IMG/VR virus record: IMGVR_UViG_3300042868_004675
Span: 1 to 42,545 of that record
Origin: a virus
DNA length: 42,545 bases
Reading direction: 5' to 3' (one strand)
This document shows, one piece after another, positions 1 to 42,545 of the stretch (within the stretch, counting starts at the first letter, position 1; each line of letters begins with the position of its first letter). Under the pieces are notes generated by a model. That model was given only the letters and a program-made list of their open reading frames with translations, made no database searches and was not told where the DNA came from. A program made the translations under genes and the position numbers.

Positions 1-137
1 AAGAAGAACTGGCGTGGATTGCCAACCCGCGTGAAGGGTTAGCCACGGTATGCAAATTCCTTCCAACAGCGGCGGATGTTCACGACTTCTTGCGCGCAAA
101 ACGTGCCAGAGAAGCAGAGTACAAGCCTGCCCACACA
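1..137. repeat. Terminal direct repeat, left copy (contig circularity)
   Basis: This segment recurs at the right end of the window (42409-42545). Bases 12-137 match exactly. Bases 2 and 11 differ from 42410 and 42419, and the second change is silent (CTG/CTT leucine). The offset gives a unique circle of 42,408 bp. The repeat lies inside a coding gene and has no regulatory look, so it is best read as an assembly overlap of a circular or circularly permuted molecule, not a defined phage terminus. The mismatches may be end-of-contig errors or population variants. Confidence 0.9.
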
Positions 138-407
138 GCCTATCGCCGCCTGAACGAAGACAGCGGGCCGTGGGAAAAGGAAACCGATTACGAGCGCAAG
201 GCCCGCGTGGTGAGGGAACTGCTGGGTTACAACCCATCGCACAAGGCGCAGCAGATTGAACCGAAGCGCGATCTTGTGCCGCCCACGGCTGAAGACTTGC
301 GGAACCTCAAGCTCAAAACCCCTCCCGGCCCGATCTCACGCCAGTTGCGCGAAAAGTTAGAGGCCGAAGGCTGGCCGTTCATTCCCAGCGAGGAACAAAG
401 AGCATGA
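1..407 (+). CDS. Early-operon protein of unknown function, C-terminal part (gene crosses the window join)
   Basis: The reading frame is open from base 3 and continues the gene that begins at 42180 at the other end of the circle. Joined, it encodes about 211 residues. The visible part is rich in charged residues, with a basic stretch (RAKRAREAEYK) and a C-terminus that is proline-rich and then helical. It follows the helix-turn-helix replication protein and overlaps the next gene by 4 nt, so it belongs to the replication operon. Its position, directly after an O-like initiator, is where phages often carry a replication accessory or loader protein, but I see no Walker motif and do not assign a function. 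Confidence 0.7.
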   Translation, partial: EELAWIANPREGLATVCKFLPTAADVHDFLRAKRAREAEYKPAHTAYRRLNEDSGPWEKETDYERKARVVRELLGYNPSHKAQQIEPKRDLVPPTAEDLRNLKLKTPPGPISRQLREKLEAEGWPFIPSEEQRA

Positions 408-598
408 ACGAGGTGACATTCTCCCCCTTTAACAGCTTTGACTACCTCGACACGCTGGAAGTCTGCCACGCTTATATCCGGGTGGTTGGCGATGATTTTC
501 AGAAGCTGACCGAAAAATACGATGACGCTCTCAAGCGGATCAACGACCTCCAAGCCGAGATTGAAGCCCTGAAAATCATTTGCCGGGACGCAAGCTAA
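404..598 (+). CDS. Small coiled-coil protein, unknown function
   Basis: A 64-residue acidic protein. The second half (from about residue 33, KLTEKYDDAL onward) has heptad-like spacing of leucine and isoleucine typical of a short coiled coil. The start overlaps the previous stop (ATGA), and the stop abuts the next ATG, so it is translationally coupled within the early operon between the replication genes and the NusG-like gene. No recognised family. Confidence 0.65.
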   Translation: MNEVTFSPFNSFDYLDTLEVCHAYIRVVGDDFQKLTEKYDDALKRINDLQAEIEALKIICRDAS

Positions 599-1051
599 AT
601 GTGGCTAATTATGCGCACTGACTTTCGGAAAGAGCCTTACGTGGTTTCCCAAATTGGGAACATGGGCTTCTCCGCATGGCATCCGGTCCAGGTTATAGCC
701 TGCCGCCCCGCAGTGGCCCGCCGCGTCACAGCCAAGGCTCAGTTGAGGGCTTATCGTGAGATAGCGATATTACCCCGCCGCGTGTTTGCATGCCTGCCAG
801 TGGCCTCCGTAGACGATCTACAGGGCATCCGGCACTTGGTAGGCGTCGAGTTTGACGGCGACATGCGGCCAGTGGTCATCCCTGACAGCCAAATCTCCGC
901 ATTCCGTGCGGTGATTGATGCGGAGAACAGGGCGGCACTGGCGCTATCACAAACTGCTAGCAGAAAGCAAAAGGCGAAATGGAGGTCGCTCCATGACGCT
1001 CTGGTTGAAATGATAGACGGGGCAAAGGCGCAGTTGGAGCAGGCAGCATGA
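599..1051 (+). CDS. NusG-like (NGN domain) putative transcription antitermination protein
   Basis: 150 residues. The N-terminal 110 resemble the NusG N-terminal domain: a starting W-hydrophobic-R-T strand, then GFSAWHPV, then the LPRRVFA strand, then a GIRHLVGVE segment and PVVIPDSQI followed by a helix. This is the usual order of conserved blocks in NusG/RfaH-type proteins. The C-terminal KOW domain is absent and is replaced by a basic helical tail (SRKQKAKWRSLHDAL). NusG paralogues bind the RNA polymerase clamp and suppress pausing or termination. The gene is among the last of the early operon, about 600 nt before a structured untranslated region and the late operon, which suits a late-gene antiterminator. 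Family assignment is by motif; the role is inferred. An alternative start is the ATG at 611. Confidence 0.7.
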   Translation: MWLIMRTDFRKEPYVVSQIGNMGFSAWHPVQVIACRPAVARRVTAKAQLRAYREIAILPRRVFACLPVASVDDLQGIRHLVGVEFDGDMRPVVIPDSQISAFRAVIDAENRAALALSQTASRKQKAKWRSLHDALVEMIDGAKAQLEQAA

Positions 1052-1419
1052 GGGTGGCCGTCTGTGGTGGGCGCGGCTTCAATCATTACGGCATGGTGTG
1101 CGGTGCATTGAACGCGGTTCACAAAAAACATGGGGTTTCGCTGCTGATCCACGGCGGGTGCAGCGGCGCGGATCAGTTGTCGGCGGAATGGGCGGAAGGT
1201 TTGGATATTCCCACGCGGGCTTACCCTGCCAAATGGGACGAGCACGGACGCAAGGCTGGTCCGTTACGCAATCAAGAAATGATTGATCACGGAAAGCCGG
1301 ATGCACTTGTTGCCTTTCCGGGCGGGAAAGGAACCGCTGACATGGTGTCGCGCGCTAAGGCGGCCAATATCCCAATTTGGGAAATTGCTGTGGAGAAGGC
1401 TACGGAGCAGGCGGCATGA
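1048..1419 (+). CDS. SLOG-superfamily (DUF2493/YspA-like) nucleotide-binding protein
   Basis: 123 residues with the SLOG (Rossmann-like) pattern. There is an N-terminal VAVCGGRGF loop, then LLIHGGCSGAD at about residues 31-41, then AGPLRNQEMI and finally ALVAFPGGKGT. These are the glycine-rich loops and the R-N pair seen in DUF2493 and related DprA/LOG-type folds. SLOG proteins bind nucleotides or nucleotide-derived ligands, and some act in DNA uptake or conflict systems. The role in phages that carry DUF2493 is not settled. It overlaps the NusG-like gene by 4 nt (ATGA) and so is co-translated with it. Confidence 0.75.
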   Translation: MRVAVCGGRGFNHYGMVCGALNAVHKKHGVSLLIHGGCSGADQLSAEWAEGLDIPTRAYPAKWDEHGRKAGPLRNQEMIDHGKPDALVAFPGGKGTADMVSRAKAANIPIWEIAVEKATEQAA

Positions 1420-1607
1420 GAGTGACGGATGCAACCCGCCGTGTGTTGGGCGTGAGGCGCGAAAAGAAAGCAGCAGAAAAAGCCGGGTTTGTGCGGAAAA
1501 CAGTTTTGAACAAACAGCTAGGTTCTGAAATGTATTTAGTCATTGTTTCTGCGTTCCCTTCGGTGGATGGAAAGTCCGTTTGGATTAAAACAGAAAACAG
1601 GCCATAA
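1416..1607 (+). CDS. Small basic protein, unknown function
   Basis: 63 residues starting at an ATG that overlaps the previous stop (ATGA). The N-terminal half is strongly basic (RREKKAAEKAG, RKTVLNKQ). The C-terminal half alternates hydrophobic residues (MYLVIVSAFP). It is the last gene before a 444-nt stretch with no coding region. No recognised family; the basic region could contact nucleic acid, which is only a guess. Confidence 0.55.
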   Translation: MRVTDATRRVLGVRREKKAAEKAGFVRKTVLNKQLGSEMYLVIVSAFPSVDGKSVWIKTENRP

Positions 1608-1649
1608 AAAAGTTACAATTACCCCCGATATTCTACGATGACGCATTGC

Positions 1650-2015
1650 ATATGCCGCTCAAGTGGGTTCGCCCCGTGGCTGTAACCGCTGCACCCGTTG
1701 CGGCGTGTTGAGAAGAATTGCCTGAAATTGAGCGGCCAAGAGATCAAGCTGAGATCAATGGTTGGTAAATCTGCCTCGCAAGCGGTGCCGCTCATCTAAT
1801 TCCCCTGCGTTCCATCAACCTCGCGCCGTTCCCCGACTGCACTCGTCTCGCGGTTAAAGCGCAGGGGATACCTATCCATCAGGTGTTTGTCCGAGCCTGT
1901 CCCCGTTTGGCGCGTCCTAGACGCATCGGACTCCAGTTCACAGAAATTCCAGCCCACGCCACTGCCACCCCTCCCGGTTCAGCGTTAGAGCAGATCGCGC
2001 CGTGTGGCTGGAACC
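1650..2015 (+). ncRNA. Candidate large structured RNA / late-operon leader
   Basis: No credible ORF lies between 1608 and 2051, yet the stretch is full of nested complementary segments. 1728-1736 pairs with 1654-1662 (9 bp) or, alternatively, with 1787-1794 (8 bp via 1729-1736). 1801-1811 pairs with 1858-1868 (11 bp, one G-U), enclosing 1817-1820/1852-1855 and 1823-1825/1849-1851. 1889-1894 pairs with 1926-1931, enclosing the hairpin 1912-1916/1920-1924. 1947-1958 pairs with 2001-2013 (12 bp, one bulge), enclosing 1962-1965/1990-1993. A GGG-UUCG-CCC hairpin sits at 1665-1674. The + strand direction is inferred because both neighbouring operons run rightward. It could be a free RNA, an antitermination leader or a packaging-related RNA; nothing matches a class I recognise. 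Confidence 0.55.
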
Positions 2016-2051
2016 CCATTCAAGACAATCCGTAACACAAGGAATTACACA

Positions 2052-2222
2052 ATGTACAGTCATGGCAAAAAGACGGGCCTTGTCGGCAAGCATGGCGTTA
2101 CAGCCGACATGGGCAAGAAGACCCCCAGCACGTTCAGCAAGGTCACTGCCTCTGCTGGCAAGTCCAGCGGCATCAATCGCAATGGCGACCCGAAGGGCTG
2201 CAAGCCCATGAAGGGCTGCTGA
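2052..2222 (+). CDS. Small basic Gly/Lys-rich protein, unknown function
   Basis: 56 residues, very basic (HGKKTG, MGKKT, repeated K/S/G) and ending in a short Cys-containing tail (KGCKPMKGC). The ATG is preceded by AAGGA at a normal distance. It is the first gene of the late operon, directly downstream of the structured region. It is plausibly a nucleic-acid binder, but no family is recognised. Confidence 0.55.
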   Translation: MYSHGKKTGLVGKHGVTADMGKKTPSTFSKVTASAGKSSGINRNGDPKGCKPMKGC

Positions 2223-2369
2223 ATGAACAGTTCCGAGTTCCTGCGCCTCTATGAGGAAAGCCTGATCCGCTACGAAGCGGAGACTTGGGCTGCCATCATG
2301 GACAAAGAGCGCGGGGGCTTCTGGAAGCGTTCCGTTACGGCAATTCGTTCGTTGTTTCAACAGGGCTAA
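2223..2369 (+). CDS. Small protein before the terminase genes
   Basis: 48 residues (begins MNSSEFLRLYEESLIR), starting at the base after the previous stop and read without internal stops up to 5 nt before the small terminase candidate. The tight packing and protein-like helical N-terminal half (EFLRLYEESLIRYEAETW) support a real gene. It ends with a basic segment (WKRSVTAIRSLF). No family assignment; it could assist packaging because of its place. Confidence 0.5.
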   Translation: MNSSEFLRLYEESLIRYEAETWAAIMDKERGGFWKRSVTAIRSLFQQG

Positions 2370-2373
2370 ATCA

Positions 2374-2628
2374 ATGGCCTTCGTCAAGGGACAGTCGGGC
2401 AATCCAAATGGTCGCCCCCCTGGTTCAAAGAACAAGATCAGTGAGAAGTTCATCAGCGCCATCACAGCCGACTTCGAAGAACACGGCGAGACGGTGATTG
2501 AGAAGGTTCGCACTGAGAAGCCCGAAAACTATCTCAAGATTGTGGCTGACCTTGTGCCGAAGGATTACAACATCGGCCAAGACCAGCCCTTCAGGATGAC
2601 GTTTGAATGGCTGAAGCCGAGCGAATAG
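2374..2628 (+). CDS. Putative terminase small subunit (DUF5681-type N-terminus)
   Basis: 84 residues. The N-terminus carries the GQSGNPNGRPPGSKN signature of DUF5681-type phage proteins that often sit directly before a large terminase. The remainder is helical (KFISAITADFEEHGETVIEKV). It overlaps the large terminase by 22 nt. A small terminase recognises phage DNA and hands it to the motor. At 84 residues it is shorter than classical TerS proteins and has no obvious helix-turn-helix, so the role rests on position and the N-terminal signature. Confidence 0.6.
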   Translation: MAFVKGQSGNPNGRPPGSKNKISEKFISAITADFEEHGETVIEKVRTEKPENYLKIVADLVPKDYNIGQDQPFRMTFEWLKPSE

Positions 2629-3914
2629 TAATCCCATATTCGCCGCGCCGCCATTTTCTCCCATACCATGCAGCAGACAAGCGGTGGCGCATCATTGTGG
2701 CTCACCGCCGTGCAGGCAAGACCGTTGCATGTGTGAACGAACTGATCCGCGCTGCGCTCACATGCGAGAAGCCTGAACCAAGGGTGGCCTATGTCGCGCC
2801 GTACTTCCGTCAGGCCAAAGACGTTGCCTGGTCCTACCTCAAAGAGTTCACCCGAGACATTCCCGGCAGAAGCGTCAACGAAAGCGAACTGCGCGTCGAT
2901 CTCCCAAACGGTGGACGTGTGCGGCTGTATGGTGCCGACAATCCTGACGCCCTTAGAGGCTTATATCTTGATGGTGTTGTTCTCGACGAGTTCGCGGACA
3001 TGCGCCCGCGCTTCCTGCCGGAGGTTATCCGTCCTGCTCTCTCTGACAGACGAGGGGGCCTTACACTAATCGGGACGCCCAAGGGTCACAACGAGTTCCA
3101 TGACCGCTGGGTGAGCGCACAGGATGACCCCGAGTGGTTTCACATGATGCTCAAGGCTTCCGAGACGAAGATTGTTGATCCGGAAGAACTGGCAAGCGCG
3201 GCCAAGATGATGAGTGAGGCGCAGTATGCGCAGGAATATGAGTGCAGCTTTGAGGCAGCGATTGAAGGCGCTTACTATGGCCTTGCTCTCGAAAAGGCTG
3301 CTCAAGAGGGCCGAGTTGCCAAGGTGCCGCACAACCCTGCACTTCCCGTCTTTACGGCATGGGACTTGGGAATTGGCGACGATACGTCCATCTGGTTCGC
3401 ACAGCGGTCTGGCGGTTGGCTTCACATCATTGACCACTACGCAACCAACGGACAAGACGCCAGTCATTACGTGGATGTTCTTCGGGCCAAGCCCTACACC
3501 TATGCCAATCACTTTCTGCCGCATGATGCCAACAATCGTGAGTGGACCAACGGCAAATCAAGGCTCGACACGCTCAAGGCGCTTGGGCTTAAGGATTGTA
3601 AAGTAATTCCCAAGATGCCTGTCGATGACGGCATCAACGCTGTTCGGTTGCTTCTGCCGCTCTGTCGGTTTGATGCTGAGAAGTGCGAAGGTGGCTTGGA
3701 AAGCCTGCGCCAGTATCGCCGGGAATTTGACGAAGGCAAGCGGGTGTTCAAGCCCACGCCATTGCATGACTGGACCAGTCACGATGCGGATGCCTTCCGG
3801 TATCTCGCCACTGGCCTGGAGCCTGAAGCAGCGGTTCCAATTGACGTTCCCCGATATTCGGGCCGCAGAAGGCGCGGTGGAGCCTCTGACGATAGTTCGG
3901 GGTGGGCTGCATGA
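2607..3914 (+). CDS. terL: Terminase large subunit
   Basis: 435 residues, normal for a TerL. The ATPase half has Walker A HRRAGKT at 33-39, Walker B VVLDEF with the DE pair at 127-128, and the coupling motif LIGTPKG at 154-160. The nuclease half starts at AWDLGIGDD (Asp 253) and has a further acidic cluster near HDADAFRY at about 395-400. It pumps DNA into the prohead through the portal and cuts it. It overlaps both its neighbours (small subunit, portal), the usual packaging cassette. Start is the ATG inside the end of the small subunit gene. Confidence 0.95.
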   Translation: MAEAERIVIPYSPRRHFLPYHAADKRWRIIVAHRRAGKTVACVNELIRAALTCEKPEPRVAYVAPYFRQAKDVAWSYLKEFTRDIPGRSVNESELRVDLPNGGRVRLYGADNPDALRGLYLDGVVLDEFADMRPRFLPEVIRPALSDRRGGLTLIGTPKGHNEFHDRWVSAQDDPEWFHMMLKASETKIVDPEELASAAKMMSEAQYAQEYECSFEAAIEGAYYGLALEKAAQEGRVAKVPHNPALPVFTAWDLGIGDDTSIWFAQRSGGWLHIIDHYATNGQDASHYVDVLRAKPYTYANHFLPHDANNREWTNGKSRLDTLKALGLKDCKVIPKMPVDDGINAVRLLLPLCRFDAEKCEGGLESLRQYRREFDEGKRVFKPTPLHDWTSHDADAFRYLATGLEPEAAVPIDVPRYSGRRRRGGASDDSSGWAA

Positions 3915-5542
3915 ATACTGACAAGACCATTGACGAAGACGACAGCCTGCTACTCGAAATTCGGGAACGCTATGAGGCTGGCCGTACCTACATCAACGAA
4001 TGGCGCACTGAGGCTCGTGAGGCGTTCGACCTGTACGCTGGCAAGCAGTGGTCTGAGCAGGACCGTCAGAAATTAACTGAGCAGCAGCGCGTTCCGGTGA
4101 CGTTCAACCGGATTGCCATCCTGATTGATGCCGTCATTGGCTATGAAGTCAACAACCGCCAGGAGACGCGCTACATTCCGCGCACCCCCGGCGATGCCAA
4201 GGTCAATGAACTGCTGACTGAGGCGGCGAAGTATTTCAGGGACAGTTGCGATGCTGAATTTGAAGAGTCAGATGCGTTCCGCGACATGGCAATATGCGGT
4301 ATGGGCTGGACCAATGACCGCATTACTGATGAGCGCAATTCAGATTATGATCTGGTACGAGACCGCGTTGACCCGCTTCGCATGCTGTGGGACCCGTCTT
4401 CGCGCAAGCCGAATCTGGAAGACGCTCGCTGGCTGATCTACGAAACCACGATGTCGAAGGGCGAGGCCAAGGCGCTCGTTCCTGAGTGGGATGGCGAATA
4501 CGTCAGCGTTGATTGGCAGATTGAAGACACGGACGTTGTAGGCACCAACAACCCGCGTGACAGCTACAAGGGCAACGACCTTGAGAAGGCAGCGATTCGC
4601 CAGATCAAGGTGCTTGAGTATCAGTACGTCATTGACGAGTTTGAGCATGTCATCACCAACCCGATGACGGGCGAGGTTGCCACGCTCACCAACGAGCAGT
4701 GGCTTGAACTGCCGGAAGCGGATGCCAAGGAACTTGGCAAGATGCGTGTGCAGCGCCGCAAGCGTGAATGGAAGCGTGCCTTCATGATTGGTGGCGAGGT
4801 GTTCGAAAAGAAGCACCCGTATCCCAAGGGGCCAACCTATTTCTGCGTCACTGGCAAGCGTGACCGCAACACGGGCCATTGGTTCGGTCTGGTTCGCAGC
4901 CTTCGTGACCCGCAGATGTGGTCGAACAAGTTCTTGAGCCAAATCATGCACCTCATCAACACCTCGGCCAAGCCGGGATATGATGTTGAGAAGGGCGCGA
5001 TTGACAACGTGCAGAAGTTTGAAGCCTCTGCGGCTAAGCCTGGTGCCATCAACACGTTCGTTGACGGCGCATTGCAGCAGGGCAGGGTTCAGCGCCGCGA
5101 GGCTGTGGGCCTGCCGCCTGACCTGTCCAACCTGATGCAGTATGCGAATGAGAGCATGCAGAACGTCTCGGGCATCAACCAGGAACTTCTTGGCATGGCT
5201 GACCGGGATCAGGCGGGCGTTCTGGAGTACCAGCGCAAGCAATCTGCGGTCACGCTGTTGGCTCCGCTGTTCGACTCGTTCCGGCGTTATCGCAAGATGG
5301 CGGGTAGGTGCTGGCTCTATTTCATGCAGCATTACCTGACCGATGGCCGCTTGATCCGCATCACGATGGATGACGGTAGCCAGATGAACGTGCCGTTCCA
5401 GAAGGGTCAGATACCGAACCCCAGCTATCAGGGTGGCGGAATGCAGCAGCCGCAGGGCAATCAGTCGATGGGCATGCCTGCTCAGTCGGCCCCTGTCCAA
5501 ATGCCGCAGATGCCAGCGGAGGGCGCAGAGTATGGACGATAA
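3911..5542 (+). CDS. P22-like portal protein, N-terminal portion (split portal)
   Basis: 543 residues resembling the P22-type portal: an acidic helical N-terminus, the VPVTFNRIAILIDAVIGYE segment, a NRQETRYIPR motif, a DPLRMLWDPSS region and the long helical section NLMQYANESMQNVSGINQELLG. Portals form the dodecameric DNA gate at one capsid vertex. The chosen ATG overlaps the TerL stop (ATGA); an upstream GTG at 3902 is possible. The protein ends in a Met/Gln/Pro-rich tail soon after the YLTDGRLIRI strand, before the conserved YDVIVD block that P22-type portals carry in the same chain. That block opens the next gene instead. Confidence 0.85.
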   Translation: MNTDKTIDEDDSLLLEIRERYEAGRTYINEWRTEAREAFDLYAGKQWSEQDRQKLTEQQRVPVTFNRIAILIDAVIGYEVNNRQETRYIPRTPGDAKVNELLTEAAKYFRDSCDAEFEESDAFRDMAICGMGWTNDRITDERNSDYDLVRDRVDPLRMLWDPSSRKPNLEDARWLIYETTMSKGEAKALVPEWDGEYVSVDWQIEDTDVVGTNNPRDSYKGNDLEKAAIRQIKVLEYQYVIDEFEHVITNPMTGEVATLTNEQWLELPEADAKELGKMRVQRRKREWKRAFMIGGEVFEKKHPYPKGPTYFCVTGKRDRNTGHWFGLVRSLRDPQMWSNKFLSQIMHLINTSAKPGYDVEKGAIDNVQKFEASAAKPGAINTFVDGALQQGRVQRREAVGLPPDLSNLMQYANESMQNVSGINQELLGMADRDQAGVLEYQRKQSAVTLLAPLFDSFRRYRKMAGRCWLYFMQHYLTDGRLIRITMDDGSQMNVPFQKGQIPNPSYQGGGMQQPQGNQSMGMPAQSAPVQMPQMPAEGAEYGR

Positions 5543-6353
5543 TGCGCTCAACCAGCAGCCGTTCCTGACGTTCTTCGATGAGGAAACGGCGGAATACGAT
5601 GTGATTGTGGATCAATCCTCGTCTGCCCCTAACCTGAAAGAGGCAACGTGGGGCGCATTGCAGCCGCTTCTTCCGCTGGTATCCGAGCGCATGGGACCGG
5701 ATGAATTTGGCCTGATCCTCGAATACAGCCCGCTGCCTGAGTCCTTCCTTGAGAAGTTCAAGGCCATTGCGGATGAGAAGGCCAAGCAGCCGCCGCCTCC
5801 TGACCCGGAGATGATGAAGATACAGGCCATGCAGCAGGCCAAGCAGGCCGAGTTGCAGATGAAGCAGCAGGAAGCACAGGTCCAGATGCAAATGGATCAG
5901 CAGGCCGCGCAGCATCAAGCACAGGTAGAGCAAGGCAAGGTAGCCGCACAGATACAGTTGGAGCGCGAGAAGGCAGCGGCTCAAATCCAGCTTGAGCGTG
6001 AAAAGGCGATGGCCCAGCTTGAACTTGAGAAAATGCGGATGATGTTCGACGCCGAGCGCATGAAGCAGGAAATGCAGTTCAAGGCCATTTCGTCTCGGCA
6101 TGACATGGCACTCAAGACCGCTTCAACGCAGTCAAAGATGAACATGGATGCCAGCAAGGCTGCTGAAACCGAAGCCGAAGACGAAGACGATGGCACGGCG
6201 GAAGCAATTACCCAGATGAGCGAGGCAATCATGCAGCTTGCTCAATCGACCTCTGATGGCATTGCCAGCCTTGGTGCCGACATTAAGGACGCGATGACGA
6301 AGCCTAAGACCATTGTGCGTGGGCCTGATGGCCGCGCAACCGGAGTACAGTAA
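5532..6353 (+). CDS. P22-like portal protein, C-terminal portion (split portal)
   Basis: 273 residues. Residues 15-80 carry the TAEYDVIVDQSSSAPNLKE block and LEYSPLP segment that belong to the wing/crown-side region of P22-type portals. Residues 80-205 form a long Gln/Glu/Lys-rich helix (repeats such as AAQIQLEREK), resembling the extended barrel helix of large portals. The frame is +1 relative to the preceding gene, with 11 nt of overlap, and GGAGGG lies 8 nt before the ATG, so it has its own ribosome site. It could alternatively be a scaffold-like protein, but the YDVIVD block argues for a separated portal half. Confidence 0.7.
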   Translation: MDDNALNQQPFLTFFDEETAEYDVIVDQSSSAPNLKEATWGALQPLLPLVSERMGPDEFGLILEYSPLPESFLEKFKAIADEKAKQPPPPDPEMMKIQAMQQAKQAELQMKQQEAQVQMQMDQQAAQHQAQVEQGKVAAQIQLEREKAAAQIQLEREKAMAQLELEKMRMMFDAERMKQEMQFKAISSRHDMALKTASTQSKMNMDASKAAETEAEDEDDGTAEAITQMSEAIMQLAQSTSDGIASLGADIKDAMTKPKTIVRGPDGRATGVQ

Positions 6354-6788
6354 ATGCCCAAATCAACTGCGACTTGCAACAGCATCCTGGCACTGATCTT
6401 CAACGCAACGGCATGGGCCGACATTGCGGAGAATGACACTTCGTCGCCATCGACCAACCTCTATGTGTCGCTGCACACGGCGACCCCCGGCGTGGGTGGC
6501 GCACAGACCACGAACGAGACGGCATACACCAACTATGCCCGCGTGGCAGTGGTTCGCACTACTTCTGGCTGGACGGTCCCGTCTGGTGGTGCCACGGCCA
6601 ATGCGGCGTTGATCCAGTTTGCACAGTGCGGCGTGACGGGCGCTACCGTTACTCACGTCGCGATAGGCACGGCGGCGAGTGGCACGGGTACGGTGCTTTA
6701 CGCTGGTGCGCTGAACTCGTCGCTTGCCGTTGCAAACCTCATTCAGCCGCAGTTCGCCATTGGCGACTTGGACATTACCGAAACATGA
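6354..6788 (+). CDS. Conserved phage virion-associated protein (SLHTA family)
   Basis: 144 residues. The segment NLYVSLHTATPG followed by ETAYTNYARVAVVR and a later THVAIGT strand is the pattern of a small beta-rich protein family found in structural clusters of many phages, usually annotated as hypothetical or tail-associated. Thr/Ala-rich with no membrane segment. It starts one base after the portal C-terminal gene stops and overlaps the next gene by 4 nt. Its position in the head/tail cluster supports a structural role; the exact place in the virion is not known. Confidence 0.7.
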   Translation: MPKSTATCNSILALIFNATAWADIAENDTSSPSTNLYVSLHTATPGVGGAQTTNETAYTNYARVAVVRTTSGWTVPSGGATANAALIQFAQCGVTGATVTHVAIGTAASGTGTVLYAGALNSSLAVANLIQPQFAIGDLDITET

Positions 6789-6943
6789 AGCAAGCCAAGC
6801 CGATGACGTTTGCCTGCGCCGAATGTGGTGCGCCTGCGGTGGTCAATTCAAAGACTGTGGAGCGTAGTTGCTCGCATTCTTCTGCTGGCATCAAGGCGAT
6901 GATGAGCGCAACGGCCACGGGTGAGGCAAAGGTTGCATCCTGA
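6785..6943 (+). CDS. Zinc-ribbon-like microprotein
   Basis: 52 residues, ATG overlapping the previous stop (ATGA) and stop overlapping the next ATG (TGATG). The N-terminal half has CAEC and, 17 residues on, RSCSH, a possible four-ligand zinc site (Cys3His). The rest is Ala/Thr-rich. Short zinc-binding proteins are common between phage structural genes, with unknown function. Confidence 0.6.
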   Translation: MKQAKPMTFACAECGAPAVVNSKTVERSCSHSSAGIKAMMSATATGEAKVAS

Positions 6944-7803
6944 TGGCTGGCTTTCGGAATGTCACGGCCTATGTGCAGGCGTTTGATGACGGGAAGGTAA
7001 AACTCTCGACATGGCGCAAGTCGCCCAGCCAAGCCACAACGGCGGGCGTCTGGTTTGACCTGTCCATGTCTCCCGGCAACCCCGTTCCGAACTATTATGC
7101 CTCATCGCCCTATGTGTCGGCCACGTTGAACGGAAACGAAGGCATATTTCACGGCGGTGCCGTCACGCCGGGAACCAAGCGCATCAAGAACCTGATGGCC
7201 CTGACGGCAGTTTCAACGGCGCTGCCCATGAACATGATTCTGAGCGACTATCTGATGTACTACCCATTCCTTGACATGGGTACGAACGATGACCAGCCGA
7301 TGACCAATTCGGCCACGCTTCCGAGATATACCGATGGGGAAGGCGTTCAGGTCATTGCAGTGATGACCAACCCACAAGTTGCTGGCGGCGCTACGTTTAA
7401 TTTCGACTACACCAACCAGGATGGCACCTCGGGCCGCACCTCAAGAACGGTGACATGCAACACGGCGACTGCCATCGGTGGTCTGATTAACACGGCCTCG
7501 GCCACGGCTGGCGCATCCTCGCCTTTCATACCTCTGGCCGATGGTGACACGGGTGTGAGGTCAATCGAGACGTTCCGCATGGTTGCGGGTTCTGATGTGG
7601 GCCTCATTTGCCTTGTGCTTGTGAAGCCTCTGGCCCGCATCATGATCCGTGGCATCGACGCGCCGACTGAGGTGGATTTTCTCGTCAATGCCCCTTCGCT
7701 TCCCGAAGTAAAGGACGGCGCATATCTGAACTATCTGGCCTTGCCCAACGGGACACTGGCCGCAACCCCAATACACGGCACCGCCGAGTTCATCTGGAGC
7801 TAA
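6943..7803 (+). CDS. Structural protein, paralogue A of the downstream gene
   Basis: 286 residues, beta-rich, beginning MAGFRNVTAYVQ. It shares order and motifs with the next gene: a glycine/histidine-containing FHGG-type segment, KRI-N-A-S-like LMALTAVSTALPMNM, LPRYTDGEG, PFIPLADGDTG and a C-terminal DGAYLNYL block. The pair therefore arose by duplication. Position after the portal and before tail fibre-like genes suggests a virion component. No named family recognised. Confidence 0.7.
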   Translation: MAGFRNVTAYVQAFDDGKVKLSTWRKSPSQATTAGVWFDLSMSPGNPVPNYYASSPYVSATLNGNEGIFHGGAVTPGTKRIKNLMALTAVSTALPMNMILSDYLMYYPFLDMGTNDDQPMTNSATLPRYTDGEGVQVIAVMTNPQVAGGATFNFDYTNQDGTSGRTSRTVTCNTATAIGGLINTASATAGASSPFIPLADGDTGVRSIETFRMVAGSDVGLICLVLVKPLARIMIRGIDAPTEVDFLVNAPSLPEVKDGAYLNYLALPNGTLAATPIHGTAEFIWS

Positions 7804-7804
7804 T

Positions 7805-8974
7805 ATGGCCGGATTTTCCTCAATGGATGACCTCATCAACGAGGTCACGACAAACGGCAAGTTCTGGCGACAGGACTGGAACAAGAACATGCTGCCGACC
7901 ACGGCGGCGGTGGCGGGTGAGTGGTCTTTTCTTGCACGTGGCGGTGGCAATCCGGCTGCTGATGCCCTGTTCAACACAGGCACCAACCTGACCTTCCAGC
8001 CTGTCAGCGATACGACTGCAAACGCTGGCTCAATCCCGCACGGCGGCAACGTCTACCCGGACTATAAGCGCATTCTCAATGCCTCTGCCTTCTCGGCTGC
8101 GGCCACGACGATGCCTTCGGTGCTGATGCTGGTTGATCTGGTCGGCTTCATTCGCGTGACTTCGACCACCACGATTACCTCGCAGGCAGTCACGAACACG
8201 CTTGCGGCGTTCTCGACATTCACGGCGGATGCCTCGACTGACCTCTTGACTTCGACGGGTTCGCTTGGGTTTGCCAACCTGTTCCCCTACACCCGCGTTC
8301 AGGTATCGACCACGACCACGCTTCCAGGTGGCCTGTCTGCGGCGACAGATTACTATGTCATCCGCGCTACTGACACCACGATCAAGCTGGCGACCTCTTA
8401 CGCCAACGCGGTTGCTGGCACGGCCATCAACATCACTGACGCTGGCACGGGTACGCATACGCTGAACACGTTGCTGCCTCGGTATACATCGGGTGCGGGC
8501 CTGCAAGCCTTCATGTGGGCAAACAATGCAACCGCGCTTGGTGCTGCAACGCCCAACCTGTCGCTGGCGGCCTACACTGACGCGGCCCAGAACACGGGCA
8601 ACGTCACGCCGACCACGCTGCCCATCGGCAAGACGGCGGCGGCGAACGGTCTGGTGCTATATTCCGGTACGGGTGCGGGCAAGTACGGTCCGTTTATGCC
8701 TTTGGCTGCTGGTGACACTGGCATCGCCAAGGTGGACAACGTGCAAATCTCGGTGTCCTACGTCTCGGGCGAATTTTCGGTCGGCCTCTGCAAGCCGCTT
8801 CTCACCCTGCCCATGACCACGATTGGCGTGGCCGCAGAGCGTGATCTGGTCAACCAGTTGCCGTCCATGCCGCGCATCTATGACGGTGCCGCGCTCTACT
8901 GGATGATTTACCACGGCGCAAACACGCCGACCAACTCGGCATTCTACGGCCATCTTGACTTTGGCTGGGGCTGA
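7805..8974 (+). CDS. Structural protein, paralogue B with an inserted beta-sandwich domain
   Basis: 389 residues. N- and C-terminal parts match the upstream gene (FSAAATTMPSVLML; LPRYTSGAG; PFMPLAAGDTG; YDGAALYW). Between them, residues about 115-220 form an extra domain ending in AATDYYVIRATDTTIKL and TDAGTGTHTL. This is a module I recognise from many phage fibre and structural proteins, with the pattern of strands followed by a YYVI-type strand and a GTGTHTL closing strand. The insertion sits exactly where the paralogue has a loop before LPRY. Likely a virion surface protein; function not established. Confidence 0.7.
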   Translation: MAGFSSMDDLINEVTTNGKFWRQDWNKNMLPTTAAVAGEWSFLARGGGNPAADALFNTGTNLTFQPVSDTTANAGSIPHGGNVYPDYKRILNASAFSAAATTMPSVLMLVDLVGFIRVTSTTTITSQAVTNTLAAFSTFTADASTDLLTSTGSLGFANLFPYTRVQVSTTTTLPGGLSAATDYYVIRATDTTIKLATSYANAVAGTAINITDAGTGTHTLNTLLPRYTSGAGLQAFMWANNATALGAATPNLSLAAYTDAAQNTGNVTPTTLPIGKTAAANGLVLYSGTGAGKYGPFMPLAAGDTGIAKVDNVQISVSYVSGEFSVGLCKPLLTLPMTTIGVAAERDLVNQLPSMPRIYDGAALYWMIYHGANTPTNSAFYGHLDFGWG

Positions 8975-9765
8975 TGGCGCTCCTCGGTAATTACTCGGTT
9001 CTCTACAAGTCGCCGGGATACTGGCGCTCAGGTGGTGCCACGGGGCAGGGGCTTGACCGTTCCAATTTCAACAGGTCCGGTGCGGCTCGAAACCAGTTCA
9101 CGGTTGACGCGATAGACCCGAAGTCGGCCTTCCCGTCCGGTTACTCGCTTGGATGGGCGCTTGTCCCGGCACAAAAGGACGGCGGTCTGGCTGCTTCCAA
9201 TACGATTTACGGGGAAGCTACCTTTGTGGGTGGCGGTCAGCTTGGAAAGAACGCCGCTGCGGCCCTTGACGGTTCGGGCGACATTGTTAACGCGGCGCTT
9301 GCACTTGTTCTCAGTGCTGTTGCTGCCCTTTCCGGCTCTGGCGCTCTTACAGGTGCCATTGCTGGCCGTCTGGACGCTGCTGCGGCCCTTGCGGGTTCTG
9401 GTGACGTAACATCTGCCCTTGGCGCAATTGCCAGCCTTGTGGCCCCTCTTGCGGGCGCTGGCGAGGCTGCTGACACATCAAGCCTCAAGGCCAAGGGTTC
9501 ACTGGCTGCTGAGATTGTGGTTACGGGCGACTTGCTCACGACTGCCAACGTGGCTGCGGCTATCCTGGACGCCATCGACGCAATCGAAAGCGGTGTGACG
9601 CTTCGGCAGGCAACGCGGCTTATTCTGGCTGCAACGGCGGGCAAGGCCAGCATATCGGGCGACACGGTAACATATCGCAATGCGGTTGCGGATGACACGG
9701 ACCGCATTGTGGCGACCACGACAACTGACGGCGAACGGACGGCCATCACCTACGACACGGAGTAG
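8974..9765 (+). CDS. Structural protein with Gly-Ser-Gly repeats
   Basis: 263 residues. The N-terminal 85 residues form a distinct aromatic/glycine-rich domain. Residues about 85-195 consist of degenerate repeats of roughly 22 residues built on L-x-G-S-G-D/A followed by an Ala-rich helix (ALDGSGDIVNAAL, LAGSGDVTSAL). The C-terminal 65 residues (LRLILAATAGKASI then a D-R-I-V-A-T strand) resemble a small domain found at the end of many phage structural proteins. The next gene carries a single copy of the repeat. Probably a fibre or virion accessory protein. Confidence 0.65.
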   Translation: MALLGNYSVLYKSPGYWRSGGATGQGLDRSNFNRSGAARNQFTVDAIDPKSAFPSGYSLGWALVPAQKDGGLAASNTIYGEATFVGGGQLGKNAAAALDGSGDIVNAALALVLSAVAALSGSGALTGAIAGRLDAAAALAGSGDVTSALGAIASLVAPLAGAGEAADTSSLKAKGSLAAEIVVTGDLLTTANVAAAILDAIDAIESGVTLRQATRLILAATAGKASISGDTVTYRNAVADDTDRIVATTTTDGERTAITYDTE

Positions 9766-9768
9766 CCC

Positions 9769-10218
9769 GTGGCTGACCATTTCGCGGACCGTTTCTGGGC
9801 GGCACGGTTCTGGAACGGGCGCTATTACCAGAGCGGCGTTCAACTTTCCGGCACGATGCGGGCAAACCTGTCCGGTGCTGGTGACGTATCGGCGGCAATA
9901 ACGCAGCTACAGGCATCGACTGAAACACCGCAACGGTATGGCGGCGGTCACGCTCCGATCTGGCCTGGTGCTCTTGAGGCACTGTTCAAGAAGAAGAAAC
10001 CGAAGAAGGCTGAGATTGTCGAGGAAGTCGCGGAAGTGGTGGCAGATGCCATCCCGCAGGCTCCCGCTGACGAAAGCCGACAGATTGCACTGCGCTTGGC
10101 TGAACAGATGACGGTTCGGCAGTTGCGCGAGATACAAACGATAGACGCACTCATTACCCGTGTTGAGGCTGAAATTGCCGAGATGGATGATGAGGAAGTG
10201 CTGCTTCTTGCGGCATAG
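9769..10218 (+). CDS. Virion-associated protein with helical C-terminus
   Basis: 149 residues from a GTG start 3 nt after the preceding stop. The N-terminus (WAARFWNGRYYQSG) leads into LSGAGDVSAAI, one copy of the repeat seen in the upstream gene. A lysine patch (FKKKKPKKAEIV) follows, then an acidic coiled-coil-like C-terminus. The shared repeat suggests that the two products interact or derive from one ancestor. Function unknown. Confidence 0.6.
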   Translation: MADHFADRFWAARFWNGRYYQSGVQLSGTMRANLSGAGDVSAAITQLQASTETPQRYGGGHAPIWPGALEALFKKKKPKKAEIVEEVAEVVADAIPQAPADESRQIALRLAEQMTVRQLREIQTIDALITRVEAEIAEMDDEEVLLLAA

Positions 10219-10229
10219 TTGGAGGTAGG

Positions 10230-11981
10230 ATGGCGTTGTCACCCAGCGAACGGCGCAGGCGCATGCAGTTGAATATGCTGATGGCAATGTCGTATGCCGT
10301 TGCAGGCCGCAGCACGTTCACGCCCTTGTCCTTGTTCAGCGCAGGCGAGCAGGGCGCGTGGTACGACCCGAGCGACTTCTCCACGATGTTCCAAGACAGC
10401 GCAGGGACCACGCCTGTCACGGCGGTTGAGCAGCCTGTTGGCCTGATCCTCGACAAGAGCAAGGGGCTGGCGATTGGAAACAACACTGGCACAGGCCCGT
10501 GGATTAACACCTATGCCACAGCCTTTGACTCGTTCACCTCTTCCACGTTTGATGGCCTTACAGGAGGTACGACAGGGGTGAAGGCAGGAATTCGTACTGC
10601 TGTTCCTTGTACCCTCACAGTCGGTAAGACCTATCGTATATCGTATACCATTACAGCGACTGGTGTAGCCACAGTTGCCTCATTCTTCGCTGATTCGTTC
10701 TTGTCTGGTTTGCAGACGATTCAAATCTCTGCTCCTCTTGTTTCCGGCACAAGATACTCAAACATTGTCACACTGACTGCCGCTGGCGCTGTTAACTTCA
10801 TGTTGGTTTTCACGACAACGGGTGCATCAAGCACAACCGTTTCAGGGTTTACCGCGCAGGAAATAGCAGGCAACCACGCCTCTCAGGCCACCTCCACCTC
10901 CCGCCCCGTGCTGAGTGCTAGGGTGAACCTGCTGACGTATAGTGAGCAGTTCGATAATGCGGCGTGGACGAAAACGGGTCTGACTGCATCTGCAAGCCTT
11001 TTGACTGCTACAGCGGCAACAAGCGCAAAAAACGTCCAGCAATCTGGAACGATTGCAAACGTCGCAAATACGTTTTCAGTTAATGCAAAAGCGGGAACAC
11101 TGGGGTATCTTCAAATCGCTAATGGCGCTGGTGCAACGCTATATGCTAACTTTGATTTGCTCACTGGAAGTCTTGGAACAATCGGAGCCGGGGCGTCCTC
11201 TGCTACCATCTCGCCGCTTGGCGGTGGTTGGTATCGGTGCAGCGTAACGTGTACGCCATCGACAAACTCAAACTTCCGTATTTCTCTTATTTCAAGTTCA
11301 ACGGCAGCGTTTCTTGAAAGCTGGACCTCTGTTGGCACAGAAACACTCTCCGTCACAGCCGCAGACCTCCGCGTCACCAACGATGGCGTAGGCATCCCCG
11401 CCTACCAGCGCATTAACGCTGCAACCGACTACGACACCTCTGGCTTCCCGCTTTACCTCGCGTTTGACGGTGTGGATGACAGCCTGTCTACGGCGAGCGT
11501 GGACTTTAGTGCTACCAATAAGATGAGCGTTTTCGCGGGCGTTAGAAAATTGAGTGATACAGCGCAGGCCATCATTGCGGAGCTGTCAGATAACGCTGCG
11601 ACAAACAACGGCGTGTTCACTCTGCTTGGGCCGTCTTTCGGTGGAGGTACAAACTTCGGTTCGTACTCAAAGGGAACAACGCTTGCCGCCACGAGTAACG
11701 GTGGTGGAGCCAGCCCGGATACCGCTGTGTTAACGGCTATTGGAAACATTTCTGCGCCGTCAATAACAATGCGAGTTGACGCTGTTCAGACTGAAAATGT
11801 TACTACCACACAAGGCACGGGCAACTACGGCAACTATCCGCTTTACATTGGCCGCCGTGGTGGAGCCTCGCTTCCCTTCAATGGACGAATCTACTCGCTC
11901 ATCGTCCGTGGAGCCACAACCACCGCAGACCAGATCGCCCGCACGGAAGCGTGGGTAAACAACATCACGAAGGCATACTGA
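10230..11981 (+). CDS. Tail fibre / receptor-binding protein with carbohydrate-binding-like domains
   Basis: 583 residues. After a basic leader comes the EQGAWYDPSD...MFQDSAGTTPVT module seen at the start of many podophage tail proteins. Two beta-sandwich domains resembling carbohydrate-binding modules follow (about 95-215 and 230-380, the second opening NLLTYSEQFDNAAWTK). A LamG/concanavalin-like domain (LAFDGVDDSL; FNGRIYSLIVRG) closes the protein. This order is typical of proteins that bind surface glycans. The DNA for the middle domains looks less GC-rich than the flanks, suggesting domain exchange. Strong ribosome site GGAGG before the ATG. Confidence 0.75.
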   Translation: MALSPSERRRRMQLNMLMAMSYAVAGRSTFTPLSLFSAGEQGAWYDPSDFSTMFQDSAGTTPVTAVEQPVGLILDKSKGLAIGNNTGTGPWINTYATAFDSFTSSTFDGLTGGTTGVKAGIRTAVPCTLTVGKTYRISYTITATGVATVASFFADSFLSGLQTIQISAPLVSGTRYSNIVTLTAAGAVNFMLVFTTTGASSTTVSGFTAQEIAGNHASQATSTSRPVLSARVNLLTYSEQFDNAAWTKTGLTASASLLTATAATSAKNVQQSGTIANVANTFSVNAKAGTLGYLQIANGAGATLYANFDLLTGSLGTIGAGASSATISPLGGGWYRCSVTCTPSTNSNFRISLISSSTAAFLESWTSVGTETLSVTAADLRVTNDGVGIPAYQRINAATDYDTSGFPLYLAFDGVDDSLSTASVDFSATNKMSVFAGVRKLSDTAQAIIAELSDNAATNNGVFTLLGPSFGGGTNFGSYSKGTTLAATSNGGGASPDTAVLTAIGNISAPSITMRVDAVQTENVTTTQGTGNYGNYPLYIGRRGGASLPFNGRIYSLIVRGATTTADQIARTEAWVNNITKAY

Positions 11982-11982
11982 C

Positions 11983-12393
11983 ATGGCTGACACCTTTCGC
12001 ACGGCCATAATCCCATCCGCCAACGTGACGTTCGCCCGCAACCTCGTTGCTGCCCTGTCCCCCGGTGGTGCTGGCATGTTCACGACCCCGCTCAATGCAA
12101 CGGGCGTAGGCACGGCCACGCATTACATCTCCAGCGGCTACATCGCAGAAGAGGTCGCCGCTCTCATGCCATTGCAGACATGGGAACTGGACGAACAGGG
12201 TGACTGGACGATGACGGATAGCACCCCCGGCGATGCGGCCACGGTTCGCGCTGCTGCCATTGCACAAGGGTTCAACTGCACCCTTGCAGAGGTCCAGGCA
12301 CTGTTCACTGCCGCTGATGGTACGGCGCAGGAACCTTTTACCGCTATGGGCCGACTTGGCCTGACGATTATCAACCCCCCAACAGGAGTGTAA
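11983..12393 (+). CDS. Small structural-cluster protein, unknown function
   Basis: 136 residues, starting with MADTFRTAIIPSA; a compact mix of strands and helices. The C-terminal 60 residues read like a small helical domain (AIAQGFNCTLAEVQALFTAADG) ending in a hydrophobic strand. It lies between the tail fibre-like gene and the scaffold and is probably co-translated with both. No recognised family. Confidence 0.6.
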   Translation: MADTFRTAIIPSANVTFARNLVAALSPGGAGMFTTPLNATGVGTATHYISSGYIAEEVAALMPLQTWELDEQGDWTMTDSTPGDAATVRAAAIAQGFNCTLAEVQALFTAADGTAQEPFTAMGRLGLTIINPPTGV

Positions 12394-12394
12394 C

Positions 12395-13330
12395 TTGTCC
12401 GAACTGCTGAACAGCCTGAACGTGCCTTCGGAAGCCCCCGCGAAGTCATGGGCGGCAGAGGTTTCGGAGGTTGCCCCTTCAGAACCCGCAGAGAGGCCCG
12501 TAGAGGCGGCTTCCACAGAACCCGCCCCCATAGAGCCGGAAACTCAGGAACCCGCTGTAGAGGCCCCTGAGACTCAGGAAACGGCAACGGAAGAGGTTGA
12601 CCGCCGCGTTCCCCTCAAGGCGCTTCAGGAAGAACGCCAGAAGCGGGCCGAACTTGAGCGCAAGGCACAGGAATACGAGCAGCGGTTGTACGAAATGCAG
12701 CAGTGGGCCGAACAGGTCCAGCAGCAGATGGGCCAGCCCCAGCCGGAACCCGTTGTGGAACCAGACCCGGAGACGGACCCCATTGGCGCACTGAAGGCCG
12801 CCCGTGACCAGTTGCGGCAGATGCAGGAAGCCACGCAGCAGCAGCAATACGTCGAGCGCCTCAATCAGGTTGCCTATCAGGCGGCGGTAGAGGCCCAGCA
12901 GCGTGTTCCCGACTATCAGGACGCCTACAAATACGCCATCAACTCCCGCGCCCAGGAACTTCTGGCGCTTGGAACACCGCAGCAGGCCATTTCGCAAATC
13001 CTCCAGCAGGAGGAACTGCGCCTGATTGATACCGCAGTGCGCAATGGACGCAATCCGGCAGAGGCTATCTATTCATTCGCCAAGGCGCGTGGCTTTCAGG
13101 GCAAGACGGTTGCACCCGCACCCGCACCCGCTCCCGCTGCTGCGCCTGATCCGGTCCTCGCACAGGCCAAGGCAGAGGTTGCCGCATCCGCTTCGGCTGG
13201 CGGCGCACCTCCCTCAAGGGGGCAAATGAGCATTTCGGACATTGCGCAGTTGAATGGCGCGGCGTTCGATAGTGCATGGAAGAAACTTGAGGCCCAAGCA
13301 GGGCGCAAGTCTTCCGTGTTCCGTGACTAA
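12395..13330 (+). CDS. Putative capsid scaffolding protein
   Basis: 311 residues, TTG start preceded by AGGAGTG. It is acidic and Pro/Glu/Ala-rich at the N-terminus, then has a long Gln/Glu coiled coil (about 70-160) and a further helical stretch. An Ala-Pro hinge (APAPAPAPAAAP) follows, and it ends with a short helix-turn-helix-like tail (SISDIAQLNGAAFDSAWKKLE). This architecture, plus the position immediately before the major capsid gene, is that of a phage scaffolding protein, which shapes the prohead and leaves before packaging. Sequence family not otherwise identified. Confidence 0.75.
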   Translation: MSELLNSLNVPSEAPAKSWAAEVSEVAPSEPAERPVEAASTEPAPIEPETQEPAVEAPETQETATEEVDRRVPLKALQEERQKRAELERKAQEYEQRLYEMQQWAEQVQQQMGQPQPEPVVEPDPETDPIGALKAARDQLRQMQEATQQQQYVERLNQVAYQAAVEAQQRVPDYQDAYKYAINSRAQELLALGTPQQAISQILQQEELRLIDTAVRNGRNPAEAIYSFAKARGFQGKTVAPAPAPAPAAAPDPVLAQAKAEVAASASAGGAPPSRGQMSISDIAQLNGAAFDSAWKKLEAQAGRKSSVFRD

Positions 13331-13345
13331 CTAACCGTGCTTCCC

Positions 13346-13450
13346 GGTGCCGCCGACCTCTAACGGGCGCTCTCTTCGCTGATCCGGCGTCAAGGATAAG
13401 GTGCCGCCAACCTGAATGGGCGCTTCTCGCCGTCCGGCGTAACAGGACAA
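13346..13450 (+). repeat. Tandem imperfect direct repeat in the capsid gene leader
   Basis: Two head-to-tail copies, 13346-13399 (54 nt) and 13400-13450 (51 nt). Both begin GGTGCCGCC, keep ACCT, GGGCGCT and CCGGCGT at the same spacing, and end GGA-AA. Each copy can fold a small hairpin (for example GGCG-CTTCT-CGCC in the second). They fill the 153-nt gap between the scaffold stop and the capsid start. Possible roles are a protein binding site, mRNA processing or a translational control element; none is shown. Confidence 0.7.
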
Positions 13451-13483
13451 AATCTTCATCAACACTGTTTAAAGGCTAAACAA

Positions 13484-15318
13484 ATGGCTACTACCGACTT
13501 TCCGGTTAGTGTAAACTTAGCCGCATGGTTGATTTGGTAGAGACTGTCATTTGCCGAGACTGTGGCGAAGAGAAGCCAAGGTGGAAACCCCAGCAAAATC
13601 TTTGTCACGACTGTTATAAAATCTATCTGAGGAACTACGCTTCCGCGAACCGTGATAAATTGAACGCTGACAAGCGGAGTGATTATCATCGGAAAGTCAA
13701 GGAAGACCCCGTTTGGAAAGAGTCTGAACGGCTTCGCCAGTTAGAATTTTATCACAGACTAAGGCGAGAAGTCTTTGAAGCATATGGTGGCATGAAGTGT
13801 GCGTGCTGCGGAGAAACGGAAGAAACCTTCCTAACATTAGACCACATCAATAACGACGGTGCGGAACATAGGCGTTCTTTGTCTAAGACAGGGCGCAAGG
13901 TTACGTCTGGCGTGTGGCACTGGATCAAGCGGAACAATTTTCCGCCGGGGTTCCAAGTTCTCTGCATGAACTGCAACTTTAGCAAATTCCGTAATAACGG
14001 TGTTTGCGCCCATAAGCTTAGTCAACCTTGAAAACTGCGTGAATTCGGGGGAAGTCCAGACCGGACAATCCCGAGCCAAGCCCCGTAAGGGGAAGGTGTA
14101 ACGACTAGGGGGAAGCCCCGTAGAGCCAAGTGGCTCGAAGCGCGCAGGCCCGGACCAACGGGTATGATATAGTCTGGTCTGCATAGGAATATGCAGCGGC
14201 TCGCACCAAACAAACGAATTTGCGAGCGGCGTCAGAATAACGAAATGGCGTGAACATAACGTGGCAGTCCGCATGCCGTTAAGCTGTGGTCTAAGAAGAT
14301 CGCGCGTGAAGCATTAAAAGAGACCATGGCCTCGAAATTTATGGGGACCAGCTCTAATAATCTCATTCAGGTTTTCGATGACACAGCCAAAGGCTCGGGC
14401 GACCGAATCCGTGTTCCACTCCGCATGCAGCTCTCGGGCCGTGGCGTGGGCGAAACCGAAGCACTCGAAGGCAACGAAGAGTCGCTTTCGATCTACTACG
14501 ATGATCTGCTCATCAATGAAGTCACCCATGCCGTTCGCATGAAAGTGACCATTGACGCCCAGCGCGTGCCGTTCTCGGTGCGTGAAGAGGCCCGTCTTGG
14601 TATCCAGGATTGGTACTCGGAGCGTTTTGACCAGTCCATCGCCAACCAGCTTGCGGGCAACACCGCGCAGTCTGACTCCCTGTACACGGGCAACAACACG
14701 GCGCTTGCGCCGTCTTCCGGTACTGGTGCTGACCGCCGTTGGATGATCCGTCAGCAGGACGATGAAACCGACCACACCACGGAAGCCTCGCTTTCGTCTT
14801 CGGACACCTTCAGCCTCAAGCTGCTGGACCGCGCCGTTGCGATTGCCAAGACTTCCTCGCCGCTGATCCGCCCCGTCAAGGTGGGTTCGCAGTCGTACTA
14901 CGTGGCCTTCCTCCACCCTTATCAGGTGAAGGATTTGCGCACGAACACCAACACGGGCGACTGGCTCGACATCCAGAAGGCAGCCCTCGGCGGCGGTGAC
15001 ATTCAGGACAACCCGATCTTCACGGGCGCTCTTGGTGTCTACAACGGCGTGGTGCTTCACGAATGGACCCGTCTCCCAACCGCTGCAACTGGTACCAATG
15101 CCGCGAATTGCCGCCGTGCCGTCTTCTGCGGTGCGCAGGCAATCTCGATGGCTTGGGGTCAGGGAACCTCCGAAACGCCTAAGTATGTCGAAGACCTCTT
15201 CGACTACGACCGCCAGTTCGGTGTGTCCGTGCAGTCCATCTTTGGTGCAAAGAAGCTTCAGTTCAACTCGAAGGACTTCGGCACCATTGTAATGTCAACC
15301 TGGGCTGCGGCTCCGTAA
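13484..15318 (+). CDS. Major capsid protein, N4-gp56 family, interrupted by a group I intron
   Basis: Spliced coding sequence is exon 1, 13484-13506, joined to exon 2, 14262-15318, giving 359 residues. The join restores MATTDFPVGSPHAVKLWSKK, an N-terminus that matches the N4-gp56 capsid family, and continues in frame into KFMGTSSNNLIQV, RVPFSVREEARLG and NQLAGNTAQSD, the conserved blocks. Without splicing, translation stops at 13540; starting only at the ATG at 14326 would lose 29 conserved residues. AAAGG lies 8 nt before the ATG. The protein forms the icosahedral head shell. The scaffold lies upstream and a decoration-like protein downstream. Confidence 0.9.
13507..14261 (+). mobile_element. 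Group I (subgroup IA-like) self-splicing intron in the capsid gene
   Basis: The 755-nt intron follows an exon ending in U and ends in G. P1: 13503-13509 with 13517-13523, including the U-G wobble 13506/13520 at the splice site. P3: 14035-14040 with 14142-14147. P4: 14045-14049 with 14070-14074. P5: 14054-14057 with 14063-14066. P6: 14075-14077 with 14095-14097, plus P6a 14081-14084/14089-14092. P7: 14103-14107 with 14170-14174. P7.1 and P7.2: 14108-14111/14116-14119 and 14123-14127/14132-14136. P8: 14149-14152 with 14159-14162. P9: 14179-14185 with 14190-14196. P9.1: 14199-14205 with 14221-14227. The Q-like AATCCCGAGCCAAG and S-like GATATAGTC strings are classic. The P7.1/P7.2 pair points to subgroup IA, as in phage introns such as td. 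Confidence 0.93.
13525..14031 (+). CDS. Intron-encoded HNH homing endonuclease
   Basis: 168 residues inside the intron between P1 and P3. It has an N-terminal zinc-ribbon-like pair (C10-x2-C13, C27-x2-C30) and then an HNH module: C92-x2-C95, LTLDHIN with Asp106-His107, and C147-x2-C150. Such enzymes cut intron-free alleles so that repair copies the intron in. The ATG is two bases after the internal guide (13520-13523) and lacks a good ribosome site. The unspliced capsid reading frame stops at 13540, just past this start, so re-initiation coupling is possible. Codon use looks more AT-rich than in neighbouring genes. Confidence 0.88.
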   Translation: MVDLVETVICRDCGEEKPRWKPQQNLCHDCYKIYLRNYASANRDKLNADKRSDYHRKVKEDPVWKESERLRQLEFYHRLRREVFEAYGGMKCACCGETEETFLTLDHINNDGAEHRRSLSKTGRKVTSGVWHWIKRNNFPPGFQVLCMNCNFSKFRNNGVCAHKLSQP

Positions 15319-15334
15319 TAGAAAGGGTATCACA

Positions 15335-15784
15335 ATGGCTACCATTACTGCCACTGTCGCCCGCGCTATGGCGGCGACCTACAAGCCCACCACCACCATC
15401 ACGAAGGTTGGGCAGTACACCACTTCTGCCTCGCTTTCGGCTGGTGACGTCATCCTGTTCCAGAACGTGCGACTGCCCCACGGGGCTATCGTGTACGAGG
15501 TCCAGGGTACGGCCAAGGGCGTTGACGGCACGTTCCTCTTCGAAGCTGGAACCTACGGTTCCAACGGCGTTGCTGACGTGTTCGGTTCCAAGACGTTCTC
15601 CGGCTCGGCGGTCATCCCGCTGACGTTCCTTGCTCCGCAGGGTACGGGTCTCCCGCTCACCATCTCGGTGTCGGATGACAGCGTTGACCGCTACGTGACG
15701 TTCGGTATCCGCGTTGACGGCGCTACGGCGTCTGGCACGGGTTCTCTGAGCCTTGCGTTCACCGTCCAGTACTACTGCCCGTAA
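15335..15784 (+). CDS. Putative head decoration / capsid-associated protein
   Basis: 149 residues, nearly all beta-strand and Thr/Gly-rich (ITKVGQYTTSASLSAGDVILFQNV; LPHGAIVYEVQG). It has no charged clusters or membrane segments. It follows the major capsid gene by 16 nt with a good ribosome site, and a strong hairpin closes the unit. Small beta-rich proteins in this position commonly decorate or stabilise the head. The family itself is not named here, so the role is inferred from place and composition. Confidence 0.65.
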   Translation: MATITATVARAMAATYKPTTTITKVGQYTTSASLSAGDVILFQNVRLPHGAIVYEVQGTAKGVDGTFLFEAGTYGSNGVADVFGSKTFSGSAVIPLTFLAPQGTGLPLTISVSDDSVDRYVTFGIRVDGATASGTGSLSLAFTVQYYCP

Positions 15785-15792
15785 CGGCATCA

Positions 15793-15819
15793 AGGGCGGG
15801 GGAATAACTCTCCCGCCCT
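15793..15819 (+). terminator. Strong hairpin after the capsid/decoration genes
   Basis: An 11-bp stem (15793-15803 with 15809-15819, one G-U) with a 5-nt loop, AGGGCGGG opening and CCCGCCCT closing. No T-run follows, so it is more likely an attenuator or an mRNA 3'-end stabiliser for the highly expressed capsid genes than a full terminator. Confidence 0.5.
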
Positions 15820-15840
15820 AACCCCAACACAGGAGTTACG

Positions 15841-17304
15841 ATGAACCTCGCTGATGCTATTCGAGCATTGCAAGAAGAACAGTCTGCCATGACCAAGCAG
15901 GGGGTTACTGACCCCAAGGCGTGGGACAGCCTCGAAGCAAGGTTTCTAAACCTCCTGAACAAATATCCCGACAGGCCGGAATTGCAGTTCCACCTCGGGA
16001 CCATCTACATGCAGCGCGACAAGCGTGGCCTTGGCATCGCACTCATTGAGCGTTCCGTGAAGTGTGGCGCTCTCGGCGCTGGTCCGTACTTGAATATCGC
16101 TGCCGCCTACAAGCAGAGCCACGACGATGAGAAGGCGCGTGAGTATTACGAACTGGCCTTGAAAGAGGCAGACAAGCACCCCGCTGATGGCGAGGTCAAT
16201 GTTGACAAGGCATTCGCCCTGCACGGCATGGGAAGCCTTTATGTCAACGCTGGACAGCCCGCACTGTGCAAACTCTGGTCTGAGAGGGCGCTGAAGGTTG
16301 ACCCGAATGACCGCCACGCCAAATGGAACATGGGCCTTGCGCACCTTGAACTTGGCGAGTGGGAGCAGGGGTTCAGGATTTACGACGAAGCAGGCTTTGA
16401 CAATTCCGGCTTCATGCCGATTGAACGCAAACTGAAGACCTACGGTGGTTTGCCCAAGTGGGACGGAACTCCAGGTCAGACGGTCATCACCTACGGCGAA
16501 CAGGGCGTTGGTGACGAGATTATGTTCTGTTCGATGCTTCCCGACCTTTTGCAGGATTGCAAAGTCATCATTGATTGCGACCACCGCATTGAGAAGATGC
16601 TGAAGCGGTCCTTCGATGTTGAGGCAGTTTACCCGACCTCTGGGATTGATGAAGCGTTCCCGTGGATCGAAAACCACAAGGTTGACGCCTACGTTCCGAT
16701 GGGTTCGCTTGGCCGTCATTACCGCAAGAAGAACGCAGACTTCCCGAAAGTGGCCTACCTCAAGGCTGATCCTGAGAAGATCGACCTATGGGGCCACCAC
16801 ATCGAAAGCCTTCCGGATGGCCTCAACGTGGGCATTTCGTGGGCGGGTGGCCTGAAGAAGACCCGCTTCGACAAGCGCACCATTCCGCTGGATCACTTGG
16901 AACCGCTTCTGTCCACCAAGGGCGTGAACTTCATTTCGCTGCAATACCACTCCTGGGCGGCTGATGAATGCGCCCGCGTGGGTGAGCGCATCGGGGTTCC
17001 GATCTACCACTGGGGCGATGCGATTGCGGAATACGAGGATACGGCAGGCTTGCTGATGAACCTCGACCTTGTGATTACGGTCAATACCTCACTGCATCAT
17101 CTGGCGGGTTCGCTGGGCGTCAAACAGTGGTGCCTGACCCCTCAGATGGTAGCATGGAGATATGGCGTCTCTGGACCTTCGCCTTGGTACGGCAACTGCG
17201 AAATGTACCGCCAGAAGAAGGACGGCGATTGGAAGGGCGTTATTTCCCGCACGGCGACCGACCTTGGCAAGATGGTCGAGGCAAGCCGCAAGGTGGCAGC
17301 ATGA
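15841..17304 (+). CDS. TPR-repeat protein fused to a GT9-like glycosyltransferase domain
   Basis: 487 residues. Residues about 30-185 are tetratricopeptide repeats (LQFHLGTIYMQ, YLNIAAAYKQ, KWNMGLAHLELGEW). From about 205 on, the chain resembles heptosyltransferase-type GT-B enzymes: a TYGEQGVGDEIMFCS nucleotide-sugar loop region, then VGISWAGGLKKTRFDKRTIP, and LVITVNTSLHHLAGSLG. TPR-plus-GT9-like fusions are known in bacteria and phages and usually transfer sugars to proteins or surface glycans. It lies between head genes and the adaptor, so it is made late. Candidate targets are virion proteins or host LPS; none is proven. Confidence 0.78.
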   Translation: MNLADAIRALQEEQSAMTKQGVTDPKAWDSLEARFLNLLNKYPDRPELQFHLGTIYMQRDKRGLGIALIERSVKCGALGAGPYLNIAAAYKQSHDDEKAREYYELALKEADKHPADGEVNVDKAFALHGMGSLYVNAGQPALCKLWSERALKVDPNDRHAKWNMGLAHLELGEWEQGFRIYDEAGFDNSGFMPIERKLKTYGGLPKWDGTPGQTVITYGEQGVGDEIMFCSMLPDLLQDCKVIIDCDHRIEKMLKRSFDVEAVYPTSGIDEAFPWIENHKVDAYVPMGSLGRHYRKKNADFPKVAYLKADPEKIDLWGHHIESLPDGLNVGISWAGGLKKTRFDKRTIPLDHLEPLLSTKGVNFISLQYHSWAADECARVGERIGVPIYHWGDAIAEYEDTAGLLMNLDLVITVNTSLHHLAGSLGVKQWCLTPQMVAWRYGVSGPSPWYGNCEMYRQKKDGDWKGVISRTATDLGKMVEASRKVAA

Positions 17305-17513
17305 CCGGGGAAATTCTGAACTTCCCCGCCAAGGAGAAGGTGGACGCTGAAACCATCCTTGCTGACGCAGCGGGCAAGCTTGACGATTGCATAATCCTCG
17401 GCATCACGAAGGACGGCGAGGCTTACTATTCAATCTGTGCGCAGGACAGCGAACAGGTCATCTATCTGCTTCGGGTTCTTGAACACCTTGTCATTGCGCA
17501 GGATTTGACCTGA
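17301..17513 (+). CDS. Small conserved-type phage protein, unknown function
   Basis: 70 residues, ATG overlapping the previous stop and stop overlapping the next ATG. It has an N-terminal NFPAKEK element, a short strand (CIILGITKDGEAYYSI) and a C-terminal helix (QVIYLLRVLEHLVIAQ). Small proteins of this layout occur in many alphaproteobacterial phages. It is embedded between the two glyco/methyl genes and fully coupled with them. Function unknown. Confidence 0.6.
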   Translation: MTGEILNFPAKEKVDAETILADAAGKLDDCIILGITKDGEAYYSICAQDSEQVIYLLRVLEHLVIAQDLT

Positions 17514-18025
17514 TGCTGATTACACCTGAGTACCGCGAACTGAACCGCAAACTTCACCAAGACAATGAACATTACGGCACCAGCGGCAAGCAATGGCGCG
17601 AGGCTGTCAGGGAATTGTCAGAATCCGGGCGGCGCAACATCCTCGACTATGGCTGTGGCAAGCAGACGCTCAAGGCATCCCTTGGACCTGCCTACCGCGT
17701 GACAGGGTACGACCCCTGCATTGAGGGGCTGGATACACCGCCTGAGCCACATGACGTTGTGGTCTGCGGCGATGTGATGGAACACGTTGAACCTGATCTT
17801 GTGATGAACGTGCTGACGGAAATTCGGCGTTTGACCAAGATACGCGCCTTGTTTGTCATCGGCATGCAGCCAGCGGTGAAGGTTCTGGCGGATGGCCGCA
17901 ACGCCCACCTGTCGCTGCACACGCAGGCTGAGTGGGTCGAGAAGCTGACCGCCGCAGGATTTGAAGTGCTTGAACAATCCCCCATCGAAGAGAAAGGACA
18001 TAACTCTTGGTATATCGTGCAATGA
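17513..18025 (+). CDS. Class I SAM-dependent methyltransferase
   Basis: 170 residues with a Rossmann methyltransferase core. ILDYGCGKQTL (motif I, about 43-53) binds S-adenosylmethionine. TGYDPCI gives the acidic end of strand 2, and DVVVCGDVMEHVEPD is the motif with the EH pair typical of small-molecule and sugar methyltransferases. It lacks the NPPY/DPPY motif of adenine DNA methylases, so DNA is an unlikely target. Between two glycosyltransferases, it probably methylates a sugar or a glycosylated product. Confidence 0.8.
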   Translation: MLITPEYRELNRKLHQDNEHYGTSGKQWREAVRELSESGRRNILDYGCGKQTLKASLGPAYRVTGYDPCIEGLDTPPEPHDVVVCGDVMEHVEPDLVMNVLTEIRRLTKIRALFVIGMQPAVKVLADGRNAHLSLHTQAEWVEKLTAAGFEVLEQSPIEEKGHNSWYIVQ

Positions 18026-18780
18026 GGAAAGACGCTGTTCTGCCGATTTTCATTGGCTATGACAGCCGGGAGCCGGAAGCCTACGAAGTGGCCCGCGCGT
18101 CCATCCTGAAGCATGCGACGATGGCTGTTCACATCCAGAAGCTGGACCAACGCGCCTTGAGGCATTCCGGCCTCTACAAGCGCAAATGGCATGCGGAAGG
18201 CAATCAGAAGATTGACGATGTTGACGGCAAGCCGTTCTCCACAGAGTTTTCCTTTTCTCGCTTTCTTGTCCCTGCGCTGATGCAGTGGGAGGGCTGGGCA
18301 ATCTTCATGGATTGTGACCAGTTGTTTGTTTCTGACGTTGCAGAAATTCTGCATGAAATGGACCCGGACAAGGCGGTTCAGGTCTGCCAGCAGCGTTACG
18401 AGGCGGTTGACGGCCTCAAGATGGACGGCATGAGGCAGGAGAAGTATTTCCGCAAGAACTGGTCTTCGTTCATGCTGTTCAACTGCGGGCATGCGACGAA
18501 CAAGATGCTTACGCCGGATGTGGTCAACCAGGAGCCGGGGTCTTGGCTTCACGGCCTGTCTTGGGTTCCCGACAACGAGATTGGCGAGTTGAACCACGGC
18601 TGGAACTGGATTGACGGCACGACGAAGGGTGACCCGAAGAACGTGCATTACACCTTGGGCGGTCCTTGGTTCCCGCACATGCGAAACATGAACGCGCCAT
18701 ACTTTGAGGAATGGCGGCAGGCTGCGAAGGACTTAGGGGTCTGGCGTCATATGTGTGAGGCACAGGACGCCGCAGCATGA
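18022..18780 (+). CDS. Glycosyltransferase (GT-A fold, GT8-like)
   Basis: 252 residues. It begins after a short leader with PIFIGYDSREPEAYEVARASI, the first strand and helix of GT8-like enzymes. AIFMDCDQLFV supplies the DxD metal/nucleotide-sugar motif at about 99-101. SSFMLFNCGH and VHYTLGGPWF match acceptor-side blocks of the family. The ATG overlaps the methyltransferase stop. Together with the TPR-GT9 and the methyltransferase it forms a three-enzyme sugar-modification set inside the structural operon. Confidence 0.78.
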   Translation: MRKDAVLPIFIGYDSREPEAYEVARASILKHATMAVHIQKLDQRALRHSGLYKRKWHAEGNQKIDDVDGKPFSTEFSFSRFLVPALMQWEGWAIFMDCDQLFVSDVAEILHEMDPDKAVQVCQQRYEAVDGLKMDGMRQEKYFRKNWSSFMLFNCGHATNKMLTPDVVNQEPGSWLHGLSWVPDNEIGELNHGWNWIDGTTKGDPKNVHYTLGGPWFPHMRNMNAPYFEEWRQAAKDLGVWRHMCEAQDAAA

Positions 18781-18965
18781 ACGGGATTACCAGTTTCCCC
18801 AAGCGGGGCGAGGCCACCAAGAAGGTTCTAGACCAGATTGCGGCGAAGTATGCCCGTGAACCTGCATCGAAGCCACAGACGATTGTGCCAAAAGACGAAT
18901 GCCCGAAGTGCGGCAAGAAGATTGGGCGCGGCAAACACATGCACATCAAGAATTGCAAGGGGTAG
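18777..18965 (+). CDS. Zinc-finger microprotein
   Basis: 62 residues. The C-terminal third is CPKCGKKIGRGKHMHIKNC, a plausible single zinc finger (Cys2-His-Cys) in a very basic setting. The start overlaps the glycosyltransferase stop (ATGA). It may bind nucleic acid or act as a small virion assembly factor; no evidence separates these. Confidence 0.6.
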   Translation: MNGITSFPKRGEATKKVLDQIAAKYAREPASKPQTIVPKDECPKCGKKIGRGKHMHIKNCKG

Positions 18966-18968
18966 TAG

Positions 18969-19604
18969 ATGGCAACCCGTTCCGACATTGAAGCCCAGAT
19001 TGCAGATGACCTCGCCCGTTCTGACCTCACCTCGCAGATCAGCAACGGCGTAAACGCTGCCATCAGGGCCTATCGCTTTGAGCGCCTTGGCTTCAATGAG
19101 GCTTATCGCGTCACGGTATCCTTGAGCGCGTCCACGGCGTTCATTGCCCTGACCAGCATAAGCCCCAGGTTCCGCAAGATTGACCGCGTTCGCCTGCTTC
19201 GGAACAGCAACGACTATATCGACCTCTATCACCGCGACTATGATTGGCTCATGTCCCGTCAGGACGCCTACGCGCTTTCGATGCCGATGGAATTTGCCGT
19301 CTACAATAACAGCATCCACTTCGACACATTCTCGGACACGACCTACACGCTGTCCATTGACGGCATCAAGGAATTGGGCAGCGCGGCCTCTGCGTCCTAC
19401 AGCGCGGCGGATGCCTCGGCTTGGTTCAATGATGCCCGTGAACTGGTCCGTCACCGCGCCAAGCGTGAAGTCTACGCCCACGTTCTGAAGGACATGGAAC
19501 TGGCTGCTGCTGCGGCTGCGGCTGAGAAGGAAGCCTATGACACGCTCAAGTCTGAGTTGGGCGAAGTTGCAACAACCGGGGCCATCCGCCCCACTGAGTT
19601 CTAG
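18969..19604 (+). CDS. Head-tail adaptor (SU10 adaptor / P22 gp4-like)
   Basis: 211 residues. The N-terminus IEAQIADDLARSDLTSQISNGVNAAIRAYRFER is the helical signature of SU10-type adaptor proteins that attach below the portal. A beta-rich middle (RFRKIDRVRLL; YDWLM) and an Ala-rich C-terminal helix (ARELVRHRAKREVYAHVL) complete the fold. Length and position, upstream of the hub gene, agree with a head-tail connector. The C-terminal AAAAAAAEKEAYDTL helix probably contacts the portal. Confidence 0.75.
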   Translation: MATRSDIEAQIADDLARSDLTSQISNGVNAAIRAYRFERLGFNEAYRVTVSLSASTAFIALTSISPRFRKIDRVRLLRNSNDYIDLYHRDYDWLMSRQDAYALSMPMEFAVYNNSIHFDTFSDTTYTLSIDGIKELGSAASASYSAADASAWFNDARELVRHRAKREVYAHVLKDMELAAAAAAAEKEAYDTLKSELGEVATTGAIRPTEF

Positions 19605-19615
19605 GAGTAACGCAC

Positions 19616-20266
19616 ATGGCTGGTCGTGATGACTTTGGTTCAAATGCAGGGCGTCCCGGTGGCTTCGGCGGTGCTGGTGGCCTCGCCAACGGTGGTATCG
19701 GCGGCGGCATGGGCGGTGGCCTTGGTGGTGGCGGTGCTGGTCGCAATGGCGGCATTGGCTCGCGCACGGGCCTGACCACGGGGAACACGATGTTCGGCGG
19801 CATGGCCTTTGGCCGTCCCGGTGGCCCTGCGATGAACTCCAGCGCGTGGGGCGTTCGCCCGCAGCCCGCGATTAATCAGGGGCCGCTGTCTGGTGTTGGG
19901 CGTCCTCGCCCTGCGGCAGTGGCAGGCGTCAATCCGGTTCCTGAAGACATTCCGCCTCAGTTATCGGACGGCTATCCGCAAATGCTTTCTCCAAACCTTG
20001 GGCCGTTCAATCCGCCCAGTTACACGCCGCCGTCCATGCCCATTCGAGGCCCCGGCGCTGTTGGCCCAACAGGCTATTTCATGAAGAACCCCACCGGATT
20101 CCCGCAGTGGGCGGGTGGATGGAAGAACCAGACAGATAACTATTCGCTGGGCAACACCTATCCGCGCGGTTTGAATTACACCCGCGAACTTGGCCGCGAC
20201 AATACGTGGTCGAATGATGACAACCGCTTCGGCATCGACAAGCTGGCCCGTGAAAGGGGTTACTGA
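19616..20266 (+). CDS. Glycine/proline-rich virion-associated protein
   Basis: 216 residues. Residues 13-60 are almost pure Gly with Ala/Met/Asn, and the middle is Pro-rich, so most of the chain should be disordered. The C-terminal 60 residues are more regular (FPQWAGGWKNQTDNYSLG; RELGRDNTWSNDDNRFG). It lies between the adaptor and the hub. Low-complexity proteins here may be flexible linkers or internal proteins; function unknown. Confidence 0.6.
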   Translation: MAGRDDFGSNAGRPGGFGGAGGLANGGIGGGMGGGLGGGGAGRNGGIGSRTGLTTGNTMFGGMAFGRPGGPAMNSSAWGVRPQPAINQGPLSGVGRPRPAAVAGVNPVPEDIPPQLSDGYPQMLSPNLGPFNPPSYTPPSMPIRGPGAVGPTGYFMKNPTGFPQWAGGWKNQTDNYSLGNTYPRGLNYTRELGRDNTWSNDDNRFGIDKLARERGY

Positions 20267-20267
20267 G

Positions 20268-20672
20268 ATGGCTAAGACCCCCATGAAGAACAACCCCTTT
20301 GATCCGAAGCAGATCAAGTGGGCGCTCAACAACGCTGGCGGCAGTGGTGCGGGCGGCATCTTCGGCGCTATGTCAGGAATGCCGTGGCAGCAGAAGCGCG
20401 GCAACCTGTGGATGACCATCGACCCCCGCATGCGCGCTGTCTACCCGTCAGGCACCACGCCATTCGGCCTCGGCGGCTATGGCGGTGGCGATGCTGGCGG
20501 CAACGGTGGCGGTGGCCCGCAGATCGAAAAGCCGCCCCTGCCGCCCTTCGACCCCAACAACCCGAACGGCAACGGTAACGGCACTGACATTCAGCGCCTT
20601 CTTGAACTGCTGAAGCCCCCGCCAATTGGCACGGGCGCTCAGTGGCGCAACACTATGAAGTATGGTGCCTGA
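20268..20672 (+). CDS. Gly/Pro/Asn-rich small protein
   Basis: 134 residues starting MAKTPMKNNPFDPKQIKW. A short ordered N-terminal segment is followed by Gly-rich and then Pro/Asn-rich low-complexity sequence (PPLPPFDPNNPNGNGNG) and a helical end (IQRLLELLKPP). It is close in style and place to the preceding gene, and probably both serve the connector. No named family. Confidence 0.55.
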   Translation: MAKTPMKNNPFDPKQIKWALNNAGGSGAGGIFGAMSGMPWQQKRGNLWMTIDPRMRAVYPSGTTPFGLGGYGGGDAGGNGGGGPQIEKPPLPPFDPNNPNGNGNGTDIQRLLELLKPPPIGTGAQWRNTMKYGA

Positions 20673-20675
20673 TAG

Positions 20676-22139
20676 ATGCCTCGCGTTCTGTTCGGACGGC
20701 TACAGACTGACCAGCCCGACTTGCTCAACGGTGAACTTGAGGAAGCGGAAAACTGCATTCCGTATGTGCAGAGCTATGGGCCGTTTCCAGAACCCGTTGA
20801 CTACTCGGCAGCGGTAGCCACAACGGCGCGTGGTGGATACTCGACCAAGGACCAGTCCAACACGGTCTATACCTTCGTCGGCACGGATACCAAGCTGTAC
20901 AAGGAAAGCGCCACCGTGATGAACGATGTAAGCCGCACTGCGACTTACACCACGGCAACCGACTTCACGGGCTGGGAGTTTGTCACCTTCGGCAATACCG
21001 TGATTGCGGCAAACGGCATTGACACGCTACAGACCTATACTCTGGGTACGTCTTCGCAGTTCCTTGATATGTCGGCCTCTGCTTCCGCACCTGTTGCGGC
21101 GCATCTTTCCATTGTCCGTGACTTCGTGTTTACCGGAGGCCAGCCGACCAACCAGAACCGCATTCAGTGGTCCCGCATCAATAACCCGCTCCGCTACACG
21201 CCCTCGCAGCGGTTTCAGTCTGACTACCAGGATTTGCCGGGAACAGACCAGACCATCAAGCGTGTGACGGGTGGCGACTTCGCCTGCATCCTGACCAATT
21301 CAAGCGTCTGGCGGGCAACCTACGTGGGTTCGCCGCTTGTGTTCCGCTTCGATGAAGTCTCCCGCAACACGGGCTGCTTTGCCTCTGGTTCTGCGGCCCG
21401 CTTCCAGAACATGACGTTCTTCCTGTCCGGTGACGGTATGTACGTCTTCGACGGCGAGTCCTGCCAATCCATCGGCGCGGAGTCGATTGACGAGACGGTT
21501 CTGGACGATCTGAACATCAACTATCTGAACCGCATCACCTCGACCATTGATCCGGTCAACAAGTTGTACCTGATGGCGTACCCGTCCACGGCCTCGTCGG
21601 ACGGCACCTCGACGCGCATTCTCATGTATTCGTGGACAACCCAGAAGTGGGCGTTTGCCTCGCAGAACCTTGAGGTGCTGTTCAACCACATGAATGGTGG
21701 CATCACGCTTGAGGGTCTGGACGCCTACGGAACGCTTGATGCGCTGGCCTTCTCTCTGGACAGTTCAACGTGGCAGGGTGGCCTGTCGGCGCTCTCCTGC
21801 ATCACCACTGACCACAAGATTGCCCGCTTTACGGGTTCGGCCAAGACGGCCCGCTTCGTGACGGGTGAAAGCGAACTGGTGACAGATGCTCGCGCCTTTG
21901 TCCGTAGCCTTCGCCCGCTGGTGCAGGGTGACAGTTCAACCTCTGTGACCGCCTATGTGGGTGGCCGTGACCGCCTCATCGACAGCGTGACCTGGGGGGC
22001 CGCATCCACGATGAACGCCACGGGAACTTGCCCTGTCCGGTCCAATGCCCGCTATCACCGCTTGAAGATGGAAGTCTCGGGTGGCTTTGACCGTGCAATG
22101 GGTTCGGAAATTGAGTTCACCAAGGAAGGTGTCCGTTGA
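20676..22139 (+). CDS. Tail hub / packaged-DNA stabilisation protein (P22 gp10-like)
   Basis: 487 residues against about 470 for P22 gp10. It opens with a GEL-E-AENCIPY segment typical of these proteins. Beta-propeller-like repeats follow (YTFVGTDTKLYK; WEFVTFGNTVIAANG; DFVFTGGQP; FLSGDGMYVFDG), each a short strand pair ending in Gly-Asp or Gly-Asn. Such proteins plug the portal channel and hold the tail needle. Position after the adaptor fits the P22 order gp4-gp10. The stop overlaps a TTG start of the next gene. Confidence 0.75.
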   Translation: MPRVLFGRLQTDQPDLLNGELEEAENCIPYVQSYGPFPEPVDYSAAVATTARGGYSTKDQSNTVYTFVGTDTKLYKESATVMNDVSRTATYTTATDFTGWEFVTFGNTVIAANGIDTLQTYTLGTSSQFLDMSASASAPVAAHLSIVRDFVFTGGQPTNQNRIQWSRINNPLRYTPSQRFQSDYQDLPGTDQTIKRVTGGDFACILTNSSVWRATYVGSPLVFRFDEVSRNTGCFASGSAARFQNMTFFLSGDGMYVFDGESCQSIGAESIDETVLDDLNINYLNRITSTIDPVNKLYLMAYPSTASSDGTSTRILMYSWTTQKWAFASQNLEVLFNHMNGGITLEGLDAYGTLDALAFSLDSSTWQGGLSALSCITTDHKIARFTGSAKTARFVTGESELVTDARAFVRSLRPLVQGDSSTSVTAYVGGRDRLIDSVTWGAASTMNATGTCPVRSNARYHRLKMEVSGGFDRAMGSEIEFTKEGVR

Positions 22140-22501
22140 GCCGGATTTACTCAATCAACGACCCCGGCAACGCTTTCCGGCGCACAGACGGCGCACCCGT
22201 CAAGATTGGCGGCATATTCAAGACGGATACCGATGACAGTCAGATCACCTTCACGGACGGGCAAGGGCGCAAGTATTGGTTCGCTGATACAACTAGCGGC
22301 AATGTCACGATTACCCTTCCTGACGCTGCCGAAGTCACGCCAGACACGCCATTCGTGGTCAAGCGCGTTTCAGCAGGGGCCAACTCCCTGACGGTCCAGA
22401 CGGGCGGCGGCAACATTGATGGCGCGGCCACGAAGTCGATGCCAACGCAATACGACACGTTTACCTTTGTGTCTGACGGCACAAACTACTGGATCGTCTA
22501 A
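22136..22501 (+). CDS. Small beta-rich structural protein
   Basis: 121 residues from a TTG start (GGAAGG upstream) that overlaps the hub stop. The C-terminal part TSGNVTITLPDAAEVT, VKRVSAGANSLTVQT and FTFVSDGTNYWIV is the repeat-like pattern seen in many phage and prophage proteins that end in an NYWIV-type strand. Likely a tail accessory or fibre-foot protein. Confidence 0.65.
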   Translation: MSRIYSINDPGNAFRRTDGAPVKIGGIFKTDTDDSQITFTDGQGRKYWFADTTSGNVTITLPDAAEVTPDTPFVVKRVSAGANSLTVQTGGGNIDGAATKSMPTQYDTFTFVSDGTNYWIV

Positions 22502-22956
22502 TGAGGTATGTCCCGTCAGGTGTACCCGTCGAGGATTTGCATATCGTCTGGGACAGGGCTTGGCCCTATCTCGAAAAGTCCATCAGGCGATTTGCGGGCG
22601 TCCAGACTGTTCTAAACGAGGGCTATGTTCTCCAGCAGTTGTTCCACAAGCAAATGCAGCTTTGGATTGGCTGGGACGTTGACCTGAATGTTCCCGTTGG
22701 TGCGTGTCTTACGGAAATTGTTTCTGATGCACGGTTTCCAGACAAGTTGATTCTTAATTTCCCGATGCTTGGCGGGCGTGAGTGGAACAAGTGGGGCGAC
22801 AGCCTGTGGCTGCTGACAAAGGCGTGGGGCATCGAAAAGGGCTGCACCCATGCTCAGTACAGCGGAAGGCGTGGCTGGTCCCGTTGGTATGGTTTTGTTG
22901 AATGCGGAACGAACGAGGTTGGATTGCCTATGTTCGTGCGAACTCTGAAGAGGTGA
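22501..22956 (+). CDS. GNAT-like protein of the virion cluster
   Basis: 151 residues. The strand-helix layout and the segments AWGIEKGCTHAQYSGRRGWSRWYG and QLWIGWDVDLN resemble a family of phage proteins with a shortened GNAT (acetyltransferase) fold found between tail hub and ejection genes. The acetyl-CoA loop (R/Q-x-x-G-x-G/A) is not clear, so enzymatic activity is uncertain. Start overlaps the previous stop (TAATG). Confidence 0.6.
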   Translation: MRYVPSGVPVEDLHIVWDRAWPYLEKSIRRFAGVQTVLNEGYVLQQLFHKQMQLWIGWDVDLNVPVGACLTEIVSDARFPDKLILNFPMLGGREWNKWGDSLWLLTKAWGIEKGCTHAQYSGRRGWSRWYGFVECGTNEVGLPMFVRTLKR

Positions 22957-22960
22957 TGTG

Positions 22961-23827
22961 ATGGCATTTGATGGCGGTGGCGGAAATACCAAGACCAAGA
23001 CCACAACTGAGCCGTGGTCTGGTGTAAAGCCGTATCTTTTGAGCGGCTACAAGGACGCGCAGGCGCTCTACAAGCAGGGCGCTCCCGCTTACTATCCGGG
23101 GCAGGCAACCGCGCCCATGTCCAGCTATTCCAAGCAGGCATTGGACGCTACGGCGCAACGTGCGGCCTACGGGTCGGACGTAACCCGCGCCGCGCAGGGT
23201 CAGTTGACCGATACAATCAACGGTAAATACCTCAACAGCAACCCTTACCTGTCAGGGGCCATTGATGCCGCCGTGCGTCCAGTGACGGAAGCCTTCACTG
23301 GCAGCGTGATGCCTGGGATTGACAGCAACTTCTCGGCTGCTGGTCGCTACGGTTCCGGCATGCAACAGGGTGCCTACAACGATGCGAACCAGACGCTTGC
23401 GCAGCAAGTGGGCGACATCGGAACCAACATGTCATACCAGAACTACGGCGATGAACGTCAGCGCCAGATGCAGGCCATGCTGTTCGCTCCTGAGATGGCG
23501 AAGCAAGACTATTATGACCTCGGCATGCTGGGTCAGGCTGGTCAGGGTTACGACCAGTACAACCAGAACCTCATCAACGCTGATATTGAGAAGTACAATT
23601 ACAATCAAAATTCTGACTGGAACTTCCTCAACGACTACCTCGGCCTTCTAAACGGCGCAACGGGCGGTTCGTCCACGGTCAAAGCACCGGGGCAGGCAGG
23701 CATGTCTCCGATAACGGGCGCACTCGGCGGCGCAATGTCGGGCGCATCGCTTGGCAGTGCATTTGGTCCGATTGGCACCGGGATTGGCGCTCTTGCGGGC
23801 GGCTTGTTCGGCGGATTTGCGGCGTAA
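22961..23827 (+). CDS. Putative internal virion / DNA ejection protein (1 of 3)
   Basis: 289 residues. It opens with a WSGVKPYLLSGYKDAQALY block common to the first ejection-type gene of P22-like and related podophages. The middle is a Gln/Ala/Asn-rich helical region. The C-terminus is a glycine-zipper-like membrane-active tail (GALGGAMSGASLGSAFGPIG then GIGALAGGLFGG). Such proteins leave the head with the DNA and help form a channel across the host envelope. AGAGGTG-type ribosome site precedes the ATG; a GTG three bases earlier is possible. Confidence 0.65.
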   Translation: MAFDGGGGNTKTKTTTEPWSGVKPYLLSGYKDAQALYKQGAPAYYPGQATAPMSSYSKQALDATAQRAAYGSDVTRAAQGQLTDTINGKYLNSNPYLSGAIDAAVRPVTEAFTGSVMPGIDSNFSAAGRYGSGMQQGAYNDANQTLAQQVGDIGTNMSYQNYGDERQRQMQAMLFAPEMAKQDYYDLGMLGQAGQGYDQYNQNLINADIEKYNYNQNSDWNFLNDYLGLLNGATGGSSTVKAPGQAGMSPITGALGGAMSGASLGSAFGPIGTGIGALAGGLFGGFAA

Positions 23828-23839
23828 AGGAGCAGAAGA

Positions 23840-25015
23840 ATGGCTTGGCAAGATTTGATCCGCAGTCTCGGCACTGAAAACGCTCCGTTCGGCTTCGGCC
23901 CTGACGTTTCCCCGTCTCAGGGTGCTGTTGACCCCGCATACAACGCGGGCATGCAGATGATTGGCAACGTGGGCATGGGTATGCTTGCGAGTGGCGAGCG
24001 CAACCCGATGCGGGCGCTTGGCCGTTCGTACCTCGTCGCGCAGAACAACGCACAGGAGCAGAACAAGAACCAGTACATTGCCGCTGAGATGATGTCTGCC
24101 GCTGAAGAGAAGAAGCAGAAGCGGCAAGAAGAAGCGGAACTGCGCCAGAAGCGCAACGATTGGCTCAAGTCCGTGAGTGACCCGAAGCAACGCGCCACGC
24201 TTGAGGCTTACCCAGAACTGGCTGACGAATACATTCAAGCAACTGATCCTGTGTTTCAGCAGGCTGATGCAAATGGCGGTTCCTCAACTTGGGGCATGCA
24301 AGTTGTTCCCCTTCGGGACAAGGACACTGGAAAACTTGTTGCTGGTCAGTTTAACCAAAGCCAAGGCGGATTGTTTGTTGGAGGTCAGCCTGCCGATCCA
24401 AACAAATATGAATATGACCCAGCTAGTCTTTCAGAAGAACGTGCTTCTGGCACGTTGAGCGGCAATGCGCCTCGCTATGTCGTGGAGACGTACACCAAGG
24501 AAATTCGCCCTCAGATGTCTAGCATTGCAGACACGGTTACAACCCTCAATCAGGCCAAGACCTACCTGAAGAAGGGTATTCAGACCGGAAGCATGGCTGA
24601 CAACATCCAGGCGCTTCGCAGCCTTGGCGCGCAGCTTGGGTTCAATGTTGACGAGCGTGTTCTAGCTGATACGCAGTCCTATCAGAACTTTATCGGCAAC
24701 GTGGTCATTCCGCGCATGAAAGAACTTGGCGGTAACGACTCCAACGAAGAACTGAAGAAACTGTATTCTCTTTCTGGTGGCGATATTACTCAGTCGCTTT
24801 CCGCTCTGACGAATACAATTGACTTCATTGAGCAGTTGCAGCGCCGCAAGTTCAAGACGCTCAAGGCCAGCGAGGATGTTGCTCTCCGCTACATTCCGGG
24901 GCTTACGCCGATTGATCTTGGTGGCCTCGCCCCGCCGCCCGCCGCAAGTGGTGGCGTACCTGATATGTCCACAATGTCTCAAGAAGAACTGGAGGCCATT
25001 GCCAATGGACAATGA
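23840..25015 (+). CDS. Putative internal virion / DNA ejection protein (2 of 3)
   Basis: 391 residues, strongly helical. An Asn/Gln/Met-rich N-terminus with a short glycine segment leads to a charged coiled coil (AAEEKKQKRQEEAELRQKRN, about 88-107). After an interrupting domain come long helices (QAKTYLKKGIQTG; ELKKLYSLSGGDITQSL). The DPKQRATLEAYPELADEY element occurs in proteins of this place in podophages. No catalytic signature (no transglycosylase glutamate motif) seen. Overlaps the next gene by 11 nt. Confidence 0.6.
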   Translation: MAWQDLIRSLGTENAPFGFGPDVSPSQGAVDPAYNAGMQMIGNVGMGMLASGERNPMRALGRSYLVAQNNAQEQNKNQYIAAEMMSAAEEKKQKRQEEAELRQKRNDWLKSVSDPKQRATLEAYPELADEYIQATDPVFQQADANGGSSTWGMQVVPLRDKDTGKLVAGQFNQSQGGLFVGGQPADPNKYEYDPASLSEERASGTLSGNAPRYVVETYTKEIRPQMSSIADTVTTLNQAKTYLKKGIQTGSMADNIQALRSLGAQLGFNVDERVLADTQSYQNFIGNVVIPRMKELGGNDSNEELKKLYSLSGGDITQSLSALTNTIDFIEQLQRRKFKTLKASEDVALRYIPGLTPIDLGGLAPPPAASGGVPDMSTMSQEELEAIANGQ

Positions 25016-26612
25016 TGCACTCAGGGAAGCCGCCCGCAAGGAACTGTTGCGCCGTGCCGCCAAGAAAGAACTTGAGCGCCGCAAGGCTTCAAAGCCTGCC
25101 GCCCCTGAAATGTCTGCCGCTGATTACGGCATGGATATGCTGCGCGGTGCCGGGACAGGCTTGGTCAAGGGTGTTTCTAGCCTTGCCGGGACGATTGGCG
25201 ATGCCAAACAAATGTCCGGTGACGTTCTGGGCTGGGGCGCTGAGAAACTTGGGTTCTCGCCTGAAGTGCAGGATATGGCGCGCACCGCAGGCAAGGCTAT
25301 CACTTTTCCCGGTTTTGCTACCGCCCCAACCAGCGAACAGCTTCAAGGAACGGTTGAAAGCGTTACTGGCCCGCTTCAAGAGGCGCAGTCGCTTCCCGGC
25401 CAGATCGTGCAGCGCGTTGGCGAGTTTGCACCGTCTGCCATTGGTGGCGGTGGGACGTACCTTCGCAAAGCGGCAATGGTTGGTGTCCCGGCTGTGGCAA
25501 GTGAGCTTGCGGGCCGCATTCCAGGCGTAGAGGGTTCGGGCTATCAGCCATATGTGGAAATGGCAGCTGGTCTTGCCACTGGCCTTCCCATTGCAGCGGG
25601 CGGCAAAGGCAACGCCATGAAGGACATGCGGGACAAGGCTCCCACGCTTGAGAAGGTGAGGGAAGAGAAAGACGCGGCATACAAAGCCGTGGATGATGCC
25701 AAGATTGTTTATGACCAGAACGCCTACAAGGGCGCGGCCATGAAGATCAAATATGGCCTTGCTGACAAGGGCTGGGACAAGTTGCAGGGCGGTCAGGTTT
25801 TGCCGCTTGTCAATCGTCTGGACGCCATGCTCAAGCCCAACGCTGTTGCGAATTGGACGAAGGTTGACGGCATCCTGAAGGACGCGAAGAAGATACTCCG
25901 TAGCGGCGCTGATGACACAACCAAAACCCATGTAGGTATTTTTGTTGACCAGCTTGAGGGGCTTGTGAAAAGCGATGCCTTCAAGTCACGCAGCGGCATG
26001 TCGAAGGAAGTTGTTAAAGAGACTATCGACACGGCAAGAGAAAATGCACGGCGGTCTATTCTTGCGCGTGAGATTGAAACCATGAAGCGCAGGCTTCCCG
26101 GCTATCTTGTTGGCGATGAGGGGGCCTTTAGAAACCAGTTTGGTTCCTATCTTAGGTCGCCAGAAGGCGCGTCTTTAAAGCCCGCAGAGAAAGCAGCGTT
26201 TGCCAAGGTCGTGCGCCGTGAGGGGCCGTTGAATGTCGCTCACAACATGGGAAGCCGCTGGGGTCAGATCGCGGGCGGCAGTACGGGTTCTGTCATTGGT
26301 GGTCTTGCGGGGTCCGTGTTTGGCCCGCTTGGCACAGCGGCGGGCGCTGTCGCTGGCGGCGCGGTCAACGTGGCAACTCAGACGGGTTTCCGCAAACTCA
26401 TGGACAAGGTGACGGAAAAAGCTGTTGACGATGCCATGAAGACGGTTCTGGCGGGAAAGAAAGCGTCTGGCGAGGCCATGTCAAAGCAAGCGCAAGAAAC
26501 GCTACGGGCGCAAATCCGTGCCGCTCTTACCGCCGAAGCCGCCTCGACGCCGGCCCGTGAAAACTGGTTCCTTCAGGACGCCAACGGAACGACTTACAGC
26601 CCGCCTCGGTAA
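25005..26612 (+). CDS. Putative internal virion / DNA ejection protein (3 of 3)
   Basis: 535 residues, mostly helical. Start chosen at an ATG with GGAGG 9 nt upstream, inside the end of the preceding gene. It begins with a basic amphipathic helix (ALREAARKELLRRAAKKELE). A middle region includes an AGRIPG motif, and near residue 430 comes a glycine-rich hydrophobic segment (GGSTGSVIGGLAGSVFGPLG) like a membrane-penetrating hairpin. The third large gene after the hub and before a fibre gene, it fits the ejection triplet arrangement of P22 (gp7, gp20, gp16), though I do not see direct similarity to them. Confidence 0.6.
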   Translation: MDNDALREAARKELLRRAAKKELERRKASKPAAPEMSAADYGMDMLRGAGTGLVKGVSSLAGTIGDAKQMSGDVLGWGAEKLGFSPEVQDMARTAGKAITFPGFATAPTSEQLQGTVESVTGPLQEAQSLPGQIVQRVGEFAPSAIGGGGTYLRKAAMVGVPAVASELAGRIPGVEGSGYQPYVEMAAGLATGLPIAAGGKGNAMKDMRDKAPTLEKVREEKDAAYKAVDDAKIVYDQNAYKGAAMKIKYGLADKGWDKLQGGQVLPLVNRLDAMLKPNAVANWTKVDGILKDAKKILRSGADDTTKTHVGIFVDQLEGLVKSDAFKSRSGMSKEVVKETIDTARENARRSILAREIETMKRRLPGYLVGDEGAFRNQFGSYLRSPEGASLKPAEKAAFAKVVRREGPLNVAHNMGSRWGQIAGGSTGSVIGGLAGSVFGPLGTAAGAVAGGAVNVATQTGFRKLMDKVTEKAVDDAMKTVLAGKKASGEAMSKQAQETLRAQIRAALTAEAASTPARENWFLQDANGTTYSPPR

Positions 26613-26843
26613 ATGCCTTCTCCAGCCATAGGGAATGCCCGCTGCCTTCTTGCGGGCGTTCTCTGAACGGCGAACGTGGCGATATGCCCACCAATCATAA
26701 ATCTGAAACGGAAACACCGTGAGGGCGTACGCCCCCATGAACGCCCAAGCGCCAGCAATGTAGCCGTTCGGCGTCAGGTTGAAGCGGATGTTCACAGCCA
26801 AAATGGCGAACATCACCAACCCCTGAAATAACTTCCAAAGCAT
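26502..26843 (-). CDS. Antisense small membrane protein inside the late operon
   Basis: 113 residues on the minus strand. A GGGGGG ribosome site precedes the ATG. Two membrane segments (FQGLVMFAILAVNIRF and GYIAGAWAFMGAYALTVFPF) are followed by YDWWAYRHVRR and a basic tail. The sequence looks like true protein (membrane topology, positive-inside end) and fills the 258-nt gap between two plus-strand genes. It overlaps the end of the upstream gene by 111 nt on the opposite strand. Confidence is limited by the unexpected orientation and the unusual Arg/Gly tail in the overlap. Confidence 0.5.
   Translation of the reverse strand: MLWKLFQGLVMFAILAVNIRFNLTPNGYIAGAWAFMGAYALTVFPFQIYDWWAYRHVRRSENARKKAAGIPYGWRRHLPRRAVSRSVGVLKEPVFTGRRRGGFGGKSGTDLRP
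26634..26660 (+). terminator. GC-rich hairpin after the ejection genes
   Basis: A 9-bp stem (26634-26642 with 26652-26660, one G-U) and 9-nt loop, followed by a short pyrimidine run (CTC) but no real T-tract. It lies 21 nt after the ejection protein stop and may weaken read-through into the fibre gene. Confidence 0.35.
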
Positions 26844-26870
26844 CCCCCCACATACCACAGGAGCCTTCCT

Positions 26871-28028
26871 ATGGCAACTTTGCGTCGCTGGAGCACCTCG
26901 GCCTCCGGTAATGCCACCGTCACAGGTGGCGTTAACACCATCAATTTCGCGGAAGGGCAAACCCCTGGTTCCGTCAACAACTCTGCCCGTGAAATGATGG
27001 CACAGGTTCGGAGCATCTACACCCCGTCAGAATGGGGCTGGGTGGAACATTCCGCAACCGCTTCCGTGGCTTCCCAGACCGCCTTCAAGCTGGGCGGAAA
27101 CCAGACAACCAACTGGACGGCGGGACGGCGCTGGCGTCTCAAGTCGGGGTCTACCACCCGTTACGGCTCGGTTGTGTCCTCGTCCTTCACGGCGGAAACC
27201 ACCATTACCGTGACTGTGGATAGCGGGTCGCTTTCGGCGTCTCACTCGCTTGCGGCGCTGGCTGGAATTGACAGCAACCACACCCCTGCATTTGCCGCTG
27301 GTTCCGCTTCCGCGCCTTCCATCATCCCCAACGGTGACACCAACACGGGCTTCTGGTTCCCGGCTGCTGATACGATTGCAGCTAGCACGGGCGGCTCTGA
27401 GCGGCTTCGCATCACTTCTGGCGGTGATGTCGGTATCGGCGCAACCCCAGTTAACAAACTCGACGTTGCGGGAGCACTTCGCTCTACGGGGGTCACTACC
27501 CCAACTTCTGGCGCTGGCATTGAAATGTTCTATAGCGCGGATGTTGGCTACATTATCCCTTACGATAGAACGGCGGCAGCCTTCAAGGCGCTGCAAATCC
27601 AAACCCTCGAGTGCAACATTTTTGGCGGCGGAACAAACCGCCTCAAAGTGGATAGCAGCGGCAACATCCTTAACGTCTCAACTGGTGGCCTCGGCTACGG
27701 CACGGGCAGCGGTGGCACGGTTACGCAGATTACCAGCAAGTCTACGGGCGTCACGCTGAACAAGACCAACGGACTTATAACCATGAATGCCGCCGCTTTG
27801 GCCGCAGGGGCAACTGTGTCATTTACTGTTACAAACAGCACAATGGCTGCGGCTGACTTGGTGATTGTGAACTGCCAAAGCGGGTATGCTTCTGCTGGTG
27901 CCTACCGAGTGCAGGCAGAAACCGGAGCGGCGGGGTCTTTCCAGATTTCCCTCACCAACACCACGGGCGGTAGCCTCTCGGAGGCTGTGGCTGTGAAATT
28001 TGCCATCATCAAAGCCGTGACTTCATAA
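26871..28028 (+). CDS. Tail fibre protein
   Basis: 385 residues, Ser/Thr/Gly-rich and beta-structured. The N-terminus has the INFAEGQTPGSVNNSAREMM block, a virion-binding motif I recognise from tail fibres of podophages and their relatives. The middle shows SERLRITSGGDVGIG and RLKVDSSGNIL, fibre-shaft repeats with an R-L-x-V/I-x-S-x-G-x-V/I pattern. No chaperone-type peptidase end is evident. A second receptor-binding candidate exists at 10230, so host recognition may be shared. Confidence 0.75.
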   Translation: MATLRRWSTSASGNATVTGGVNTINFAEGQTPGSVNNSAREMMAQVRSIYTPSEWGWVEHSATASVASQTAFKLGGNQTTNWTAGRRWRLKSGSTTRYGSVVSSSFTAETTITVTVDSGSLSASHSLAALAGIDSNHTPAFAAGSASAPSIIPNGDTNTGFWFPAADTIAASTGGSERLRITSGGDVGIGATPVNKLDVAGALRSTGVTTPTSGAGIEMFYSADVGYIIPYDRTAAAFKALQIQTLECNIFGGGTNRLKVDSSGNILNVSTGGLGYGTGSGGTVTQITSKSTGVTLNKTNGLITMNAAALAAGATVSFTVTNSTMAAADLVIVNCQSGYASAGAYRVQAETGAAGSFQISLTNTTGGSLSEAVAVKFAIIKAVTS

Positions 28029-28261
28029 TGAACTGCCCGCTTCCCCGATACTACGCATGCCATGCGGTGATTGCGCTGATAATCGCCGCAGTCCTGTGGT
28101 GGCCGCTCGGCCTCACCGCTGGCCTAGCCGCTGGCGTGGCCTTCTACGCGGGCCGGGAATTTACACAATGGGAAAGCGGCTTGCCATTCGACTGGAAAGG
28201 CATTGCCGCGCCTTTCATCGCCTGCCTCTCCGTCCTCATTGTCCACTCGCTTATATGGTGA
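28028..28261 (+). CDS. Small membrane protein
   Basis: 77 residues, starting at the last base of the fibre stop region (TAATG). Two or three hydrophobic segments: CHAVIALIIAAVLWWPLG, TAGLAAGVAFYAGR and FIACLSVLIVHSLIW. It resembles small membrane proteins that sit in lysis-linked blocks of many phages. It may be a holin or antiholin candidate in addition to the one at 31275. Confidence 0.65.
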   Translation: MNCPLPRYYACHAVIALIIAAVLWWPLGLTAGLAAGVAFYAGREFTQWESGLPFDWKGIAAPFIACLSVLIVHSLIW

Positions 28262-28267
28262 ACTCCG

Positions 28268-28483
28268 ATGCCCGAACTAGAGGAACGCATTGCCGTGCTT
28301 GAAGCCAACCAGGTGTTCATGCGGAACGAACTGAAGGAAGCCAACGAGACACTGCGTGAGCTTCGGGATTTGATGCTGACCGCCAAGGGCGCGAAGTGGG
28401 CCATACTCGGCGTTGCATCTCTGGCTGGCTTCATGTCGGGCAAGCTGGGTTCCGTCTTCGCCGCCTTCGGCTTCAAGATGTAA
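28268..28483 (+). CDS. XhlA-like coiled-coil plus membrane-anchor protein
   Basis: 71 residues. The N-terminal 38 are a coiled coil (LEERIAVLEANQVFMRNEL), then a membrane segment (KWAILGVASLAGFMSGKLG). This is the layout of XhlA/haemolysin-type lysis accessory proteins, which anchor in the inner membrane and support holin action. Overlaps none of its neighbours by more than a base. Functional assignment is by architecture. Confidence 0.6.
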   Translation: MPELEERIAVLEANQVFMRNELKEANETLRELRDLMLTAKGAKWAILGVASLAGFMSGKLGSVFAAFGFKM

Positions 28484-28484
28484 C

Positions 28485-28718
28485 ATGCGGAAGGTGCGCT
28501 TCAAGTTCAAGCGCAATCCGGGTGTCTGGGGCCTCGCGTTCGTCGAGGAAAACCGGATCGAGCTTGACCCGTATCTCGATGAAAAAACCCTCCTAGACAT
28601 TGCCATTCACGAGACAACGCATGTGGTGGCTCCCGACCTCAGTGAAGAATGCGTGGACCGCATAGGCCGCGCCTGCGCTGACGTTCTCTGGCGGCTGAAA
28701 TTCCGCCGAGAAGAATAG
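28485..28718 (+). CDS. Small HExxH metal-binding protein (phage peptidase-like)
   Basis: 77 residues starting at the ATG just after the upstream gene (MRKVRFKFK). The central IAIHETTHVVAPDLSEE carries HETTH, a metalloprotease HExxH motif, followed by a downstream acidic pair that could serve as third ligand. The family occurs in many phages with the consensus HE-x2-H-x5-P-D-L-S. The chain is too short for a complete protease domain, so it may be a metal-bound regulator instead. Confidence 0.65.
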   Translation: MRKVRFKFKRNPGVWGLAFVEENRIELDPYLDEKTLLDIAIHETTHVVAPDLSEECVDRIGRACADVLWRLKFRREE

Positions 28719-28744
28719 CCCGTCAACAAATCAAAGGCCATTAG

Positions 28745-29746
28745 ATGCCCACGAAGGTAACTGACGAAGAGTTCATTTCCTGTTGGAAGCGGTTGGGACA
28801 GCCTAACCGGATTGCGCAGGCCCTCGGTCTTGATGTTCGCCAAGTCTACCGCAGGCGAGCAGCAATTGAGGAACGGCACGGGTTCATTCTCGACGCAGCG
28901 GATGAAGCCCGCAGCAAGCGGCCACGGAACCCTGTTCCCAAGAAGGGCTATCGGGCTATTGCTGAGAATGTGACTGGAACCGTCATTATCGGCGGCGACC
29001 TTCACGCATGGCCGGGGGAGCGTTCAACGGCTTTTGCCGCGTTTGTCGAACTCATCAAAGACTTGAAGCCAGCAATGGTGATTATGAACGGTGACGTTCT
29101 GGATGGAGCCAGGATTAGCCGCCACCCTCCCGGCGCGTGGTGTGACCTCCCTAGCGTTGCTGATGAATTGGACGCAGTGAAGGAACGCCTTGCGGAGGTT
29201 GAGGCCGCAGCCCCCGATGGCTGTCCCTTGGTTCTCCCGGCTGGTAATCACGACACAAGATTTTCGAGTCGCCTTGCTATGAACGCGCCTGAATTTACGG
29301 GGGTGGCTGGCTTTGATTTGGCCGATCACCTTCCAGCTTGGCAGTTCTGCTGGTCGATTTGGCTTAATGACCACACGGTTGTTAAGCACCGTTGGCACCA
29401 AGGCGTTCACGGAGCCTATAACAACGTCCTCAAGGGCGGCAAGAACGTGTTTACAAACCACACGCACCGTCTCCAAGCGACGATGTACGCGGATTGGAAC
29501 GGGCTTCGCTGGGGCGTTGAGTGCGGTACGCTTTCTGATTTTGGACCGGAAAACGATAAGTACAGTTACAGCGAGGATTGCCCGCCGAACTGGTCATCGG
29601 GATTCGCGGTTGCACATTTCGACCATAACGGAATGCTGCTTGAACCTGAGTTCTGCCGTGTACTGAATAACACTGCTTATTTCCGTGGGCAGAGTGTTAT
29701 TGACAAGATATTGCCGCAAAAGTCTGTCAAAAAACGTGCTGCATGA
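28745..29746 (+). CDS. Calcineurin-like metallophosphoesterase with N-terminal helix-turn-helix
   Basis: 333 residues. The first 50 form a helix-turn-helix (ISCWKRLGQPNRIAQALGLDVRQVYRR). The rest has the phosphoesterase motifs in order: GGDLHAWPG (metal site), MNGDVLD, AGNHDTR, then HRWHQGVHG and NHTHRLQ near the end. These residues bind two metal ions. Such phage proteins may act as phosphatases or nucleases; the target is unknown. A homing endonuclease gene follows directly. Confidence 0.82.
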   Translation: MPTKVTDEEFISCWKRLGQPNRIAQALGLDVRQVYRRRAAIEERHGFILDAADEARSKRPRNPVPKKGYRAIAENVTGTVIIGGDLHAWPGERSTAFAAFVELIKDLKPAMVIMNGDVLDGARISRHPPGAWCDLPSVADELDAVKERLAEVEAAAPDGCPLVLPAGNHDTRFSSRLAMNAPEFTGVAGFDLADHLPAWQFCWSIWLNDHTVVKHRWHQGVHGAYNNVLKGGKNVFTNHTHRLQATMYADWNGLRWGVECGTLSDFGPENDKYSYSEDCPPNWSSGFAVAHFDHNGMLLEPEFCRVLNNTAYFRGQSVIDKILPQKSVKKRAA

Positions 29747-30243
29747 GCAGCGAACAGTGGCGTCCAATTCCTGGCTATGAACCCTATCAGGCATCAGACC
29801 TTGGCAGGGTTCGCGGCATAAAGGGCGGGCGCGTTCTATCTCCCGTTACCACTCAATATGGCTACCATCAGGTTTCCCTCTGCGTGGGCGGCAAGAAACT
29901 GTCTCGGTTGGTCCACAGGCTTGTTGCATTTGCCTTCATAGGCCCCCAACCTTCGCCTGAGTATGATGTTCTTCACTGGGACGGAGACAAGATGAACAAC
30001 CGTCTTGATAACCTTCGCTGGGGAACACCAAAGGACAATAACGACGATCAGATGCGGCATGGAACGCGGATTGTCGGGTCAAGGGTTGGCGTTGCAAAGC
30101 TGAATGAGACACAGGTGCAGGCCATTCGCGATATGTGGAATTATGGGAAGCTAGGCCAGAAGGAAATTGCAGATGCTATGGGCATTCACAGGCGAACAGT
30201 TAACGGCATTGTTCGCGGTGTGACATGGAAACACGTTGCATGA
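29743..30243 (+). CDS. Free-standing HNH homing endonuclease (NUMOD4-HNH)
   Basis: 166 residues. The N-terminal NUMOD4 motif WRPIPGYEPYQASDLGRVRG is followed by an HNH core RLVHRLVAFAFIG, with VLHWDGDKMNNRLDNLRW supplying the metal-binding N. The C-terminus is a helix-turn-helix (QKEIADAMGIHRRTVNGI) that gives sequence recognition. Start overlaps the phosphoesterase stop and stop overlaps the next start (ATGA at both ends), so it has entered without disrupting either neighbour's frame. Confidence 0.9.
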   Translation: MSSEQWRPIPGYEPYQASDLGRVRGIKGGRVLSPVTTQYGYHQVSLCVGGKKLSRLVHRLVAFAFIGPQPSPEYDVLHWDGDKMNNRLDNLRWGTPKDNNDDQMRHGTRIVGSRVGVAKLNETQVQAIRDMWNYGKLGQKEIADAMGIHRRTVNGIVRGVTWKHVA

Positions 30244-30599
30244 GCATTCTGAAAGAACGTCAGAAAACGCACGGCGAGTACACCAATGTCGCCCGCATCT
30301 CTCAGGCTCTCAAGGCCATTCTTCAGGACGGTCCAACGCATGACAATCTCTCGCTGATGCAGCGGGAAAGTCTGGACCTCATCTGCACGAAACTTGCTCG
30401 CATTGTCTGCGGCTCACCGGAGAAGGACCACTGGGTGGACCTGTCTGGCTATGCCGATCTAATCGTCTTCAATGAGTTCAATCATAAAAAGACTGCATCC
30501 AGGGCCAACGTAACCATCATGGAAATGGACCCGGATGAAAGCAGCGACATTCCTAACCCTCACGGCCCTTTCTCTCGGCATCTCATGTGGAGCCGCTAA
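30240..30599 (+). CDS. DUF6378-type phage protein
   Basis: 119 residues from the ATG overlapping the endonuclease stop. SILKERQKTHGEY, MQRESLDLICTKLARIV and DHWVDLSGYADL are the three conserved blocks of a phage family (DUF6378) often found near nucleotide-metabolism genes. The segment with DHW and the preceding EKD could be a metal site. Function not established. Confidence 0.75.
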   Translation: MSILKERQKTHGEYTNVARISQALKAILQDGPTHDNLSLMQRESLDLICTKLARIVCGSPEKDHWVDLSGYADLIVFNEFNHKKTASRANVTIMEMDPDESSDIPNPHGPFSRHLMWSR

Positions 30600-30909
30600 G
30601 GCTCACTCTTGGTATTCCAACAAGTCTGACCCCGTTTATCACAACTCCTGCTGTGGCGGGAACGATTGCGCCATGTGGGCAATCCAGCCGGGGGAAATAT
30701 CAGCGGAGGCCAACGGCCTGCGTGTGAGGCTGTCGCTAGAGCGCAGCAAGCTGATTAACCCCCATTCACTGCTTCCCATAGATGCGCTGGTCATCTGGGA
30801 CCGCGTGCAGCCGTCTGAGGATGGCAACTGGCACATTTGCATCATGGGCGCTTATCGCGGCGATGACCGTGCGGGCGTCTATTGCTTGTTTGCACCACCT
30901 AACGGTTAG
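30535..30909 (+). CDS. Exported Cys-rich protein
   Basis: 124 residues. Signal peptide AATFLTLTALSLGISCGAAKA with a likely cut after AKA, then a mature part opening HSWYSNKSDPVYHNSCCGGNDC. HSWY-type proteins with CC and DC are common in alphaproteobacteria, which supports such a host. Presumably periplasmic. It overlaps the preceding gene by 65 nt in another frame. It might serve lysis or superinfection, but there is no direct evidence. Confidence 0.65.
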   Translation: MKAATFLTLTALSLGISCGAAKAHSWYSNKSDPVYHNSCCGGNDCAMWAIQPGEISAEANGLRVRLSLERSKLINPHSLLPIDALVIWDRVQPSEDGNWHICIMGAYRGDDRAGVYCLFAPPNG

Positions 30910-30921
30910 GGAGGGTTCGCC

Positions 30922-31278
30922 ATGAGCCACCAATCCAACGACAGTGCTGTGGCTATCGGTTGTTTCCTCCTGACTATGGTGCTTGTCATCGTGTTCTGGT
31001 TAGCAACGCTTGCCTCGCCAGCCCCGGCGCAGGCTGTAGCACCGAAGAACCCCTGCGGGCCTAGCAAGGCCATCGCGGAAATGCTGCTTGAGAAATACGG
31101 CGAGCGCCCTGCCTTTGCGGGCATCGCAGACAACAACACCCCCACGCTCATATTCACCAACCCCAAGACGGGCAGCTTCACGATTACCATTCGTCGCCCC
31201 GGTGGCTTGGCCTGCCTGATGACGGCGGGCGAGTCGTGGACGGTTGTAGACCAGCCCAAGGAAGGGACCGACATATGA
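30922..31278 (+). CDS. Membrane-anchored / exported small protein before the holin
   Basis: 118 residues with an N-terminal hydrophobic segment (GCFLLTMVLVIVFWLATLAS), then an ordered domain beginning PCGPSKAIAEMLLEKYGERP and ending TITIRRPGGLACLM. Proteins with C-G-P and G-x-x-C at these places occur in alphaproteobacterial genomes and phages. It precedes the holin-like gene and overlaps it by 4 nt. Function unknown. Confidence 0.65.
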   Translation: MSHQSNDSAVAIGCFLLTMVLVIVFWLATLASPAPAQAVAPKNPCGPSKAIAEMLLEKYGERPAFAGIADNNTPTLIFTNPKTGSFTITIRRPGGLACLMTAGESWTVVDQPKEGTDI

Positions 31279-31499
31279 GGCTCATCCCTGACGCTGCACG
31301 GGTCGCGCGCCATGCGTGGTCTGTGCGCCTTATCATCATTGCAGGCTTCCTGACGGGCATTGAGGCCATTCTGCCGTTGGTGCCGGAACTGCTGCCGATC
31401 CCGCTAGAATGGCTGGTTGTATCGCAGTTCCTCATTGTGATGGCCGCGCTGGTTGCTCGGTTCGTTGCTCAAGACAAAATCAGCGGAGGTGATGCATGA
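31275..31499 (+). CDS. Holin-like membrane protein (DUF7940-type)
   Basis: 74 residues, two membrane segments: SVRLIIIAGFLTGIEAILPLV and WLVVSQFLIVMAALVARFVA. The N-terminal LIPDAARVARHAWSVR leader is typical of a holin-like family. The ATG overlaps the previous stop (ATGA) and the gene is followed, with overlap, by the endolysin, the classic holin-endolysin order. It would time the permeabilisation of the inner membrane. Confidence 0.75.
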   Translation: MRLIPDAARVARHAWSVRLIIIAGFLTGIEAILPLVPELLPIPLEWLVVSQFLIVMAALVARFVAQDKISGGDA

Positions 31500-31957
31500 G
31501 CCGTCTGAAGAAAACTGCGGCAGTCGGTGCTGCTGCCATTGCGCTTGTCGCGGCTTGGGAAGGTCTACGGACCAAGGCCTATTTGGATGCCGTGAGGATT
31601 CCGACTGTATGCTTTGGGGAAACTCGTGGCGTCAAGATGGGCGACCAGTACACGGTGGCTGAGTGCAAGGCCATGCTCGGCACCCGCCTAATCGAGTTTG
31701 AAATGGGCATGCGGAAATGCCTGCGGAACCCTGACAGCATCCCTGACGGGCCATATGTGGCTGCGTTGAGCCTGTCCTATAACATCGGGACTGGTGCCTT
31801 CTGCCGCTCGTCCATTCGCAAGTTCTTGGACGCTGGGCAAATCAGGCAGGCTTGTGATGCCTTCCGCCTCTATACCAAGGCGGGCGGAATGCGGCTCCAG
31901 GGGCTTGTGAACCGCCGCGAGGCTGAACGGGCCATCTGCCTCAAGGGTCTGCCCTGA
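31496..31957 (+). CDS. SAR endolysin, GH24 lysozyme
   Basis: 153 residues. The N-terminus has a weakly hydrophobic signal-anchor-release segment (KKTAAVGAAAIALVAA). The T4-lysozyme-type catalytic triad has the standard spacing: Glu22, Asp31 and Thr37 (E-8-D-5-T). Conserved FCRSSIRKFL and RLQGLVNRREAE motifs follow. It cleaves peptidoglycan glycan strands. The SAR type can be exported by the Sec system and stay tethered until the membrane is depolarised. Confidence 0.92.
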   Translation: MSRLKKTAAVGAAAIALVAAWEGLRTKAYLDAVRIPTVCFGETRGVKMGDQYTVAECKAMLGTRLIEFEMGMRKCLRNPDSIPDGPYVAALSLSYNIGTGAFCRSSIRKFLDAGQIRQACDAFRLYTKAGGMRLQGLVNRREAERAICLKGLP

Positions 31958-32301
31958 TGCCCGCTTTCCTGCTCCCGCTGCTCGTCAATAGGTACACCAT
32001 CGGGGCCGTCATTGGCCTTGGGCTTCTGCTCGGTGCCTACTGGAAGGGGTATTCCACGGCGGCTCAGAACTGCCGGGACGCGGAACTGCGGGCCATTATC
32101 GCCACTCAGGAGCGAGACATGGCGGCTTGGAAAGCGGCTGATGAGGTTGAGAAGCAGTTACAGGCCGACATAGAGGCCGACAACGCAGACCTTCAGGACA
32201 AGGTGAAACAGTATGAGATTGAACTGGCCCAGCGCCCGGATGCTAAGTGCGCTTTGTCTCCTGCCGATGTTGACCGCCTGCGTGGCATCGGGAAGCAGTA
32301 A
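31957..32301 (+). CDS. Rz: i-spanin (Rz-like)
   Basis: 114 residues: an N-terminal membrane anchor (YTIGAVIGLGLLLGAYWKG) and a periplasmic coiled coil (DEVEKQLQADIEADNADLQD). A Cys precedes the C-terminal helix (KCALSPADVDRLRG). Start overlaps the endolysin stop (TGATG form). With the overlapping o-spanin gene it links inner and outer membranes in the last step of lysis. Confidence 0.82.
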   Translation: MPAFLLPLLVNRYTIGAVIGLGLLLGAYWKGYSTAAQNCRDAELRAIIATQERDMAAWKAADEVEKQLQADIEADNADLQDKVKQYEIELAQRPDAKCALSPADVDRLRGIGKQ

Positions 32302-32488
32302 GGTACTCCCCGTCACGTTGCCCCCTGCGCCCGCCTGCATGGCCCCTGTAGCCCTTCCAGAGATTCGGGCGGGGGATGATGCCCGATCCGCGATTGCCAG
32401 CCACAGGGCTTCCCTAGCGAAGGCAAACAAGCGTCTGGAATGTTCCCGCAAGTGGTACGGCGGGGTGCGTAAGAGTTTCAGTCAGTAG
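32213..32488 (+). CDS. Rz1: o-spanin lipoprotein (Rz1-like), overlapping Rz
   Basis: 91 residues in a different frame overlapping the Rz gene by 89 nt. A lipobox LTAC ends a short signal (LSALCLLPM), so the mature protein begins with a lipidated cysteine in the outer membrane. It is followed by Pro-rich sequence (VLPVTLPPAPAC), as in Rz1. AAGGTG lies before the ATG at 32213; the start at 32240 is an alternative. The C-terminus is helical. Confidence 0.78.
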   Translation: MRLNWPSARMLSALCLLPMLTACVASGSSKVLPVTLPPAPACMAPVALPEIRAGDDARSAIASHRASLAKANKRLECSRKWYGGVRKSFSQ

Positions 32489-32643
32489 TACTTCATGCTG
32501 CGAGCAAGGTTCAGCAGCAGTTTCCTGACCTCTGGGACGCCATCCAAAGCCACCAGCTTGCCAAGGGCCAGTTCTATAGCTTTGTGGCATAGAAGCCTGT
32601 CGTGGCGGTCTATGGCGAGGCGGGCGGCTTCGTCCAGGTTCAT
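32482..32643 (-). CDS. Small helical protein, unknown function
   Basis: 53 residues starting at an ATG overlapping the stop of its neighbour (ATGA). All-helical, beginning MNLDEAARLAIDRHDRLLCHKA. The end converges on the Rz1 gene with a 7-nt overlap. It appears to be the last gene of the leftward transcript on this side of attP. No family. Confidence 0.55.
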   Translation of the reverse strand: MNLDEAARLAIDRHDRLLCHKAIELALGKLVALDGVPEVRKLLLNLARSMKYY

Positions 32644-32894
32644 GTGGTTCCCTTCAGCGCGCGGATGGCGGCAGCGGCACCACGCGGGCAAACATCACAA
32701 CGCGGCTCATAGCTATCAGCCACTTGCGCCGCTTCCTCCAGCACCTCTGCGCGGATGAGGTCGATTAACCCTTCGGCAATTGCGCGAAACTCGATCTTGG
32801 CGCTTGAGTTTGCATCTGTTTCATAAGGCGTCAGGTATTGAAGGGACCAAAGCGATTTAGCCACCTTCTCCACCGGCGCGGCGCGGTCAGTCAT
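32640..32894 (-). CDS. Small protein with Cys pair, unknown function
   Basis: 84 residues with a ribosome site GGAGAA before the ATG. The C-terminal VLEEAAQVADSYEPRCDVCPRGAAAAIRAL matches the form of small phage proteins (EAA-x-VA ... CxxC ... AAAIRAL) that recur in many alphaproteobacterial prophages. The CxxC could bind a metal. Function unknown. Confidence 0.65.
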   Translation of the reverse strand: MTDRAAPVEKVAKSLWSLQYLTPYETDANSSAKIEFRAIAEGLIDLIRAEVLEEAAQVADSYEPRCDVCPRGAAAAIRALKGTT

Positions 32895-33024
32895 TGGGCT
32901 TCTCCTGTGCGGTACGGATTGGATACGAAAACGTGGGACAGGTTGCGAACGCCGGAAGAACGGGAACGCAACGTGCTGTATTATAATTCAACAACTTAGC
33001 TATTGCCTGTTTTCTGGGGGGATA

Positions 33025-33055
33025 GGGGTCGCTGGTTCGAATCCAGTCGCTCCGA
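33025..33055 (+). other. attP core containing the 3' end of a tRNA-Pro-like gene
   Basis: The segment forms a complete T-arm (33031-33047: GCTGG stem, loop TTCGAAT, CCAGT) followed by the acceptor strand CGCTCCG and discriminator A, without the CCA. The matching 5' acceptor strand would begin with C opposite G72, characteristic of bacterial tRNA-Pro. The upstream bases (a G-rich run) also recall the tRNA anticodon-variable region. Tyrosine integrases often use tRNA 3' ends, and the core lies between the lysis end and the integrase block. Two TGATACG direct repeats just downstream (about 33093-33113) may be arm sites. Confidence 0.72.
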
Positions 33056-33128
33056 ATGCAGAAACAAAGGCTTAGCCAGGTGGCCCCCAAACCTGATACG
33101 TATATGATACGGTATAGCCCGAGTTTCG

Positions 33129-33157
33129 AGGGGGAAGTCACGCGGCTTCCCCCTTTT
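33129..33157 (+). terminator. Rho-independent terminator of the rightward (late) transcript
   Basis: Stem AGGGGGAAG (33129-33137) with CTTCCCCCT (33146-33154), 8-nt loop, followed by TTTT. It lies about 640 nt beyond Rz1, past attP, and overlaps the 3' end of the minus-strand HNH gene, ending the late transcript before it runs against the integrase block. Confidence 0.78.
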
Positions 33158-33650
33158 CTATTCCCACATGCTGCCAGAAATGGCCGTTCCTGATCTTTGA
33201 AATCATCTGATGAGTGACCCCGAACAGTGGCGCAATGTCTTGGTTCCGCTTCCCGTCCCGAATCATCACCTTGATTTGCCGAACGGCATCCTCTGTCAGT
33301 TTGGCGTTCCCATTGTGTTCCCCGCGCACGGGTCCAGTGCGGTGCCGCCCGCGCTCCATCATGTCGCGGGTGTTTTGTTTCACATCGCCAAGATACAGGT
33401 GCGCCGGGTTGCAGCACGCCCGATTGTCGCAAGTATGCAGAACCATCAGATCGCCCGCCTCGTTCCCATTGGCGAGAAGGTAGGCCAGCCTTGATGTGGT
33501 CATAGGCTTCCCGTCTTTCTTGAACGAGCCGTACCCATTCTTTGACAGAGCGCCCTTCCATATCCAGCAATCAAAAGCGCCGCCTATTGCGACCTTATCA
33601 AGAAACCTGTCCCGCCAATCACGGCGAGGACGTGGGACATATTTGCTCAC
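33138..33650 (-). CDS. Free-standing HNH homing endonuclease
   Basis: 170 residues from a GTG that overlaps the integrase stop (GTGA). An HNH core: FDCWIWKGALSKNGYGSF, VLHTCDNRACCNPAHLYLG (with paired cysteines) and then a DNA-binding tail with a helix-turn-helix (NQDIAPLFGVTHQMISKI). It sits just downstream of the integrase in the same direction. The terminator for the opposite strand uses its last codons. Confidence 0.9.
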   Translation of the reverse strand: MSKYVPRPRRDWRDRFLDKVAIGGAFDCWIWKGALSKNGYGSFKKDGKPMTTSRLAYLLANGNEAGDLMVLHTCDNRACCNPAHLYLGDVKQNTRDMMERGRHRTGPVRGEHNGNAKLTEDAVRQIKVMIRDGKRNQDIAPLFGVTHQMISKIRNGHFWQHVGIEKGEAA

Positions 33651-34810
33651 TTATCTGCCCTCCGATGATGACCATAAACCCTCTCAATGGTCGAGGCATC
33701 CGCCCCCAGAACCTCGGCAGTCTCCCAGATCGTCAGGGGCTTCTGAGCGGGTCTAGCGCCCTTGGCCTCACGGCCCCACAGGAGCCAACTGGCGGCGGTG
33801 TGGCGAAGGGTGTGCGGGGTAACGTCTTCCCCCAGCCCAGCGGCTTCCCTGACGGTGTTCCAGGCGCGGCGCATCTTGGTCACGCGCTGGCCTTTGTAGT
33901 GAAGAACTCCCGATACCACACCTCTTCTATCATCAAGGCTCCTCCATCCCACCAAATGACCTTGAAGCCTTCCAGATATGCGAACAGGTGGACGCCGCTT
34001 ACTGGTTTCTTTGTCATCGCTTCCTCTGCGATAGATAACGCCTCTCTCAAGGTCGATATGCCCGCCTCGTCTAGCCGCGCCCCATCCAAGTCCAACGATA
34101 GCGTCATGGCGTGTTCCTGTGTAAATACCGATTAAGATAAATCTTTGAACGTGGCTGTAGTCCGTGAACTGCACGGCACCTTTCGCAGCCTTGTGGCCTT
34201 CCCGCGATAGACGGCGGCAGGCACGGAGCAGGGCGGCAACCTCATCCCTTGTCAGCCACCTTTCGCGGCGGCTTTCTGCCTTTGGCAGGCTGACTTTTGG
34301 CACGGCTTCCAGTGGGCTTTCCCGGTGCCAGTGGTTTATTGCCGCTTGCAAAGACTTCAATTCCTGTCTCGCGGTAGACGGCTTTATCAAACGCCCTGAC
34401 CGCTTTTGCGACTCCAACAAGCGCGAGGGCGATGACGGCGGCTTCGTTCGGCGTGAGATATATTCTCGACACGTAGAACCTTTCACATCAGCTAGTGACT
34501 TGTCGCCCCAATAGGCACTCAGCGCCTTGCAGTGGTATCTGATCGTTTCCCGGCTGGGGCTGTCGGCGGGTAAATCGGTCAGGTACAGCATCAGAACATC
34601 AGCACACGCGACATTGCTTAGGCTGCGTGTTCCGGTGTCTGGTCGGTAGTGGCTGGCGAGGTAGTCCTTGAGGGCTTGCATTGCCCCGTCAGCATTCTCT
34701 GTAGAGCATCCTGTGCTAACTTCCTTCGCTCCGTCCCTGATAACGTAGACGGCCTGACGGCCCTTCTGGCGTTTGACGTAGAGCCTCGCTCCTTTGCTCG
34801 GGCGCGACAT
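33647..34810 (-). CDS. int: Tyrosine-family integrase
   Basis: 387 residues, ATG preceded by GGAGGG. The N-terminal arm-binding/core region is basic. The catalytic domain carries Arg234 (TGTRHDA), His333-x-x-Arg336 (HTLRH) and the nucleophile Tyr379 in ERVYGH. It catalyses site-specific recombination between attP (about 600 bp away) and a host tRNA gene. The 5' end overlaps the excisionase gene by 193 nt. The upstream reading frame stays open past the ATG, but the sequence before it is low-quality, so the ATG is chosen. Confidence 0.93.
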   Translation of the reverse strand: MSRPSKGARLYVKRQKGRQAVYVIRDGAKEVSTGCSTENADGAMQALKDYLASHYRPDTGTRSLSNVACADVLMLYLTDLPADSPSRETIRYHCKALSAYWGDKSLADVKGSTCREYISRRTKPPSSPSRLLESQKRSGRLIKPSTARQELKSLQAAINHWHRESPLEAVPKVSLPKAESRRERWLTRDEVAALLRACRRLSREGHKAAKGAVQFTDYSHVQRFILIGIYTGTRHDAIVGLGWGAARRGGHIDLERGVIYRRGSDDKETSKRRPPVRISGRLQGHLVGWRSLDDRRGVVSGVLHYKGQRVTKMRRAWNTVREAAGLGEDVTPHTLRHTAASWLLWGREAKGARPAQKPLTIWETAEVLGADASTIERVYGHHRRADK

Positions 34811-34974
34811 AAATCCCTCCAGGTTTCTATATCTTCTTCGGTGACAAGGTATTGTCTCCCGACCAATTCGGCTGACAGTTCCCCGGCGCGGATCGCGGCG
34901 CGGAGCGTGTTGACTGTGGCTCCCCCATGCGGGAAGCACTCTTTCACGGCAACGGGCAGGGGCATCGGGGTCAT
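34618..34974 (-). CDS. xis: Excisionase-like helix-turn-helix protein, overlapping integrase
   Basis: 118 residues. The first 50 fit a short winged helix with VAVKECFPHGGATVNTLRAAIRAGE and LVGRQYLVTEEDIETW, the pattern of Xis/HTH_17 DNA binders that direct integrase to excise. The tail (RARAKERGSTSNARRAV, then basic) overlaps the integrase gene in another frame for 193 nt. Its ATG overlaps the preceding HNH gene's stop (ATGA) with GAGGAAA upstream; a GTG at 35001 is an alternative. Confidence 0.72.
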   Translation of the reverse strand: MTPMPLPVAVKECFPHGGATVNTLRAAIRAGELSAELVGRQYLVTEEDIETWRDLCRARAKERGSTSNARRAVRPSTLSGTERRKLAQDALQRMLTGQCKPSRTTSPATTDQTPEHAA

Positions 34975-35279
34975 GTCGGTGACAGTTTCCTCTTGGGCCA
35001 CTTGTACTTCCGCTTAATGCCAGCGGCGGCTTTCTTCTGCCGATCCGCTTTTGCCATAACGGGGCGGTCTTCTTCGTGCGTCTTGAGGCGATGGCACTTG
35101 CCACACAGCACGGCGCAGTTGTCGAGTGTCGGTTCACCGCCAAGGCCGTCTGGCTTAACGTGGTCAAATTCTGGAAGACCAATTATCCGAAGGCCACAAC
35201 TTTCACAGTGCGGTTTATCGTCAATGAGGCACCGCTTATAGGCGTCCCATTTGACAGTTTTGGAGAATTCACGCCGCAT
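34971..35279 (-). CDS. HNH endonuclease (zinc-containing)
   Basis: 102 residues with CESCG, then LPEFDHVKPDGLGG, LDNCAVLCGKCHRLK: a compact HNH/zinc nuclease with paired cysteines and a D-H catalytic pair. GGGAG precedes the chosen ATG (MRREFSK). It overlaps the AP2-HNH gene by 11 nt and the excisionase gene by 4 nt. HNH proteins of this short kind can be packaging-associated or homing enzymes; here, in the lysogeny block, homing seems likelier. Confidence 0.8.
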   Translation of the reverse strand: MRREFSKTVKWDAYKRCLIDDKPHCESCGLRIIGLPEFDHVKPDGLGGEPTLDNCAVLCGKCHRLKTHEEDRPVMAKADRQKKAAAGIKRKYKWPKRKLSPT

Positions 35280-35787
35280 TGTTTCTCCCGTGGTTTGGGT
35301 GAAAGCCATACTTGCGTTCACCTTCCCACCGCGCCGCTATGGCTTCGGAAATTTCCGCAAATCGTCCAAGGTGGTGATTGCGCCCATTCACCTTTATAGT
35401 GGCAATCCACAGTCCACGGTCTTTGTCCCAGATTACGCCAACGTGTCCACTAGTGTTGCGACTGCCCTTGCTAACATTTCTGTTGTTTTCGGTTCGAGTA
35501 ACCTTCCTTAGATTTACAAGCCGATTGTCATCACGGCGGTGATTTATGTGATCTACAAACTCCGGTTCTTCGCCATAAACGAACTTCCAAATTATGCGAT
35601 GGGTGTAATAAGTCTTCCCGCCAATTCTGCCGCACAAATAGCCCATCTTCATGGGCGTACACATTGCCTTGGTCCACGCATCCCGTGCATTGAAGGATGC
35701 GTTTCCATCGCGTGGTTGCCAGTACAGATGACCCTCATCTGGATCATAAACCAATAGGGCGCGAAGCTCTTGGTGGCTGGGAAGCAT
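35269..35787 (-). CDS. AP2-domain HNH homing endonuclease
   Basis: 172 residues. An HNH core (THRIIWKFVYGEEP, FVDHINHRRDDNRLVNLR) is followed by an AP2-type DNA-binding domain (SGHVGVIWDKDRGLWIA, HHLGRFAEISEA). This arrangement is typical of homing enzymes. The ATG at 35787 overlaps the neighbour's stop (TAATG); an upstream GTG is possible. Somewhat AT-richer than the surrounding genes, as expected for a recent arrival. Confidence 0.9.
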   Translation of the reverse strand: MLPSHQELRALLVYDPDEGHLYWQPRDGNASFNARDAWTKAMCTPMKMGYLCGRIGGKTYYTHRIIWKFVYGEEPEFVDHINHRRDDNRLVNLRKVTRTENNRNVSKGSRNTSGHVGVIWDKDRGLWIATIKVNGRNHHLGRFAEISEAIAARWEGERKYGFHPNHGRNNAA

Positions 35788-36077
35788 TAGCGCCACTCAA
35801 AAATGAATGGCACTTCGTCGTTCAGGTCAATCTGAGCACCTGGAAACACTTCCTTGGCCTTTGCCACGAACTGTTCCGGCCTCTCTGCCGTGCCATCCTT
35901 GCGCTTGACAGACAGGCTGAAGAACTTGTTGCCGTTCTTGCTTTCCTTGAGCCAACCGGAAAGCCAATAGTCGTGGCCGTCCACGTTGATGCTGCCGTTG
36001 TAGTCCGGGTGGCTGTCCTTTTCCTTCTTGTTGTTGCGGAAAAGTGCGCCACGGTTGGTATTGTCAAAATCAGCCAT
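35787..36077 (-). CDS. Small conserved phage protein near recombination genes
   Basis: 96 residues: [21 protein letters not shown], then [27 protein letters not shown] and an acidic/hydrophobic C-terminus ([10 protein letters not shown]). The NRGALF-N-K and WL-S-K-G-x-FFSLSVK motifs recur in single-strand-binding-like small proteins of phages and conjugative elements. It lies in the ERF operon, so an ssDNA-related role is possible but unproven. Confidence 0.65.
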
Positions 36078-36571
36078 TATGCGGCCTCCTGAATTAAGAT
36101 TGTGAAGTCAATGCCAAGTAGATTGCTGATGATGTGCAGGGCGCGTTCCTTGGCCTCCTGAAAGGTCTTGCGGCCCATTGCGTCACGGCGCTGGCTATCA
36201 GCGGTCCAGATCGTGACGGCCTTCTCGTCAATCGCCACAACGCTGTATTTGTCGAGCGACTTTGCCTTAGTCGCCAGCGTCATTGCTTCTGAATTGTTGG
36301 CGCAGACAATGCGCGTTTCAGAGCAGAACCCTGCCTTGATGAGCGACCACTTGCGAAGGTGTTCAGGCGAGGGGAAGTCATCCGCCATTTCTTCCGGCAA
36401 ATTCTTCCAAGCCTCATTCACCACAGCGAAGAAGTGGTCGTGGCTTGACTTGCTGCGGTGTTCGGCCATCTGCCAGCCATGCACTGCGCCAACGTCGAGT
36501 TTCACTCGCTTGGGGTGGAGGCACCGGAATAGCCCGTTGCCTTCGTAGAGCATGGGGAGTGTGTCGCTCAT
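36077..36571 (-). CDS. Conserved protein beside the recombinase (DUF1367-like, tentative)
   Basis: 164 residues. Conserved-looking blocks: [37 protein letters not shown] and a C-terminal helix ([21 protein letters not shown]). The HDHFFA-x-NEAWKNLP block resembles DUF1367 and other phage proteins of unknown function near recombination genes. ATG overlaps the ERF gene stop (ATGA); the stop touches the next gene's start. Confidence 0.6.
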
Positions 36572-37203
36572 GCCGCCACCGTGGCTTTCAGTTCCGACAG
36601 GCGGTCATTGTACTCAACGCGCAGTTCGTCGAGGAAGTCAGGCGGCAGCGCGTCAATCGTCGTGACGTTGGACTGATACCAAGCCTTGAGCGTGGTGACA
36701 GACGCGGCCTGACGAATGTCCTTCACCAGCTTTGAGTATGTGTCACGGCTTCCGGCCTTCGATGCGCCGGGGGTGCCGTTGGCTGCAACCATCACAGGCG
36801 GCTCAAACTTCACATGCTGGTCGTTGTCGGGATCGTCACCCGTTTCGAGAACAAATGTCTTGAGCAACGCATATTTGAAGGCGTAGCTGATTGCCTTTCC
36901 TGGCCCCTTGTCTTGGCTGTCGATGCCGTACCCAAGGCTGTCAACGATGATCTGGTCAGAGCGGTCATCAATGTTGACGAACACGACCTTGCACTGAAGC
37001 TGAGTGCGGTTGCCTTCCTGCGTCACCTTGTAATCGGTGGGGTAGCAAACGATACCGTGCTTCACCAGCAGCGGGTTGATGGCTTTGGCAACCTTGTCGT
37101 GGCTTACATAGCTGTACTGCATCCCTGACTTCCTCTCCTTCTGGAGGTAGTCAAGTTCCTGCATCACGGCGTTGATGCGCTGAAGGATGTTCTTAGTAGT
37201 CAC
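36568..37203 (-). CDS. erf: ERF-family single-strand annealing protein
   Basis: 211 residues from a GTG with GGAGAAG close upstream. Typical ERF features: an opening helix, SYVSHDKVAKAINPLLVKHGI, CKVVFVNIDDRSDQIIVDSLGYG, then DSQDKGPGKAISYAFKYALLKTFVLETGDDPD, the family hallmark. A Gly/Ser linker precedes a helical tail. ERF proteins anneal complementary single strands and help circularise phage DNA. That fits a circularly permuted genome. Confidence 0.92.
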   Translation of the reverse strand: MTTKNILQRINAVMQELDYLQKERKSGMQYSYVSHDKVAKAINPLLVKHGIVCYPTDYKVTQEGNRTQLQCKVVFVNIDDRSDQIIVDSLGYGIDSQDKGPGKAISYAFKYALLKTFVLETGDDPDNDQHVKFEPPVMVAANGTPGASKAGSRDTYSKLVKDIRQAASVTTLKAWYQSNVTTIDALPPDFLDELRVEYNDRLSELKATVAA

Positions 37204-37381
37204 GGCGCTTCTCCTGTATGTGGCGTGGGTGGAAGCAGACAGCTTCGAAGCATTCGTCTTCGCTGGCTTCCGGGTGTTCCGCGCGGTAATCCTCCATCAG
37301 GTCAAAGAGGCTTTCGTAGGCGCGGCGTTCAATCTCAAGCGGGTCAATCTGTGTTGTGGCAAAACGTGTCATGATGCTCAC
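37193..37381 (-). CDS. Small acidic protein
   Basis: 62 residues from a GTG overlapping the neighbouring stop (GTGA), or 59 from an ATG 9 nt further on. Acidic, helical: LEIERRAYESLFDLMEDYRAE, then EASEDECFEAVCFHP with an ECFEAVCF cysteine pair. It overlaps the ERF start by 11 nt. No family. Confidence 0.5.
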   Translation of the reverse strand: MSIMTRFATTQIDPLEIERRAYESLFDLMEDYRAEHPEASEDECFEAVCFHPRHIQEKRRDY

Positions 37382-37458
37382 CAGTTGATTGCAGCGAGAA
37401 AACCAATGCTAAATGCGATGAAGCCAGCGAGGGCGTTGACGGGAAGGGACCAAGCCAT
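37378..37458 (-). CDS. 26-residue membrane microprotein
   Basis: Begins MAWSLPVNALAG and is essentially a single membrane helix (ALAGFIAFSIGFLAAINW). Its ATG overlaps the stop of the upstream gene (TGATG) and its stop overlaps the next start, so it is coupled in the leftward operon. Too short for family assignment; the overlaps at both ends support that it is translated. Confidence 0.5.
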   Translation of the reverse strand: MAWSLPVNALAGFIAFSIGFLAAINW

Positions 37459-37673
37459 CACCACTGCCTTTCCAGTTCGTTGATGCGCTCCCAAACTACG
37501 GTCATCTGGTCTTCGTCTTCGATCTGGTCGAAGAGGTCGAACAGCGCGGCTAGCTTGGTTTCGCCCCGGCCACGCGGCGCATCTTCATCGCCGTCATGGC
37601 AGTCAAGACAGGCTTCCCAGTCGGCGCTGCGGTCAGGGATGGGCGGGCATACGTATGATGTGATGACCTGCAT
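37458..37673 (-). CDS. Small acidic protein with Cys pair
   Basis: 71 residues, ATG just after the upstream stop. It contains a possible metal site (CLDCHDGDE) and an acidic helical C-terminus (LFDLFDQIEDEDQMTVV, WERINELERQW). Small acidic proteins of this kind are frequent in early phage operons and sometimes block host enzymes or mimic DNA. No family recognised. Confidence 0.55.
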   Translation of the reverse strand: MQVITSYVCPPIPDRSADWEACLDCHDGDEDAPRGRGETKLAALFDLFDQIEDEDQMTVVWERINELERQW

Positions 37674-37674
37674 C

Positions 37675-38031
37675 TCAGCGCCCCATCTGCATGTCGCGGA
37701 GGTAGTCGCCCCGGTCATCGCCATACTCCGCGTGGTCATCAATGATGCACTCGCGCACCTTGTCGCCAAGGTCTTTCCAGTCGTATTCGAACGAACGCTG
37801 GATCAGCTTCCAGAGGTCAGGGTCAGACTTCTCGTCAACGCTGAACTCGTCGGTCCACTTCGTCTGCTCAAACGTGATTGAGGTGATTTCCCAGTTGCGA
37901 GTGTCTTCGTAGTCAAGGTCCAACGTGCAGTCGAACTCAGCGACGAAGCCCCGCTTGATGGTGTTCAGGATGGGGTCACGGCCTGTGTTGGCGACGAGGG
38001 TCAGGGTGTAGGGGATGTGAAGGGTTGGCAT
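37675..38031 (-). CDS. Hypothetical protein of the leftward early operon
   Basis: 118 residues, acidic, beta-rich at the start (MPTLHIPYTLTLVAN, RGFVAEFDCTLDLDY) and helical at the end. The ATG overlaps the upstream stop (TGATG), with GGAGGTG upstream. Trp/Tyr-rich (DLWKLIQRSFEYDWKDLG). No family recognised; an early, possibly host-directed role is inferred only from place. Confidence 0.6.
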   Translation of the reverse strand: MPTLHIPYTLTLVANTGRDPILNTIKRGFVAEFDCTLDLDYEDTRNWEITSITFEQTKWTDEFSVDEKSDPDLWKLIQRSFEYDWKDLGDKVRECIIDDHAEYGDDRGDYLRDMQMGR

Positions 38032-38222
38032 CACAGCACCTCCACGTTCATCAGGCGGCGGGCGCGTTCGGCATAGTGAGCAGCCCATTCCTGCGCTTCA
38101 ATTGCGTCATCGTTCCAGCGCGTGTTGCGGAGGTTCATGGCGCGGGCGGTGTACTCGGCAGAAAGCACTTGGCACTGAAGCGCGCGGTACTGAGCGTCTG
38201 TGAGGTGGGCGAAGCGTGCCAT
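38031..38222 (-). CDS. Small helical protein of the leftward early operon
   Basis: 63 residues, starting after a GGAGGGG ribosome site. Ala/Arg-rich helices: AHLTDAQYRALQCQVLSAEY, MNLRNTRWNDDAIEA and EWAAHYAERARRLMN. It overlaps its downstream neighbour by one base. No family. Confidence 0.6.
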   Translation of the reverse strand: MARFAHLTDAQYRALQCQVLSAEYTARAMNLRNTRWNDDAIEAQEWAAHYAERARRLMNVEVL

Positions 38223-38223
38223 G

Positions 38224-38403
38224 TTAACCCCTCCGCTCAATGAGAATTTCGCGGGCGCGTTCCAGAAGCTTTTCAGCATCGTGGGCGTTGTCACGGCCAA
38301 GATTGCGAGCCGCACCAAATGCGTCCGACTTGCTGTGAAGGAAAAGTCGGCCAGCGATGTACTGGGCGCAGTTTTCAAAGGACAGTTTAGTTGCTGTGGT
38401 CAT
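38224..38403 (-). CDS. First gene of the PL operon, small helical protein
   Basis: 59 residues, MTTATKLSFENCAQ onward, with two helices (FGAARNLGRDNAHDA, EKLLERAREILIERR). GGGAGA precedes the ATG and the PL promoter lies just upstream with a leader of about 23 nt. As the first gene transcribed after induction it may be an early regulatory or anti-host protein, but I recognise no family. Confidence 0.6.
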   Translation of the reverse strand: MTTATKLSFENCAQYIAGRLFLHSKSDAFGAARNLGRDNAHDAEKLLERAREILIERRG

Positions 38404-38432
38404 TGTGGTGTCTCCCGATCTGCTATGGTGCT

Positions 38433-38461
38433 AATATGCACAACGCATAGTCGGAAGTCAA
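38433..38461 (-). promoter_or_regulatory. Leftward promoter (PL)
   Basis: On the minus strand, -35 TTGACT (38461-38456) and -10 CATATT (38438-38433) with the ideal 17-bp spacer. The expected start is near 38426, about 23 nt before the first leftward gene. An operator palindrome lies across the -10 and spacer, so CI (and Cro) can occlude it. Confidence 0.75.
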
Positions 38462-38497
38462 CAGCAAAACGCATACTCATCGCATATTTGTTATGCG
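38435..38497. promoter_or_regulatory. OL operator cluster for CI/Cro
   Basis: Includes a TATGC-ACAAC-GCATA palindrome (38435-38449) inside PL, a half-site CGCATA at 38470-38475 and a perfect 17-mer CGCATA-TTTGT-TATGCG (38481-38497). The same GCATA/TATGC words recur on the other side of cI, so this is the left operator region of a lambda-like switch. Confidence 0.7.
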
Positions 38498-38518
38498 CCG
38501 CAGAATCAGGGGAGGGGG

Positions 38519-39226
38519 CTAGGCTTTCCGGTAGTAGCCTAAAACCTTGCCAACAACGGCTATTTCCTCGCCGTCCTTTACATCGGCAGGGCGGATCACA
38601 AGGGGCTTGTGAACGGGGTTCGTGCTGTCCGGTATAAGGTGAAGGACGCCGGCCGCAACCGACTTCACGACCTTTACAGTGGCCTCAAACAGGCCAGCCC
38701 GCCGCCGCTCGACAATCACCACATCATCAGGTGCAACAGGGCCGTGCCACTCTACGCACACCGCGTATTCCCCAGGCTTTGCCCTGCGGTCAATCGAATC
38801 GCCCTGAATTTCGAGGGCGAACTGCAAATGCTTGGGGAACCGCGCATCCCCTGAGATTGGCAGGGTAGATAGCTCGTTTTCCGGTGAATACGTTTCTTGC
38901 CAGATGCCTGCTCTGACAAATCCTTTAACTGGCATTCCTTCCCCATCAACCACTGGAGCCTGTCGCGCTCCATTATCTGACCTAGAGGTAGTATTTTTAC
39001 GCCCCGTCAAAAGAAATTCAAGTGAGACATTAAAAAATTTCGCATATCGCATCGCAGCATCCCGGCGCAGGCCGCGCGATCCGTTCTCATGCGCGGCATA
39101 CGTCTGATAATTAATGCCCATTGCCGTGGCAGCTTCCGCAGCCGTTTCAAACATGCGCTCTCGCGCAGCCTTCAGACGCTCATGAATTTCCATTAGGTCA
39201 AACTCTGGTAGGTCATCCTCCAGCAT
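38519..39226 (-). CDS. cI: CI-type repressor with LexA/S24 self-cleaving domain
   Basis: 235 residues from the chosen ATG; 39193 or the GTG at 39262 are alternatives. An N-terminal XRE helix-turn-helix (FETAAEAATAMGINYQTYAAHENG) recognises the operators. The C-terminal LexA-type domain shows the Ala-Gly cleavage site in FVRAGIW, the catalytic Ser in IQGDSIDRR and a Lys in KVVKSV. Damage sensing through RecA would trigger self-cleavage and induction. Divergent from cro and flanked by operators on both sides. Confidence 0.88.
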   Translation of the reverse strand: MLEDDLPEFDLMEIHERLKAARERMFETAAEAATAMGINYQTYAAHENGSRGLRRDAAMRYAKFFNVSLEFLLTGRKNTTSRSDNGARQAPVVDGEGMPVKGFVRAGIWQETYSPENELSTLPISGDARFPKHLQFALEIQGDSIDRRAKPGEYAVCVEWHGPVAPDDVVIVERRRAGLFEATVKVVKSVAAGVLHLIPDSTNPVHKPLVIRPADVKDGEEIAVVGKVLGYYRKA

Positions 39227-39255
39227 TTTTAATGCGCGGTCCTCTGCAATAGGCG

Positions 39256-39284
39256 TTGACACGATTATGCGAAACGCCTATAGG
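39256..39284 (+). promoter_or_regulatory. Rightward promoter (PR)
   Basis: -35 TTGACA (39256-39261) and -10 TATAGG (39279-39284) separated by exactly 17 bp. The expected start is at about 39291-39292, that is, at the Cro ATG, so the Cro message may be leaderless. A TATGCG half-site (39266-39271) lies in the spacer. Confidence 0.75.
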
Positions 39285-39303
39285 TGCATATATGGATTAT
39301 GCG
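39265..39303. promoter_or_regulatory. OR operator cluster for CI/Cro
   Basis: TTATGCG at 39265-39271, GCATA at 39286-39290 and TTATGCG at 39297-39303, the same words as the OL cluster. They overlap PR and the first codons of cro, and a CATAAT box in the reverse direction (39269-39264) may serve the cI promoter. Confidence 0.65.
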
Positions 39304-39471
39304 TTAGACCTCAAGACACTTCGCAAGAAGCTCAACTTAACCCAATCCCAACTCGCTGGAAAGATTGGGGTTAATCTTGCGACGATATGGCGTTGGGAGA
39401 ACGAGGGAATACCCACTCGTGGCCCCGCCCGCGCATATTTGAACAAGCTGGCCGAAGAGGCCGCGCAATGA
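39292..39471 (+). CDS. cro: Cro-like helix-turn-helix regulator
   Basis: 59 residues. The helix-turn-helix LTQSQLAGKIGVNLATIWRWE, with the following basic turn, is the DNA-binding unit of XRE/Cro proteins. The ATG is at the predicted PR start site and lacks a ribosome site, suggesting leaderless translation. An upstream TTG-initiated form would start inside the promoter and is rejected. Confidence 0.82.
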   Translation: MDYALDLKTLRKKLNLTQSQLAGKIGVNLATIWRWENEGIPTRGPARAYLNKLAEEAAQ

Positions 39472-39797
39472 AATCCGCCAGCCGTTACCCCCAACTTGAC
39501 GGCACGCTCATCCTCCCTGGGAGCGGCGGCAACTTGGCCCGCGTTATCAGTAACGCTCTGTCCTCCCAGACGGGCCACTTTTTATTCATGTCGAAGCAAC
39601 TCAAGAAGCTGCTGCGACAGTTCACCAATGCTGGCGGGGTTTCCTCCTTTTCCCCGACCAGCGCGGGCGCGGCGTCTAATAGGCGGGCCTTGATGTCTGC
39701 CAAGTCGCGCCCGCTTCCATTCTCCGAAGTCAATTACGTTGCTCATGTTCGTCTCTCCTTCTGTGAAACAAAGTTTAACAGGAGTGCCGTTGCATGA
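39468..39797 (+). CDS. Possible early protein downstream of cro (uncertain)
   Basis: 109 residues from an ATG overlapping the cro stop (ATGA). The first 40 residues look protein-like (YPQLDGTLILPGSGGN), but the rest is Ser/Arg-rich with odd composition. It overlaps a minus-strand gene with a much better ribosome site. It may be a genuine coupled gene, or merely open frame opposite that gene. Confidence 0.35.
   Translation: MKSASRYPQLDGTLILPGSGGNLARVISNALSSQTGHFLFMSKQLKKLLRQFTNAGGVSSFSPTSAGAASNRRALMSAKSRPLPFSEVNYVAHVRLSFCETKFNRSAVA
39582..39746 (-). CDS. Small basic protein encoded against the early operon
   Basis: 54 residues (MSNVIDFGEWKRARLG onward) on the minus strand, with a strong GGAGA ribosome site 8 nt before the ATG. 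MSNVIDF-x-x-x-K-x-A starts are common in alphaproteobacterial small proteins. A basic middle and a helical end (IGELSQQLLELLRHE) follow. It lies inside the rightward early operon on the opposite strand and may be expressed in the lysogen or act as an antisense transcript. Confidence 0.5.
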   Translation of the reverse strand: MSNVIDFGEWKRARLGRHQGPPIRRRARAGRGKGGNPASIGELSQQLLELLRHE

Positions 39798-40138
39798 CTG
39801 CAAAACTGCTTTACGAAAGCGGAGTTTCCGAAGCCAAAGAATGGGCCACCCATATGGTCCTGCGGGAAATGCGTAGTCCCGGTGATTTGGAAAACGCAAT
39901 GCGCCGCCTTGAGAGCCGATACGGCATCCCGTGGCGCACGTTCTGGAGCCTTCGCTATCGCCCGCCATCCGACATTCTCGTTGGCGTGTGGCGTCAACTT
40001 CACGCGGCTTACGAAGCAGAATGTCAACGCCAAGAAAGGTTGCTTGCGCATGAGAGGCACATCGCGGAGGCCCAAGTTCTTTCTTTTGAGGCTTTGGATA
40101 GCGCGGCTTCTGATGGCGCTGGCGGCGAGGGCATCTAA
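39794..40138 (+). CDS. Hypothetical early protein
   Basis: 114 residues, helical, with Arg/Glu-rich sequence: SEAKEWATHMVLREMRSPGDL, ENAMRRLESRYGIPWRTFWSLRYRPP and a coiled C-terminus (EAECQRQERLLAHERHIAEA). The middle block IPW-x-T-FW-x-LRYR looks conserved-like. It precedes the resolvase gene in the replication/recombination operon. Function unknown. Confidence 0.6.
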   Translation: MTAKLLYESGVSEAKEWATHMVLREMRSPGDLENAMRRLESRYGIPWRTFWSLRYRPPSDILVGVWRQLHAAYEAECQRQERLLAHERHIAEAQVLSFEALDSAASDGAGGEGI

Positions 40139-40519
40139 GTGAAGACGCGGGTCACGTTTGCTCACCTTCCCCCCAGCGTGAACGCAATCTGGCGCTTCAC
40201 CAAGACGGGCAAGATGTACCGCACCTCAGAATATCAAACTTGGGCCAATTCAGAGGGCTGGAACGTACGCGCCCAAATGGCGAGCCAGCACAAGTTCACA
40301 GGCCCCGTGTACATCACGCTTGCCATGCGCCGCCGCCGTTCCACGCAGGACGGTGACAACTACCAGAAGGCAACCTTTGACCTTCTTGAAGCAGTTGGCC
40401 TGATTGACAACGACAAGAACATCATGGGCTGCAACTGGTTCTGGTCAGCAGACCTTCCGGCAGGCGTGGCCGCAGAGATTACCATCGTTCAAGCAGACGC
40501 TTTGGAGGACGCAGCCTAA
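40139..40519 (+). CDS. rusA: RusA-family Holliday junction resolvase
   Basis: 126 residues from a GTG next to the previous stop. PPSVNAIWR and YRTSEYQTW open the fold. The catalytic acids are in TQDGDNYQKA (Asp71, Asp73) and LIDNDKNI (Asp92), corresponding to the essential D70, D72 and D91 of E. coli RusA. It resolves Holliday junctions made during recombination and replication, and so partners the ERF protein. Confidence 0.9.
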   Translation: MKTRVTFAHLPPSVNAIWRFTKTGKMYRTSEYQTWANSEGWNVRAQMASQHKFTGPVYITLAMRRRRSTQDGDNYQKATFDLLEAVGLIDNDKNIMGCNWFWSADLPAGVAAEITIVQADALEDAA

Positions 40520-41034
40520 TGCCAGCAGCAGCCTTTGATTGGACCGAAGCCCGCATTGAGGAAATGCTGACGATGTGGCGCACTGGTTACACCACGTACC
40601 AGATGGCCGACAAATTCGGCGTCTCGCGCAACACCATCTGCGGCAAGCTTCACCGCGTCAAGATTGCTCGCGGCATCCTGGAAGCAAAGCCCCGCATTCG
40701 CAAGCCATCCAAAACAGACGAACCACGCAAGGCGAGGAAGATGACGCTGCCCGCCCGCGCCGGGTTTGTGCTTGCCAAGTTGCCCGTGACTTCCGTTTCC
40801 GCTCCTGACGAAGGGCAGTTGGCTTCAATAATTGACGTCACAGGCTGCAAGTGGCCCGTGAAAGACGATGAGGCTTATGTGGGCGGTGTGGCCTTCTGCA
40901 ATCACGGCACTCTGGATGGAAGTTCTTATTGCCCCTACCACAAGGCGGAAAGCGTGGCGTCCTACAGCCGCACACTCATCAGCAAGACCGTCCGTTCTGC
41001 GTGGCATGTCTACAACAGGAGGGTCGCAGCATGA
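40519..41034 (+). CDS. gcrA: GcrA-family transcription regulator
   Basis: 171 residues. The N-terminal domain DWTEARIEEMLTMWRTGYTT with FGVSRNTICGKLHRVKI is the GcrA helix-turn-helix. The C-terminus has CKWPV, FCNH and YCPYH, the family's RNA polymerase sigma-70-binding end with its Cys/His set. In Caulobacter GcrA acts with sigma-70 at promoters that contain methylated GANTC sites. A phage copy could redirect cell-cycle promoters or time phage genes to S phase. Strong host clue (alphaproteobacteria). Confidence 0.9.
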   Translation: MPAAAFDWTEARIEEMLTMWRTGYTTYQMADKFGVSRNTICGKLHRVKIARGILEAKPRIRKPSKTDEPRKARKMTLPARAGFVLAKLPVTSVSAPDEGQLASIIDVTGCKWPVKDDEAYVGGVAFCNHGTLDGSSYCPYHKAESVASYSRTLISKTVRSAWHVYNRRVAA

Positions 41035-41378
41035 GGGCAACGGCGGCAATTCTCACGCTGAAAGACGCCACTGCGTTCGGGCATTCTATGGAGCAGATAC
41101 TCCAAGCGGTTACAAAGACAACGCGGATTGGGCGACTAGACATCATGAGCGCACACCGCGCCGCAAACATCATGGAAGCGCGGCATATCTTCTATTGGTG
41201 CGCCCGCTATTTCACGGCCCGCTCTTACCCTGAGATTGGCCGTTTTATCAAGCGTGACCACTGCACAATTATGCACGGCGTTCGGAAGCTGGACCGTGAC
41301 CTGTCGCGCGTGTGGCCGAAGATCAAGGCCATTGCTGCTGAACTTGGCGAAACGATTGACGAAAGGATGGCAGCATGA
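41031..41378 (+). CDS. Stand-alone DnaA domain IV-like DNA-binding protein
   Basis: 115 residues, ATG overlapping the gcrA stop. Residues about 20-90 match DnaA domain IV: a long helix (MEARHIFYWCARYFTARSYPEIGRFI) and the DnaA-box signature RDHCTIMHGVRKLDRD. The ATPase domain (III) is absent. It could bind DnaA boxes to recruit or block host DnaA, serving phage replication or switching off host initiation. Placed between gcrA and the replication gene. Confidence 0.85.
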   Translation: MRATAAILTLKDATAFGHSMEQILQAVTKTTRIGRLDIMSAHRAANIMEARHIFYWCARYFTARSYPEIGRFIKRDHCTIMHGVRKLDRDLSRVWPKIKAIAAELGETIDERMAA

Positions 41379-41470
41379 GCGGCGCGGCGTTCGGCTTCAT
41401 ACTTGCCTACGCCTTTTTCTTCGCCATTGGCCTCGCGTACTTTGCGGGCATCTGTAACAGAAATATTTGA
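41375..41470 (+). CDS. 31-residue membrane microprotein
   Basis: A single membrane segment (FGFILAYAFFFAIGLAYFAG) with a short cytosolic end. The ATG overlaps the stop of the DnaA-like gene (ATGA), so it is coupled to it. It is too short for family assignment. Confidence 0.5.
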   Translation: MSGAAFGFILAYAFFFAIGLAYFAGICNRNI

Positions 41471-41512
41471 ATTTGGTTGAGTCACGTTGGCGCGTTCTGA
41501 CGGTTTCAGAGG

Positions 41513-41518
41513 TATAAT
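41513..41518 (+). promoter_or_regulatory. Putative promoter -10 for the replication gene, with an upstream GANTC
   Basis: TATAAT perfect -10, 6 nt before the start codon at 41525, so the transcript could start at the ATG. No clear -35 at 17 bp. A GAGTC (GANTC type) lies at 41479-41483, within reach for a GcrA/CcrM-controlled promoter. Confidence 0.5.
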
Positions 41519-41524
41519 CTTCGC

Positions 41525-42346
41525 ATGAGTTATTCGGCAATGGCCTGGGCGCGCGGCATCAAGACGGGATCGGCAACGGTCAAGTCTGTTCTGCTGGCTG
41601 TTGCTAACTATGCTGATGAGGAAGGCATTTGCTGGCCTTCCCAGGAGCAGCTTGCCGACGATACGGAACTGTCTCGCCATAGCATCATGCGCGCCCTCGA
41701 CCAGTTGGAAGAGATGGACTTGATTACCCGTGAGCGGCGGCACCGGAAAGACGGGTCAAGGTCATCTGATTTGATCATTCTCGACCTAAGTCGCACTGAG
41801 CAACGTAGCTCCCAGCAACGTAGCACACAGCAACAACCTAAGTCGCACAGTGCTACAGCAGAACCTATCATAGAACCTTCACTTAGTAGGAATAGCGCGC
41901 AACGCGTTAAGCGGGATAGCGACGAAGACGAAGCCGTTAAGGTTTGGAACGACCTCGCAAGCGACCTTTCACTGCCCAAAGTCCAGCGGATGACCGAAAC
42001 GCGGCGGCGGAAGCTGGCTGCACGGTTGCGGGAATGTGGCGGCTTGGAGGGCTGGCACGTTGCAATGGCGAAAATCCGGGGAAGCCCGCTGTGTCGTGGG
42101 GAGGTTGGTGCGTGGCGTGCTGACTTCGACTTCGTGCTTCAGGAATCAAGTTTCGTAAAGCTCATGGAAGGCAAATACGATGACAAATCACCCGGACGAC
42201 ATGCATCCCCTGGCACCGCCTCCGCTGCCGATAACAACCGTCAAGCGAACCGGGAACGTCTACGAGCTATCGTTGAGGAAGCCGAACGCCGAGAAAATGA
42301 GGACGGCGGTGACGGTTTACGAGACACTGATGCGCGCGCGGCCTGA
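41525..42346 (+). CDS. Replication initiator-like winged-helix protein (phage O-like)
   Basis: 273 residues. The N-terminal SYSAMAWARGIKTGSATVKSVL, then YADEEGICWPSQEQLADDTELSRHSIMRALDQLEE is the winged-helix domain of O-like phage replication and DnaD-type proteins. The middle is charged and low-complexity; the C-terminus is helical and acidic. Such proteins bind the phage origin and recruit helicase machinery, and the origin is often inside this gene. It overlaps the next gene by 167 nt. It could also be a plain HTH regulator. Confidence 0.72.
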   Translation: MSYSAMAWARGIKTGSATVKSVLLAVANYADEEGICWPSQEQLADDTELSRHSIMRALDQLEEMDLITRERRHRKDGSRSSDLIILDLSRTEQRSSQQRSTQQQPKSHSATAEPIIEPSLSRNSAQRVKRDSDEDEAVKVWNDLASDLSLPKVQRMTETRRRKLAARLRECGGLEGWHVAMAKIRGSPLCRGEVGAWRADFDFVLQESSFVKLMEGKYDDKSPGRHASPGTASAADNNRQANRERLRAIVEEAERRENEDGGDGLRDTDARAA

Positions 42347-42545
42347 TTACGGCAAGGAATCGACCGAGTATGCCGTTGGCCTCACGGAAACGCTATCATA
42401 CCTCACCGATGAAGAACTTGCGTGGATTGCCAACCCGCGTGAAGGGTTAGCCACGGTATGCAAATTCCTTCCAACAGCGGCGGATGTTCACGACTTCTTG
42501 CGCGCAAAACGTGCCAGAGAAGCAGAGTACAAGCCTGCCCACACA
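42180..42545 (+). CDS. Early-operon protein of unknown function, N-terminal part (continues at 138-407)
   Basis: 122 codons of the gene that crosses the window join. The ATG (MTNHPDDMHPLAPPPLP) has GGAAGG 8 nt upstream and lies inside the end of the replication gene in another frame. Pro-rich start, then VKRTGNVYELSLR, VTVYETLMRARPDYG and EELAWIANPREG. An ATG at 42201 is also possible. Long overlaps of this size are uncommon and suggest tight co-expression with the initiator. No family recognised. Confidence 0.65.
   Translation, partial: MTNHPDDMHPLAPPPLPITTVKRTGNVYELSLRKPNAEKMRTAVTVYETLMRARPDYGKESTEYAVGLTETLSYLTDEELAWIANPREGLATVCKFLPTAADVHDFLRAKRAREAEYKPAHT
42409..42545. repeat. Terminal direct repeat, right copy
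   Basis: Copy of bases 1-137, identical over 42420-42545 and differing at 42410 and 42419. It shows that the contig closes on itself into a circle. Confidence 0.9.

Follow-up and report, generated by a model that had tools for sequence, protein, structure and literature searches.

A conserved, modular leader RNA ahead of a phage late operon and its linkage to a NusG-like gene

In phage lambda the last delayed-early regulator, Q, is followed by the late leader (qut/pR') and then by the late genes; Q is not an NGN protein, and it loads via DNA and a paused polymerase. We know of no chain of RNA hairpins in the lambda late leader comparable to the one described below. The NusG paralog LoaP acts on two long operons whose leaders each contain a UNCG hairpin, which LoaP binds and which antitermination requires; it contacts the RNA through both of its domains, KOW included (PMC12691694). 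Phage HK022 has put, a leader RNA that forms two stem-loops over about 70 nt close to where transcription starts; it requires no phage protein, and the RNA binds the beta' zinc-binding domain of RNA polymerase (PMC9378689). Here we describe a structured leader ahead of the late operon in a phage DNA of 42,545 nucleotides (the window) and compare it, and the NusG-like gene linked to it, with these systems.

The late leader and the phages that carry it

Genes in the window are ordered as O-like replication gene, NusG-like gene, leader, terminase, portal, capsid and virion proteins, with the left-end genes following the O-like gene (41525–42346, near the right end) if, as would appear, the genome is circularly permuted. 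At the left end are small genes, the NusG-like gene, a SLOG-family (YspA/cpYpsA-like) gene of the delayed-early block (1048–1419; Pfam 1.2e-19) and a short ORF, and then the leader. Beyond it lie a first late ORF of 56 aa (2052–2222, + strand) with homologues in contigs L004 and L005, a DUF5681-type ORF (2374–2628, + strand) that is by position a probable small terminase and that, with the large terminase gene (2607–3914, + strand), forms the start of the late operon, and genes for the portal (3902–5542), major head protein (14326–15318) and endolysin (31496). Just upstream of the major head protein gene, and probably interrupting it, is a group I intron (RF00028, 64.8 bits, 13978–14196) with an HNH endonuclease ORF at 13525–14031 (region 13525–14240).

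The gap at 1608–2051 is 444 nt long and, at a cutoff of 60 aa, contains no ORF of its own, in agreement with a preliminary description that had seen no credible ORF there and had listed a series of long stems. Its 8-bp stem (1729–1736/1787–1794), 11-bp stem (1801–1811/1858–1868), 6+5 bp stems (1889–1894/1926–1931 and 1912–1916/1920–1924) and long stem (closing pairs 1949–1954/2006–2011) can form; its 9-bp stem, AUAUGCCGC/GCGGCGUGU, comes from the minimum free energy fold and is not the conserved one, homologues forming instead the covariation-supported helices P1–P3 (1647–1684) and P4 (1687–1705). The same description had proposed comparing folding energy with that of shuffled sequence, and by this measure the whole gap does not surpass dinucleotide shuffles, whichever strand is folded (z −0.25 on +, +0.24 on −), so that the argument from visible stems fails by itself and it is the homologues that settle the matter. 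Single modules do fold better than shuffles (z about −3.2 for 1798–1872 and about −2.0 for 1945–2016).

The leader element is present in 21 contigs, the window and 20 others, which represent about 14 distinct sequences and are all uncultivated phage records. Two of the large-terminase relatives, L004 and L005, have a matching leader ahead of a matching small first late gene; the NusG-like protein as query gave L085–L095, a pattern made only from the DNA of the strongest block added L097, L100, L103, L105, L107 and L108, and the NusG-like alignment as query added L119 and L120. DNA of L085–L094 matches the window leader at 75–97%, in separate blocks. Among INPHARED isolated phages and plasmids DNA similarity to the leader is not above chance, and the NusG-like alignment had no match in the species genomes searched; the pattern of the core module, M1, gave 10 matches there, in unrelated phyla, for a chance estimate of about 7, and these cover little beyond the seed stretch of the model (E-values are rough, from a short calibration). 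Three isolated phages with related portal proteins, Rhizobium RHph_Y1_10 (20500–28600 examined), Paracoccus KLEP18-1 and Microcystis Mae-JY35, have neither NusG-like genes nor leader RNAs. Rfam 15 covariance models have no match in window positions 1500–2150 at E up to 10, and Rfam has none in the leaders of L004, L005, L119, L100, L093 and L087. We conclude that the 1608–2051 gap is, almost certainly, a real and previously undescribed leader, a conserved structured RNA.

The leader is modular, and in the window it consists of a promoter-like block followed by modules M1, M2, M3, M4 and M5. The conserved element is larger than the interval from 1650 to 2015 first assigned to it, reaching from the promoter-like block at 1601 to the end of the last module at 2019. 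The block (1601–1639, + strand) has the form GCCATAA-N4-GTTACAAT-N9-TATAT-like in an alignment of 14 upstream regions, lies at a fixed spacing from M1 downstream, and occurs once in the window. It looks like a promoter, although it is missed by a generic scan for sigma-70 sites, and would place the transcript start. A pattern scan of positions 1–4500, which would miss a terminator lacking a T-run, found no intrinsic terminator. Most modules have a similar linker at their borders, the closing stem being preceded by AATTC and followed by (G)AACC or ATACC; this is perhaps a joint for module exchange.

The M1 core RNA

M1 (1640–1725, + strand), roughly 85 nt in length, is the core of the leader and was not singled out in the preliminary description. 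Its first hairpin is built in three parts and carries a UUCG-type loop; a second hairpin (P4), of varying sequence, comes next. P1 (1647–1650/1681–1684), P2 (1654–1658/1676–1680) and P3 (1665–1667/1672–1674) are stacked on one another with the internal loops UAU and UCAAG (1659–1663) between them, and P3 is capped by the UUCG loop at 1668–1671; P4 pairs 1687–1692 with 1700–1705. A candidate pseudoknot between 1659–1662 and 1708–1711 (UCAA/UUGA) is paired in 85.7% of cells, without compensatory change.

The preliminary description had named covariation across homologues as the test of a structured RNA, and compensatory changes are found both in M1, where they affect P1, P2 and P4, and in M5. 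In the 14 M1 sequences the helices are paired in 99.4% of 167 cells, pair 8/45 occurring as U-A, C-G and G-C and pair 16/40 as C-G or G-C, and the covariance model built on M1 (R1) scores 65–105 bits in all M1 carriers and at most 12 bits elsewhere. Slid pairings give 28–53%, and no shuffle reaches the observed score, although the M1 sequences are related and shuffles are therefore little proof by themselves. The C-G/G-C swap in P2 arose in at least three separate events on the NusG-like tree (in L100, in L004 with L095, and in L090), as counted by parsimony. P4 has seven distinct arm pairs among the 14 sequences, in which 42 of 44 positions pair, as against 68% when arms are crossed between different phages; the alignment for this check and for that of the first M5 stem was hand-made. 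Columns 18/38 hold a near-invariant G-U and columns 9/44 either G-U or G-C. Because the complement of a G-U pair would be a C-A mismatch, the structure fits a + strand RNA, and these conserved pairs point to RNA rather than DNA hairpins; we regard both fold and strand as firm.

The GGG/CCC stem beneath the M1 loop is invariant; the loop itself is UUCG in 11 of 14 sequences and UCCG, UUAG and UUUG in one each. In most members the folding energy of M1 does not stand out (z about −0.9 to −2.3). Conservation is higher in M1 than in the neighbouring NusG-like gene, at 99% versus 82% in L091 and 89% versus 63% in L100, and each genome has one copy. It is the sole module remaining in L103 and L107, which marks it as the indispensable part of the leader.

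A conserved leader peptide (MPLKWVRPV...) starting at the ATG at 1652 might also account for the conservation of M1, since in several members M1 is overlapped by such a frame, about 20 codons long. Compared with the window, though, the frame shows 2 synonymous and 39 non-synonymous codon differences, the start codon is missing in L004, L095 and L105, and the changes within M1 track base pairing and not coding. The frame is without coding constraint, and we reject the peptide as an exceedingly improbable explanation.

Modules M2–M5, inserts and the late genes

The modules behind M1 differ in how widely they are shared. M2 (1726–1797, + strand), a hairpin insert closed by the 8-bp stem at 1729–1736/1787–1794, has a different sequence in almost every phage, and some phages lack it. 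M3 and M4 are each common to a subset of the phages: the M3 hairpin (1798–1872, + strand; CCCCUGCG/CGCAGGGG) is conserved in 10 sequences, and the optional M4 hairpin (1873–1943, + strand; GUCCGA/UCGGAC with an inner GCGUC/GACGC) is 91–96% identical within its subset and absent elsewhere. M5 (1944–2019, + strand), closed by 1949–1954/2006–2011, is found with its covariance model (R2) in all phages with the NusG-like gene that we tested except L103 and L107; its closing stem is 97.2% paired, with three pairs changed on both sides.

Between the end of M5 and the first late ORF lie about 30 nt in the window and about 20–35 nt in most members, and M3 and M5 are unusually stable. Both features would fit a post-transcriptional role, with the hairpins stabilising or processing the late mRNA (as RNase III sites) or controlling translation of the first late gene. 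We consider such a role quite unlikely, as the first late genes vary between members, a reverse gene follows M5 in several, and the linkage of M1 to a NusG paralog would be left unexplained.

These reverse-strand genes are inserted directly after M5 in L087 (10054–10540), L090 (1770–2230), L094 (892–1745) and L105 (reverse side), and in most cases encode a small helix-turn-helix protein. In L087 the insert has GGAACCC at either end, and in L094 it lies between GGAACCC and GGCGAACCC; in L086, without the insert, M5 is joined directly to the late gene. The insert looks like a cassette at a fixed site in the leader. In L119 two large leader modules (4813–5145) have the same ends (ggcggcgtggaaggacacgc ... 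gccggtatcaagcccggccc) as a structured stretch of L020 (3714–3854), a different phage with no NusG-like gene within the fetched stretch, and this is possibly a mobile or shared RNA module. The first ORF behind the leader of L093 (9138 onwards) looks by eye like a GIY-YIG nuclease fused behind the usual late-protein start.

That the element is directly ahead of the terminase genes in nearly all members bears on another of the earlier candidates, a packaging-related RNA; hairpins at this position could mark a pac/cos region or form a packaging RNA beside the terminase genes. The same M1 and M5, however, precede TerL proteins of different subfamilies (phrog_7579-, 3717- and 5653-type), those of the window and L091 being 33% identical over the nuclease part only. 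The conserved G-U pairs are a mark of RNA and not of DNA hairpins, and large optional inserts and whole reverse genes are present within or after the element. Because M1 is kept from carrier to carrier although the terminase subfamily differs, we disfavour a packaging site and think it very unlikely.

The NusG-like protein, its proposed role and its counterparts

The NusG-like gene (599–1051, + strand) encodes a protein of 150 aa. Sequence searches alone are weak for its assignment, Pfam NusG (PF02357) matching 6 of 9 family members with a best value of 4.9e-7 and not matching the window copy on its own, and we therefore turned to structure. An AF2 model from 13 family members (pLDDT 85) has an NGN fold at residues 1–95 and a single long helix at 96–149; the top 30 Foldseek matches in the PDB are all NusG/RfaH/Spt5-type chains, and VIA against the PDB gives Z 12.1 to RfaH (8pen) and 11.7 to NusG. 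By its predicted fold the protein is thus an NGN-fold NusG paralog, and the initial call of a NusG-like protein was right. No KOW domain is matched in a Pfam scan of nine members, and the model has the helix in its place. The helix contains a conserved basic stretch, ASRKQKAKWRSL, which is a plausible RNA contact.

All 19 M1 contigs with upstream sequence have the NusG-like gene upstream on the same strand, although carriers first found through the NusG-like protein have the gene by construction; the independent cases are L100, L103, L105 and L107, found by DNA pattern, and L004, found by its terminase. The search is also reciprocal, in that new NusG-like genes found by protein brought new M1s. 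Every NusG-like gene found is accompanied by M1 except that of L005, which has no detectable M1 even with filters off, the most diverged NusG-like protein (24–26% identity) and a retained M5. Other TerL relatives have no M1, some of those contigs being short upstream. Only about 43 nt separate the NusG-like gene from M1 in L091, L103 and L105, and the linkage could in part reflect shared descent of neighbouring genes. In L065 a longer NusG homologue (3698–4375) lies ahead of the late genes with no leader RNA.

Of the roles first suggested for this RNA we favour that of an antitermination leader, given its co-occurrence with a NusG paralog of NGN fold. By analogy with LoaP, we think it fairly probable that M1 serves to load the NusG-like protein onto RNA polymerase and so makes late transcription processive. 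Region 1608–2051 would be the 5' leader RNA of the late operon, and the transcript would fold into M1 right after its start, presenting a recruitment signal for the phage protein supplied from the delayed-early block just upstream. M1 might be contacted by the basic C-terminal helix or by the NGN domain itself, which would take the position of housekeeping NusG on the clamp of the host RNA polymerase, and the loaded polymerase could then bypass Rho and terminators over a late operon of more than 20 kb. M3 and M5 would be further conserved hairpins, acting in leader stability or pausing or as terminator-like targets, and M2 and M4 would be inserted hairpins, open to exchange and no obstacle to the modified polymerase. 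Several observations weigh against this reading: the protein has no KOW domain, the pattern scan recognised no terminator in the leader, L005 has M5 but no detectable M1, two M1 loops are UUAG or UUUG, and the folding energy of M1 is ordinary in most members.

Alternatively, M1 could itself bind the host RNA polymerase in the manner of put, the NusG-like gene being a neighbour that acts elsewhere. M1 is of similar size to put and likewise has two hairpins directly after a promoter-like block; we nevertheless judge this unlikely, as no M1 is found without a NusG-like gene where the contig extends upstream.

With loading of the NusG-like protein by M1 as the preferred reading, the chances seem to us evenly balanced that the locus is a new phage late-antitermination system, in which a KOW-less NusG paralog is loaded by a new class of RNA, M1, with exchangeable hairpins behind it. 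The open-access literature that we searched contains no paper that links a structured leader to a phage-borne NusG paralog. Such a system would mean that a minimal protein, together with an RNA tag that matches it, lets phages take over the NusG slot of the host polymerase, in independent parallel to both LoaP/dfn and lambda Q, and it would bear on the minimum that a NusG paralog needs for specificity. The pair is small (150 aa and about 85 nt), so it can be tested in a simple reporter.

The locus shares features with each of the described systems. RfaH has the NGN fold and is among the best structural matches of the NusG-like protein, but is recruited by the ops DNA element. HK022 put is similar in anatomy and place, as a phage leader RNA of about 70–85 nt with two stem-loops near the promoter (here a putative one); put serves early operons without a dedicated protein, whereas a phage NusG paralog is always linked to M1. 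In components the locus resembles LoaP and the dfn/mln hairpin of Bacillus velezensis, where a specialised NGN protein is likewise encoded near its target on a very long operon, and 12 of the 14 M1 loops are of the UNCG type. The phage protein differs in being without a KOW domain, and M1 in having three helices interrupted by internal loops, then a second hairpin, with further modules behind it; the operon here is one of phage late genes, and the pattern scan recognised no intrinsic terminator in its leader. Because of the missing KOW domain and the terminator result we do not file the phage system as LoaP. In layout the likeness is to lambda, with the NusG-like gene in the slot of Q and the RNA in that of the late leader.
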